In this document: piece after piece, positions 1 to 64,000 of the stretch
Layout: each line of letters starts with the position of its first letter
Numbering within the stretch: position 1 is the first letter of the stretch
Assembly: GCA_903813345.2 (NCBI GenBank)
Contig: CAIIXF020000006.1
Location: 12,714,348 to 12,778,347 of the forward strand
Direction of reading: 5' to 3'
Length of the DNA stretch: 64,000 nucleotides
From: Owenia fusiformis
Lineage: Eukaryota > Annelida > Polychaeta > Sabellida > Oweniidae
Notes under the pieces: generated by a model
What the model saw: only the letters and a program-made list of their open reading frames with translations
The model's database searches: none
What the model was told of the DNA's origin: nothing
Program-made: the position numbers and the translations under genes

Positions 1-1
1 G

Positions 2-3000
2 ATGTTCCAGATGAAGAAAGTATCACATTGTACAACTTGTGGACACCCAGGTTTGTTATTATTATGTTATACACGCATACAGCATTTGCCATCCAGCAGT
101 TAGCATTCGGAGTTTGATGTATGTAAAAAATGGCAAGTGGTGACATTTTGTGTGTTAATGCCTTGTATAATTATAAAGGAAAAATGCTCAGTAGAATGCT
201 TATTCCTCTCAAAAGCTGAGAATTTTCAACTTCACATTTTAGGATCATCTAAGGAGCACAAGAAGTCTGGATGTAAGAGGTGTGAAAGTGATACCTATTG
301 TATGCCCAGTGACTACGACTTCACTTGCTCATGTCAGTGGCATGTTGCTATAGGAACCAAAGAAACATGGGGACTTGAAATTTCTGTGCGAAAGAAAGCT
401 CTTTTGTCAGCAGATTTCCCACATGAAAAAGTAAGTAGATCCTAATCCTCATTTTATGTAAATGTCATTATTTTATTACTTAAATATAAAAAGTACCAAG
501 TGCTCTATATTTTGGTGAAAGCTATTCTTACCAGTCTTATCCAAATGCCATAGGGATTTGCCAAAAGTCTTTTGATTAGTAGGTGTTAATTTTTCAAGGT
601 TTCTTATTATGTAAGTCAATCGTAAATAAAAAATATTATAAGAAAAGGTTTTCACATTGAGAGACTTTTGATTAGAGAGGTGTTATACTACTTTTGTGAA
701 CATATAGTACTCATGAAATATGCCTTTAATAAAGTACAGGCCACTAATACTTCGGTTGAGGCCTGGACCTATATTGTCTGTTCAGCTGCAATTGAAAGAA
801 AAATGCATTGTCTTGACTTAACCTTAAAAGTTCAAGAATGTGGACAACCCTGTATATGAAAATAAATTATAAACTGTCTTGTTGCCTTTGTCTATAAAAG
901 TACATTGGTTTTTGCCACTCCCTTTTTCCATATAAAGTGCACTGATCTTCTTTTAAAGGTTATAGCTGAATTCCTCCAAGCAATACAAAAAGTCAAAAGA
1001 GGTAGAAAATTTGATTGGAATCGACCAGATTGGTTAAAACTGCAACCATTCAATTTGAAAACATTGGAGTGGCCCGAAGAGTATACATTAGAGAAAGTGT
1101 TACCCCTAACTACACTATGGGACATGAGGAATATCATATCTGGTGGAGCCAGAGATCATCATCTCAAGCCCATATGGTAAATATATCTTTTATGTCCTAA
1201 TCTGACCATTCCCACCATACTTTCTTACCAATTTATGGCATTTATTATGTCACCATCATATTGTCTTCAACTTTTTTGTTCGCAGTGTTGGTGACATTTT
1301 GCATCTTAATGTCTTGTTACCATTTATCAGAATCTCAATTGAGGATTTAAGGAAAGGATTTAGGCAATTGTGATTTTAAGGAGGCATAGTCCTAAAGTGA
1401 CTTAGCTTAAATAAAAGATTTCTGTTGAGTCATGCTTTTATTTATTTGCAGTATCATTAAGTCTAGGGTGAGACAGGGTGTTCCCAGTTATGAGGTACAT
1501 TGGCACAAATTGGGTGAGTAATTACTTCTACATTGTTTCATTTCAACCATCCACCTTTTATTATATATGACCCATGAATCCAGTATTAAACGAGCTTTGA
1601 TGTGATATTAAACAAATACTGGATGATCAGGAGCTGGATATGGCAGAATACATATTCGAGAAAAAATATTGGGCGAGGCGGTAGCCGAGCCCAATATTTT
1701 TTCGAGGATAGGTATTCTGGCCATATCCAGCTCCTGATCATCCAGTATTTGTTTTATTATGCACCTCCCGATCAAAGTTAAGTGGAGTACTTACTGGAGT
1801 ACAGGCTTAAACTGTCGTTTAGTTGACATTATTTTGACATTTATTTATTTTTTCTTTCAAAACTCAGACGACTTCCGGCCAGTTTATTCGCTACGCTGGA
1901 CGAAAATATTTGCCCCGGGAATTTAATTTTTATTTATTCGAGACGTTCTTGCAGAATTTGAATGATAAGGGTAATTGTGATTGATTTAGTGCATTTTTTT
2001 CTTCTATTTTCCGCCAGCTTCAGATGTAAGCTTTAAGTAGTACTCCAGTTATTAAGAAATGAAACTCTGAAGTGGGAATGTTGCAAAAACATTGAAAAAA
2101 ATATCTGACCCTTTTTCTCGAAAGGGTCAGATATTAAAAAAATATCCGGCAGTTTTCAGAAAAGAGCAGAGTATTGCCAAATTACAAGCAACTAAGAACC
2201 AATCAGATTTGAGAATCTTAATGAGGTGCATAATAAATTAATTTATGGTAATGGTGTATTCACTACTTATTCAATAATGTGGCAATGTAGCTATCAGAGT
2301 CAGACAATCCAACTTCTTATCTTCCCTGACTTTTATTTTGGTTCATCTAATAACGTGGTCTGTAATTATATTTTGATACACCCTGGATTTAGTCAGTTAT
2401 TCAGCTTCAGGAACATTTTGATCCATATTGTAGACTTGTCCTGCGAGTGATGTATATTATACCCATAATGTTGAATAATATTTACACCTTTCAGATACGG
2501 ATCCACTAACTGTTGAAGACCATTATACAACTATTGAATCTGCAGAGCTTTTTGCCAGATCCTTCCCTCAACTTGTTGATAGATATGAAACAGAACAACT
2601 TACCAAAAAGCCAGCAAAGAAACGTCCTGTAAAGCCAAAGAAAACTGTTGAGACTATCAATGCTGATATAGGTGGCAATCCTGCCGAGATCGACAGTATA
2701 ACTGAACTCATGAGTGATCTGAGAGTTCAAAACTCAGATTATGAAAACCGCTCAAAGATTCAAAAACAATTTAATGATGCAAGTCAGATCGATGTTCATG
2801 AACCAGTAGAGACCATGATCAAGAACATTTCTGAGTGTAGAGTGCCTCATCTCAGAGTCTCCAATTCTGATGTTCAGATCTTACCTGGAATGAATCAAGG
2901 GCAAAAACCTAAGATCCAACCAAAATCTGAGGAAACCTTCACTTCTAACAAAAGTTTAGAATTATCGATGGATAAAAAAGCCAGGGTGAAACCGCATCAT

Positions 3001-4575
3001 GAAAAAAAATTAAACACCCCAGTTGATCAAATAGACATAAGCATAGCGATTGAACTACCAACTGTAAAGACTAGAAGAAAACCAAGTAAAGTTAAAAAAG
3101 ATGGTATCACACTAAAAGTCAAGGATGAATCAAAAAAAGCTGCACTTCTTGCGTTACTCAACTCTGACACAAGTGAAGATGATGATGATGATGTATTTCC
3201 TGTTGTTAAGGAAACAGATGATATTAATGACATAGCAGATCTTTTAAATGAAGAAGTGACGATGAAACCATATATGCATGGAAGTGATCCATTTGATAAT
3301 AACAATGATCTTCTTCCTCTTAGTCAAAGGTTGAAGCATAAAAAGCATGATAAAGTGAAATGTTCCGCTAATGAGTGCAATTCTTATAAACTAGTTAATT
3401 CAAAGATCGGTTCAAAGAAAACAAGTAAACAGAACCCAAATGATAAAGACTGTGGTGTAATGACACATATAGAATCCTTAGTTGGTAATATGTCAATTAA
3501 CTCTCATGAAATAGATTCAAGAAGTCACCCAAAACCTGGTCAAAGAGACAGTGTGCCGTTCATATTTTTAGACACTCCAGACCAATCATCGATTAATTTA
3601 CACACATTTCCAAGTGAGACAGCTAATGGGCAAACATTGATCAATGACTCCCTAGATGTCAGTACTCCTGTAACAACCAGCCACAAAGAAGGATTCACAA
3701 AGGACTGTAGAATGAGGAATTTAAGAATCGCATGTTTATTGGAAAAATCAAATCAAAATTTTGAAAAACTGAATGATCTATCTCCACCTAGAAATGATCT
3801 TCTAGAAGTGACCAATCAATGGACACCTTCACAGTTTGGTGATTTTAAAATTGAATCGTCAATGATGAGTAATTTAAGTATGGTTTCTGACTACATGGGT
3901 TCAAAAACTCCTGGTTCATATACACCAGGACAATACAAACTGGGACATAATACACCAAGTTTGAATACATCCATGCATACATTGACAAGCCATTTGAATC
4001 AAGATCTATCTATTCATATGCATACATATGACGGTAAAGACACAGGTGACTCAATTCAGAGTCAGCCTTCTCAGGAAACAAGCAAAGAACCCCCCTCTCC
4101 GAAGCAGAGTCCAACACATATGAAATACCATGCAAAAGCCACTAGTGAAGTTGAGTGCATTGACACAGATGGAGGCTTTATTTTAGACAGTCCAAATATT
4201 ACAGAATCTGAACAACATCGATTTGACTCTCCAGTTCAGGGTCCAACAAATACAATGGTCTCCCACATAAAATTGTTAGATACTCAATATATTAGAAGTG
4301 GGCAAAAAATGAACATTATTAAGAATGCTATTGAAGAAGTTTATTCTGAAACCGAGCATGATCAGATTGATAACAAAGAAAACATTGAACCAGAAAGTTC
4401 TCTAACCATAATGGACAACATCAACAAGAAGACAACAAAGAAAGTTATATCGACTGAAACTCCAGTAAGGTACAATCAAACTTTTGAAAACAGTCCAGTT
4501 TCACTGTTTGATAGACTTAAAGTAAAACTTGGAACTTCTGATCAAAGTGGGATATTAAGAAATATAAAAAATTAG
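2..4575 (+). CDS. GEN1: GEN1 Holliday-junction resolvase, 3' part (partial)
   Basis: Five exons are visible: 2-50, 243-430, 959-1176, 1452-1513 and 2495-4575 (stop TAG). They join in phase to 865 residues. GEN1 is an XPG/FEN-family nuclease that cuts Holliday junctions symmetrically; its nuclease core must lie left of the window. Exons 1-2 encode a cysteine cluster (HCTTCGHPG, then SGCKRCES, YCMPSDYDFTCSCQWH) that matches my recollection of vertebrate GEN1 closely. Exon 3 contains RPDWLKLQPFNLKTLEWPEEY. Exons 4-5 encode the chromodomain-like part (GVPSYEVHWHKL, then a helix with AELFARSFPQLVDRYE). The last exon is a long, low-complexity, Ser/Thr/Asp-rich tail of about 690 residues with an acidic run near 3170-3195 and two similar short motifs, LLPLSQRLKHK and SLFDRLKVKLG, the second at the C-terminus. 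The tail is longer than in the human protein. The cysteine cluster and chromodomain make the identity secure. Confidence 0.93.
1609..1756. repeat. Near-perfect foldback (hairpin) element in GEN1 intron 4
   Basis: Arms of about 65 bases starting TAAACAAATACTGGATGATC read back as GATCATCCAGTATTTGTTTTA, with a short centre around the GGCGGTAGCC segment near 1676. No coding content. It is a MITE or foldback type insertion. Confidence 0.8.
1753..2236. repeat. Short TIR element next to the foldback
   Basis: TTATTATGCACCTC at 1753-1766 is matched by its exact reverse complement GAGGTGCATAATAA at 2223-2236. Inside lies another hairpin around 2101-2140 (TCTGACCC ... GGGTCAGA). It probably forms a nested nonautonomous element with the 1609-1756 foldback. 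Confidence 0.55.
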
Positions 4576-4810
4576 ATTAGCTAAAATTATTGGCTGATTT
4601 ACCATCATCTAAATATGAAAATTGGAATAATTCATGATAAAAGTGTAATGTTAATGAGAATCTAAACATTAAAATTGATTAATGTTTAAGATTAAAATGT
4701 ATCCTGCTTTGGTAAACAATTCATGAATTGTAGAATCAGTAATTAGATTTTATTATTATATACTTTTGAAGATTATGTTAAAAAGTATGACATGATGGAT
4801 TGTGGATCAC

Positions 4811-4846
4811 TATTGTATTGTATTGTATTGTATTGCATCGTATTGT
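4811..4846. repeat. (TATTG)n microsatellite
   Basis: About seven TATTG units with one interruption (CATCG), in the GEN1 3' untranslated region. Confidence 0.85.
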
Positions 4847-5175
4847 AGTGTACCAAATGAAAGTTATACATTTACAATTTTAATTTACATCAACATACGA
4901 GACTTATGGGACAACCCTCGTAGTACGCTATGAATACATTGTAAATGATTAGTGTTCTATAAATCCGATTGTTATGTATCATTGCACAAATGCCATTGTC
5001 AATAGAAACTGTGAGAGTTCATCAAATATGTTTTTGGTCATATATAGTGATCGTGTCAATTCAAATTTTCACACTATTAATTCCTAGTTACATATATTTT
5101 GTACATTGCAGGCAAATGTTAAAAAATGTTATTGAACATTTTGTACACAACTTTTCGTATCACACTTTATAAGTA

Positions 5176-5181
5176 AATAAA
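5176..5181 (+). terminator. Candidate GEN1 polyadenylation signal
   Basis: AATAAA about 600 bases after the GEN1 stop codon. Position is plausible for a 3' UTR end, but AATAAA is common in AT-rich DNA. Confidence 0.4.
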
Positions 5182-6800
5182 ACATCAGAATATGATATGC
5201 CATATACACCAAATATCACTATATTTTAGTTGTATATTACATAAACACAGGTCTAGTGACTGTCGATATAAGTAAACTGTAAAAGGTAAATGGCACATTT
5301 GAAGCAGATTAAACAACAAATAGAAATACATAAACAATTGAATGTCTTTTGAAGAATGATATCGAATTTAACTAATCAAAATATAAGTACAGGTGAAACA
5401 ACTTACACCATCAGTATGTACACATGAATGGTGACCCAAGAATTTGTCCCCCTCCCCCCCCCCCACCAAAATAGATTGAGAATAAATAAACATACTTTAT
5501 TATCCATGATATGGACTACTTATTTTACATAACTGTTATTCACTCAATGCATGACCATTTTTGAGATATTCATCACCTTTGAATGATATCAAGACATTAT
5601 TGATTAGTTATATCATGGGCTTTCAACAGAACGCCCATGGTTGTATCCATTTCCGCGTCTCCAAGAACTCCGCTTCATTAGCACTGTTAAATTGGATAAT
5701 GATTTGATATTATTTGGATAATGATTTGATATTATTATTCTATAAATCGATCGCTGGCATATCGAAGTCCGTAAAGAATGTAGTGAAGCCATCCGACTGT
5801 TAATCGATTTAAAAACATTTTACTTTAGAGTATATCACAATTATTGTATCATTTATCTTATCCGCATTTCAGAAATTTCAAATGTCTACCCATGGTCTAC
5901 CTAATGCGAGAATTCCCAACAATCAAGAGATGGCTATATCTGAAATATATATCTGGCTGAAATATTATATTCCCGGGATTATATTTTGGCATTTTCCAAG
6001 ATTCCTGAATAATTTGTTCTTTGGGATTTCATCTTCACTCGCTCCGGTCTTAACTGCGTTCATCCGACCGGCGGGAGCCGAGTGAACGAAGATGTTTCGA
6101 TTTGCTATGTACAGTACTAAGATACTAATTATTTGCATATAAATATTGGTCAATATTCTCATAAATTGGCACACAATGTCTTTGTGCTCTATTCCATTGA
6201 GATTAATCAGTAAATTGTCCAAATGTTGATCACAATCCCTCTGAGAAGCTTTATGAATTAAGCGCTTGTTATGTATATAGTTGGTGTGATTATATATTTG
6301 AAGCTACCTGAAACTTTATAAAAATGTTTTTTTAACCAACTGATTTTTGTAAAGCCAAAAAATCCCTATTTCATACGTCGAGTGATATGATATTTATTCA
6401 CATATAATAACCGCAGAATAACCAGGATTTTCTTTTTTTGAAAGAAGAACAGAATCCGGACCCTTGTGTTAAAAGAATAAGGGAGGAACTGTTTTCTTTG
6501 CCATCTCTCGAACAGTTTTGAACATTGTGGAGTTAACGACCAGAAATATGTAAAGTCTAAAGAAAGAAACAATGCCTTCCTATTTATTCAAGGCAATGCT
6601 ACAGTTGGAATGAATATCATGATTATATGAATTAACACCTTTAGCACTCGCTATAAACAATTTGGCATATTATATAACAAATCTATAATAGAACATGCCT
6701 CCAATTTAGACTCACATTGACGACGATTGGGCTGACATTCTGTAGTCTGTTCCATCATCAAATCTTAAGTAGACTCACAGGTACAAACAAGACATCGAAG

Positions 6801-9800
6801 ATGTCTGTGAGGGATTATGTAGGCTGCTATGAAGGTCTAGATGACCTCATGTTGGATGGAAATAAATATGTTTGTAAACTGGAACCCAAATGGGCAAAGA
6901 AGGCCAAGGATGAGTTGAACGAAGATCCAAAGGAACGAGACGCAGCTGTGGATCAGCTTAGACAGTGGATCAAACAGCAACCACATTATTCTGTCTGCAC
7001 AGGTAGTACTTCTGAATTAGAAAACAATACTTGCAAGCTGGCCGCAACGGTTTTTTCTTATATAATTCAAATTTTGCCAAAAAACGTTAATATAATATCC
7101 ATGTCAAAAGATATAGTATTTCGAAACAGCGGGCCTACCCCTCACAAGTCCTGTTTTCGATATAGTAGAAGACGATTGCCAAACCTCATCACTAACATTT
7201 TGCATTTCCATAACATGATCCCGTCTTGAAATACATGGGTAATTCTGAACTTTCAGAAATTTTAATGACTTCCTAGTTAGAGTCAAATGTTATTTTAAGG
7301 AAAACCTAAAATTCTGAACATACTGAATCACCTTAAACTAAGTGGCTAGTGAAGATTTCTAAGCTACATTCCTCAAAATCATAATTATTAGGCCACGGGA
7401 ATTCAGTGAACCGTAGATCATATCATATTCAATCATTTCAGAAACGCAGCCTTTTCCAACATTGTTATTTTAGATTCAATCTTTTTGCTACAATTTCTAA
7501 GAAGATGCAGGTACAGTCAGCTTGAGGCCAGGACCATGTTTGATATTTTCCATAGCAAAATATGCAGCCAACTCCCAAGCTGGATGTGTAACATTGACAC
7601 CAAGAGTTCTGCTATGAAAACATTATTCCTCAAAGAAATGTAAGTTTATGTTTTATATTTATTCGATATACAGGGTGGTCCAAGAATGTGAACAATTTCA
7701 CCATCTTAGATTGTCTTTTAACATGGACCTCAATCAATCAAGAGATAGGTCCATGCTTTTACATTTGCTCCGCTATGGAACGAAGTCTCATCCGGACTTT
7801 CTGTGTGACTCGATACAGCAGTATAAGAGTTCCACAGAAGAACCTTTACGACATGCAATTTTAAACTCTTGGGACAGCTATCTGACTGATTTGATTGGTG
7901 TTTGATCAAAAATAGCAGTGTATACATGTAGAGATAGAGCTTCCTTCTTTGTATCCATACAAAAATAGTTTATCCTTCCATTATCTTTACCTACATGTAG
8001 TTCTCAAATGTTTGTTATATGGGCAGCAGGCTAAATTGTTTACATATGTGCCTTTCTCATTAGGACACACCATCCGTAAATCTTGCTCGAAAGACCTCAA
8101 GGATACCTTGTGTGTTGGTTTCGTTTGCAGTTCTGTTTTCTCATTTCTTATACAGGCCTATGATCATATTGCCGGAGAGGGATAGTGAGGGGCGCAGGAT
8201 AATATTATGGAGAGCGGGTAAGAGACCTAGAGGTGGTAAAATGTTGGTAACTCTTTCTGATAAAGTTACATTTGTCTAACAAGTAATGATGAAAATACCC
8301 AAACTACATCGTGCATTTTCCACCAGTGCCATTTGGATGCAAGATAGGTGAATGCTACGTATCTCAGAATGTTTTTTGAAAAAGAGAATAGCACACTGAT
8401 AAAAACTAAAATAAAGTTTATGATGCATAAAAACAGTTACAAGGTATGAATACCTTGAAAATATTTTCTTTGGTTGCTAGGTGGTTACCAGACCGGAAAG
8501 GATTGTGGGTATAACGTTGGCGATCTCTTTACTTATATTGGAATCATATATATGACTATCATGAGAGAAGAGATGACCCAGGTAAAACAATACCATCATA
8601 TATAAATTGTTTCTTTTGGAAAATGACCCTCAGTTCTGTTTGTTGTTACGCATCAGAGTTCAATTGCTTCGGATCGAATAATTTGTTGCCTTTGTAATAC
8701 TAAAAAATCATTCGTTACAATCCTTGTTAAAATGGTTCGTATCGAATTGATTAAACCTGCTGTGTAATTCAAACCAATGATTTTTAATTTTACATTCATT
8801 TGCGTAACATGCGTATCATTTGCGTATTAATATCATAAATATAGAACCAGTAAGAATGTATGTAGTATTTGCTTATTTTAGGTTAATGGGTTTACCATTT
8901 TGCAAGATGGAACTGGACACGCATTAAAGCACACGACTTTTGTTGGCGCTGAGAACATAAAAAACGCCGCAATTATCTTTTACGTATGTTTTGAATTATA
9001 AAAATATTGAATTTACCCCAGCTTCATTTAACGCTCTACGCAGAGTTCAAGCGTGTATATACTATGCGCCTAATATCCACGGTACATCGAACCATGGCAC
9101 AAACAGGATTTGCGATTTGAGCATGTAAATTGTCCGATAAAATGAATTAAAGTAGATACATTTAAAATAAATCAATTAAAAGTTTAAATTGCATCCACTT
9201 CTTTATCTCATTTGTATTTTAGAATAACTTCCCTGCACGAGTCAAGAATGTTTACATGTACAACATGGGAGCATTTATGGAAGCTCTTGTCGCCATCTTT
9301 TGGCCGTTCTTATCAACTACGTTAAAAGAAAGGGTAACGAATTTATTTATTTTATACGTTACCGCAAGGTGAACCAAACAATAATCACATCGAATAAGAT
9401 TGATGTGAAATAGAGATTATCTTCGTTTCTTTCTTTATGGATGATGCCTAGACGGATGATTTGTCTGAAAATCAGAATTGCCGTTGTCATATTATTTAGT
9501 TAGTCACAGTGACGAGTCTATAATATACATTGTGTTGTCCCGAAAAGTTATAACGATAGTGCTTAGGTTTCGTAAACTGAAACAGTTTTTGACACGCGAA
9601 AATACTTTTGACAAAACGATCAAAGTTAATAATTCTTACATCACAAGTTATAACAATCATGTTTTGGTTCTATTATTAGGGATTTTTGCGTAAAAATTAA
9701 TCCAAGCCATTCTAACATGTTGCAGTTCAGCTACTTTTCTAACTTAGAGGAACTTTATAAGAAAATCCCTATGGAGTTATTACCAAAGGAGTACCTACCA

Positions 9801-11569
9801 GATGACTACACAGGTCCTCATGCTGGGACTATAAGCCAAATATCTAGTAAGCAGCTTTGAAATAATATTGATAACCATTTACGAGGGAAATGGGAAACTC
9901 AGAATAACCGCTCGGTGTCTGTTGCTTAACGTAACTTGGGGAGGGGTATAACACAAAGGGACAGTATAAAATAAAAGACATGATATGATATTACCCGTGC
10001 ATCCTTCACATGTCCAAAATAAAACCTAACAGGGGGTAGAAACGAGTAGAGTATTTTTGTAGAGTACAAGCGGAAATACTCTAGGAAAACAACCAAGTAA
10101 ACGTGTTTTAGTGCTTTCGGGCCTCCTATAGACTTCCACTAACGATCATCAGTTCTGACCTCGCGAACTACGTTCCTTCCACCCGAACCACAATTCTTAC
10201 AACGCGAATGTCGATTCTTTAGTCGTGAACCACCAGTTCCTCTCTCCCGAACATATTTCTCCATTCGCGAACGGATTTCCCACATCGCGAATCACGAAAT
10301 AAGATAGCGCCTGTCTAATTTGATGTCACTTCTTGAAAAGCTCCATTATTTCATTGAGTTCAATGTCATGGCAGCTACCTGTCAAAAACATCTTACCAGC
10401 ATTTGAACTGTATATTTATTTGTTCCCTATACAGAATATATTAGAATTAGGTTGTGTGCCCTAGAGTGCCTGGGGGTTTCCTGTCATTGTATGGACGAAA
10501 TTATGTGTTAATATAAGTACGAAAAGCAATATGAAGTACTATGACAAAATAAATTAGCCATTGTGAACAAGACGATTTGTTATGAATCCAAGTGCAAATT
10601 ACAATATCCCGAATGAAATCACCAACTGTGAATCCAAAATGGACTTTTTGTAATGACTCCAAGTGCAGATCCTGATTATAATATACCAAATAAGGTTAAT
10701 TTCTGAATGTGGGAACGATTCAGAAATTCAACTTTCTAATTGTTTTTTTGTGTCGGCGGTTGGCGGTCGGTGGTTGGCGTCTGTAATTTTAACTTCCAAT
10801 AACTTAACAAATACTGTTTAGACTGACTTCTATTTTCTTTCAAAATCATCTACAAGATTTGAGAAATTCAAAGCTGACTATAGATTTGAGATTTGACCTT
10901 CATGACCTTCTCAAGGTCAATAAAGGTCAGAAAGGTATATTTTCAACTTGCTTCAAATTGACCAAATTCTTTTTGCTAAATCATCCACAACTTCTCAGAA
11001 ATTCAAATCTGACTTTAGATTTGAGATTTGACCTTTAATGACCTTCTCAAGTTAAAAAAGGTCAAAAAGGTCTTTAGATTAAAAAAGATCAAAAGGTATT
11101 TTTTCAACTTGCTTCAAATTGATTAAATGTTTTTTTCAAAATCATCTACAAGTTTCAGAAATTCAATTCTGACTTTAGATTTGAGACCTGGTAAAAAAGG
11201 TCTAAAAGGGTTTTAGTTAAAAAAGGTCAAAAAGGTATTTTCCAGCTTGCTTCAAATTGATTAAATTTTCAAGGTGGTGGTGACATTCTGTCATGTTAAT
11301 GCCTTGTTACATATCTACTACAGTCAGCTTTCAGTGACTGGCATCCTAGAAGAACTCAATAAGAATCAATAGTTGAACTCAATACACGCTTACATGTTGT
11401 ATTTAATTGTATTTTTCAAGGTTACTGGTATGATCGCCTTACGTCATCAGAGCTTCACAAACGAATCAAGACATTGAGCACTACACAGTTCAAAGTCGAT
11501 GAGAAGAAACGACCCAAAAAGGGACAAGATGATGAAATTGCAAGCTTCAGAAAACTCAACATCAGTTGA
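6801..11569 (+). CDS. CRAL-TRIO lipid-binding protein, array copy 1
   Basis: Eight exons: 6801-7002, 7474-7639, 8156-8217, 8481-8581, 8882-8983, 9223-9333, 9726-9846, 11421-11569 (stop TGA); 337 residues, intron phases 1,2,1,0,0,0,1. The start ATG at 6801 (MSVRDYVGCYEG) is chosen because both paralogues start at the same point. Exons 1-2 give the CRAL-TRIO N-terminal helical domain (RDAAVDQLRQWIKQQPHYSV, FLLQFLRRCRYSQLEA). Exons 3-7 give the Sec14-type lipid-binding fold (ERDSEGRRIILWRAG, ILQDGTG, VKNVYMYNMGAFMEA, FWPFLSTTLKER, LLPKEYLPDDYTG). Exon 8 is a basic tail (VDEKKRPKKGQDDE). No signal peptide or membrane helix, so cytosolic. Family members carry hydrophobic ligands such as tocopherol or retinoids; the ligand cannot be read here. 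Exon 4 is the most diverged part compared with copy 2. Confidence 0.9.
7711..7905 (+). pseudogene. CARD-like (death-fold) coding fragment in intron 2 of copy 1
   Basis: An open stretch ending in TGA encodes NQSRDRSMLLHLLRYGTK, SHPDFLCDSIQQYKSSTEEP, LRHAIL. The spacing of leucines, the aromatic-rich helix and the final Leu-rich helix resemble the C-terminal half of caspase-recruitment domains. A splice-acceptor-like CATCTTAG directly precedes it, and the upstream bases (CAGGGTGGTCCAAG, about 7672) look like a mariner-type transposon end. No N-terminal CARD helices are seen, so it is probably a relic carried in by a mobile element or retroposition. It is not part of the CRAL-TRIO transcript. 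Confidence 0.3.
10130..10310. repeat. Degenerate minisatellite with CGCGAAC/CCGAAC core
   Basis: Around seven irregular units of about 20-25 bases, each carrying a variant of CGCGAAC, CCCGAAC or CGTGAAC in an otherwise CT-rich context, within intron 7 of CRAL-TRIO copy 1. It is locally much more GC- and CpG-rich than its surroundings. Confidence 0.5.
10820..11265. repeat. Imperfect tandem repeat, about 130-base unit, three to four copies
   Basis: The segment ATTCAAATCTGACTTTAGAT with TTGAGATTTGACCTT and AAAGGTCAAAAAGGT recurs with small changes at roughly 10870, 11000, 11165 and partly 11220. It lies in intron 7 of CRAL-TRIO copy 1; no coding content. Confidence 0.75.
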
Positions 11570-11988
11570 AATGACTCTGTTGTAATCATGATTTATTTGT
11601 CAGTGCTTTATATATGTTCTTTAATTGATCAAGGCTTTCCATATGGTGCAATGCAATATATTGCGCAATTAATGTGTGATTTTGGCGCAACAGAGTCAAC
11701 GTAATCATTGTTATGTTTGTGGTTTGGTTCCATGGGTTATAGATATATTTTTGTCGTACTGTTTTGTTTTTTGTTTACCACCATTTGATGAGCAATTGCG
11801 TTTAGAATATTACATATGGATATTGGAAAACAGACCAACTAGCCCAACATACAAGGTATGCATACCATCAATAGACAACAATGCAAAGAACGAGCTAAAG
11901 TATTGCAAACAAATGACAGTTTTATTTTTGACTGAGTATTTTTGGACTATACATTCTTCGTTTTACACGAGGATATGATATGATATAC

Positions 11989-12064
11989 CAATAGCCTCAT
12001 TTCAAAGTGCGACACGCCCCGAGAGCCAATATTTCACTATGTTGCATGCTGAAATGAGGTTATT
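11989..12064. repeat. Short palindromic element
   Basis: AATAGCCTCATTTCA near the left end is mirrored by TGAAATGAGGTTATT at the right end. Its ends resemble those of the elements at 20770 and 22460 and the partial one near 27658 (ATAAC-C/G-TCATTT family). Confidence 0.65.
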
Positions 12065-13273
12065 TGAATCACATACTATATCTCATTTCCCGGGGAACAT
12101 TACCGGGCTGATCTCTTCAATTTAAGCGCATGAAATAATTAAAACTGTAATCATTTTTCTGAATACTTTTTCTCATTAGGTCAACATTTTTAAAAGTATA
12201 GTAGGAACTTATTATGGTCTACTATTCCACGATCATCTGTATAATAAATGTAAATAACAATAAATGACATCTTATTATTTTCACAGTGATATACGTGATA
12301 AAATTTAATAAATGTTGTATTTTGAATTAAAGATAAACTCTATTAAATGCCCCACGTCTAAAGTCTAAACCCCTTTGGCATTATACACCCTTGGTATACG
12401 CAGCTAACGAAAATTGACCGGTACGGGTCAAAAGCTGGACCGGTACGGGTTAACGGTTTTATTTGAATTTAAAACAGCCATAACTTGCTCAATATTGACT
12501 TCCTCGTGTCTAATTTGAATTATATGATGCCTCCCGATGCTTTTAAGTACCCCAATTTTTTACAGATTTTTAAACGTACCAAAACTCTCTAAATGCGCAT
12601 TTATGCTCTTTTCTCTCGAGAACGACTGTCGCATTTTCACGATAACTTTTATTTAGTACTTCTAACATATAAGATCTATTTTTCCCCATCAAGGTATGAT
12701 GTAAATGACATGCTATTTACATCTTGTGAGTTTCAATGACGCGCGTTTGATTTTATAAAAAATGCCAAACTTTGTGACAAAGAATTTCCTCCTGCTTGCA
12801 GCGAGAAGACGGACCGGTTCGGAGCAATAGCATGAACATCATATATTGCCCCGAACCAGCAATCGCCCACCGGCGGTAACTACTTACTCAAATCAATTTA
12901 AAAATAGTTTAATATCCATTTATTTTGTCAGGCACAATGCAAAAATTGAACACAAAATACGTATCAAATACATTTTACGACAGGTGTAAGTCACAATTTA
13001 GCTAAACGTGATAAAAAGTTGTTTAGTTATGTCAACTGCAGGAAGAACACACACGAATAAAGACAATTTAAGGCTTAGAGACTTTAAAGGCTTGAAAAAT
13101 TATTTCTGCATTAATATTAAAAGTTTCTCAAGAACTAATTATCAACGTTTGAGATATATGAGATACACCCTGTATACTGGTCTAATGATTAGAATGAAAA
13201 ACATAAATAGCGCACTTAAATGTTTTGAAAATATCTTCAAACTACCTCGATTAATTTCAATGCATACAATACG

Positions 13274-13668
13274 AAAGGACGATTCTCGGTTTGGAGAACG
13301 AAGTTCTTCAATCTAAATGAGCATTATCCCTGTTTCGGACAAATTTGATTTTTTTACATAATATAGATTTGAATGTCTTCTTTTGAATAGTCATAATTTA
13401 ATTTGGGTAATATTTTTAGATTTTTCGCAAAAAAATATTAGCGCAGTACACTGATGAACTTCTTTCCCCAAAATCAAGACTTGTATTTTATTGAATCAGT
13501 CTAATTGAGCATTATCCCTGCTTCAGACCAATTTGTTATTTTTACATCTTGTAGATTTAAATGTCCTCTTTTGAATATTCATAGTTTAATTTGGGTAATA
13601 TTTCTATATTTTTCATGGAAAAAATTATTAGTCCAGGAGACTGTTCTCCAAACCGAGAATCGTCCTTT
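13274..13668. repeat. TIR element with internal direct repeats
   Basis: AAAGGACGATTCTCGGTTTG at 13274 is repeated inverted at 13643-13668, giving a perfect 26-base TIR. Two diverged direct repeats beginning GAGCATTATCCCTG lie inside (about 13319 and 13506), each followed by AATTTGGGTAATATTT. Nonautonomous; no transposase reading frame. Confidence 0.8.
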
Positions 13669-13977
13669 AATGCAGAATTTAATAGCATTCATTGCTCACC
13701 TGTACACGTGAGAATGTTTCAAACATTTCTCATTAAAGTCATTTTTTGAAATAAATTCAGATAAAACTGTTAAGCCCTATATCTTAATCAACATTCCTTC
13801 TCATCAATGTCACACCATAAAGCAGTCGCAGAGGCCTTGACAGAGTTTGGGGAGGGGCACCGTCTGTTGGGCTCCTGGTCTAATTCGATCTCAAATCAAG
13901 AAACTCATGTGTCGTGCCCTCGATGATTCATCCCAGGCCATATACGGATCCTTAATCATAACCAAAATACAACCAAC

Positions 13978-16900
13978 ATGGCAGCAAGGGATTATAAAGG
14001 ATGCTATGAAGGTTTGGATGACATCTTTTTGGATGGGAATAAATATGTGTGTAAGTTGGAGCCGAATTGGGCGAGGAAAGCCAAGGAAGAGTTACATGAA
14101 AATCCTACGGAACGAGACGCAGCTGTGGATCAGTTTAGACAGTGGATCAAACAACAACCACATTATTCCGTGTGCACAGGTATGTAGTTAAGTTACCCGG
14201 GCCCTAAGTTATCAAAGCCTCTCAATATGATTAAATTATATTGATGAACTTATTAGCATTTGATTATCTTGTAATCGTTGAATCATTACCCTTCTCTACA
14301 ACATTTGCAAACTTTAATTCAGACAAGAATTTTCTGCTGCAATTCCTGAGAAGATGCAAGTTCAGTCAGCTTGAAGCTAGGAAGATGTTTGATATCTACC
14401 ATAGCAAGATTTACGAGCAATTGCCGACCTGGATGTGTAACATTAACACTAGGAGTGATGCTATGAAAGTCCTATTCCTCAGAGACATGTAATGTGTTTA
14501 TTTCTACAACAGGTCTCGGCAAAACTCACATCTTGTCATAGTTTGCCATAAAATTAAAAATAAACAGTTCAGAGAGATGAACAAGGTGTGATGCAAACAT
14601 GATTACCCAGTGTTATTTTCACTTTTTCATGCTTCAATAGTAGACACATATAATAAAGTTAACACGCAAATATGACGCGTTCGAGATTGAAGGAACAATT
14701 TTTCACAGGTGCTTTAAAAGTGCAAAAAGTATTAAAGTAGTTGGTGAACATATTTGATACAAGGTAATGATTTGAAACTAAGCTTGGATTTTTAAATCCA
14801 GCGACTCGAGGAATAATTGGAGTATTGGATAAAAGAGTTCTTATTTTCGAATCTTTTACCATATTATGGCGATCCCATTTGGGAACAACTGAATAATTGA
14901 CAACTGCATATCCAGAGAAAATATTTCTAAAATCCATACACAGTGTAACGCTCCGGTCAGGTGTGAATATAGGAGAGTTCGGGTCATACACAGTGAGAAA
15001 TGTATATAAAGATATGGAGGCTTTTCCGTGCTCTGTACATTAACATTTTGCATGCGCATCAATTAAATACGGGGTCTTTTACATATAATAAGCTTGGGTT
15101 TCAATCATTTTGTTTTTCAAACTTCATTTCATATGCCTAGATATGTTTAAATGCATTTATCTTTTTATGCAGGCCTCTGGTCATATTGCCTGACAGGGAC
15201 AGTGAAGGACGCAGGGTGATCATTTGGAGAGCAGGTAAAAATAAACGAGGCCGAACCTTTTATTTAATTCTTCTATGATATGTTTACAGTACATTCTTAC
15301 TATAAGTTTACAACCACGATGAATGTCTGTTTATGACAGTTATTGTAAAAGATTTGTTTTGCATATGTCACAATAGCACACTTTTTTAAATAATCTTCTT
15401 TCGGTTTTCAGGTGGTTTCCAGACTGGTAAAGGTTGTGGGTTTCAAAAAGAAGACCTGTTTAGTTACTTTGGAGCCTGTTTCATGTGTATGATAAGGGAA
15501 GAAATGACCCAGGTAAAAGGCACCACACGTGTGTGTGATTTGAATATCCTTCTGATTTCGATTCCTCACAACCTAGTAGTTGATATCATGTACAGTAGGA
15601 CTATAATTAACAACGTTTTCAAAAGTTTAGTTTTTAGAATTCCAGGTTCATCTAGATTTTACGTTAATTTTAGTTATGTATTAGCACTCTGTGTTCTGAG
15701 TTCCGAGTATTTTTGATGGTGATAAAGAGCTTGAATATCTAAGATAAAAGGTAAACAATTTTCTTAATAGGAAGGTTTGTGACAAACCATGGTCAGTTTC
15801 AGAGATATGTCGTATGAATTCTCTGTTTTTAGGTGAATGGTCTTGTAATTTTTCAAGATGGAACTGGCCAGACATTGAAGCACACATCTTTCTTTGGGGT
15901 TGAAAACGTGAAAAATGCATCGATGATATTTTATGTAAGTAAACATTCTTTACAGAAATAATTCGATTGCTGAGTTGTTTCATTTTTTCTGAATTTGCTA
16001 TTTTGAAGAAAACGGCATTTGGTTGCAGAGGTCTCCCAACCCTCTCGCTATATGGATCTTCTGTTTAGTAGGTATGTCTGCAAGCTTACCTTTAACGTAT
16101 ACAATTAATTTCGATTCTTTTATTTTCAGAACAACTTCCCCGCCCGTCTCAAGAATATCTTCATGTACAACATGGGGGCCGTCATGGAGGCGTTTGTCGC
16201 CATATTTTGGCCGTTCATATCAAATAAAATAAAAGAAAGGGTAGCAAAATATTACTTCTATTATCATTTAATATTATTTTATAGATATTGAAAATGTTAT
16301 GACATTGCGAGCGCAAAATGCCCGATTCTTTCAATGCAGCAATAAGTGAGAAACTGAATATTGGATTTGTAACTTCATTTGACAATCAATGTTAAGCTAG
16401 TATATTCATAAATTGGACATGTTTTACAACTTCAAGTCAAATTAAAGTCTGTAACCCAACCTTTCAAGAGGTGTTAATCGAGAAAACGAAACCCCAATAC
16501 CCGGGTGTCATCCATTGTTGTTACTTTTACGTTACGTCAAAACTAGATGGGAGAATGAGATATGGGACTTACTTGAGGTCATCAAAAGCAGCTTTTGTTA
16601 CATTTTGGTTCAGACCCTCGTGAGTCAATGATAGATATTTCCAAATGTTGCCCATTGTGACATGTCGAACAGTAAGATAGACTAAACACTGAAAATATCC
16701 AATTCCGAATGTCCGTGATCCCTCTCCCGATATAATGACAAAACAAGGCGTGTGCGGTTGGTTAGACAGGGTTAGATAGCAGAAGCTTGTTAACGTAGTG
16801 AGTCGAGCGAGGATCGCTGAGATGACATACATTTTAAACCTTATTTTCCAAAATCATAACTACAGAAACTTAAAAATAATGCCAAGAGCTAAAATCAGGG

Positions 16901-18120
16901 TTGAATATGGCACTACTGGCACATCTGGGATTTGGGAATATTTGGGTAAAGATATCGAAATATCATTTCATTTTTGTACTGTCTTGCAGTTCAGCTACTT
17001 CTCTAACTTAGAGGAACTTTATCAGAAGATCCCTATGGAGTTATTACCAAAGGAGTACCTACCAGATGACTACACAGGTCCTCATGCTGGGACTATTAGC
17101 CAGATATCTAGTAAGTTACGAATGATTCAATACCAATCGAATAATATAGGAATATCCTATGGTTTTGAAAAAATATCATTTATATCCATGAGTGGATATT
17201 AATATCTTCATGAGTGAGCGCAGCGAATGAGTGAAGATATTTGTATCCATGAGTGGATATAATTGATATTTTTGAAAAACCATAGGATTGTCCGTTTATC
17301 CCATGGGAAATCGTCATCAGCGAAAAAAAGTTGAAAAATATAATTTGAGAAAAAATTTGAAAAAATAATTGAAAAAAATTGTGAAAAAATGTTGAAATTT
17401 CTTTTTGAAATTTTGAATTTTTTTAAAAATGTGAATTTTTTGCTAAAATATGATATTTTGATCCACATATCAAATATATCTTCATGTGATATTCGATCTA
17501 TATCCTTGCAACCATGGGATAAAATGAATTAATTATGACAATGAAAGAGTAATGCCCGGGTCACATTTGCTCCGATCCATCGGCCGGCGCCCGGTCGATT
17601 GAATGTTTTGTTCAGTATTGTATTGGATTTTGAACAAAATACTAAATCGGCCGGGCGCCGTAGTGAAAATCGGAGCAAATTTGACCAAAGCATTACTCAA
17701 GTTATAAGCAGGACAATCGACTTGTACTCAAAAATATGCGAATGAAATTAAGTGCGCGCGTGTAAAAAGTTCAAGGTTTCCAAACATTCTGAAAATATTT
17801 ATACGATAACAGTATTTTGTCGCTGTACGAAAATGTGGAGGATTGTTGTCTGCAACACAGGTGTGCCATCAAGTATGAGCTGGACATGTTCTCGATAGTG
17901 ATGTATCTGTTTTTGCAACTTCTATCCGATGTTGAATACCAGTTGTGTGGCATCCCTATTATATTGTTTTCCAGCCTATTGGTACCAGCGGATGACGTCA
18001 CCCGAGATGAACAAAAGAATCAAGACATTGAGCACTACACAGTTCAAAGTCGACGAGAAGAAACGACCGAAAAAAGGAGAAGACGAAGTTGCAAGCTTCA
18101 GAAAACTCAACATAGAATGA
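13978..18120 (+). CDS. CRAL-TRIO lipid-binding protein, array copy 2
   Basis: Eight exons: 13978-14179, 14323-14488, 15173-15234, 15412-15512, 15833-15934, 16130-16240, 16990-17110, 17975-18120 (stop TGA); 336 residues with the same intron phases as copy 1. It starts MAARDYKGCYEGLDD. Landmarks are FLLQFLRRCKFSQLEARKMF (helical domain), PDRDSEGRRVIIWRAG, FQDGTGQTLKHTSFFG, LKNIFMYNMGAVMEA, FWPFISNKIKER, the LPKEYLPDDYTG block, and the basic C-terminus ending FRKLNIE. Exon 7 is almost identical in DNA sequence to that of copy 1 (5 mismatches in 121 by my reading) although exon 4 differs at about 31 of 101 positions. Predicted cytosolic carrier of a hydrophobic ligand; ligand unknown. Confidence 0.92.
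17153..17288. repeat. Foldback element in intron 7 of copy 2
   Basis: ATCCTATGGTTTTGAAAAAA ... TATATCCATGAGTGGATAT is mirrored by ATCCATGAGTGGATATAATT ... AACCATAGGAT. A-rich low-complexity sequence follows to about 17465. A diverged relative sits near 32463-32530. Confidence 0.7.
17547..17698. repeat. GGTCACATTTGCTC-type foldback element (member 1)
   Basis: Left end GTAATGCCCGGGTCACATTT is mirrored by the right end AAATTTGACCAAAGCATTAC, with GC-rich CGGCCGGGCGCC segments in both arms. Related members lie at 32190-32372 and 41829-41971. Confidence 0.7.
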
Positions 18121-18844
18121 AACGTTTTGAATTAATCTACTCAATACTCTATGACAAATATATATGACACGTCTATCATGGCGTCTTCAGAAGATAACAT
18201 AAAAAGTAGTCATATGCCACAAAAATGTGGGACATTTGCGAGATAAGCCTTTATTGATATCATTTTTGAAAAGAATGGACATTTCACATCTAAAATTGTT
18301 CAAAAATGTGTTCATTAAAACGAAATGGAAACGCATAATAGCTGGTTCGTGTCCATGTCCTTATTATTCTATTCACATGCAAGTGTATGCATAAAACCAA
18401 CGTTCTTTGCACAGTTATGAACACTAGGGTGCTAAAATTTTGATAAATATATACTTTTAAGATGCAAATTAGACAAAGGGATATTATTGTAAATGATTTA
18501 TGTATGACACTACAGCATTACGTTGTAGCATTGCAATCTTTTAAAGATGCCACGTAAGGTGATACCCGGCAGCTCCACCATTTGATTTTCTATTGTTTTA
18601 TTTTATTGACAAACTAAGTTATGTTGAGGAATACAATTTGATCAATCTATTTTCATTTAATTTTGGGTCCATGATCATATAATATGTATATTATATACTG
18701 TGGCAAAATGTTTTTTTCTCAGCTCACGTACTATATATCGGTACCGATATATAAAAAATGATAATAAAAACAGAAAATAACAGAAGAAGTAATTCAGTCA
18801 CTTCCGGTTTAAAAAAACTCAATAGATATTCAGTTATCTCAGAA

Positions 18845-19100
18845 AAGCACAAAACCAGTGATAAAATCATTGATTTCATTCAATGTACCATAAAGCCACG
18901 TGTCTCCTCTTTACAATGGTATATCATTCGTTGACATTAGGTCATTGTTGGGCGAGTAATCATTCCTTTTGCAAAGTGGGCCAAAATTAGCTTGGGACCA
19001 ATTTATAAACATCACACAATGGCATAAGGGCTATTATATTGGAAAAAGGTGTGACAGAGGTGGCATAGAAAGAAACTGGTTGCAAGAGTACATCCTATAC
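18845..19100. repeat. Dispersed repeat, copy 1
   Basis: AGCACAAAACCAGTGAT, TAAAGCCACGTGTC, CATTCCTTTTGCAAA and CTTGGGACCAA occur here in the same order and spacing as similar words at 35255-35420 (ACCACAAAACCAGTGAT, AAAAGCCACTTGTC, CATTCCTTTTGCAAA, CTTCGGACCAA). The family was not recognised. Confidence 0.6.
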
Positions 19101-20769
19101 CCCTCCAAATTGCCACCACTTCTTTGCACATAAAGATGCGCTCATCTCTCCAAGTCATGCATGGTTCAGCCCTGAGTCATCTTGGGGTTAAAGCGGAGAA
19201 ACGCAGCCCATGGGCAATTCTTTCTCGAGGTTTTGCTATATCTGGTGGAGGAATTGTGAGCACAGATGCTTCTGAGATAGCTCCAAAAGAAAAAGTCAAG
19301 AGAACTTCCATTTGCACTTAGCTCTTGCACAGATACCAGAGCAACTTCCAGGATCACTAGGTCCACTCCCAGGCTTTTTAAATGAATTGCATCACCACCT
19401 AGCATTGTCTTCTAAAAAACGATATTTAAATTGTATGAAAACAGCTCATAATTTTGCCCCCTGAGGTACCCACTTTTTGCTAATGGTGAAGTTTCATTAG
19501 AGCTATCTGCATGAATCTTTCATACATGTATTATGAAATAAAAATATAAATGATACTGTAGAAATAAGAATATTTTTTGTAATAGGGGTGCGTCCTGGAA
19601 GGAGGGGGGGGGTGTAACCACTCAAACGAATTCAGGCTAGAGTGGCATATATGTTACCAAGCAAAAATCAACGACCTTCACTTAGATGACTTCTGATTAG
19701 AAAATGTTTGGACATAGAAGTGCATACTCAACCAACTTGAGCTACTAGAGTAATTATATTAGTGTGTACGAAAAAATCTGCCACTCCAGGAGCCAAATGG
19801 TGATTCATTTTTTGATATGTCAATAAATACGTTTGTAACGCATGGCGAAGGTCATTATTGATTTCATCCTGCATATGTACTGTAGATATGCAGAATGAAA
19901 TCAAATACATTTCCATTATTATAAGTCAATGGCACCTTTCCTGGAATCCTCATTTTCTCAGAAGAATTCAAGTTGATCGAGTCTCAACAAGTATATTCAT
20001 GTTGGTGAGTATTGCTAGAATCCATTTTCAATAGTTAGAATATGGGTTTCCTAAACAGTACATTAAAGTTTAACTAAGTGAAGGGCTTTTCGAAATGTTT
20101 GTTTGGTACTATTAGAAGTGAGAATCGATAATGGAATGGCGAGGGAGAATTTCTATCATTATTTTTTTTTCATTTTATTCATGTAATATAATTATTATCA
20201 AGTGTTACATTCACACACTAGATACCCATAGGGCGGGGGCGTATATCAGTGCATTATCAAAAAATAGAAAAACATAAAGGTGTACAACTTATATGAGTTG
20301 AGCAAGACATATAATTTATAATAATACATGATATAAAATATGAAAATATACAATTAATGTGCACACAGATAAATCAGTGAAAGTAAACATATATATTTCC
20401 CCATATAATATTGTAACATGAAATGTGAGAATATATAAGAGAGTAATAGATATCTAGCAAAGCTGTCAAATTTAATTTGTAACATACTTTATAAAGTTTA
20501 CCTAGTGTTGTACCTAGTATTGTTTATTATTACTTCCAAGAAAATTTGGATCATTTTGGATCATTGAGTTTAGTTTTTGATTTGATAAAGATCATATACA
20601 TATAGTTAGTTTTATCTATGTTGGGTGAAAGTTTATTGATAATTGAATGGCGAGAGTCATTAGCTAATTTTAACATTTCAATTGTGAATCATGTCCCGTT
20701 GTAGTATCTCATGTAAAATATATTTTTTAAAGTTGAGTTTTGACTGAGCACAATATGATTAATAGTACA

Positions 20770-20868
20770 ATAACGTCATTTCTGCGGGCAATATAGTGAA
20801 ATATTGGACCAAGGGCCGCAGGCCCAAGGTCCAATATTTCACTATTTTGCCCGCAGAAATGACGTTAT
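20770..20868. repeat. Near-perfect 99-base palindrome (ATAACGTCATTTCTGCGGGC family)
   Basis: ATAACGTCATTTCTGCGGGC ... TAGTGAAATATTGGACC is followed directly by the reverse complement. The downstream words AACTAGAACTAAAACCCCTA and GCAAGGTGGTAAT recur near 23103-23146, so the family is longer than its palindrome. Confidence 0.85.
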
Positions 20869-21221
20869 GCCTTCTCAACTAGAACTAAAACCCCTAGAAC
20901 AGGCCCTGCAAGGTGGTAATGATTGAGAATTTTTTATTTTACTGCGGGAACTTACATGCGGCTCAATGTTGTAACGCCCTATTACCTAAAGGACGTTAAC
21001 ATAACTGATAAATGAGATCCATTGAAGACGTTAGTTTTTATCCATGTTCAAATGCACGCACAAGGTGACATTGGAATGTATCTCTCGAATTTCACCAGCA
21101 AACGATTCACGTGTGCAACCCATGAGAAAATGCTTATTGTTGCGCTAGCAGAAAACTGAAAAGTGCTAGCAGAAAACTGAAAAGTACTAAGCAAGACGGA
21201 CTTTTCAATACGTACAACACC

Positions 21222-24200
21222 ATGGCAACAAGGGATTACGGAGGATGTTTTCCTGGTCTAGACGATATCTTGTTGGATGGGAATAAATATGTGTGTAAGC
21301 TAGAGCCTAAATGGGTGAAGAAAGCCAAGGAGGAGTTACATGAAGATCCCAAGGAACGAGACGCAGCTGTGGATCAGTTTAGACAGTGGATAAAACAGCA
21401 ACCACATTATTCTGTCTGCACAGGTACTGTATGTATTCAAATTATCAAAGTGACTCGTTTGGATTCTTGCTTTTCAATACGGTTAAACTTATTTAATGAA
21501 TTAATTACAGTTGAGTCATGTCCTTTTATTGCGACCTTTTCAAAGGACCACGTGTAGTATGGTAAGTGATTTTTGGCAGTCATATCTCTCACCATGAGTA
21601 CTTTCTGGCCAAAAATACAGTTGTTTTTATAAAAACAATATGTTTTCTTTCAAGTGAAGTCCCAATAATAGTAAACATATAAATTCAACTATATAAATTA
21701 TGAATTAGTACCCCACCTTGGCACTTTTTAAAAACCGCTAAGCTTATTTTCTCAACAAGCGCCTTTTAGAAAATAAGCCTAACATTTTAAAAAAGTGCCA
21801 ATTGCAGGGTGGGGTAGAAATCCATAAATTTTCAGAGAGTTGGATCGATATTTTTAATATCATGGCGACTTCACTTGAAAGAAAACATATTATTTTCATA
21901 AAAATCACGTGACTGTATTTATGGCCAGAAAGTACTCATGGTGAAATATATGACTGTCGAAAATCACTTGCCATACTAAAAGGAGCCCCTTTACTTCAGA
22001 TACGAATTTTCTGCTGCAATTCCTGAGAAGGTGCAAGTTCAGTCAGCTTGAAGCTAGGACGATGTTTGATATCTTCCACAGCAAGATCTACAATCTAATC
22101 CCCTCTTGGATGTGTAACATTGACACCAAGACTTCTGCAATGAAGAAGCTATTCAGAGATATGTAATTAAACACTATTAACACCATACTACAATGAACTA
22201 CTCATAGATCTAGACTAGTACTCACAATGAAATTAATGAATATGAAAGACATAGTTTCTACCATTATATATACTTATAATACATAGTTATCCTACCTTAG
22301 TATAGTATATTAGTTTATGAAACTATCTGTTTAATTATTATTTTCGATGCAGTTATTATTCGAAAAGTTCAAAATCTTTAAATTCAACATTTTAAAATTT
22401 CAATTGAAATGTAACGATGATAACAGTAGTTAGAAATAAATATGCATAATAATAGTACAATAACGTCATTTCGAAGGCCCACGGTCCAATATTTCACTTT
22501 ATAACATACCTATGATGATGTATAGTGTAAACTGTTCACAAGACAGCGGGCCAATATAACTTTTGAAAAGCCCGCGCCCGCTAACTTTCTGATTGGTCAA
22601 GCGCTGGGACTACGTCATACATTAGGCCTAGGTCAAATTGACTCGTACATTCGTAAGATACAAACATGGGAATAAATCATCATTTCCGAACCATTGCTAG
22701 TCAATTAGATAAGAAAACGGTACTCTCTGACCAGTCGGCATCAATCTAGGTATGTTATAAATCGTTTGTGTCACTATCGTTGCACATATGCCCTCGGTTC
22801 TCAGTGATCAATGACCTTCCCAAGGTCGGGCCATATATCACTGAAAACCTCGGGCATCATGCAACGATAGTGACATAACCTCTAAATATTGCCCGCAGAA
22901 ATGACGTTATTAGTATTATTATCACCGTTAACGACCAGGACTAAAACAGCAAGAAAATCTTACGCACTGATCGATATCTAGTTTTCCCGGGGAAAATTGC
23001 CGGTTCGTTAAATGCATTCTTGACCGGTCTGAAATGCATTCTTGACCACCACTATGACGTCACATATTGCTCAGGTCGATATAGTAAAATGAACGCCTTC
23101 TTAACTAGCACTAAAACCCCTAGAACTGGCCCGGCAAGGTGGTAATAATAATTTGTATTTGGATACATAGTTAACCTCTTAAAAGGAAAATGGATTCAAG
23201 CAGGTGTACAAAGGTATGGTTGAAGACCACAGTAGAGTTTCCCATAGGTGGCCATTATAACATTTTACCCTGTATCTTATTAACGATTAGTATCCAAGCC
23301 TAGTGCAACATACCACAGTGTTCGGGAGAGACTCGCCTAGCCTGCTATAACAATCTTACCATGGGTTGTCCACCGAATTTTTGAAATAAATAAACTTGAA
23401 GACACTAACCCCCTCTATCGTCAGATTTCTCAGAGAATTCTGGTAAAATCACCAAGGTCAAAATCACTCCGCCGCCAGCTTAAAATGAGATTTCCCACTG
23501 AACTCTGACATGTTTTCAGATAAATTAGGACCTACCCTATAAATATTTAGTCCCGATTCACTTCCCAAACGCCAAATGGCGCTCCAATGGGGTAGGGAAG
23601 GAGAAAATGACTTTTTATTCAGGAAACCAAATCACTAACGGTAACCGCTAATGTCCTTACTCAGGACTATATCCTAATAGTAAATTGAATTAGTTTGTTT
23701 TCTTCCAACATGGTTATATTAGCATTGTAGGCATTATCCCGATCACAATGGTATATAACAATCCTATATTTGAGAAAATGCACGGAGGAAAATTCAATCC
23801 TTATAGACACAGGTCCTTTTAGCAAAATTCAGGAAATTTGATCTTGAGATTTCTTGAAATTTCTTTGGGGTAGTGGTACACCTTACAGATTGCATCACAG
23901 ATTGAGTACACCCAACTGAGGTGAACATGGCCATATGGGGTATCATTGGAAAGCGATTTCGACTATCTTTCAAGTGATATCCATGCCAAGGCGTTCGATT
24001 GCATCTCATGACGTCATATTGGTAGGAAGAAACAAAGGTTCATTCAAAACTGCCCCAAAAACAATTGAATGGCACGGGTGAATGGAATTCGGTGTACTTG
24101 GCACAGTGGCCTCGCCCCCAAAACACCAAAATTGCTTCAAAATGTCACGATTCTGGTAGCATTGTTTAGCTAAGATACACCCCTTTAATATGATATGCGC

Positions 24201-27200
24201 TATTAGGCTTCTCAATGAAATAAAAAACCTCAAAAAGGGATAAAACCTTCAAAATGCCGCCAAAAAGCGCCTTCTAATAATTAGGTTGAAGACCACAGTA
24301 GAGTTTCCCATAGGTGGCCATTATAACATTTTACCCTGTATCTTATTAACGATTAGTATCCAAGCCTAGTGCAACATACCACAGTGTTCGGGAGAGACTC
24401 GCCTAGCCTGCTATAACAATCTTACCATGGGTTGTCCACCGAATTTTTGAAATAAATAAACTTGAAGACACTAACCCCCTCTATCGTCAGATTTCTCAGA
24501 GAATTCTGGTAAAATCACCAAGGTCAAAATCACTCCGCCGCCAGCTTAAAATGAGATTTCCCACTGAACTCTGACATGTTTTCAGATAAATTAGGACCTA
24601 CCCTATAAATATTTAGTCCCGATTCACTTCCCAAACGCCAAATGGCGCTCCAATGGGGTAGGGAAGGAGAAAATGACTTTTTATTCAGGAAACCAAATCA
24701 CTAACGGTAACCGCTAATGTCCTTACTCAGGACTATATCCTATCAATTATGGGTAACCAAAAGCTGACAGCAATAGATCGCCTGAGTTTCGTCCCTATGG
24801 GATAATAACATGGAAAATACTGTTAGGTATGAGGTTCCATATCCATCCGCCAAAAGCTATATAGTCCATTTAAAAACCTGTGGTATTGTTCTAAATAACG
24901 CCATAGTTGGCTTCTAGGGTACCTAGTATGCCACTATTTGGTATCAAAATAAAGAGGAGGAGTTCAACTTTCATTTGAATTACGAAAATAGCGATGTAGG
25001 TCAAAATTAGTTCCGACGTGAGCATGTTTACTACGCGTTTGCCTGTCATATCAGAATTGAGGACGTGGTGGCAAACGCGAGTTACAATAAATGGACGCTG
25101 ATATCTCAAAAAGTAACCTGAGTCCCTATAATTTGATGTAGATCAATCGAACCCCTATATGAACAGGTACATTTTGATATATAACACTATGGGGGGTAAG
25201 CGTTTTATAGTTGGTCACGATGGCCATATGTGCAAAGTATTGTTATGAATTTTCGAATTTGGTGTTGGATTACGGTACTCATACCTTTACCACTTTATCC
25301 CTAGTGAATCCATTTTCCTTTTGAGAGGTTATAACTGTGTCTCAAAATGCAGCAAATTGATGCATAAAACATTGAAAGAACACGAGTGGAAGGGGATGAA
25401 AATCAGGAAAACATTTTAGATAAAATACGTTGGTGGGGTGTTTGCACCTTCCCCGTTTCAAAGTCCAAATTATTTAACCATCTCTATGATTGCTTGTCCT
25501 GGAATTAATGGATTGGCTGGCCTAACATATGCACCTTTTCAGATCCTCAGAAAATAGCCAAAATTCAACATGCGGCGGTCTGAAATCTGTTGCGATACCT
25601 TCCGTGGTCCCCCATTACACAAGCCACTCCTTTTCTCTGAGAGAAATGTGTCACATTTAATATATATATTCTTTTTTATATTATTCAGGCCAATGGTTCT
25701 ACTGCCAGACAGAGACAGTGAGGGGCGCAGGATAATTCTATGGAGAGCGGGTAACTTAGATGACATATATCGGTCAAGCCAAGTAACTTAGTCAACATTC
25801 GATATTCGTATGTTCATCAGTATTAACTAAGAATGGTGCCACAATTGAAGTAAACCTCTGTTTAATTATTTTCAATAAACCTATCAGCAAACGTGTAAAT
25901 GATAAATTTGATGTTCTGTTACATATTGGTGAAGCAGTCTTTGGGATATGGCCTAAATTTCTGAATTTCCACTATGTCCCTGTATACCTCTACTTAAAAA
26001 GATGTATGTTATTTGTCATTTTTCATTATGAATCAACCATAAATGTATTTCTTTTTGTTTACATACAGAATGAACTTTTTGTTTCAAAATATTGAAAAAT
26101 GGTACTGCATTTATTTTCTCATGATATGGAGGAAACAAATGCGTGTCAATTTACACTGTAATATCCCACATACTTATATTTCAAGGGTAGTTTTGAAGAA
26201 TAATCAAGAAAATCCATGTTTTCAAATGAATTCATCCTTGTCAAAGAACGTAAATGAGGATATGCGGTTTGAAAAACTAACAACATGTTTTAAGTTATTA
26301 CAATTCTTGTTTAAAACAAACATTTTGAAAGTTGTAATTTCGAATGAAATATCCAACTCAATGAAATTTGTTGATATTTGTGAATTTTTTCTTTCGGAAT
26401 GCACATTGCTGGATCACAGAACCTTGCCTTGTTCGAGATGCACAGAAAGGGTATATTGTTAATACTAGACGTCGTTCGGATATTCGGATGTGATTGACGT
26501 TTTCGTTAATCTCCAACCACTGTAACTTCCAACTTAATTTTTGAAAGCCAAAAATGATAGTCATGAATCGATATTTAAGTCACAGTTGATGCATACATCA
26601 TGTGTCTACATTAACTGTCGAATACATGCCGACTTACATTTATTTAAATATACACAGTTAACTCAAATCATCAATTCTCGAAACGGTTTATCATATAACC
26701 TGACCTGAGTTTAATGTTTCATTTTAATTTATAATTATGGTATCGGATTTGAGTATGATTTTAGTTGAGGCTTAAACAAAGCAATAAAATTGCGTGAAAC
26801 CTTTTGTGAAAATTCGAACGATTTTTCAAGAATCCTCCTTCAAAGTGTTACCACAGTGCTCCCTGGGAGTGGAAATTTCGTCTAGTGTAATCAAAATAAT
26901 AGCGGGTGGTTTGAATTTTTGTTTGAGTTTATAGCTCAGCATCTATAGATTTAAAAACGTGTCGCCTCATTGAGAGGTACATGCAGATTTTGGCGATCTA
27001 TCTTTATAAAAGGCTAAATTTTGTGCAAAAACACGAGTTGACACGCTTACATTTGGAATTGAAATTTCCTATAATTGTCGACTCATGTTTAAAAGTCATG
27101 AAAACAAGGTTGAACACAAAATAATAACCTAGTTACTGTCTATTTAGCATAGGATCACTGAGGGAAATATTATCAATGACTTAAATCGTTAACAGTTAAG

Positions 27201-30200
27201 TTGTATTCCAAGAAAATTCCAATTTAGAAATGCAAAATGTTCAATTTTGTTTTTCAATTATAAAAAATGGCACCTGTAGAGAACAACGTTTACAAAATTA
27301 TTTAAAACGGAGATATTAACTTATGTAACATTCGTTGGCATGTGTCAGGGAGTAAATAAGAAGAATATGCATTTGATTCTATAATCTTGTTCCCAAAGGA
27401 GTTTGTTAAGGAGCGGTATATCTTAACGTACTTTTATCATCCCGTACTTAAATATTTCGAATCCTTATTTCGACAACGCTTTGTTGAGAATGGATTCAAG
27501 ATGTACTCAAAATTAATACGTTAAAAGATGTATTATCATCTTAATAACCACCTCACAAATTATTTTGGAAATCAAAGATGTACGATTTTTGAGATTTTTA
27601 TTTTCGAATGTTGACTTAGTTACTTGGCTTGACTGATATACAAAATGTATAATATAGCAATAACCTCATTTCAGCGGGCAACATAATATAATGATAATTA
27701 TATAGAGGTTATACACCACGGTGTTATAGCATGACGGGTACGTCGATATTACCATATTAACTTACCTGTGTGTGTGAAAACTATGAATGTGATCACTGCG
27801 TCAAATAAAAGAAGCTGCGACCTAATTGCGATCTCGACCATGATTCATAGAAAGTGTCAAAAGAGATAGTAAACAAGACACTTTATATATATATATATTT
27901 CTTTATTGCGACCATAATTGATCATCATAATATACATTATTTTATGTTAACATATATACAAACATTTAGGTGAACAATACAAGGTCGGGATGATATTTAC
28001 AAAATGGCGTTTGTTCGATGTTGATACATCGCATACAAATTGTTAACAATAAATAAACAGTCATCCTGCTCATCTGGAGCGAAGATAAAGGGCAATACGC
28101 CATCCCCATTTTTGTCAATAAGGGGTTTTAATAATAATCGACGACTCTTAAGTTCAGTACAATCCTTTATAAAATGAATTAATGTTTCACACTCTCCACA
28201 TAAAGGACACAATCTATTTTCTTTAGCTTCTTCTTTTAGCTTATTCTTTAGGGGTTCAACAGTAATTCTTAGACTCGAAAAAAAGTCAGCAAATTTGTAT
28301 ACATGTGAATTCTGAGTTATAACCAATTTATTTAGCTTAAAGGACCATGTGCAGTATGGCGAGTGGTTTTAGACAGTCATATCTTTCACCATGAGTACTT
28401 TCTAGGCATGAATACACTGGTTTTTATTAAAACAATATGTTTTCTTTTGAGTGAAGCCCCAATGATGATAAAAATATCAATCCAAAATTTATGAATACGG
28501 ACCCCGTGTCGACATGTTTCCAAAATATTGAGCATATTTACTCAAAAGGGATCTTCTTTTACTGATTTTTATTGCATAAAAATATTATTCAACGAAGGGT
28601 CTTAACGTCTCTAAAAGTAGAATTGTTTGAAGGTCTAGTTTTGAAGATATTAATTTTCGATGACCAAAATCATACTGAAAACAATGGATAGCATGAGTTT
28701 TCCCTATGGGAAAATAACATGTGATTTGTGGTTTTTAACTTCAGCGCATGTCAAACATCATCCCCTTTTCAGGAAGTGTCAAAATAGTGTGTAGAAGAAA
28801 CTTTTGATATGTTTAAATTGAGAAAAACAAGATACTCACTTGAGAAAATAAACCTGACATTTTTTTAAAAGAGTTCATAATTTTTCAGAGAGTAAGATTG
28901 ATATTTTCTTCGGGACTTCAGTTGAAAGAAAACATTGTTTATCGCTGCGACATCGCCTAAAAATTACTCATCGCTTCTGCAAAATGTTTGATGAATAAGA
29001 CATGATCGCCAAAAGTGATAGATAAGACATCTGGTTTGTTTATCATATTAAAATCAACATGGCAAACATTCTCAAATTTTACTCTGTACATTACCAGAGA
29101 CCCTAATCCCTCTGCGATTTCGGTCTTACGATACTTATCAGAAACAATTATATATTGCGCCATAAATCATCAAATCTCGACCCATGGTTCGACATTTCCT
29201 AAGAGTTTTGATTCAAATCATAGCCCTGTCAAATTTTCAAGTAGACTTCAAATCAATACCGACAATATAAACGAAAATTACGAACATGAAATTTCCTATT
29301 CAGGTGGTTACCAGACCGGAAAGGATTGTGGGTACACAAATGAAGACCTTTTTGGTTATGTTGGATGTTTGTTCATGTGTATGATGAGAGAAGAGGTGAC
29401 TCAGGTAAAAGTCACTTTCTAACGTTATTTATTGATATTTATACCTATCCAATCTTAATTATTCAGTACAATACCTTCACGATATACCTTCCCAGCATTT
29501 CCCACTTGGCGTTTATTTCGTAGAAGTTTTGTTATTTCCTATCTGCTATTTGTAGACAAAAGACAGTAAAAGGCGCAGTATCATTCCATTTTTGACATGC
29601 TTGAAAAAATCTTGGTGTTGTAATATACGATATCTGACATTATCTATGATAACATTTGAACATTGCTAAATATATATAATGGCAGTACGTGTGTTGGTAG
29701 GGCCAGAATACTATTTATAAAGTCACGTATTTCCAGATTTATCAAGTATGATCATTTGAACTTATGTAGTACTCAAACAGCATGTACATGTGACAATAAG
29801 AACTTGTTGATTACTTCCTGCGAAACTATTGGATTTTGATATAATAGCTTTCCCACGGAGCATTTGGACAGCTCAATGATCGTGACCTTTGAAATCGAAT
29901 TAAGTCGATCCGCGGCTTACTTTTGGTCTCTAACTGTGTCTTACATCAGTATCATCAATCCGTGTAAGTATCGGAGCGCTGGAGTACTTCTTTTTCGATC
30001 AAGACTTGTAATTGTTAGTCGAGTGAATCGTTTTACTGCCAAATTCCAATATGGCGGTTTCTGCTCGGACATTTTCGTAAATCTCCGGAGGTTGTCCGAA
30101 CCTAACTAATTCTCAGAATTCATTTCGTTCGTTGCGTATCTCGCTCCTAGCAAACCGCCATATTGGAAATAGGTCTAAAAAACGTTCACTCGATGAACAA

Positions 30201-33200
30201 TTTACAAGTCTTGATCGAAAAAGAAGTACTCCAGCGCTCCAATACTTACACGGATTGATGATACTGATGTAAGACACAGTTAGAGACCAAAAGTAAGCCG
30301 CGGATCGACTTAATTCGATTTCAAAGGTCACTATTGATGCGCTGTTCACTTCTCCGTTTGAGAGCCATAAGCCAAAATCTAACATGGCTCTCGAAGTGAG
30401 TAACTTGTTGACACATGGACCGTGATTCAACATAAAAAACGTGAAACTTAAAAGAGTCCGTGAACTTTTAAAAAGTGTTAACATTGTGTCAATGGGACTT
30501 TGAGCCGAACTTTTAAAAATAGAAAATTAAACACAAAATTTAAATATAGAAGAAAAATGTTGGTCTTTATGGTTTAAAGTGCAGATTTCAAAGCTACATT
30601 GATTTAGCAAACATTGTACTGTACACAAAGTTTTCATCTATTTTTGAAGGTTAATGGAGTTGTAATTCTTCAAGATGGAACTGGACAAACCTTGAAGCAT
30701 ACTACTTTCTTTGGAATTGAAAACGTGAAAAATGGGCCTGGGCTATTCTACGTATGTTAAAGTATTGCTTTGTTGCTAGGTTTCTTACAGTTTTTGGTCT
30801 TCTCCCTTTGGCACTTGTGCTTAGATAGATAGATGTATCTCATACTTGAGTGGGTTTGGGGTAGATATCACCCGGGAATATATATCGTATCTGAGGAGCG
30901 GGCAGGATATATTGTATATGTCCCGCTCCAGGCCAAATGCGGGCAGATATAATATATCCATCCCGCTCCCGGGAATTTTTCAAAAGTTTAAAAAAGTTTA
31001 AATATCAAAAGTTTTAATTTTTTTAATTTTAAAATTTAATTTTTTTAAGTTTAAATGTTACAATTTCATTGTATTGAACAAAAAGAATATTACGAAAATG
31101 TTAAATATAAATATCTTGTCATTTGAAAAAGGTGGAAAAGGTTATATCTACCCTAAACCCACTCAAGTATGAGATACACCAGTTATGCACGGTCGGTTTG
31201 GATACATGGAATATCCCTCGGGATATTCCCTGTATCCAAAACCTCCCAGTGCATAACCCCTATATATATTCCATAATACTACTGTTTTCCCAGGGAAATA
31301 TGATGGAATAAAATCGTATTGAACCGTATTACACGAAAAAATCGTATTGTCCCCGGGAAAAATAGTATTGGAGCGTATTTCATGAAAAAATCGCATTGTC
31401 CCAGGGAAAAATCGTATCGAAGCATTTTTTTAGATTCATATTGTCCCTGGGAATAAATCGTATCGGAACGTAGTAACCTATTATTTTTGGTTTCCCGGTT
31501 ATTTTTAACCTTGGCTAATTGATAAAAGTTTTATCCAAATGTAACATTTTAGAGGAATGTATTATGGAATAATTATTAACAATATTTGTCACTTCGTTTA
31601 TTTCTATGTTTATATATCATGCATATTTATTTTAAACTTTATCTAAATGCACCCACTTACTAATTGACTAAACCAACATTTAGTATCATCCTAAGCGAAG
31701 CCGTTTTCTTTAAATTTCTCAGATTTCTGTGAAATCACATGTTTAGAACAATAGAAAGGTCAACCCAAATCAAAGTTATTTGGTTTTTACATAAACTGAT
31801 GGTTTAATTTATTCCTTAAATCTCCAATGAGGCCTCCCAGAAGAATTATTTCATTACATATTTTCTTTGTATTTTCAGAACAATTTTCCCGCCCGTATCA
31901 AGGATGTATTCATGTACAACATGGGGACCGTCATGGAGGCGTTTATGGCCATCATTTGGCCTTTCATATCAAATAAAATAAAGGAAAGGGTAAATATTGT
32001 TTCCTTCCGTTTCTGTAGGAATTAATCAATTATAAACAGTATTTAAAATTCGACCTTCAGTAACCATGAAGTGTTTCCAATTCAGTCATAACGATCTAAT
32101 AACAAAGCTTGAGAAGAATTTGATTTAATTACCGTACATGATCTCACTTATGGCGAATTATTGTACATTTTTACCACCTACCACTAATAATACTCAATCA
32201 GCCGGGCGCCGTTGTAAAAATCTGAGCAAATGTGACAACGGCATAATGTGACCATAGTCACGGCGAAATCAAGACATCTGGGAAAAGTCACCGGCGCCCG
32301 GCGCGGTCGATTCAGAAATCGGCCGATGACTACTCATCGGCAGGCGCCCGGTGCATATGTGACCTAGGCATAATAAACAGTTGTAGCAATACTAGGGTCA
32401 TTTCTGCTCGCAAAATAGCGAAATATTGGACTTTGGGCATTCGGCAATATGTGAAATATATAGAGGATATCCTATGATTTATGAGTGATATGATTTTTAT
32501 CCACGATTGGATATGATATCTGCACGAGCGAGCGTATCGAGAATATTATAGAATAGAATATTATAGAAACATTTTATCACCCATTGAGCAAATTTTTTAC
32601 CTGTGCATTGTTACTTTATTACCTTGAAGTACACATCGTACCTATGACCGATCATCAGTTTGAGTAATAGTTGTGTTTCAAATATTAATTGTTGGGCATA
32701 TACAAGACCAATGTTAATGCTACCAAAATTGAAGAATTGAGGAATTGGACCTGCAGGCCTTACTTTTTATACAGTCATATCTTTTTCTGTTTTGAAAAAT
32801 TCGATAAGTGATGTATATTTCTTAGTTTTTCAAAGAAATCTATAATATTTCGTCGCGGGTTTATCTTCACATCTTAATTTCAATGCAGCACCATCATTTT
32901 GCAAACGAGTTAACTTGAAATATCAGAACGTCATGTACTATTCTCATACTTGTAGAACTTATATGACTGTCATTCACCATTTATTAATATAATAACTATA
33001 ATCAGTATAAAAATAATTTGCTACATTGGTGACAAAATGTTTCTAGTTTCTTGCTGAATGTCGAGTTTCATTTTACGAAATGTAATTTCAGGCTGCATAG
33101 GGTGATTTTGCAAACCACTATTTAGGGTAGATTTTAAATATTTTTACGCAAAACTCATTTACAATCATTCAAATACCCTGAATTTGTGTTGCAGTTCAGC

Positions 33201-34772
33201 TACTATTCTAATTTAGAGGAACTTTATAAGAAGATGCCTATGGAGTTATTTCCAAAGGAGTACCTACCAGATGACTACACAGGTCCTCATGCTGGGACTC
33301 TCAGCCAGATATCTAGTGAGTGACTTACGAAGCCTTATAAGGGACATGAAAATCATTTCCACCTCGGTAGAAACTATTTTCACCGCGGTGGAAATTATGC
33401 TGGGACTCTCAGCCAGATATCTAGTGAGTGACTTACGAAGCCTTATAAGGGACATGAAAATCATTTCCACCTCGGTAGAAACTATTTTCACCGCGGTGGA
33501 AATTATCTTTCACGCGCAGTTAATTAATTTCCACCTCCGTGAAAATAATTTTCACCGCGGTGAAAATAATTTTCACCGCGGTGGGAATTAATTTCCACCG
33601 AGGTGAAAATAGAATAAGAATATCTAATTCAAAAATCAAAAAAATTAATTTAAAAAAACGAAAATTCTTAATTCGGAAAAAATGTATGTCCCTTATAAAG
33701 CTTCGTAGTGACTGAAAGCTCCTATTCGATAAAATCCACCTAATCGATTGGCACATTGTTGAACGATTTAAGGTGGTCATGATTTCATTAAGATATTAAT
33801 CACACCGGAATAGCCTGACAACGGTAAAGTCAGATACCGTTGTCACAAATGGCGGACACAACCGTCGCTTCAATTAGATTTTTATGAACTCTATGTTTAA
33901 TAGAGCAACTAGATTTAATTCCTTTGCTACTGCAATCACTCAAAGTGTTTTTCTACTGATCATATAGTTAAATATGTTCTACCATCGAAATAAAGGCTTT
34001 AATTTTACCGATCGGAATATGACACCGGACAACGGATACTGTATAAATGACAACGGTAAGTGTGGGTCAAATGTGATGTAAGATCGAGGTGACAACAGTA
34101 AACAGTCACATCTTACCATATGCCATTGTCTTTGTAAATTCAAATTCAGATTCCGTTGTCATTGACGATATCGAAGACGCTATATTGTAGCGATTCACGA
34201 CACCATTTGATAGAAATTGGGATTTCATATAATACATCATCACACGAGCTTAATATAATAACACATGTACAGAATTAGCGACATTAAAGTCCAATGAAAC
34301 GAGGAACAAGTGATTAAAGAGTTGAAGCGACGGTTATGTAATTGTGACAAAGGTATCTGACTCTACTGTTGTCAGGCTATTCCGGTGTGTTAATAGGGTC
34401 GAACATTTCCGCTGCTATCACGCTACTTTGTTACCCATGGAGAGGTAACTCATTTAGGGATCACAAGATTTTCCTCTTTCTCCTTTTGAATCTCAAAAAT
34501 AGATTCCACGTGAGATACTTATTTTGATAATTTTGATAATTCTATGTGCTGTACCCTCCCCCCATCCTAGGGACCTGCTTTTTAACTAGATCTGACGTAT
34601 GAGGTTTTTGTAATTGTATATTCCAGCCTACTGGTATGAGCGCGTGACGTCACCAGAGCTTCACAAAAGAATCAAGACATTGAGCACTGAACAGTTCAAA
34701 GTTGACGAGAAGAAACGACCGAAAAAAGGACAAGACGAAGTTGCAAGCTTCAGAAAACTCAACATTGACTAA
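21222..34772 (+). CDS. CRAL-TRIO lipid-binding protein, array copy 3 (transposon-expanded introns)
   Basis: Eight exons: 21222-21423, 22000-22162, 25689-25750, 29304-29404, 30650-30751, 31879-31989, 33195-33315, 34627-34772 (stop TAA); 335 residues, one codon shorter than copy 2 in exon 2 (LFRDM instead of LFLRDM). All splice phases match copies 1 and 2 and no stop or frameshift is seen, so the gene looks intact despite spanning 13.5 kb. Landmarks: MATRDYGGCFPGLDDILLDG, FLLQFLRRCKFSQLEARTMF, PDRDSEGRRIILWRAG, LQDGTGQTLKHTTFFG, IKDVFMYNMGTVMEA, FPKEYLPDDYTG, and a basic tail ending FRKLNID. Introns 1-7 hold MITEs, a LINE end and foldbacks. A 108-bp tandem duplication has copied the end of exon 7 plus its donor. 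Confidence 0.9.
21542..21992. mobile_element. MITE with long TIRs ending 7 bases before exon 2 of copy 3
   Basis: Left AAAGGACCACGTGTAGTATG and further into the arm TTTTGGCAGTCATAT and CACCATGAGTACTTTCTGGC are mirrored by GCCAGAAAGTACTCATGGTG, ATATGACTGTCGAAAA and CATACTAAAAGGAGCCCCTTT at the right end. Arms are about 150-200 bases. No transposase. A relative lies at 28339-28940. Confidence 0.8.
22460..22910. mobile_element. TIR element of the ATAACGTCATTTC family in intron 2 of copy 3
   Basis: Left end ATAACGTCATTTCGAAGGCC and right end GCCCGCAGAAATGACGTTAT form imperfect TIRs like those of the 20770 palindrome. An internal hairpin at about 22750-22882 pairs GGTATGTTATAA...GTCACTATCGTTGCA with TGCAACGATAGTGACATAACC. 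Confidence 0.75.
23218..23676 (+). repeat. 459-bp direct repeat, copy 1
   Basis: Begins GGTTGAAGACCACAGTAGAG and ends CAGGACTATATCCTA. As far as I could compare by eye it is identical to 24284-24742. It contains AATAAATAAA near its middle. The pair could be the LTRs of a very small retroelement or a recent segmental duplication. Confidence 0.85.
24284..24742 (+). repeat. 459-bp direct repeat, copy 2
   Basis: Second copy, offset by 1066 bases from the first with 607 bases between the two. The sequences diverge immediately after ATCCTA (ATAG in copy 1, TCAA in copy 2) and immediately before GGTTGAAG. Confidence 0.85.
25751..27650. other. Intron 3 of copy 3, left part: no recognised feature
   Basis: AT-rich sequence; open frames here (for example 26043-26462) show no domain, codon bias or splice context. 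Near 27658 a fragment AATAACCTCATTTCAGCGGG belongs to the same family as the 20770 palindrome. Confidence 0.5.
27880..28326 (-). mobile_element. 5'-truncated non-LTR retrotransposon (LINE) 3' end
   Basis: On the minus strand a 109-residue frame (28326 to 27997) contains RLCPLCGECETLIHFIKDC followed by an Arg-rich helix. This is the CCHC-like cysteine/histidine motif (CxxC...H...C) found after the reverse transcriptase of many LINEs. Downstream on that strand are CAATAAAGAAA and a TA-rich tail near 27880-27900, consistent with a LINE 3' end. No reverse transcriptase core remains. It lies in intron 3 of CRAL-TRIO copy 3. Confidence 0.7.
28339..28940. mobile_element. Second member of the AAAGGACC MITE family, right end lost
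   Basis: TAAAGGACCATGTGCAGTAT, ACAGTCATATCTTTCACCAT and AACAATATGTTTTCTTTTGA match the left arm of the element at 21542. The right part (TTTTCAGAGAGT, CTTCAGTTGAAAGAAAACAT) matches its right arm up to about 28935, but the terminal repeat is missing. It immediately abuts the LINE fragment. Confidence 0.7.
29874..30338. repeat. Long foldback, arms about 160 bases
   Basis: GTGACCTTTGAAATCGAATT ... CGGAGCGCTGGAGTACTTCT is mirrored by AGAAGTACTCCAGCGCTCC ... AATTCGATTTCAAAGGTCAC. The inner part pairs too (CCAATATGGCGGTTT with AACCGCCATATTGG). Both arms read the same frame, so identical peptides appear on both strands; these are not genes. It lies in intron 4 of copy 3. Confidence 0.85.
30832..31181. 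mobile_element. 350-bp TIR element in intron 5 of copy 3
   Basis: GATGTATCTCATACTTGAGT then GGGTTTGGGGTAGATAT at the left end is mirrored at 31145-31181 by ATATCTACCCTAAACCC then ACTCAAGTATGAGATACACC. The interior has repeated GAGCGGG/CCCGCTC and CCCGGGA words. Confidence 0.8.
32190..32372. repeat. GGTCACATTTGCTC-type foldback element (member 2, rearranged)
   Basis: Contains GCCGGGCGCCGTTG, TGAGCAAATGTGACAACGGC, GGCGCCCGGCGCGGTCGATT and CATATGTGACCTAGGCATAA, matching parts of the 17547 element. It lies in intron 6 of CRAL-TRIO copy 3. Confidence 0.6.
33291..33506 (+). repeat. 108-bp tandem duplication covering the end of exon 7 and its splice donor
   Basis: Units 33291-33398 and 33399-33506 read identically. 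Each begins with the last 25 bases of exon 7 (GCTGGGACTCTCAGCCAGAT), continues through the GTGAGT donor, and ends with palindromic TTTCACCGCGGTGGAAAT. The palindrome motif is repeated further to about 33610. Confidence 0.9.
33796..34393. mobile_element. 600-bp TIR element bounded by TTAA
   Basis: TTAATCACACCGGAATAGCC, TGACAACGGTA and GTCAGATACCGTTGTCAC at the left are mirrored by GTGACAAAGGTATCTGAC, CTGTTGTCAG and GGCTATTCCGGTGTGTTAA at the right. TTAA at both ends would fit a piggyBac-like target duplication, but no transposase is present. It lies in intron 7 of copy 3. Confidence 0.75.
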
Positions 34773-34880
34773 AATATGTTTGAATTAAACACGCTGCATG
34801 CAATCGGCAATCTAACGTAATGGAAATCCATGCCCATCAATCCCTGTTGATCATCAAAGTTATTATCAAACATTTTATTG

Positions 34881-34886
34881 AATAAA
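34881..34886 (+). terminator. Candidate polyadenylation signal of CRAL-TRIO copy 3
   Basis: AATAAA about 110 bases after the stop codon. Confidence 0.5.
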
Positions 34887-35254
34887 ATATTGGCCAAAAA
34901 ATTGGTCCATGAAAATTACATGCGGGCCAAGAATAAATTGGGTTGATGGTTGGGTTGAGAATTATCTAACCAGAGACATTTAAACATCTTTTTGACGTAT
35001 CTAACTAGTGCTCTTTTCACGCAAGGTTAATGTCTGAAGGACACGGCTGCATTCTAGCTGACACACTATTTGCTTGCTTCACGTTGATCTAATATTATGA
35101 TTGTTTACATTAACATATTCATTTCTTATGAGGGAAAAAGATTGAATAAAATTAGTTTATTAGTTTTAAAGCAAAATACACAGTTTTCCTGTATGATAGC
35201 CAATTATATAAAGTGCGTCCCCTCAAAAAACGCAACAAGCAAAAAATTCGTAAA

Positions 35255-35420
35255 ACCACAAAACCAGTGATGATTACATCAATTTCATGTGTTTTAGCAT
35301 AAAAGCCACTTGTCTTCTCTTCGAATGGTATGTCATCCATTCATACATGACCCCAGACCACTGAATGATCATTCCTTTTGCAAAACAGGAGGCCAACATC
35401 TGCTTCGGACCAAGTTTTAG
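35255..35420. repeat. Dispersed repeat, copy 2
   Basis: Shares the ordered words described for 18845-19100. Confidence 0.6.
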
Positions 35421-37180
35421 ACATTGCAAAAGTTATGACAGAGACTCACCAATGAGGTTGCTGCTCTCTGCCAAAACCTATAAATGATTCAAAGAGGTAT
35501 TTTTGACATGGAGAGATAAGCCAATCTCTGTGTGTAAAGAAATTGTGGGCATGGGATGAAATTGATGTAATCATCACTGATTTTGTTTTGTGTTACGATG
35601 TTTTTGCTTGTGTTTTTAACATCCCCTTGGGTGGGCCCAGAAAAAAGTACCCCAAAAAGTGGGCCTTTTTGGTCATTACTAGGCCTTTTAAGGACTTATT
35701 TTTTAATTTCAGACCAAAAGGAAAAGGGTCTTCAAATTTCAAATTTGGGCCCGCTTTTGGGTTTAGGGGCCCAACATTTTTTTCGTGGACGTTTTTTTTT
35801 CTCTGACCTGAAATTTAAGCCCCTCTTGTTGGTTCACAGAGCCCTGGGATGTCTATAAAAACCGCAATCCCATCGCGATAGCCGCACCCCTTTGTCTTTT
35901 TCATTCCAAAGTCTTTCGCGAACGGCAGATAAGAGGAGCCCCGGTACACCAGGATGGCCCAAGAACCCATAAAATTCATTGTTTTAGAAATGTTTCGAAA
36001 TATTGTTTATGTTTATATGAAAATCAATGAGTAGTTTCACAATATGCAGACTTTGATCCGTTACCAAAAACAAAGAATTATATCATTGTCAATACAATAG
36101 TATTTATAGATTAGGATAAGGACACATCACTTACATTTATATGAATACAATGGTCCCTTAGCGCTGATATCTTGCACTTAAGCTGAAAATCAAAGAATAC
36201 AAAAGCGTTATCAAACTTTCTCTACCTACATTCTCAATCAGAGTTACATATGTGTAAAATTGGTAGAGAAGGGGTTGACTTCAATATGACCTATATTTTA
36301 CACAACACATACTTTTGTGATTATCTATGAATCGTACAGTATTGACAAACACAATTCCATTAACCCCCGCCTGCCGGAACCTCTATATTTTTAGAAAAAA
36401 ACTTCATAAATTATAATATCCAGATATAAAAGATGATTATAACTATTTTTTGGCATAGATTATTAAAAATGTATTCATAAAATGAATAACCAATATTCAA
36501 TACCATTAATACAGCCGTGGTAAGTTAGTCAAAAGATCCACAAATCCAAAAAAATGTAACACAGTGGCTTTTGAACAATGAAATACGCCGCATTCGATGG
36601 TTAACGGATTTTTGCTACTTGACTAAAAATGAGGCTGTAATTAACAATTAGATGTTAAGAACATGACAAGAACCCTTTAAATATGGATTAGAAAGAATAT
36701 AAATCTATGATTAACTCATGATCCTCTACAAATTACCATCCAAGTAGCAATACCAGAAACCCCAACAAACACTATTTGTCCATGGAAAAGATATCCACAC
36801 TGCGATGGTAAAAATCATTGACCAACTTATGAATTACATCTCTAATTGAAAAAAATATTGATAGCCAAATATGCATGATACACAAAGCTATTTAAGCTGT
36901 CAATTCTTAATAATATTTCCAGAACTTAAAATGAATTTAGGCAACATATAGCCAGTGGCGGTCTTTGGAATTTTTAGGGTTAATTATTTATTTGATGGTA
37001 TTAACATTATCATTTTATGCTGATAATTCGTGTGGCCTACAGTATATGTAATCACATGAGCATGTAACCCGTATCCACCACGGGGATAGCATATCAAGGT
37101 CCACACACCCCCCGATTAGTAATCAATAGAAGAGCGATGTTCTAGCCAACACTTTTAATATAATTATAACGAATATCAAT

Positions 37181-37229
37181 ATGGATATAAAGATCTGTGT
37201 CGCACTTTTTACTTTATATTTAACAGCGG
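37181..37229 (+). other. Receptor A exon 1: signal peptide
   Basis: ATG at 37181 opens MDIKICVALFTLYLTAV, a short hydrophobic leader with Lys near the start. It splices in phase 1 directly to CTLD1. The paralogue has MELKICICFFIALIIYSA at the same place, which supports this start. Confidence 0.85.
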
Positions 37230-40200
37230 GTAAGTAATATATTTTTAACATCACTTTTTGTATTTGATATAGTTCACAGATATTGGAAAGTTAAACTAAA
37301 TCATCTGATTCTAATTACAGCAATTAAAACTGATAGAAATATTTTCAGTTCATGCACAATGCCCATCTGGTTGGAAAAGTCTGGCTGGGAAATGTATCTT
37401 TATTGATGACACCCAATCAACATGGCCAAATGCCGAACAGGCTTGTATCTCCAAAGGCGGTAGCCTTTTACAGGTTGCTGATAAAGGCTTAAAGGTGAAC
37501 CTTTTTTGTCGAACATGATCTCATGGAATCTTGTCATTTATTTGTATGTCGCTTGAACTCTCAAAAAGTTTCACCATTCGATTTTTAGCGACTTTTCTTA
37601 AAAAATGATGTTTCATTGACTTTTTTTTAAAAAAAGGTACAAGACTGTACATGGCATGTAATTTAGACGTTTTGTATGCAATTGTATTTTAATTTATCAT
37701 ATACTCGATTACACAAAAAACAAAATGCAAACATACGTATAGTTTTACATTATAATAACATAATAGTTTCATTTTAAAATTCTATAACATATAGTCTCAT
37801 CTTCATCAATTTTATGAATCGTCCAACAGGATGCCATTAATTCAGAGCTACCAAAGAGATCCAAGACAGGATTTTGGTGGACAGGTTTAACAAAATCTAC
37901 AAATACAAAATGTGAGCCTAACTGGAGGTGGAATGATGACCCAAACAGTGATATCAGTAACGTGTAAGTTATTGAATTGTAAATCCCACATAGGCACATG
38001 TAGTAACACAAAATAATGAACTGTAGTTATTTTAAAGAATTCGTGCAGTTGTAACAAAGAATACTGCATTATTTTTTATTGTTTTTAAAGAATTAAATGG
38101 ACACTTTGCAAGCTATTCAAAACCAGTGTGACACAAAACAAAAGACGATTAGCAGTTGATAGTTTCCATCATTTAAAAAATATACAGGGTGGTCAAAAAA
38201 TGGAAACCCTGCATTTTCTTCATATCTTCGTCATTTTGGGTGATTATTCCCTGAAATTCGACACACATGTACAACATTCAATTTCCCACCAGCTAACCAT
38301 ATTTCATGACCATCAGATTGATAGTCACAATGGTACAGCACTTTGAACAAGATGCCCCAGTGTGGCCACCATCGCGCTATTGGCAAATCTGAACAGATTG
38401 TCAATGATCTGACGAAATTTTTCAGCAGGTATGGCCTGAATGACAGGGATGATCTGCTTTTGAGGTTTGCAGTTGTCCTGGGGTTATTCTCGTACACTCT
38501 TATTTGGTGTATCACCACAGGTTGAAGTTAGGTAGGGACATTTTGGATGATAGGTGCAGGTTTGCCGAAAGTGCAATTTTGGCCAATGGAGCATGTTGTT
38601 TAAAGTGCTGTAACATTGTGACTATCAATTTGATGGTCATGAAATATGGTAGGCCGGTAGGAAATTAAATGATGTACAAATGTGCTAAATATCAGGGAGT
38701 AATTTCCTAAAATGACAAAGATATGAGGAAAATGGCGACAGGATTTCCATTTTTTACCACCTTGTACATGTACTCTTATTTTGTAACTGTGCATTCTTGA
38801 CAGTGTGAAAATATGGTTTTAGAAAATGGTTAAAGGAGCCAAATAACATGAATGGTCAGGAACATTGTATTGAGATTCTCAAGAACGGACTCTCCAACGA
38901 TGATAACTGTATGAATAGGAGGGGATATATCTGCAAATTTGTTTCCTCAACAAGTAAGTTAATTCTCCTTATCTTCGAGAATATAATGCATCTACTATAT
39001 CTTCACCGCATGGCCCGATAATGTCTTTGTTTTTGTTTTGCACCTTCCCCTTGTGTACAGAACATTTGCGTAAGTTAACTGATAAACATCTTGTTTTACA
39101 AAATGAATGTATTGTATAGAATATATGGTTGGCGTTGTTCAAGATTGAAATGTTTCAAATGAACTGTATAAAAAGCCATTGTTATAGATGCTTATAATTC
39201 GTTAAGATTCGTTCTTATGGTCGATTGTAATTTTTTATCTGTGCTTCTAAAAATTAAACCCCTTTTGGCTTTACCTTTTGACACTTCTGCTTCTCAGGTA
39301 TAACACTAAAGAGTGTTGGAAACAAAAAAACGAACAAATCATATCTAAAAACTGTTTTTCCAAAAATAGTTCCCCTTCCTTTTAGCTAAATGTGACCACG
39401 ATTGGGTACGAGGAGGTCCCAACTGCTACTATATCAGCACGCGGAGTGATACAACCAGGACAGATTGGAATACTGCAAGGTCACTTTGCCAAAAGGCTAA
39501 ACAAGGTGCCGATCTTATGTGGATTGACAATCCTGCAGAAGCGGTAAGATCTAGTTGGAACAGTAGTACCAGAGAAACTGTTCGATTTATTTGGTGGAGA
39601 GTGGAATTATTCTGGGTATTCTTGGTGAAAGCTTTGAGATGCTGTTTCTCTATTTTTAGATGTTGAATCATAAATCATTTAATTTAATCATAAAATACAG
39701 TTTAAAATGATTTCTACAATTCCTCCACATTATACAATATTATCAACTTTACTTTTAAACTGTACCTACATTACTCCAACAATGAAACCTCAGTTACTGT
39801 ATAACACATCACATCTGATGCGCATTCAATTTCTGCGTCTTGGGGAAACACCTGTTCATAACCGATTGGAAAAAGGAAAACAACACGAGATAATCACAAT
39901 GAAAATATTTCCAGACATGGCTGAAAGATTTGATTACCAAGCTATGGACCATCCGTGGCTCTGGCAACAGTAGAGGATGGTGGATAGGGGCCAATGATCT
40001 CCCAAATGGCGATAAAGGACCATACAAGTGGAATGATGGACAGCAATCTGTGGAAAACCCGGAGAAGTATTTGTAAGTCCAAATAAGACACACACATAAG
40101 AGCACTTTGAAGACATGAAAAACAGCGACCATTAATTCATAGTACTATTTAAATGAAGTGTCACGTGACCAGTAGGTTCTTGTCGAAATTGAGTAGACTA

Positions 40201-43200
40201 TTTGTATTAACAGGGAGTGGGACCAAGAACCTACCAATGCTGCAGGTAGCACTAATTTCTGTGGAGTCATGGACGGTGGGGTTTTCTATGATGGAGATTG
40301 TAAGGGCTGGCACAGATTCATTTGTCAAGGTAAATCAAAGTAACATTAACCATAAAACTCACTCATCGTTTAAAGTATTTAATCAAAATATGCTTAATAC
40401 CAGTATTTTAGTTGTAATACAAAATAGTTCACATCCAAATAAGAATATGCTGTCCTTTTAACACATTGACATGTTTGTAATATTTTCAAGGTAATGGTCA
40501 AAACTGCCCAGACGGCTGGGAAAGTGGTGTTAAGCAATGTTTCTTCTTTGGGAATGAGTGGAAACGGTGGAACGCTGCAAGAGTCCAATGCCAACAGACA
40601 ACCTTTAACAGCCAACCAGCTGAACTTGTATCCATCACTTCTCCTGAAATACTGGTAGGTCACATGTCATATTGTCATTCGATTCAAATAATCTTACTTA
40701 TATATGGAATAAATATTTATCAAAAAGTAGCCTCGTCGAGGAGTGGTTAATTTTAAAGGATAGCAAAACAGTGGCGCGGGAAAGGAGAGCGATGATTCAC
40801 AAAAGAAAAAGTATATTGATGATGTTTTTGCAGACATTTATCACTCAGAAGATGAAAGAAAAGAACCTCGGGTGGGTGTGGACCGGACTTAATGATAGAG
40901 ACCAGGGTGAAAGATGCAGCCCATTCACATGGGCGGACAGTACAAAACCTGCTCCCGGAATAGTGTAAATATAATCTAATTTCACGTCGAAATTCAGCTC
41001 CCTCAGAATATAATTTACCCCTAAGATATTGTTTGATCCCTCAGTAAATTGATAAAAGTTTCAGATCAGAAATCTTGAGGCATGCAACCCAAAGCAAAAA
41101 GATGACAATACCATACTAAAACATTGCAGTTACATGACAAGATGTCTTTAGATTATTGCCAATTGATATAAAAAGTACACATGCCTATCGCCAGTCATAA
41201 AAAGGGACTTTTTGGTGATGACATAATAAGGGAATATATTTTCTAGCACGTGGGCTACAGAACCTAACAGCTTTGGTGGAGTAGAACATTGTGGAGAAAT
41301 CCTCAGAAATGGTGTCTTCAATGACGCTAACTGTGCAGCAAAGAAGCCTTATATTTGCGAGGCACCTCTTCCGGCTCAAAGTAAGAGAATGCCTTAAATT
41401 GTTCGAACGCCCAGTTTTATCATCTCAGTAAAATTGTTCATTTACTAATCAAAATTCTAAACTAAATACGTTTGACGTAAACGTAATATAGATTAGAATT
41501 CATTAATCCAAATGCAGGACTTTTATATAAAATAGTGTCGATTTGATAAACGCTCTCTTGTTATACTATTAGGGAAGAAGAGGCAATCCACCGCATGTCC
41601 TGATGGTTGGTTAGCTGGTGCAGGGAGATGTTTCAAGTTTACAAGGGGTGGCATTAGGAGTTGGGACGCTCAGAGTCAGTGTCGATCATGGGGCTCCGAT
41701 CTCCTCAATGTTGTTTCATCAGACGTAAAGGTAGGGAAACAAGACGTTTATGGTTTAACTCTGTGTAAAGTCTTTGGGGATTCTATTGTGTCATAGATCA
41801 TTTGTACGAAGAAAAAATTTAAGTGAAAGCCTCAGTCACATTTGCTCTACGACTGGCGTACGGCGGCCGTAGCTTCACAAAATTGATATAAAAAAATGCT
41901 GCATATTTCTCTCGAATTTGGGAAGGTACGACCGCCGTATGGTTGCCGTGGCTCAAATGTGACTGAAGCATCGCTGCTAACACATGTGTTTAACGCTGGA
42001 CTATTTGTATGTATGAAGACACCTCAATGAAAGTCAGAAGAAGTACTTTCGGATCCAATTTCACATGTGTGATTTGTATTTCAGACTACCGTTGAGGATC
42101 TTGTACAGAAGAACCCTGGTAACTGGTGGACAGGGTTAAAGAGAGATGCCAAACCATCATGTACATCCAAGTGGAGATGGCTTGATGAGTACACATCTGA
42201 TACAAAGTTCATGTGCGTATATAATGTTAGTCCTGTCTCAGAAGGCAAAATTGAAAATATTCTAGTGTAGATAATTATAAAGAAACGTGTATCTGCATTA
42301 CAGGTGTTGTATTACATGAACTGATTGGGCGTGTCATCAAATCAACTGAATTGTAGAGACATCTTCACTTTGAGACAATGATTTTATCGACATTGAAACC
42401 TAAAATCTGAACTAATCTGAATATGTTTAATTGTTTAATTCTTTAGCACATGGGAAAAGGAGCCAAACAATCTGAAGGGAGAGGAGCACTGTGGTGAAAT
42501 CTGGAAAGATGGCGTGTTTAATGATGCTAGTTGCACCGCAAAGAGGGGTTACATTTGCAAATATGAAATGATACCTGGTAAGAGTAATCACTGGCTTATA
42601 TAACTTTACTTTTATGTGTGTTGTTCGAGTTCTTAATTGGATGGACCTCCGGATCCACCTTTCTCGTCAACTGTGGGTCGCTGCCATTATTGTAATTAAT
42701 CGTACAGAAGTTTTGCCTTGATTAATTATAGGAACGTCTGCATGTGCGCCAGAATTCTTTAACTTCGGGCAAAGCTGTTATTTCTTTAGTACACGCAGCT
42801 TAAACAGTATGATGACATGGGCGGACGCCAGGGCAGATTGTGACAAAAGACAAGGTGGTTCTGATCTTGTCTGGATCACATCCAGAAGTGAATATGTGAG
42901 TTCAGGTCATTATTACAATATGTAAGTCACGTGGGAATATACATAGAGTTTCATCAAACGGCACCAGATTTTTGTTTTTAGAGTTGAATAGTAATGTAAT
43001 CCCAAAAAGATATTTGCAGATATTTTTTTCATAACTTTGTCCAATATCCATAACTGTATTTTAATGATTACTGTTCAAACTTGAGTATTTCACTTTGTAT
43101 CTAGGGTTTCCTGGCCGAGTCTGTGAAATCCATTTCACTTATATTACCAAATAAACTGGGTTGGTGGACTGGGCTAAACAACGGACCAAATGATAATGCT

Positions 43201-46200
43201 GTGAACTGGAAGTGGAACGACCAAACCCAGTTGGCAGATACGACGATCTTGTATGTATTTAAAACAATACTTAGTTGATGTAATTGATAGACATTGTCAG
43301 AATAACACAAGGGCAATATTCAATTATTTCTCAAACTAAACACATTTAGAAACCCTACGAATTAATAGAATTAGAAATGAAAGGCTAAGTCTAATTGCAT
43401 CAATTCTGACAATATTTTTAAATGAACATGCCTCCCATTCTTAAATTGTAAACAAATATGTCCAAACATTTGGATTTCAGTATATTATATTGCGCTTCAT
43501 ATTATTGTCTATGTGTTTCAGAACTTGGGACACAGAACCTAATAATTTCAACGGCAACCAACTTTGTGCAACTATGCGTGACATTGGGGCCATATATAGG
43601 GCAAGGGATTGCTCTTCCAAACAACGTTTTATCTGCCAAAGTAAGTTCATGTCGTTTTTATATGATCTAAAGTCTCCGTTTGAAACTGCACTTCACACCA
43701 ACAAATAACATTTCACAGATAATGATTTAATTTACTAGTAAATGATAATAAACATCTAGATTTACTACTTAAAGAAATTCGTGCCAAAATTTTAAAATTG
43801 GGGCCCAGATATTTTTTTAGAATTTTGGCCTCCCTCCCTTTTGATTTCCAGGACCGCCCTTATTGCTAAATGGATATAGTCGATGTTTAATATATATTCT
43901 AGACCTACATTGTTATCGCTTCAAAAAATGAATGAACTCGAAATTAATCTATAACCCAAAAATCTGTTCAACGTGTCATTAACGTCAATCAAACCTACGT
44001 CTCCAAATAGTTCCAGGAACTTCTTCATGTCCATCCAGCTACTCCTACGATTCAAAGAGTAACTCGTGTTACTACATAGAGAAATCAACTAGACTTGAGT
44101 GGGCTAAAGCTAGAACACAGTGCCAGTCACAGGGGGCTGATCTCGTTGCTATTAACAACGACAATACTAAGGTACCTAGTCATTGTAACAGGATAAATAC
44201 AAAGGAACACATACCCTGATGTCCCTGGGCAAATGTTATTTTGATCTTACCTTTAAACTAAATTCAACAAACTTTATTTTATTAGTACTTCCCCCTTCCT
44301 AAAGTTTCGCATTGACCCTTTCTGATCAGATTTTCTCCTGTTTCAGAATTTCGTTGAACAAACCCTCTCAGCGGATCAGTCGTACAAACTCTACTGGGTA
44401 GGGTTGAACGACGCCGATCAGAAATCCAGGTGTAACCCTTGGGAATGGAGAGATGGAACTCGACTTAATCCAATGTTCATGTAAGTATCAACTGACCACG
44501 ATGATAGATTCTTTCTTTAAAAATGCTTAAAATGACTTGTAGGCACCATATCATATAAAGTATGACGTCCCGAAATCCACGACTCGTGAGCGAATTTTCA
44601 ACTTTTTAAACGAAATAAATTCGCTTAATGACACTTAAAGTAATTACATGACTCAGAAATCATGTAGCTATAACCGTATGATTTATATATTGATATTAGT
44701 AAATGGAATCAGGAGCCGAACAACTTTGATGGGAATGAGCACTGCGTGACCATGCTGCAAAATGGTGTTATGAATGATGGCAATTGCGACAGACAGGAGG
44801 CATACATATGCAGATATGACCTTCCTGCAAGCGTCTCATCCCCAGGTATTGTCACAACGCAGTTTGACATTTTCTATAAACTTGATATGATAGATTGCAC
44901 AGTACACATTTCTATGGGTCTTTAGCAGAAGAAGGCACAAACAGTAGCATCTTAAATATACAAGATCAGACTCCAGTAACCAAACTGACGAACCTAAAAA
45001 TCAATTTCGTTATTTGATAAATTCCAGCAACATACGATGTGAGTGGTACAAATGGTAAATGTTTGATTCTGACCAACTGGAGGTACAGGGACACAGACCC
45101 GAAGAGATACAGTTGGTGGTGGGAGGATTGTAAAGACACAGCTAGGGCGCTATGCGAAATGCCCAACCCAGGAAGTAAGTATATTGCTCTTCAGTCAAAA
45201 ACATGGTTCTATAAGTTTTGCATCAATATTACTTGTTTTAAGTTTCCTAGGTTCTGCCCATCTTTTAACAACTACCATATGTTTCACTGCATATACCTAT
45301 AGTCTAACTATGAGTAATCTTACAGCGAAAATGGTACTCACCTAGAACGTAATTGTTCAGAAAGTAAAAAATATGACTTCTCTTCTGCCTACAGCTTGTC
45401 CATCTGACTTTACAATCCAAGTAGACTCAAGTTGTTACAAAATCCGTGGTGGTGCCTGGACAACCCACGCTGATAACACTGCCTGGTGTAAGGCACAGAA
45501 CCCAGCTGCTGATCTAGCAACCATTGACAACATGGCAGAGGCCCAGAAACTAGGCCCACTATTGTTTGATGCAGGAGCAACTGGTTTCACTGAGTTCTCC
45601 ATTAAAAAATGGAATGGTAATGAATACATTTAATACTTACTTTATTTTGTTATAATATGTTATACTATACTTTAATATTACGGTATAGTACCAAGGACGT
45701 CTAGATAGTACCCATTATCAGGTGAAAGCTTTCCATAGCTTATAACTCATGCTGTCACCTAACCTTGAGTGTTGCATTTCCAATAGGCATCACAGCTTGC
45801 AACCAAGTAGATGGTAACTGGAGGAAGCGTGGCAACTCCTGCTATATGTTCTCTAATAGGAATCGTGATGGTAAATCATACAAAGATGCTAGAGCTGAAT
45901 GTCAGAAACAGACAGGTGGAGACCTGGCTACCTTTAGAAATGCTGATGAAGCGGTATGTCCGTTACATAAGTGTAATACTATAGTATTCCACAATCGTGC
46001 TTTTATCAATGTATCCTATGTCCTTGTATATCTAGGAAATGCTATCTTTATCACTTCACAAAAGAGATCGTGTGTTCGTTAAAATAATTTTCAGTAAAAC
46101 GAGTAAATGAAATGTAACTTAACATATTGGCTGTCATAGCAATTTATTATTTATTACAGGAATGGTTACGAGAAATAGTTGGTATTCTATGGAAAATCAC

Positions 46201-48046
46201 AGGTAGTACCCCCACATCTATGACCTACAGAGTGGGACTAGATGACCTTGATATTCAGGGAACATGGAAGTGGATAGATGGAACTACATTCAGAGAGGAC
46301 TTAGTGTGAGTTGTTATTCTTATAGAGATTATTATTCTTTTATGATAAAACAACAGAATGTTATTACATATGAAACAACACAACTTAAAATATGGTATAA
46401 CAATCATTCGCACCCTCAATATTATAAATTACATATATTTTTGATTCATTACCTTATTCATAATACTATTAATATTGGAATTTGTTTTAGTCAATGGGAG
46501 AAATCGCCGAATGATTGGGATGACAGAAGTAGTTGCAACTTCATCTACAAGGACGGCACCTATCACACTGTCCAGTGTGGGGCCCAGTGGCTTACGGGAT
46601 ATATATGTCAGAAAACAGTTGGAGGAAGTAAGTATAATTTTGATTTATCAAACAGATGTTCAGCAACAAAACGGCCTCAACTTGATAAAGCCCCTCAGAG
46701 TTTCCCATAAAAGAATGACTAAATACGAAATTTGCAAGTGGTTCTAGGAAATGTCAGTCTTGCAAAGAGGCCAAATGATTGCATTTGACCAATGCTAAAA
46801 CATCACGTATGAGTCTTGTTTTGTTTTAATAAAACAATCACCATCTAAATCTTCTAGCCGGTGGACCAACAACAAGCTGTCCGTTTGGTTGGCGTGAGAG
46901 GGATGGGAAGTGTTATTTATTCAGCTCCAAAGCCTCCTCAGCACGACTAAACTGGGATGATGCCAGGAAATCCTGTCAGAATATGATGGCTGGTGGTGAG
47001 CTCATGTCCGTTGAGAACCAGGATGAATCGGTAAGACCTTTCGGACCTTTCTCTGCATGACATCATACTACAAGCGTTTGCGTATATACTATATCACCAT
47101 GCCAATCGGGCTTATATAATAAGATCAGGTATATATGAACGTGGAATTACCGAAGTTTGTGTGTTTATTTAAGGAATATATACGTGATGTCACTGGGCTT
47201 ATTTGGATAAATGACCCTAAATGGCCTGGGTGGTGGACAGGGCTCAATGATCTCCCCAATGGTGACAAAGGACCTTGGAAATGGACCGATGGAAGTGAAT
47301 ATAAAGACAGTCTAATGTAAGTGGTGATAGCCTTCCTTTTTGATTTTGTTTTACTACAATCCATACCATTTATCGTAATTGAATTATCGTGTACTATCAA
47401 ATGTTACAGAACTATAACCTTACTTGAACATTGTTTCAGAGAATGGGTTCGCCATCCCGAAGTGTTCGGTAACCCCGAGTGCACAGCTGTTGACACCCAA
47501 GGAATGTATTATGCCTTTGATTGTACCTCAAGGCGGTCATCTATCTGTATTACAGGGACTGGCTCAGGAGGTCCTCAAAGTATGTTATATATTTGAAAGA
47601 GAATTGATTGTAACATTACAGAAGCAAATCAGATTTCACGATACTCGTGACTAACATAGTTAAATTGGTCACTTGGACCCTCAAGCAGTTTTAAATTCTG
47701 AAAGTCTTATTATGCAATAATTTCTTAGTTGCCTCATAAGTATTATTTTTTCTAAATAAGAATTCCCAAGGACAATATCCCATAAACAAAAAATTAGTCG
47801 CTCATAAATCATGTGAACCATTGTAAATGACACTTTAACAGTTTTAACTTCATTCTAACTTCAGCCTCGGGTCTGTCTGCAACAACGCCAGGGCAAAAAG
47901 CAGGAATAGCGATAGGTGTAATTGTGCTTGTAGCCTTGCTGGCTGTTCTAGCATTGGTTGTCTATAAAATGAGGACTGGCCCTAGACCACCAAAGGCCAC
48001 AGGGGGCATCGCTAACATTCTATATGGAAAAGAGGGAGATGCTTAA
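37181..48046 (+). CDS. Multi-CTLD type I membrane receptor A (mannose-receptor-like), complete
   Basis: Twenty-eight exons join in phase to 1352 residues plus TAA. Exon 1 (37181-37229) encodes the signal peptide MDIKICVALFTLYLTA. Exons 2-19 encode CTLD1-6, exons 20-21 a permuted CTLD module, exons 22-27 CTLD7-8, and exon 28 the membrane helix and tail. Each CTLD is built from three exons with the fixed phase pattern 1-0-2-1, so whole domains are exchangeable units. Unlike vertebrate mannose receptors there is no cysteine-rich or fibronectin II domain before CTLD1. CTLD1, 3, 4 and 6 keep the residues for a mannose-type calcium site. The likely role is surface binding and uptake of glycoconjugates or microbes. 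No stop or frameshift interrupts it. The relation to MRC1 or PLA2R1 is by architecture only, and orthology is not claimed. Confidence 0.92.
37349..38953 (+). other. Receptor A CTLD1 (sugar-binding type)
   Basis: Exons 37349-37494, 37830-37963 and 38823-38953, residues about 17-153. CPSGWKSLAGKCIF opens the domain; GFWWTGL is the core WIGL-type strand. EPNNMNGQEHC followed by SNDDNC supplies the EPN, acidic and ND positions of calcium site 2 with mannose-type specificity. It closes with RRGYICKF. The intron before the third exon holds a mariner-like element. Confidence 0.9.
38183..38767. mobile_element. Mariner-like nonautonomous TIR element in receptor A intron 3
   Basis: TACAGGGTGGTCAAAAAATG at the left pairs with CATTTTTTACCACCTTGTA at the right, and the pairing continues over more than 100 bases (CATATCTTCGTCATTTTGGG with TAAAATGACAAAGATATGAG). 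TA flanks both ends. No transposase. Confidence 0.8.
39386..40329 (+). other. Receptor A CTLD2 (calcium site degraded)
   Basis: Exons 39386-39543, 39915-40072, 40214-40329. CDHDWVRGGPNCYYIS, GWWIGANDLPNGDKGP, then EPTNAAGSTNFC and FYDGDC. Asn of EPN is replaced by Thr and the acidic and ND positions are lost, so calcium-dependent sugar binding is unlikely. Confidence 0.9.
40491..41380 (+). other. Receptor A CTLD3 (sugar-binding type)
   Basis: Exons 40491-40654, 40834-40964, 41247-41380. CPDGWESGVKQCFFF, GWVWTGLNDRDQGERC, EPNSFGGVEHC and FNDANC. Full set of site-2 residues. The linker after it carries the RKKR site. Confidence 0.9.
41573..42577 (+). other. Receptor A CTLD4 (sugar-binding type) with basic site at its start
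   Basis: Exons 41573-41730, 42085-42212, 42447-42577. Starts RKKRQSTACPDGWLAGAG; RKKR is residues 441-444. NWWTGLKRD, EPNNLKGEEHC and FNDASC give a complete mannose-type site. Confidence 0.9.
41829..41971. repeat. GGTCACATTTGCTC-type foldback element (member 3)
   Basis: GCCTCAGTCACATTTGCTCT and CGGCGGCCGT at the left pair with ACGACCGCCGTA and GCTCAAATGTGACTGAAGC at the right. It lies in the intron between the first two exons of CTLD4. Confidence 0.7.
42732..43640 (+). other. Receptor A CTLD5 (EPN kept, other ligands lost)
   Basis: Exons 42732-42895, 43105-43250, 43522-43640. CAPEFFNFGQSCYFFS, GWWTGLNNGPNDNAVNW, EPNNFNGNQLC, and YRARDC where an ND pair would be. The EPN alone is not expected to hold calcium tightly. 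Confidence 0.9.
44017..44845 (+). other. Receptor A CTLD6 (sugar-binding type)
   Basis: Exons 44017-44171, 44347-44480, 44700-44845. CPSSYSYDSKSNSCYYIE, YWVGLNDADQKSRCNPWEW, EPNNFDGNEHC and MNDGNC: complete site-2 residues. Confidence 0.9.
45028..45616 (+). other. Receptor A permuted CTLD module: C-half exon 20 then N-half exon 21
   Basis: Exon 20 (45028-45174) reads like the last third of a CTLD: GKCLILTNWRYRDTDP, WWWEDC, ALCEMP, with three cysteines but no EPN. Exon 21 (45395-45616) reads like the first part of a CTLD: TCPSDFTIQVDSSCYKI, AWCKAQNPAADLATIDN, FSIKKWNG, with three cysteines. Both exons are bounded by phase-1 introns. Together they hold the six cysteines of one long-form CTLD in reversed half order; the usual middle exon is absent. 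The paralogue has the same arrangement, so both halves are probably functional. Confidence 0.75.
45787..46627 (+). other. Receptor A CTLD7 (non-canonical)
   Basis: Exons 45787-45953, 46160-46305, 46491-46627. GNWRKRGNSCYMFS, YRVGLDD, GTWKWIDG, SPNDWDDRSSC, YHTVQC, GYICQK. SPN replaces EPN and the ND is lost. Confidence 0.9.
46858..47579 (+). other. Receptor A CTLD8 (non-canonical)
   Basis: Exons 46858-47030, 47174-47316, 47440-47579. CPFGWRERDGKCYLFS, GWWTGLNDLPNGDKGPWKW, HPEVFGNPEC, YYAFDC, SSICIT. No EPN. The LPNGDKGP segment matches CTLD2. Confidence 0.9.
47865..48046 (+). other. Receptor A exon 28: transmembrane helix and cytoplasmic tail
   Basis: A Thr/Ser-rich stalk is followed by a 22-residue hydrophobic helix starting AGIAIGVIVLVALLAVL, then the stop-transfer residues KMR and a 26-residue tail with PRPPKATGG and ANILYGKEGDA. 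The NxLY pattern resembles the tyrosine uptake signal of the mannose receptor tail (FENTLY, from memory). Stop TAA 48044-48046. Confidence 0.9.
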
Positions 48047-48173
48047 ACCGTTGTTAAAGCTATTGGTTTATAACTTCCACGGCCAACGTTACTGTTCACG
48101 AGGTTATTTACATTAGTAATCACCTGATCTCCTGTGTGTTAATCCGTCGTATAGATTAATATCATGTGATGTG

Positions 48174-48179
48174 AATAAA
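48174..48179 (+). terminator. Candidate polyadenylation signal of receptor A
   Basis: AATAAA 128 bases after the stop codon. Confidence 0.6.
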
Positions 48180-48195
48180 AATGAAACAATAGCTG

Positions 48196-48300
48196 AAACA
48201 TATTCATGCAATCCTTTTTATAATGTGCAAAAACATATTCTTGCAATCTTTTTTATAATGTGCAAAAACATATTCTTGCAATCCTTTTTATGATGTGCAA
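48196..48300 (+). repeat. Three tandem 35-base units
   Basis: Units at 48196, 48231 and 48266, each AAACATATTC-T/A-TGCAATC followed by TTTTTATAATGTGCAA with one or two changes, just downstream of the receptor A polyadenylation signal. Confidence 0.9.
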
Positions 48301-48481
48301 TATGTTAAAAATCAAATCAGACCATTATACTGTTATATTGTTATGTATTATAGAATAAAGCACTGCTTGTCATAATCATTATTTGCAACTGTTTAATATT
48401 TGCTTTAACTTTTATGAATGAAAACATTCTATCGGAACATTAATGTCAAGCTCAACACATATCACTGGTGATGTTGGTTTA

Positions 48482-48914
48482 ACAAAATGACGGAACGTCG
48501 AATGTACGATTTTCTTTTTTCCTTATTTCACGCGGTGTAGGCGGAATCCCCACGACGTTTTTTCTCACAAACGTATATCAGTATCATATGTTTCAGAAAA
48601 TGAACATGTTTGCGAAAAAATAGCTCAGAAGACAGCAGAATCGTCGATTTAATTCCTCACTTAAGTTACATAAACGGTTTGGGTTAAAAGTGCAGATCTT
48701 AACTGTTTTTCAAAATACCGTTTGTGTTACTTAAGTGAGGAATTAAATCGACGATTATGTTGTCTTCTGAACTATTTGTTCGCAAATATGTGCATTTTCT
48801 TAAACATATGCTACTGATACACGTTTGTGATAAAAAATAATGTGGGAAATCTGCCTACAACGTGTGAAATAAGGAAAAAAGAAAAATCGTACCTTCGATG
48901 TTCCGACATTTTAT
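48482..48914. repeat. Long foldback, arms about 200 bases
   Basis: ACAAAATGACGGAACGTCGA, AATCGTCGATTTAATTCCTC and ACTTAAGTTACATAAACGGT on the left pair with ACCGTTTGTGTTACTTAAGT, GAGGAATTAAATCGACGATT and TTCGATGTTCCGACATTTTA on the right. Unequal divergence between arms suggests an old insertion. Confidence 0.8.
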
Positions 48915-50656
48915 TACCGAAACGAACCGTTTCGGTAACCACCGTAATCGAGTGGATCACTAATGACATATCGTAGCCATAGCAGCCGTTGCTTGTCCTC
49001 AAAAATTCCTGTATATCAAAGCTTAAACTGAATCAGGGATATACTCATTATGGTCGGTATACTAGATATAGTATACCGGAGTTGTTATTTGTCAAGGTGT
49101 CCCAGTGCATGAAGGAATTTTACTGTTCAATGAGTCGGTAATGAAAATGGTAAAAAAAATGCCACAGCCTCTCGGAGTGTAAAGATTTTTGCTCTTCCAT
49201 GATTTTTTGAGATTGAATTGATAGAATTTCCACTACCTTTTTGGCATAAACGTATGTCAGGATTATACGTTTCAGAAATGCTAAGCATTGTCGACCGAAT
49301 TAGTTCGCTAGACGTCAAAATGTATCGGCAAAATGTGAACGTTACTACGACAATAGATAATATAATGTTATTTGTTAGACACAGTGCAATTAATAACTCT
49401 TAATTGTGTCATTTCCATAGTCCTGCTTCTTACTTGATAGTTTCAAAACGTTTTGCCCAGAGGCTGACGGTATTGCCGATAAAGTCATTTAGAATTTCTG
49501 AAAATGAAAACCACTTGTTACCGTTGGTCTTTAAGGTTCACTGGCTTCTCATTACCTCGATGGGTTGCAGTGAGACAAAAATCAAGGGAGTTCACGTTTG
49601 ATCCACCGAGTCCCAATCTTCACAAAGGTGTGACGTCTTTTTGTGTACGGTATTTCGGATGTTGGGTGATTTCAACACTTAGATTTCAGGATGGGGTTAT
49701 GCATTCAGAAGTTTGTACCAAAAGGTAATGAAGATTCTGCCCAAATCTCGTACAATTGTTAAAAAATCTTGCCAAAATTTCAACCAGGATGTTATGTCAT
49801 AATATTTTGTCCGGCTTGTCCAGTTCAATCACATCTACAGTGCTGAGGGTGCTGAGAGACATATAAGCTGGTTTTTGATATTTGTGGAGAAGCTTGTATA
49901 CCCATGTTTACTCGTGGTTCAAGAAATCTTTCTGCTTACTCATGAAACAAGGTACTTGACATTATATGTAATCAATGTTACATTGTTGTTATCACTTGTC
50001 ACTGTTAAAAACCATTCGTAAAATAAGCTATTATTTATCATTGATTGGAATAGGTGAAAAAACAGAGATTATGCTCATCAAAGTCACAAATTTCAGATAA
50101 CGATTGTGGGTATGTAACTTGACGCGGCCAATCACCCCTTCGCACAGCCTTATCTTACTACTCAGAGCGACATGATGTGCTTGGTGTGACATACTTTATC
50201 TTTAATTGTTTTTATGTCAATTTTGTTTCATCAATAAATTAAAACATTGACAAATACTGACATGTGTTAGACGTTGTCAATTTTTTATTTTGGATGACAT
50301 TGTGTTTTTTCTTTTTTACTCGATCAGCGTCATTGCATAATACACAAAATGGATCTGGTTGGCTCCACGATTTATTATTTTGGAGTCTATCAAACACCCT
50401 TGACTTAACGATCCCCTATCGTATCATATATATGATTGGCCTCTTTATCAAGACTTAAATGTTTTGATTGGCATTGAACACATCTAAAGAGGCCCTGAGA
50501 CAATCAAACTATTCGAAAGTGCTCTTAAGAAATTCATGTGAGAATCATATCCGAATTATAACCTGCTTTATTTAAAACCCGGACCCACCCCCGAGGAGGC
50601 GGAATGCTATAAGGATTCACAATTATTCAATTTTTATCTCAGGCATAACTAAAATT

Positions 50657-53600
50657 ATGGAATTAAAGATCTGCATCTGTTTTTTTATTGCATTAATCAT
50701 ATATTCGGGTGAGTAAATTCATTATATTTGGCACAAATGCAAGACAACAACGCACGTTTCGCTTTATTGAAGGCAATGCTGTGATATACAGGGTGTTTCA
50801 TAATGACCGTCCCCCCATCAACCACCAATCCTGAATAGCATACCCCCATGTGTTATATATCATATGAACGCTTAGTCAATTCTGGACTTATTGAATCAAC
50901 TTTGATTAAGCTTAACATTTTTTACAACTTGATACATATCTCTATAAAAGGTACCCATTTTAGCTTTAGCATAGAATCTGAAATAGTCAAAGAAATGCCC
51001 AGAGAGCTCTAAATAATACAATGGATAATATAGCGATCTGCTTTTCTCTTTAAATCCATCAGGAATAGTAGCCACAAATAATCATGCAAATTGAGGGGAT
51101 AGTGGCTACAAAATATAAGTTCACAAATTATGTTCTCAAAGACCAGGCATTCTAATATTTGGCACATAAGTCCAGAATTGAATACGCTTTATTATGGTAT
51201 ATAGATTATGGGGGCATGTGAAGTAGGATTGCCTGTGGATGGGGGGACGGTCATTATGAAACACCCTGTATATATCGACGACGTTCATATCATTGACCAT
51301 TATGCAATTAACTAGGACCTGATAGGATTTGATAGGACCTCCTACCCTTTTACACCTGCATGGAATAATGTAGTCAACGAGTGTTAGATTTGTTGTTTAT
51401 GTACAGGGGCGTAGCCAGCAATTCTTAAGAGAGGACGATTTTTGGGTTTGCATCACTGCGAGCGAAGCGATCCCCAAAAAGGGGTACACCCGGAAATTTT
51501 ACAACATTATATACATGTATGGTGCTTTCAAAGCATTCCAAACTATAATTTATCAATGTGTTTTTCAACAAATTTTCTTTTCTTTTTTCTTTTTTGAGGG
51601 GGTGGGGGAGGGTGCGATCGGCCATAATGTATAATCATATATATTCACCGGCATTTTATAAATCGACCAAATCTACTTTAAAGCTCAAGGGCAATGCCCA
51701 GGTGGTTGGAAAAGTCTAGCAGGAAAATGCGTCCTGTTTGATGACACGAGGTCAACGTGGCCAAACGCTGAGAGTTCTTGCATATCTAAGGGAGGCAGTC
51801 TGCTGCATGTTAAAGACATGAATATGAAGGTGAGAAGATCCCTAAAGTAAGCATAATATCTGTGATTCAGTATTAACTTGAGGAAATGTCCAAAGACATA
51901 AAAATTAGCAATATACTAACCATTTTATAGACTGTGGTATTTTATAATGCAGAATGCTATTGCTCAAGAATTGTCAACACGGCCCGTTGGTTTCTGGTGG
52001 ACGGGACTTCATAAGTCAACCAGCGTCCAGTGCCAACCGAAATGGAGATGGAATGACGACCCTAACATGGCAACCAACATGTAAGATTATACAAACTAAT
52101 GCAGATATGCACTCTCAAGAATATACGTCGTGTGTTTGCCAAAATTAAGGTCAGGGTCACATGTTATTTTTCGAATTTGAATCACTCCTTCCCCAAAGTG
52201 TCTACATCTCTCACTTTTGCACAGCGAGTGCACTAATGTACCTAGAAAAGAATGTAAAGAAGAATGTTTTGTTAAAATGTATAAAAAACAAGAAAATTCA
52301 GTGAAAAAATCTGAAAATTTTCAGAAATTTTTTTCACTGAATTTTCTCGTTTTTTATACATTTTACAAAACAAATCTTCTCACCAGTCTTTTCTAGGCAC
52401 ATAAGTGCACCTTTTGCGCAAAACTGGAAGATGTAGACAATGTGTGGAAGGAGTGATTCCTGTTTGAAAAATAACATGTGACTCAATTGAGGAATGCAGA
52501 AAAATTCCAAACATGCACCCTGGCCTTAACTGTCATTTAAATATTTAATTAATAAGCACATTCATGTGGTTTTCATTTTAGAAATTGGATAAAAGAGCCA
52601 AATAACATGAATGGTGTCGAACATTGTGTTGAGATTCTAAAGAATGGTCTATCTAATGATGACAACTGTGCAGCAAGAAGAGGCTACATCTGCAAATTGT
52701 CAAATGGCGCATGTACGATTAAATATAATAAAAAGATATGTTTATTCCTAATAAAGCGAAGTCAGAAAATAATCAAATTATAGTGAATAATATATTTTTT
52801 GAAAAATATTGTTTTTAGAAGTCAAAATGAACGACGCCTGAATGTGTAGCCATATATTCATTCGTTGTTTTGTAATATAATTCCAGCACAATGTGACCAT
52901 GATTGGGTTCAAGGGGGTCCAAACTGTTACTATATCAGTACTAGGAGTGACACAACGAAGACAGACTGGAACACTGCCAGATCTTTGTGTCAGCAATCTA
53001 AATCTGGGGCTGATCTTATGTGGATTGACTCTCCTGCAGAAGCGGTAAATTGAAAAACTAAAAAGTTAATATTTAACCTTGACAATGCGTTGAGTATTCA
53101 GAATTGTATTCATTACAATGCATTTATAAGTCCCCCTCCCCTATAAACATTTGCATAAAAATATTATTATCATGATGTTGTTATAGTTGTTTTGTTATGG
53201 TTACTATTCATTTTTAATGCTAGGCATGGTTGAAAGATCGGATAACCAAGCTTTGGACAATACGTGGAGCAGCAGGAAGCAGGGGTTGGTGGATTGGGGC
53301 TAATGATCTACCGAATGGTGATAAAGGACCATACATGTGGAATGATGGTCAGCAGTCGCAAGATGATCCAGAAATATATTTGTACGTTGAATGCAATCAT
53401 TGTCTTAAAAGAGAAGAGAAGCAAAGGGGCGATAAAGTGGATATATATTTAAGAATATAATTGGACTTCAATTTTAAAATTGGACACACGTCAGAATTCC
53501 GATTTTGCCTCGCTTGCAAAGAACATGTCAAAATTTAAGTTCCGGTGAATTTCTCTTCATATAATGCCTAATATGGAGTTTAATGAAAGATATTCAGTCT

Positions 53601-56600
53601 TGCAATTTATTTATATTAATCATAACAAGTTTACATAAAGATACTTTGTTTACGTTCCTTGAAGGGAATGGGATCAAGAACCTACTAATGCAGAAGGCAG
53701 TACAGCGCTATGCGGAGTATTTAACAATGGAGTGTTTTTTGACGAAGATTGCAACGACAAACTTAGACCTATTTGTCAAGGTGAATATATTGTAAATTTT
53801 CTATCTTACTAATGTCAATCAAGCCTCTGCGTCTCTCCAAATTCTCTCAAGCACCTGCTGGTTGGAGAAATATACAAACTGTCGTTCCAGTCAGAGCCGC
53901 TGATGAAACAACTTTGGGTCGCGGATTTGGTCGAATGGTTCAGGGCACTAGCTACATTGTAAATATAAGTCAAGCGAGGTGGCAATACTTAGCCAAGAAG
54001 GCCGTGAGTCTTTGAGATCACTGTATTTAATCATTCATCTTTATAATGTATTTTCTTCTACAGGGAGTGGTGGTACCTGTCCATCAGGTTGGGACGCTGG
54101 TGCTGGTCAGTGTTTCTACTTTGAATCGTCGAAATGGTCCACGTGGCAGGAAGCAAGACAGCAATGTATGCAAACTAGCATCGGTGGTAAACCTGCAGAT
54201 CTTGTAGCCATCAACTCACCACAAATACAGGTAAGCTTTTCTTATATTGATTTTATAAGTGTGACATGCACTTTTATAAATACTTTCAAATATTAAATAT
54301 TGTTGGTACAACTGATTATTCCTACCCAATGTATACTACTTCTCAACACAGCACATACTGAGACTGTACTAATATGCCACCTTTAAAAAGGTTTAGTAAC
54401 TACTGTATCACATGATCTAGGTCACATGATCATGTACTTTAGTGTTGGGCCTGCTTTTGAATCTTCTGGATGTGGTTAGTTCCAAGCTGACTTACTTTAC
54501 CATATGCCCACACTCACAGTCCAAGTAGCTTTATTGTCAGGCATTCCACCAACAGTACTGCACTGGCAGACTGGTCACTCTTTTGTAATGTTTTACATTT
54601 TATGAATTAAGGTAGTTCTACACTTTCATGGATTAAGGTAGTTTTCACTCTTTTGTAGGCTAATTTATATGTTAAGGTAGTTGTCACTCTTTTGTGATTT
54701 ATCTTTTAAGGTAGTTGTGCATTAAGGTAGTTGTACAAATTATAGATGATCAATACATGATCAATAAGGAAATTGACTGATATAATATATGATATAATAT
54801 AAAATATTTTATAAATTTCTCTTGTTTATTTATTTTGGACAAAACGTCCCTCACATAAGTCTCAAATATTTATTCACTAGTCAAACATATAATACGGATA
54901 AAATACTTTACTGAGCTTTCTAATGATTTATATGTTCATTTTATTTGTCAGCTTTAATACATTACAGGCCTTTGTGACCCAAAAACTGCAAGAGAAGGGC
55001 TTGGGTTGGATGTGGACCGGGCTGAATGATAGGGACCAAGGTGATAGGTGCAGCCCATATCTGTGGACAGATGGTACAAAGGCTGGCCCTGGCACTGTGT
55101 AAATGCGTTTAAAATAAATTTGCTGTATTGTATCACGGCGGTATAGAAATAAATAACGTTTGTTTCACAAAACAAAAAATAAAAAAGGAAACATTTAAAA
55201 AATCGCGTATGGAACCCAAGAATTCACAATTCATAAAAAGATTAAAAGAAAAGAGATGCGTTTATCAAGTAAACATGCGTGCTTTCCAAGTGCTTGATGT
55301 ATAGATGTAAAATTACTCTTTACTACTCATATTTAATACGTTATGTGTTCAAAACAGGACATGGGGGTCTGAACCCAACAGCTGGGGTGGCCTGGAGCAC
55401 TGTGGTGAAATCCTCAGGAATGGTGTGTTTAACGATGCGACTTGTACAGCTAAGAAAAGTTTCGCGTGCAAGGCTCCGGTACCTGCAAATCGTAAGAAAA
55501 TAGTTAGTACTGACGTATAAATTGATGATTAATTGCAGTAATTGCAGAAGAAACAGTAAGTCGAATGTTCACGCGGATATTCACACTCTGGTGGAGGATC
55601 TACGTGACTATGCGCATTCTAACGTAATATTAAGAACGTATCTTTATTCTACATCATGTGTTCGTTCAATCTGTAGGAAAGAAAAGGCAGACTCAATGCG
55701 CTGATGGCTGGCAGTACGGTGCTGGTAGATGTTTCAATTTCGTCAAAGGAAGTGTTAAGATGTCAGATGCTCAAACGAAATGCCGATCTATGGGAGCCGA
55801 TTTATTAAACGTTCCGTCTGCTCAAGTAAAGGTATCACAATCTAAATCCGCTACAGCTTACTTCAAATTATGTGCATTTGAAATAGAATATTATAATAAA
55901 AGGCTACAAATATAAAGGATAGGTATCGATATGGAGAACTGAATTCAACAATGTTTTTCTCTTAAACCAATCATTGAAAACATTCTGTAAAAAAACATGG
56001 TATTTTATGTAATGTTGACTGATTGACAACAATTTAATGCGAAAATTATTTAGAAATATTTTATATAACTGTTTTTGTTAACATTTTTTGTTTTTTTAGT
56101 GCAATTGTTTTTGCTCCTTTCTACCAATTTTTGAGAATGAAATAAAATGTCTTTCCGAACCTTGTTGACAAAATAGCATATACAACATGTTTTTGACCTC
56201 TCAATATTAATGTTATACATGTTGTGTTTATATCGTTTTGTTCCAATGAGGTTCGGAAAGATGTTTCATTTCACTCTGGAAACATGATACCAAGAACAAA
56301 ACAAGTGTTTGATGTGTTTTTAAAAACAATATAGATGAAAGTATGTATATCCATTTCAAATTATATTATTACCATTCAAAAGATAGCCATTAAATTGACA
56401 ATTTGTAAGATTTTCAGAAATTTTTGATGACTGGTTTAAGAGAAACGTGTGTTCAAAAAGTTCGCCATATCGATACCCATTCTTTAAAGTATTTCTCTGA
56501 TTCCCGTAGATGGAAGTTGAGCGACTAATAAGTGCGAACCCGGGTACCTGGTGGACAGGACTTAAGCGAGACGACAACCCATCATGTGTTCCAAAGTGGA

Positions 56601-59600
56601 GATGGCTTGATGATTTTGCTTCAGATCCATCTTTCCTGTGAGTCCGGCTTCCCATTTTAGATTTTAACCTCGTTGATATTTGACCAGAATAATTTTTTTA
56701 TCAGATTATAATTTTCATTCTTGTCAGAAATATGGTTTACTTATCATTCTCTCTTCACCTTGTTAAGTGTTCGCACTTAATTTGAACATGACTTACGGCA
56801 TGCAAAAACGAAACACCACTCCTGTATCTGCCAGGGAGTGATTGTAATTGACCAACAATGATGTTTAATTCAGAACATGGGAAACGGAACCGAACAATCT
56901 AAAGGGCGTTGAGCACTGTGGTGAAATCTGGAAAGATGGTGTCTTCAATGATGCAAGATGTGAATCACAACGAGGCTTTATCTGCAAATATGACATGATA
57001 CCTGGTATGTTTTATTAGTAGAATCTAAGTGAACAATTTTGTGAAGGGGCTCTACGTAGTATTCAAGGTGATTCTTTGTCCGTTAGATTTTTGAGGAATT
57101 GTTCCTTTTGAGGGTTTTGTTAATTTTCTAATTCTTAAATACGTCTGCATTTTTCCACGTCCAAATAACATATTAAATGGTTGTCCTATACTCAAACAGT
57201 ACCAACAGTAGTTGTACCATGTGTAAATATCAATCTTCCTTTTTGTAGGTCAGACAGCATGTGCCCCAGAATTCGAAGCAAATGGAGCAAGTTGCTATTT
57301 CTTCAGTACAAGAAACCCTTCAAGTAGGCAAAGCTGGGCAGATGCTAAAGTTGAATGTGGAAATAGACAAAGTGGGGCTGATCTGGTTTGGATCACCTCC
57401 CAAGACGAATATGTACGTCAGTATTATAAAACATAAACAATATGTAAATTTAGTAGCCCGGACAGAATTGTTCTAGGGTCACTTTTTCTTTAATAACTTT
57501 TTTTAGTTTCAGTATTATCAAAATCTGATTACATATTTGAAAACTACAGTAAAATTCTGACATACCAAAAAATATTTAAGGAACATCTCTTAATTTATTG
57601 ATATCAGAGACGTTCATAGTATGAGTGACGCAAATACATAATTCACCATTTTGTCTCATATTTGTTCAAAAATGGTTACCTTGTTTGTGAATTTGAATGT
57701 TCATATGAAAGTTAATATTTAAGGAATGACATAAAGTAGTCATGAAGTCATGTAGACTGCTGCTTTGGTATGAGGTAATGACTGCATTTAAACCTTTTGT
57801 TTTAAATTGACTCGAATGTGTACCAGTACTTCAAAAAGTTCATATATTATATGTACAGTTTATTGGTACGGTCGCAGTATATTGGTAAGGACTTGGACGT
57901 TTTTTGCCATTAAACTGTTACCCATTGTGGATAAGTTCGTCTACCCTGTGCAACTATAGGATCATATTATCAGAGTTTTAATGTCTTTTCTACACACGCC
58001 TCTTAACTCATCCTTGGCATGCATGTGAATTGTTCTTCAGCTTTTCAATGGCCTCTGAGGTGGCTGTTTGGACCTCTTGAATAGATTGAGGACCTATTCT
58101 CATCACACCCCGTATATTAGGGCGCCACCTTTACACATCTTCTTGAACACAACCCCAAACATTTCAATGGAGTTGAGTGGTTCATGACCCTTGCAGGGAG
58201 TTTGCCTTCTTGTATTTGATGATTGGTCAGTTGCTGTATTACATCAGGATTGTAATGGTGGCAGAATGCCCCTATAGGCCTATGACAATGTTTAAATATT
58301 ACTAACCTTCAACTGAACATTCAAATTCGCGAAATATGCCGCCATTTTGAGCAAATATGAGCCCAAATTATGAATATGTATTTCTGTCAGTCATACGATG
58401 AACGTCTATTATATCAATAAATTAAGAGATGTTACCTTAAATAATTTTTTGTATATCAGAATTTTACTCTAGTTTTCAAATATGTAATCAGCTTTTGATA
58501 ATACTGAATTTAAAAAAAAGTTATTAAAGAAAAAGTGACCCTTGAACAATTCTGTCCGGGCTACTATGTTTCCGAATAGTCTACAAAGATGAATCACTCA
58601 TATTGCGAATGTATCTTAATCTTAATGTATCATATGAGTGTTTAATAGATTTATGATTTCAAAGATTTTGTTCTCTGTGTTATCACTTGTTCCTTCCTCA
58701 TATAATAACATGTATAGTAAAACCCGTCTTGGTGAACACCTGTCTCTAGAGGACAGGCCTCCCCCGCACATACTCTACTGAATTCTGTATAAATTACCCT
58801 CACTATAGGGAACATACTTAGTATATCATCACTGGACGTTTTTTCTCGGCAAGAAATGTTCAATATACACAGGTTTTACTGTATAATAAATATTTATATT
58901 CAGAAATTTCTGACAGAGAGAGTAAAGACTCTATCGTTAATCCTGGCAAAAAAGCAATCTGGCTGGTGGACGGGACTGAACAACGGACCCTCCGATAATG
59001 CGATCAACTGGAGGTGGAATGAACAGATTCAGTTGGCAGATACAAGTTTCCTGTAAGTAATTAAGACAATGAAGTAATACAACGAGAGGTTACATATCAG
59101 ATGAAACATTTTAAATGTTTCGTTGACACTTGATATTCATTCATTGATTTAGTAATTATTCATCCATTGGTTTGATGTAATTTCGTATTGAAATGCTCAA
59201 AAACTCTCAAAAACTTTTCATTCATCAATCTACACGATTTAATACAGATATGTATCAAACAATAATTGCCGGTGCAAAAATGTATTCCTGAACTTGATCT
59301 GGGGTGTCACTATCTTGTAATAATGAGGTTGAATTACTTTCATGACCACAGAGTATGGGATACAGAGCCGAACAACTTCAATGGTAATATGCTGTGCGCA
59401 TCTATCCGAGACAATGGCGCAACCTATCGAGCAAGAGACTGTCTATCTAAAAGGCGATTCATCTGCCACTGTAAGAAACAATTTAATTAGTTACTTGAAA
59501 AACATGAAAATATTAATCGAGACCTTCGTAATGAAACGGAAAACAATATATCGAGGCCTTAACAAGTAAGATTTTGTAGAACTGATAGTGGGCATTGAAT

Positions 59601-62600
59601 TAGAAATTCCACTTTTATGTACATGTCATATACTATAATAGTTCGTAAGCCAACTAATGAAACGGAATACAATATTTAAGTCCGAGGCCTTGACAAGTAA
59701 GATTTGGTAGAACTGATAGAAGGCATTGAATAGAAATTCCATTTTTATGTACATGGCATATATATAATGCTGCCATTTTAACAGTACCAAACACTGCCAC
59801 GTGTCCACCAACCTACCAATTTGACTCGGGAAGTAATGCATGTTACTACATTGAGACAAATACCAAGATGACGTGGGCTGAGGCGAGAATGTTCTGTCAG
59901 CAATCATCGCAAGGTGCAGGTGCTGATCTCCTGACTATCAAGGATGTGGCTACCAAGGTATATACCTATAAGCCGAATAAGCCCTTTTTAAAGTTTTTTT
60001 TGTTTTCCGCGCTTGACTCAGGGGATTGTGGTATCCACAGCAATAACCATCTTTTCACAAGTATAAAGCGTTGGTCTTTTCCCTATTAAATTGTCAAGCG
60101 TGTGCTTATGCGTGTGTTCCAGACCTATATAGAACAAACCCTTGCTATCGGTGCAACCTACACGGTATACTGGACCGGACTGAATGACCTTGATCAAAAA
60201 TCAAGATGCCATCCTTGGAAATGGAGGGACGGGTCAAAGGCTAATCTTGATAACGTGTACGTACCAGATACAATGATTGCATCTTTCTTGTTTGCTGTAA
60301 AGACAATTTAGAATATAGAAATGCAAATCGCATTTTATTTATTATGTTCAAATATCAATGTGTGATCTTAAAAAACAAAGTTACAGAGAATTTTTCCAAA
60401 ACATCTGGATCGCATATATATATTATAACTATAAATCTCTGTCCACATCTTTTTGTAGCAAGTGGAATAAAGAGCCAAACAATTTTGATGGGAATGAACA
60501 CTGTGCGAATATGCTACAAAATGGCGTCATGAATGATGGTAGCTGCACCGGCAAAAATGCGTACATCTGCAGATATGAACTTGCTTGTATGAGTACCATC
60601 AATATTAAAAGTTTTTTTCTTAACTGTGATCATATTTTTCTAGACTTAGCTACTCCTGAAACAATGATATCAGCCAAACGGACGTTCCAAAATTCATGAG
60701 TAAAAATCCATAAAGGAAATATCCACAATCATGTAGTCATGGAGATTATTCATATACAATGTGCTTTAAGTGCGTTTGAAGAAACGTATGAAGGATACAC
60801 ATTCGAATATCATTCATCCGTATGAATTACGTATAATATCAATGTCGAATTATTTCAGCTTCATTCGATGTTAGTGGTACGAATGGGAAGTGCTTAATAC
60901 TGACAAACTATAATTCAAGGGACACAGATCCCAGCAAATACAGTTGGTGGTGGGAGGCTTGCAGTGATAAAGCTAGGCCCTTGTGCGAGATGCCCAACCC
61001 CGGAGGTACGTGCGCTATATAGTACTACTTATGGTGTCGACAATTTTTGCTTTATTATATAAAACTGATCTACAGAGTCCTAGGTATAACCAAAATAAAT
61101 TGGACTGAATTTACCCTAATTCCATCGAATTTATAGTTATACAAAACGATTTCGTAATATATATATATATATGATCGTAAGTCTTATGGTATTTTGTCTT
61201 GTTAAAGTGTGCCCACCTGGTTTCACAATCCAACTTGACAACAGTTGCTATGCTATCGGTACCGAGTGGAATGACCACGATACGAATGCTGCGTGGTGCA
61301 AGGCACAGAACCCATCAGCTGATCTAGCAACCATTGACAATGACTCTGAGGCATTTAGACTAGGTCCAAAACTCGTGGCGGCTGGTGTGACTGGCTTTGG
61401 GGAATTCTCTATAAAGAAATGGAATGGTACAACTTATCTCGTATTTTGTTCGATCTTTCTAAAACATATTCACGATGCATTGCAATTGATTACAATTATC
61501 GCACATTTATGTGTTTCTAAAAAGCAGTATTTAAAATAATTCCTATGAACCAAATACAATTGTGTGCAAATATGTAAACAGAAGCAACAAAAAGAAAGAC
61601 CAAACTGTATTATAAAAAATTGTATTATAAAATAATTATGAACTTTCATCGAAAGGTCCATCGAGAAACCACAGCTACAGGATATTACATACACTCCCCT
61701 CCATAAGTTTATCAACCTTAGCTAAGGTTGCCAAACTTATGGAGGGGAGTGTACATTCACGTGGAAGTCATTACAGTACATAGTATTGAAGAACATAACG
61801 ATTTCCAAAAATGTATCCCTTTTTGTCCGTTAGGATCATTAATTTGGGATAAATCGAATTGGTTTCCTTATCAAAGGATAATTTCTGTCTGAGTTCTTCA
61901 CAATTTTTTACCTTTAGCCTTTTTTCGATAAATACACTGCGCTCCTCTTCCAGGTATAACGGCTTGCAACCAGGCTGGTTGGGGCTGGAGGAAACGTGGC
62001 AACTCCTGCTATAAGTTCTCTGGTAGGGGAGGCGATGATGGTAAATCATACAATGAGGCAAGGACTGAATGTCAACAAGCTGGTGGTGATTTAGTGACAT
62101 TTAGGAACGCTGATGAGGCGGTACGTTTGACCTGTTTGTGTTTGATACTTTAAAATAATGTATAACATAACTTCAGTTTATGTTTATGATAATTATTGTT
62201 GAAGATCATACTTGTCTGTCTGTGCAGGATGTACGATAACAGTGTTTAAGATCGCATGTGTTTATTTCTAGTAATCTAAGATCACATTTGCCTATTCTTT
62301 GTGGAACAGCTATTTGTGTGTTTTTCTCTCTGCAACAATTGTATCCTTCGTTCAATACATTTTGGTGTAAACTTATTCTTTATTTTTCTAACAAGGAATA
62401 CATCAGACAAATGGTTGGACTATTGTGGAAGACGACGGGTGGATGGCGCAACTTTATGGTAGGGTTAGATGACAACTCCGGTAGTTGGCAGTGGGTAGAT
62501 GGCACTAAATACAAACCAGAATACATGTAAATATCCAACAATAAAAATACATTTCCTGTAATCATATTAATTTAGTACTCGGAAAGGTTAACTCATAATA

Positions 62601-64000
62601 CTCCTACTATTGCCTAACAAGAATACGATGATAATTATACTTTATCACAAGTAATAACATTTTTATATCTTATCAAAATTGCACTTGTACAATTATGTCC
62701 GCAGTGCAAAAGCCTAGTACAATATATGTCTGCAGTGCAAAAGCCTAGTAGCTAAGACAATAGAACTCCATTATCACTCCAAGTATATGAATGGATAACA
62801 TTTAAAGTCAATCGGTTAAATAGTCGGTCAGTTATCAGCTCACCCTCTTAAATATTAGGATAGTTTCTAAATAGCAGAAAAACAAAGAATTCTAGTGCTG
62901 CCAGCTTTTATTCAGCTTTTTATTTGGGCTACACTGCCATTCACTTACATATTAAAATCTTGGAATAGTGGCTTAATTTCATAATTTATCAAAAGTGTTA
63001 GTTGAATCTGTGTAAAACTTAAATGATACACCTTGTGATGACCCTGTTAATGTACATGTTGTGATTAAACATGCAAATGTTGGTTGAAAAAATCCAAGAT
63101 CCAAAATCCAAGAATCTTGGCATTGCATCAATGGAGATTTGGCCCAAGTTTTTTTTAAATGTCATGGAAAATGATTCAAATGATATAACTGTTTAAATCA
63201 AAGCTATTATAGGAGAAAACATTTCATTGAATTCAAATATGCAATTTAAAAGAAGGAGAGGTGTGTTATTAGAGGTCTAATATGCAAATCTCTTAAAATC
63301 TCACGAAAACGAGATTTAGCGAGATCTTAAAGCCTATATGGAAATTGTACTATTTGGAATATTTCCTTACAAATCTTACTCTGAATATCTCTGAATGAAA
63401 ATGTAAAAGTCAATCATTGTGAGAGCAAATGGACCGATCAAAAAACGGGGGGAGGCAATCCTATGAAAGGATACGAAACATTACACTATGTCAATAAAAT
63501 GATATATTTAGAAATGATGCAAATAAAACAATTTCAGTGTTTGGGAAGAAGACCCCAATGACTGGGATGATATAAGTGTATGTACTTGGATCTTCAAGAA
63601 TGGTGCATACCACACGAGCAGTTGTAATGCAAATTGGTTGACTGGATACATTTGCCAAAAAACTGTTGGTGGAAGTAAGTATTCGTCACTATGGTGAAGA
63701 TAAAACGTTGAAGTATGAACATCTAATTCATTATATTAAATATAGGAAAGTATGTATCATCGTACTAAAGCAAAAGTGCAGAGAAGGAAATACACACGAA
63801 ACGCAACATGAAAAAAGATCATCTATTAAGAATACTTTACTTGTAGCTGGGGGACCAACCTCGAGTTGTCCATTTGGTTGGCGTGAGAGAGATGGTTATT
63901 GTTATATGTTTGGTCCAAAGGACCCGGATTCTAGACTTAGCTGGGATGACTCCAGGACAGCTTGCCAAGCACAGATGACAGGTGCAGACCTCCTCTCTAT
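50657..64000 (+). CDS. Multi-CTLD membrane receptor B, tandem paralogue of A (3' end off window)
   Basis: Twenty-five exons are seen with the same order and phases as gene A, giving 1185 residues before the window ends inside exon 25. Exon 1 is 50657-50708 (MELKICICFFIALIIYS, signal peptide). CTLD1-6, the permuted module, CTLD7 and the first part of CTLD8 follow; the membrane helix should lie beyond 64000. The pattern of kept and lost calcium-site residues in CTLD1-7 is the same as in A, and the RKKR site is conserved at residues 441-444. No stop or frameshift is seen. Introns are on average longer than in A and hold several TIR elements. Presumed to be a cell-surface lectin like A. Confidence 0.92.
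50787..51270. mobile_element. Mariner-like nonautonomous element in receptor B intron 1
   Basis: TACAGGGTGTTTCATAATGA followed by CCGTCCCCCCAT at the left is exactly mirrored by ATGGGGGGACGG then TCATTATGAAACACCCTGTA at the right, with TA on both sides. About 480 bases, no transposase. Confidence 0.85.
51684..53780 (+). other. Receptor B CTLD1 and CTLD2
   Basis: CTLD1 exons 51684-51829, 51953-52080, 52582-52712: CPGGWKSLAGKCVLF, GFWWTGL, EPNNMNGVEHC, SNDDNC (complete mannose-type site). CTLD2 exons 52887-53044, 53224-53381, 53665-53780: CDHDWVQGGPNCYYIS, GWWIGANDLPNGDKGP, EPTNAEGSTALC, FFDEDC (site lost, as in gene A). Confidence 0.9.
52145..52530. repeat. Foldback element in receptor B intron 3
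   Basis: TTAAGGTCAGGGT and, inside it, AAATTCAGTGAAAAAATCTG pair with AATTTTTTTCACTGAATTTT and CACCCTGGCCTTAA. Interior words such as TAGAAAAG and GTGCAC also pair. Confidence 0.7.
54607..54745 (+). repeat. Minisatellite with TTAAGGTAGTTGT core
   Basis: About six variants of TTAAGGTAGTTGTCACTCTT, each followed by TTGT in the fuller units, of irregular length, in receptor B intron 8. Confidence 0.8.
56140..56280. repeat. Foldback element in receptor B intron 11
   Basis: GAATGAAATAAAATGTCTTT and CCGAACCTTGTTGACAAAAT pair with GTTTTGTTCCAATGAGGTTC and GGAAAGATGTTTCATTTCAC around a centre near 56208. Confidence 0.75.
57453..58566. mobile_element. 1.1-kb TIR element in receptor B intron 14
   Basis: TAGCCCGGACAGAATTGTTC and TAGGGTCACTTTTTCTTTAA at the left pair with TTAAAGAAAAAGTGACCCTT and GAACAATTCTGTCCGGGCTA at the right; the pairing runs on for about 160 bases (TTAATTTATTGATAT with ATATCAATAAATTAA). 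The interior shows no transposase frame. Confidence 0.85.
58711..58883. mobile_element. Small element with pogo-like ends
   Basis: TATAGTAAAACCCGTCTTGG at the left and CACAGGTTTTACTGTATA at the right form short TIRs; CAGTnnAACC ends are typical of pogo/Tigger-type elements. It ends about 20 bases before exon 15 of receptor B. Confidence 0.5.
59529..59763 (+). repeat. Tandem duplication of about 105-bp units in receptor B intron 16
   Basis: TAATGAAACGGAA-A/T-ACAATAT, then CGAGGCCTT, AACAAGTAAG or GACAAGTAAG, and GTAGAACTGATAG occur twice (starting 59529 and 59656), each ending in TTTTATGTACATG. Confidence 0.8.
60859..61426 (+). other. Receptor B permuted CTLD module
   Basis: Exon 20 (60859-61005): SSFDVSGTNGKCLIL, YSWWWEACSDKARPLCEMP. 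Exon 21 (61208-61426): VCPPGFTIQLDNSCYAI, AWCKAQNPSADLATIDN, FSIKKWNG. Same C-half then N-half order, phases and cysteine pattern as in gene A. Confidence 0.75.
61688..61755. repeat. Compact perfect-arm hairpin in receptor B intron 21
   Basis: ACACTCCCCTCCATAAGTTT, then a short centre with ACCTTAGCTAAGGT, then AAACTTATGGAGGGGAGTGT. About 20 paired bases plus an inner palindrome. Confidence 0.85.
61954..64000 (+). other. Receptor B CTLD7 and start of CTLD8
   Basis: CTLD7 exons 61954-62120, 62396-62526, 63538-63674: GWRKRGNSCYKFS, FMVGLDD, GSWQWVDG, DPNDWDDISVC, YHTSSC, GYICQK (site lost, DPN instead of EPN). CTLD8 begins with exon 63847-64000 (CPFGWRERDGYCYMF) and is cut by the window end. 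The 1-kb intron 62527-63537 holds only a short direct repeat, GCAGTGCAAAAGCCTAGTA at about 62702 and 62732. Confidence 0.9.

What the first reader, a model, noticed from the sequence alone, without database searches (positions are those of the whole stretch)
45028..45616. Permuted CTLD: C-terminal half encoded before N-terminal half in receptor A
Between complete CTLD6 and CTLD7, exon 20 encodes only the C-terminal part of a CTLD (three cysteines, ending ALCEMP) and exon 21 encodes only an N-terminal part (three cysteines, ending FSIKKWNG). Put together they contain exactly the six cysteines of a long-form CTLD, in reversed half order, and lack the usual middle exon. It could be a circularly permuted domain or two half-domains that pair with neighbours. 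I know of no mannose-receptor family member described this way.
Basis: partly seen in the sequence, partly recalled or inferred. Interest (0 to 1): 0.75.

Follow-up and report, generated by a model that had tools for sequence, protein, structure and literature searches.

The report
A lectin domain with swapped halves
Two neighbouring animal receptor genes each contain one C-type-lectin domain whose second half is encoded before its first half, probably a naturally rearranged (circularly permuted) domain kept by selection since an old gene duplication.

Summary
In gene A (28 exons, introns all GT-AG, one open frame of 1354 residues), exon 20 (45028-45174) and exon 21 (45395-45616) lie between complete CTLD6 and CTLD7. 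Exon 21 is clearly the N-terminal half of a C-type lectin-like domain (CTLD). Exon 20 fits a C-terminal half, but on weaker evidence.

The main new finding is a paralogue, gene B (50657 to past 64000). It has the same reversed order at the same place: exon 20' 60859-61005, exon 21' 61208-61426. Synonymous change is large (dS 1.47) and the introns examined do not align, yet dN/dS over both exons is 0.14. This argues strongly against misassembly and decay.

Joined 21 to 20, the halves resemble one short CTLD with the cut in the loop between strands beta2 and beta3 (weak E-values). The 20/21 intron sits where introns normally separate whole CTLDs. All other CTLDs of gene A are complete.

Best reading: a circularly permuted CTLD. 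Co-folding is inferred: a model of the joined exons could not be run, and exon 20 alone gave no usable structure. The listings of ten literature searches showed no described permuted CTLD.

The parts
45028..45174 (+). Gene A exon 20, phase 1-1: probable C-terminal half of a CTLD (C2, C3, C4; beta3-beta4-beta5), 48 full codons
45175..45394 (+). Intron 20/21, phase 1, at the position where introns normally separate whole CTLDs; not alignable with B
45395..45616 (+). Gene A exon 21, phase 1-1: N-terminal half of a CTLD (C0, C0', C1; hairpin, alpha1, alpha2, beta2), 73 full codons
60859..61005 (+). Gene B exon 20' (C-terminal half), 77% identical in protein to exon 20
61208..61426 (+). Gene B exon 21' (N-terminal half), 69% identical in protein to exon 21
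44011..44845 (+). Complete CTLD6 of gene A (exons 17-19: N, M, C)
45787..46627 (+). Complete CTLD7 of gene A (exons 22-24)
37181..48046 (+). Gene A: signal peptide, CTLD1-6, permuted CTLD, CTLD7-8, transmembrane segment (by eye), short tail; 28 exons, 1354 aa
50657..64000 (+). Gene B: paralogue with the same layout as far as it goes, cut by the window end within CTLD8
59785..60586 (+). Complete CTLD6 of gene B
61954..63674 (+). Complete CTLD7 of gene B

Best explanation
Exons 20 and 21 encode one circularly permuted C-type lectin-like domain inside a multi-CTLD type I membrane receptor. The chain arrives from CTLD6 and first makes beta3-beta4-beta5. It crosses the former domain boundary by a short linker (EMPNPGT between C4 and C0) to the old N-terminal hairpin, then makes alpha1, alpha2 and beta2, and leaves directly into CTLD7. 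The C1 (exon 21) to C4 (exon 20) disulfide would staple the halves; C2-C3 lies within exon 20 and C0-C0' within exon 21. The new ends lie in the beta2-beta3 loop, so the usual ligand and calcium loop is replaced by the links to CTLD6 and CTLD7. The domain would hang upside down, is unlikely to be a classical sugar binder, and most likely acts as a fixed spacer or angle-setter.

Likely origin: in an array of CTLDs with phase-1 introns both between domains and in the beta2-beta3 loop, the exon pair [C half of one][N half of the next] is itself a frame-preserving unit. Copying that unit into an interdomain intron, or deleting the outer halves of a tandem pair, gives the permutation at once.

Shown: exon order, phases, conservation in A and B, selection, N-half identity of exon 21. 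Moderately supported: C-half identity of exon 20. Inferred: joint fold, disulfides, geometry, function, route of origin.
For: (1) The order C half then N half occurs at the same place in both paralogues, with dS 1.47, introns that align no better than shuffled ones, and dN/dS 0.14 over both exons; Fisher p = 7e-14 for synonymous versus nonsynonymous differences.
(2) Exon 21 matches the N-exon profile (23.1 bits, 0 of 3000 shuffles; hhalign 93.6% and 94.6% over the exon 21 part). Its AlphaFold2 model shows hairpin, alpha1, alpha2 and a late strand. Of 111 Foldseek matches 50 were listed, and all 50 are, by their titles or my recall of the entries, CTLD-fold structures, best E 0.014.
(3) Joined 21 to 20, gene A's best PDB match among 177635 sequences is a CTLD aligned across the junction, residues 24-123 (E 0.045). 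Gene B's second of two matches spans 2-117 (E 0.29). The two-sequence profile matches two CTLDs across the junction (E 0.18 and 0.6). In the order 20 to 21 no alignment spans both halves; instead one snaclec matches the two halves separately in exchanged positions, and a CLEC4A chain matches exon 20 with its C-terminal part (E 1.9 and 2.7). Exon 21 of A alone finds nothing and exon 20 alone finds no CTLD.
(4) Cysteine spacing of 21+20 is 11-17-53-22-7 (A) and 11-16-53-22-7 (B), against about 10-20-80-13-7 for six-Cys CTLDs of the same gene; C3-x7-C4 is shared with 13 of 15 ordinary CTLDs.
(5) The intron between the halves has the phase and place of interdomain introns.
Against: Exon 20 on its own is not recognised: no Pfam hit, hhalign against ordinary CTLDs 0.4%, shuffle test only about 1 in 100 (where 5 ordinary C exons left out of the profile score 20 to 59 bits), and a poor model (pLDDT 54) with no CTLD match. 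Pfam Lectin_C does not match the joined halves in either order. PDB E-values for the joined halves are weak (0.045 to 0.6); non-CTLD proteins are among the hits (1 of 2, 5 of 8). No control with exon 21 joined to a shuffled exon 20 was run against the PDB, and longer queries score higher in general. With the window's own CTLD profile the order 21 to 20 scores less than exon 21 alone, and in A and in B slightly less than the order 20 to 21. No model of the joined exons exists.
Confidence: 0.66

Rival explanations
1. The halves are CTLD halves but do not fold with each other in one chain: they swap with the halves of a second receptor molecule, making a covalent or interlocked dimer.
For: Each half has an odd number of cysteines. 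Mannose receptor CRD4 has been crystallised as a domain-swapped dimer exchanging residues 707-727 (PMC7949135, passages; that these are long-loop residues is recalled). CTLD1, 3, 4 and 6 carry a seventh cysteine that could also link chains.
Against: The stretch between C4 of exon 20 and C0 of exon 21 is about as short as most interdomain linkers of the same protein, so closing within the chain is the simplest solution; nothing in the sequence demands a dimer.
Confidence: 0.14
2. Two unrelated additions: exon 21 is a degenerate N half serving as an extension before CTLD7, and exon 20 is a cysteine-containing linker after CTLD6 that is not a CTLD C half.
For: Exon 20 alone is not recognised as CTLD by Pfam, hhalign, PDB search or Foldseek. 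CTLD6 has a spare seventh cysteine with which exon 20 might pair.
Against: The cysteine pattern ends with x7 between C3 and C4 as in 13 of 15 ordinary CTLDs, and exon 20 prefers the C-exon profile over N and M. Joined order gives CTLD matches across the junction that neither half gives alone. CTLD1, 3 and 4 have the same seventh cysteine without any extra exon next to them.
Confidence: 0.14
3. The arrangement is not in the mature message: one or both exons are skipped, or they are alternative cassettes for the C exon of CTLD6 and the N exon of CTLD7.
For: Both exons are symmetric 1-1, so skipping either or both keeps the frame. No transcript data were available.
Against: As replacements they would break the frame: ordinary C exons are 2-1 and N exons 1-0. 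Both exons are under purifying selection, and both keep GT-AG borders in two paralogues.
Confidence: 0.04
4. Misassembly or decaying remnants of a tandem CTLD pair.
For: C half followed by N half is what the inner edge of a damaged tandem pair would look like.
Against: The same order is present in paralogue B with dN/dS 0.14 and unalignable introns; no direct or tandem repeats were found around the exons.
Confidence: 0.02

Closest known systems
Mannose receptor family (MRC1, MRC2/Endo180, PLA2R1, LY75/DEC-205)
   Same: Type I membrane protein with a row of CTLDs; the best PDB matches of a profile of 13 ordinary CTLDs are the IgY receptor, PLA2R, LY75 and MRC1 chains (60 of 244 matches listed); short cytoplasmic tail
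   Different: No CysR or FNII domain found; 8 ordinary CTLDs plus one with reversed halves between CTLD6 and CTLD7
Long-form C-type lectin-like domain (Pfam Lectin_C)
   Same: Six cysteines at comparable places, a WIGL-like and W-N stretch, similar helix and strand order once the halves are exchanged
   Different: C half encoded first; beta2-beta3 loop replaced by the chain ends; no EPN or WND calcium motif; not detected by Pfam
Domain-swapped CRD4 of the mannose receptor (PDB 1egg, in PMC7949135) and segment-swapped collagen IV NC1 (outlier of the C-type lectin-like superfamily in PMC3779223)
   Same: Precedents for CTLD-fold elements exchanged between molecules or subdomains
   Different: There the exchange is in space, and to my knowledge the order along the chain is normal; here the gene order itself is permuted
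Naturally circularly permuted domains (examples in PMC3779223: PutA proline dehydrogenase, GlpX-like phosphatase)
   Same: Order of elements along the chain changed while the fold is expected to stay
   Different: Here the cut and the join coincide with phase-1 introns, and the domain is a CTLD

Membership tests
C-type lectin-like domain (long form) | N half: C0-C0' hairpin, alpha1 with C1, alpha2, beta2 | tested here: met
   Exon 21: 23.1 bits, 0 of 3000 shuffles; model topology and CTLD matches
C-type lectin-like domain (long form) | C half: C2-beta3-beta4-C3-beta5-C4 | tested here: inconclusive
   Spacing and alignment fit; 37 and 18 of 3000 shuffles as good; no stand-alone recognition
C-type lectin-like domain (long form) | N half precedes C half in the chain | tested here: not met
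   Reversed in A and in B
C-type lectin-like domain (long form) | Passes Pfam Lectin_C cut-off | tested here: not met
   No match in either order. Gene A has 8 matched stretches, only the best of which is placed; that they are the 8 ordinary CTLDs is inferred
Circularly permuted domain | Halves complementary, without gap or overlap, in exchanged order | tested here: inconclusive
   Cross-junction alignments appear only in the order 21 to 20, but E-values are 0.045 to 0.6 and exon 20 is not recognised alone
Circularly permuted domain | Folds to the same three-dimensional structure | not testable with these tools
Mannose receptor family | N-terminal CysR and FNII domains | tested here: not met
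   CTLD1 follows the signal peptide directly; Pfam finds only Lectin_C above cut-off in gene A
Mannose receptor family | 8 to 10 tandem CTLDs, one transmembrane segment, short tail | tested here: met
   8 Lectin_C stretches; hydrophobic segment, seen by eye, and short tail in the last exon

The most novel reading that the evidence does not exclude
A naturally circularly permuted C-type lectin-like domain, created by shuffling exons out of register in a CTLD array and kept by selection through a gene duplication, in which the ligand loop has become the entry and exit point of the chain.
Probability: 0.66. Interest if true: 0.75.

Novelty: new variant of a known kind. Interest (0 to 1): 0.64.

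Why it matters
CTLDs are among the commonest animal extracellular domains (recalled), and the searches made here showed no permuted form. If confirmed, this is a gene-level snapshot of how a domain becomes permuted: the old domain boundary survives as an intron between the halves and the new boundaries are introns too. It would also show that the CTLD fold tolerates new ends in its ligand loop, a point of interest for protein engineering, and that domain scans such as Pfam overlook such domains.

Tried and rejected
Whole-genome context: none is held. Related loci in prokaryote genomes and viral contigs: 56 and 113 pattern matches, none confirmed by tblastn. NCBIfam: no match for the joined halves of A and B. 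Rfam: no match in the window at gathering thresholds. Hidden exons in the three introns around exons 20 and 21 (182, 220 and 170 bases): no candidate in the pattern-based exon scan. Tandem or direct repeats around the exons: none reported (one 14-base inverted pair).

Half-domain trees do not settle which ordinary CTLD the permuted one came from. A21/B21 (100/99) and A20/B20 (100/100) form pairs on long stems (2.62 and 2.42 changes per column). A20/B20 fall among the CTLD2 C halves (94/96), while A21/B21 are unplaced; the tool warns of long branches meeting.

Cysteine parity (3 + 3) first looked like a strong argument for mutual pairing, but CTLD1, 3, 4 and 6 have 7 cysteines, so it is only suggestive. 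The AlphaFold2 model of exon 20 alone was too poor to use; its one Foldseek match is not a CTLD.

Subsets used: the CTLD profile A3 held 13 of the 15 complete ordinary CTLDs read here (B2 and B5 left out); the exon 21 model alignment held 13 of 15 N exons (B3 and B4 left out); and one search used all 15.

Full report
What is there. Gene A on the + strand starts at 37181 and ends at 48046. Twenty-eight exons with GT-AG introns join in one frame of 1354 residues: signal peptide, CTLD1-6, exons 20 and 21, CTLD7-8, a hydrophobic segment and a short tail. Each ordinary CTLD has three exons, N (phase 1 to 0), M (0 to 2) and C (2 to 1). Exons 20 and 21 are both 1 to 1. They therefore cannot replace a C exon or an N exon, but either could be skipped in frame. 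Pfam finds 8 Lectin_C stretches in the gene A protein and nothing else above cut-off; exons 20 and 21 do not match Lectin_C singly or joined.

The second copy. Gene B, from 50657 to beyond the window end, has the same layout as far as it goes. Between its CTLD6 and CTLD7 lie exon 20' (60859-61005) and exon 21' (61208-61426), again C half first. In the half-domain trees most A halves pair with the B half of the same position (N halves: 1, 2, 4, 5, 7 and exon 21; C halves: 1, 3, 4, 7 and exon 20), the rest being unresolved or with an extra row in the group. The two genes therefore look like copies of a whole gene.

Selection. Exons 20 and 20' are 77% and exons 21 and 21' 69% identical in protein. 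Together they give pS 0.645, pN 0.181, dS 1.47, dN 0.208 and dN/dS 0.14; Fisher p is 7e-14. The 21 ordinary exons present in both (CTLD1-7) together give pN 0.201, pS 0.778 and a saturated dS. In global alignments of 5 intron pairs, 4 are no more identical than shuffled controls to within 0.01, and the fifth (7N/7M) lies above the shuffled mean but below its maximum. The reversed order is therefore old and both exons are maintained as protein-coding.

What the halves are. Exon 21 scores 23.1 bits in A and in B against the N-exon profile, with 0 of 3000 shuffles as good; hhalign gives 93.6% over its part of the joined form. AlphaFold2 on exon 21 aligned with 14 other window exons gives mean pLDDT 69, with a hairpin, two helices and a strand near the end. 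Foldseek gives 111 matches, 50 listed; those 50 are C-type-lectin-fold structures by title or by my recall, best E 0.014, none under 0.001. Exon 20 is weaker: 4.4 and 6.5 bits against the C-exon profile, with 37 and 18 of 3000 shuffles as good; no hhalign match; model pLDDT 54 with two strands; no CTLD found by Foldseek. Leave-one-position-out controls with 5 ordinary C exons gave 20 to 59 bits and 0 of 1000 shuffles, so exon 20 is far more divergent than any of these.

Order matters. Joined in the order 21 then 20, the gene A domain has as its best PDB sequence match rhodocetin beta, a CTLD, over residues 24-123 (E 0.045); the only other match is not a CTLD. In the order 20 then 21 that match is gone. 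Of 3 matches the best is not a CTLD, one CTLD matches the two halves separately in exchanged positions, and one CTLD matches exon 20 with its C-terminal part. Gene B joined finds NKG2-A (first half only) and botrocetin beta over 2-117. The two-sequence profile in the order 21 to 20 finds 8 chains, 3 of them CTLDs and 2 of these across the junction. In the order 20 to 21 it finds 4 chains, 3 of them CTLDs, the best stretch of each within one half or just over its edge. Exon 21 of A alone finds none, and exon 20 (profile of A and B, and B alone) finds no CTLD. These E-values are individually weak, and no control with a shuffled exon 20 was run against the PDB. With the window's own CTLD profile the order 21 to 20 scores 19.2 (A) and 19.6 (B) bits, less than exon 21 alone (24.1 and 21.3) and than the order 20 to 21 (24.6 and 20.1).

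Where the cut lies. The joined order gives cysteine spacings 11-17-53-22-7 (A) and 11-16-53-22-7 (B). Exon 21 ends just after a TGFTEF...KKWN stretch that lines up with the WIGL strand and the following W-x-N-G stretch of a CTLD (motif name recalled). Exon 20 begins ten residues before C2. The cut thus falls in the beta2-beta3 loop. In DEC-205 these loops make about half of the interdomain contacts (PMC7948739, passages). [quoted passage not shown] Both facts make new ends at this place plausible.

Mechanism. I propose an intramolecular permuted CTLD held by a C1-C4 disulfide between exon 21 and exon 20, with C2-C3 inside exon 20 and C0-C0' inside exon 21 (pairing inferred from the known CTLD pattern, recalled). 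The sequence has no EPN or WND motif and no free ligand loop, so sugar binding of the classical kind is unlikely; a role as spacer or angle-setter between CTLD6 and CTLD7 is inference. The intron between the halves has the place and phase of an interdomain intron, which suggests that the pair was copied or left over from two neighbouring CTLDs.

Novelty. Ten searches of the open-access library showed no report of a circularly permuted CTLD in their listings; 'CTLD' with 'circular permut' returned 0 papers. Some listings were partial (15 of 66, 12 of 26), and the 12 papers were seen as a listing only. I read passages of PMC4444583, PMC12321717, PMC514892, PMC3779223, PMC7949135 and PMC7948739. 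Of these, PMC4444583 mentions permutation only in a reference title and PMC3779223 for other folds. Most subscription papers and all unpublished genome annotations are outside this search. The organism is not identified; an animal, probably a marine invertebrate, is a guess from gene structure and content.

Noticed in passing
window 41573-41586 and 55677-55690: A run of basic residues lies between CTLD3 and CTLD4 in both receptors (RKKRQ in A; KKRQ in B). It looks like a furin-type cleavage site (motif recalled), which would split the ectodomain into two parts.
   Followed up: no
CTLD1, 3, 4 and 6 of genes A and B (M exons): These four CTLDs carry a seventh cysteine in both genes, perhaps for bonds between domains or chains.
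   Followed up: partly
38212-38734, 48510-48885, 50784-51273, 52156-52482, 57434-58583, 61690-61753: Inverted-repeat elements (64 bases to about 1.1 kb from end to end, arms 76-94% complementary), 5 of the 6 inside introns of the receptor genes, look like small non-autonomous DNA transposons.
   Followed up: no
6678-7226, 13927-14184, 21126-21554: Three similar coding exons (GLDD..LDGNKYVCKLEP.W...) suggest a tandem gene family upstream, possibly CRAL-TRIO/tocopherol-transfer-like (recalled). Pfam gave no match for the 13927-14184 stretch or for the ORF 14235-14489 after it.
   Followed up: partly
2479-4572 +: A 698-residue open frame with a sub-threshold Pfam Chromo_2 match (20.7 bits, cut-off 25).
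   Followed up: no
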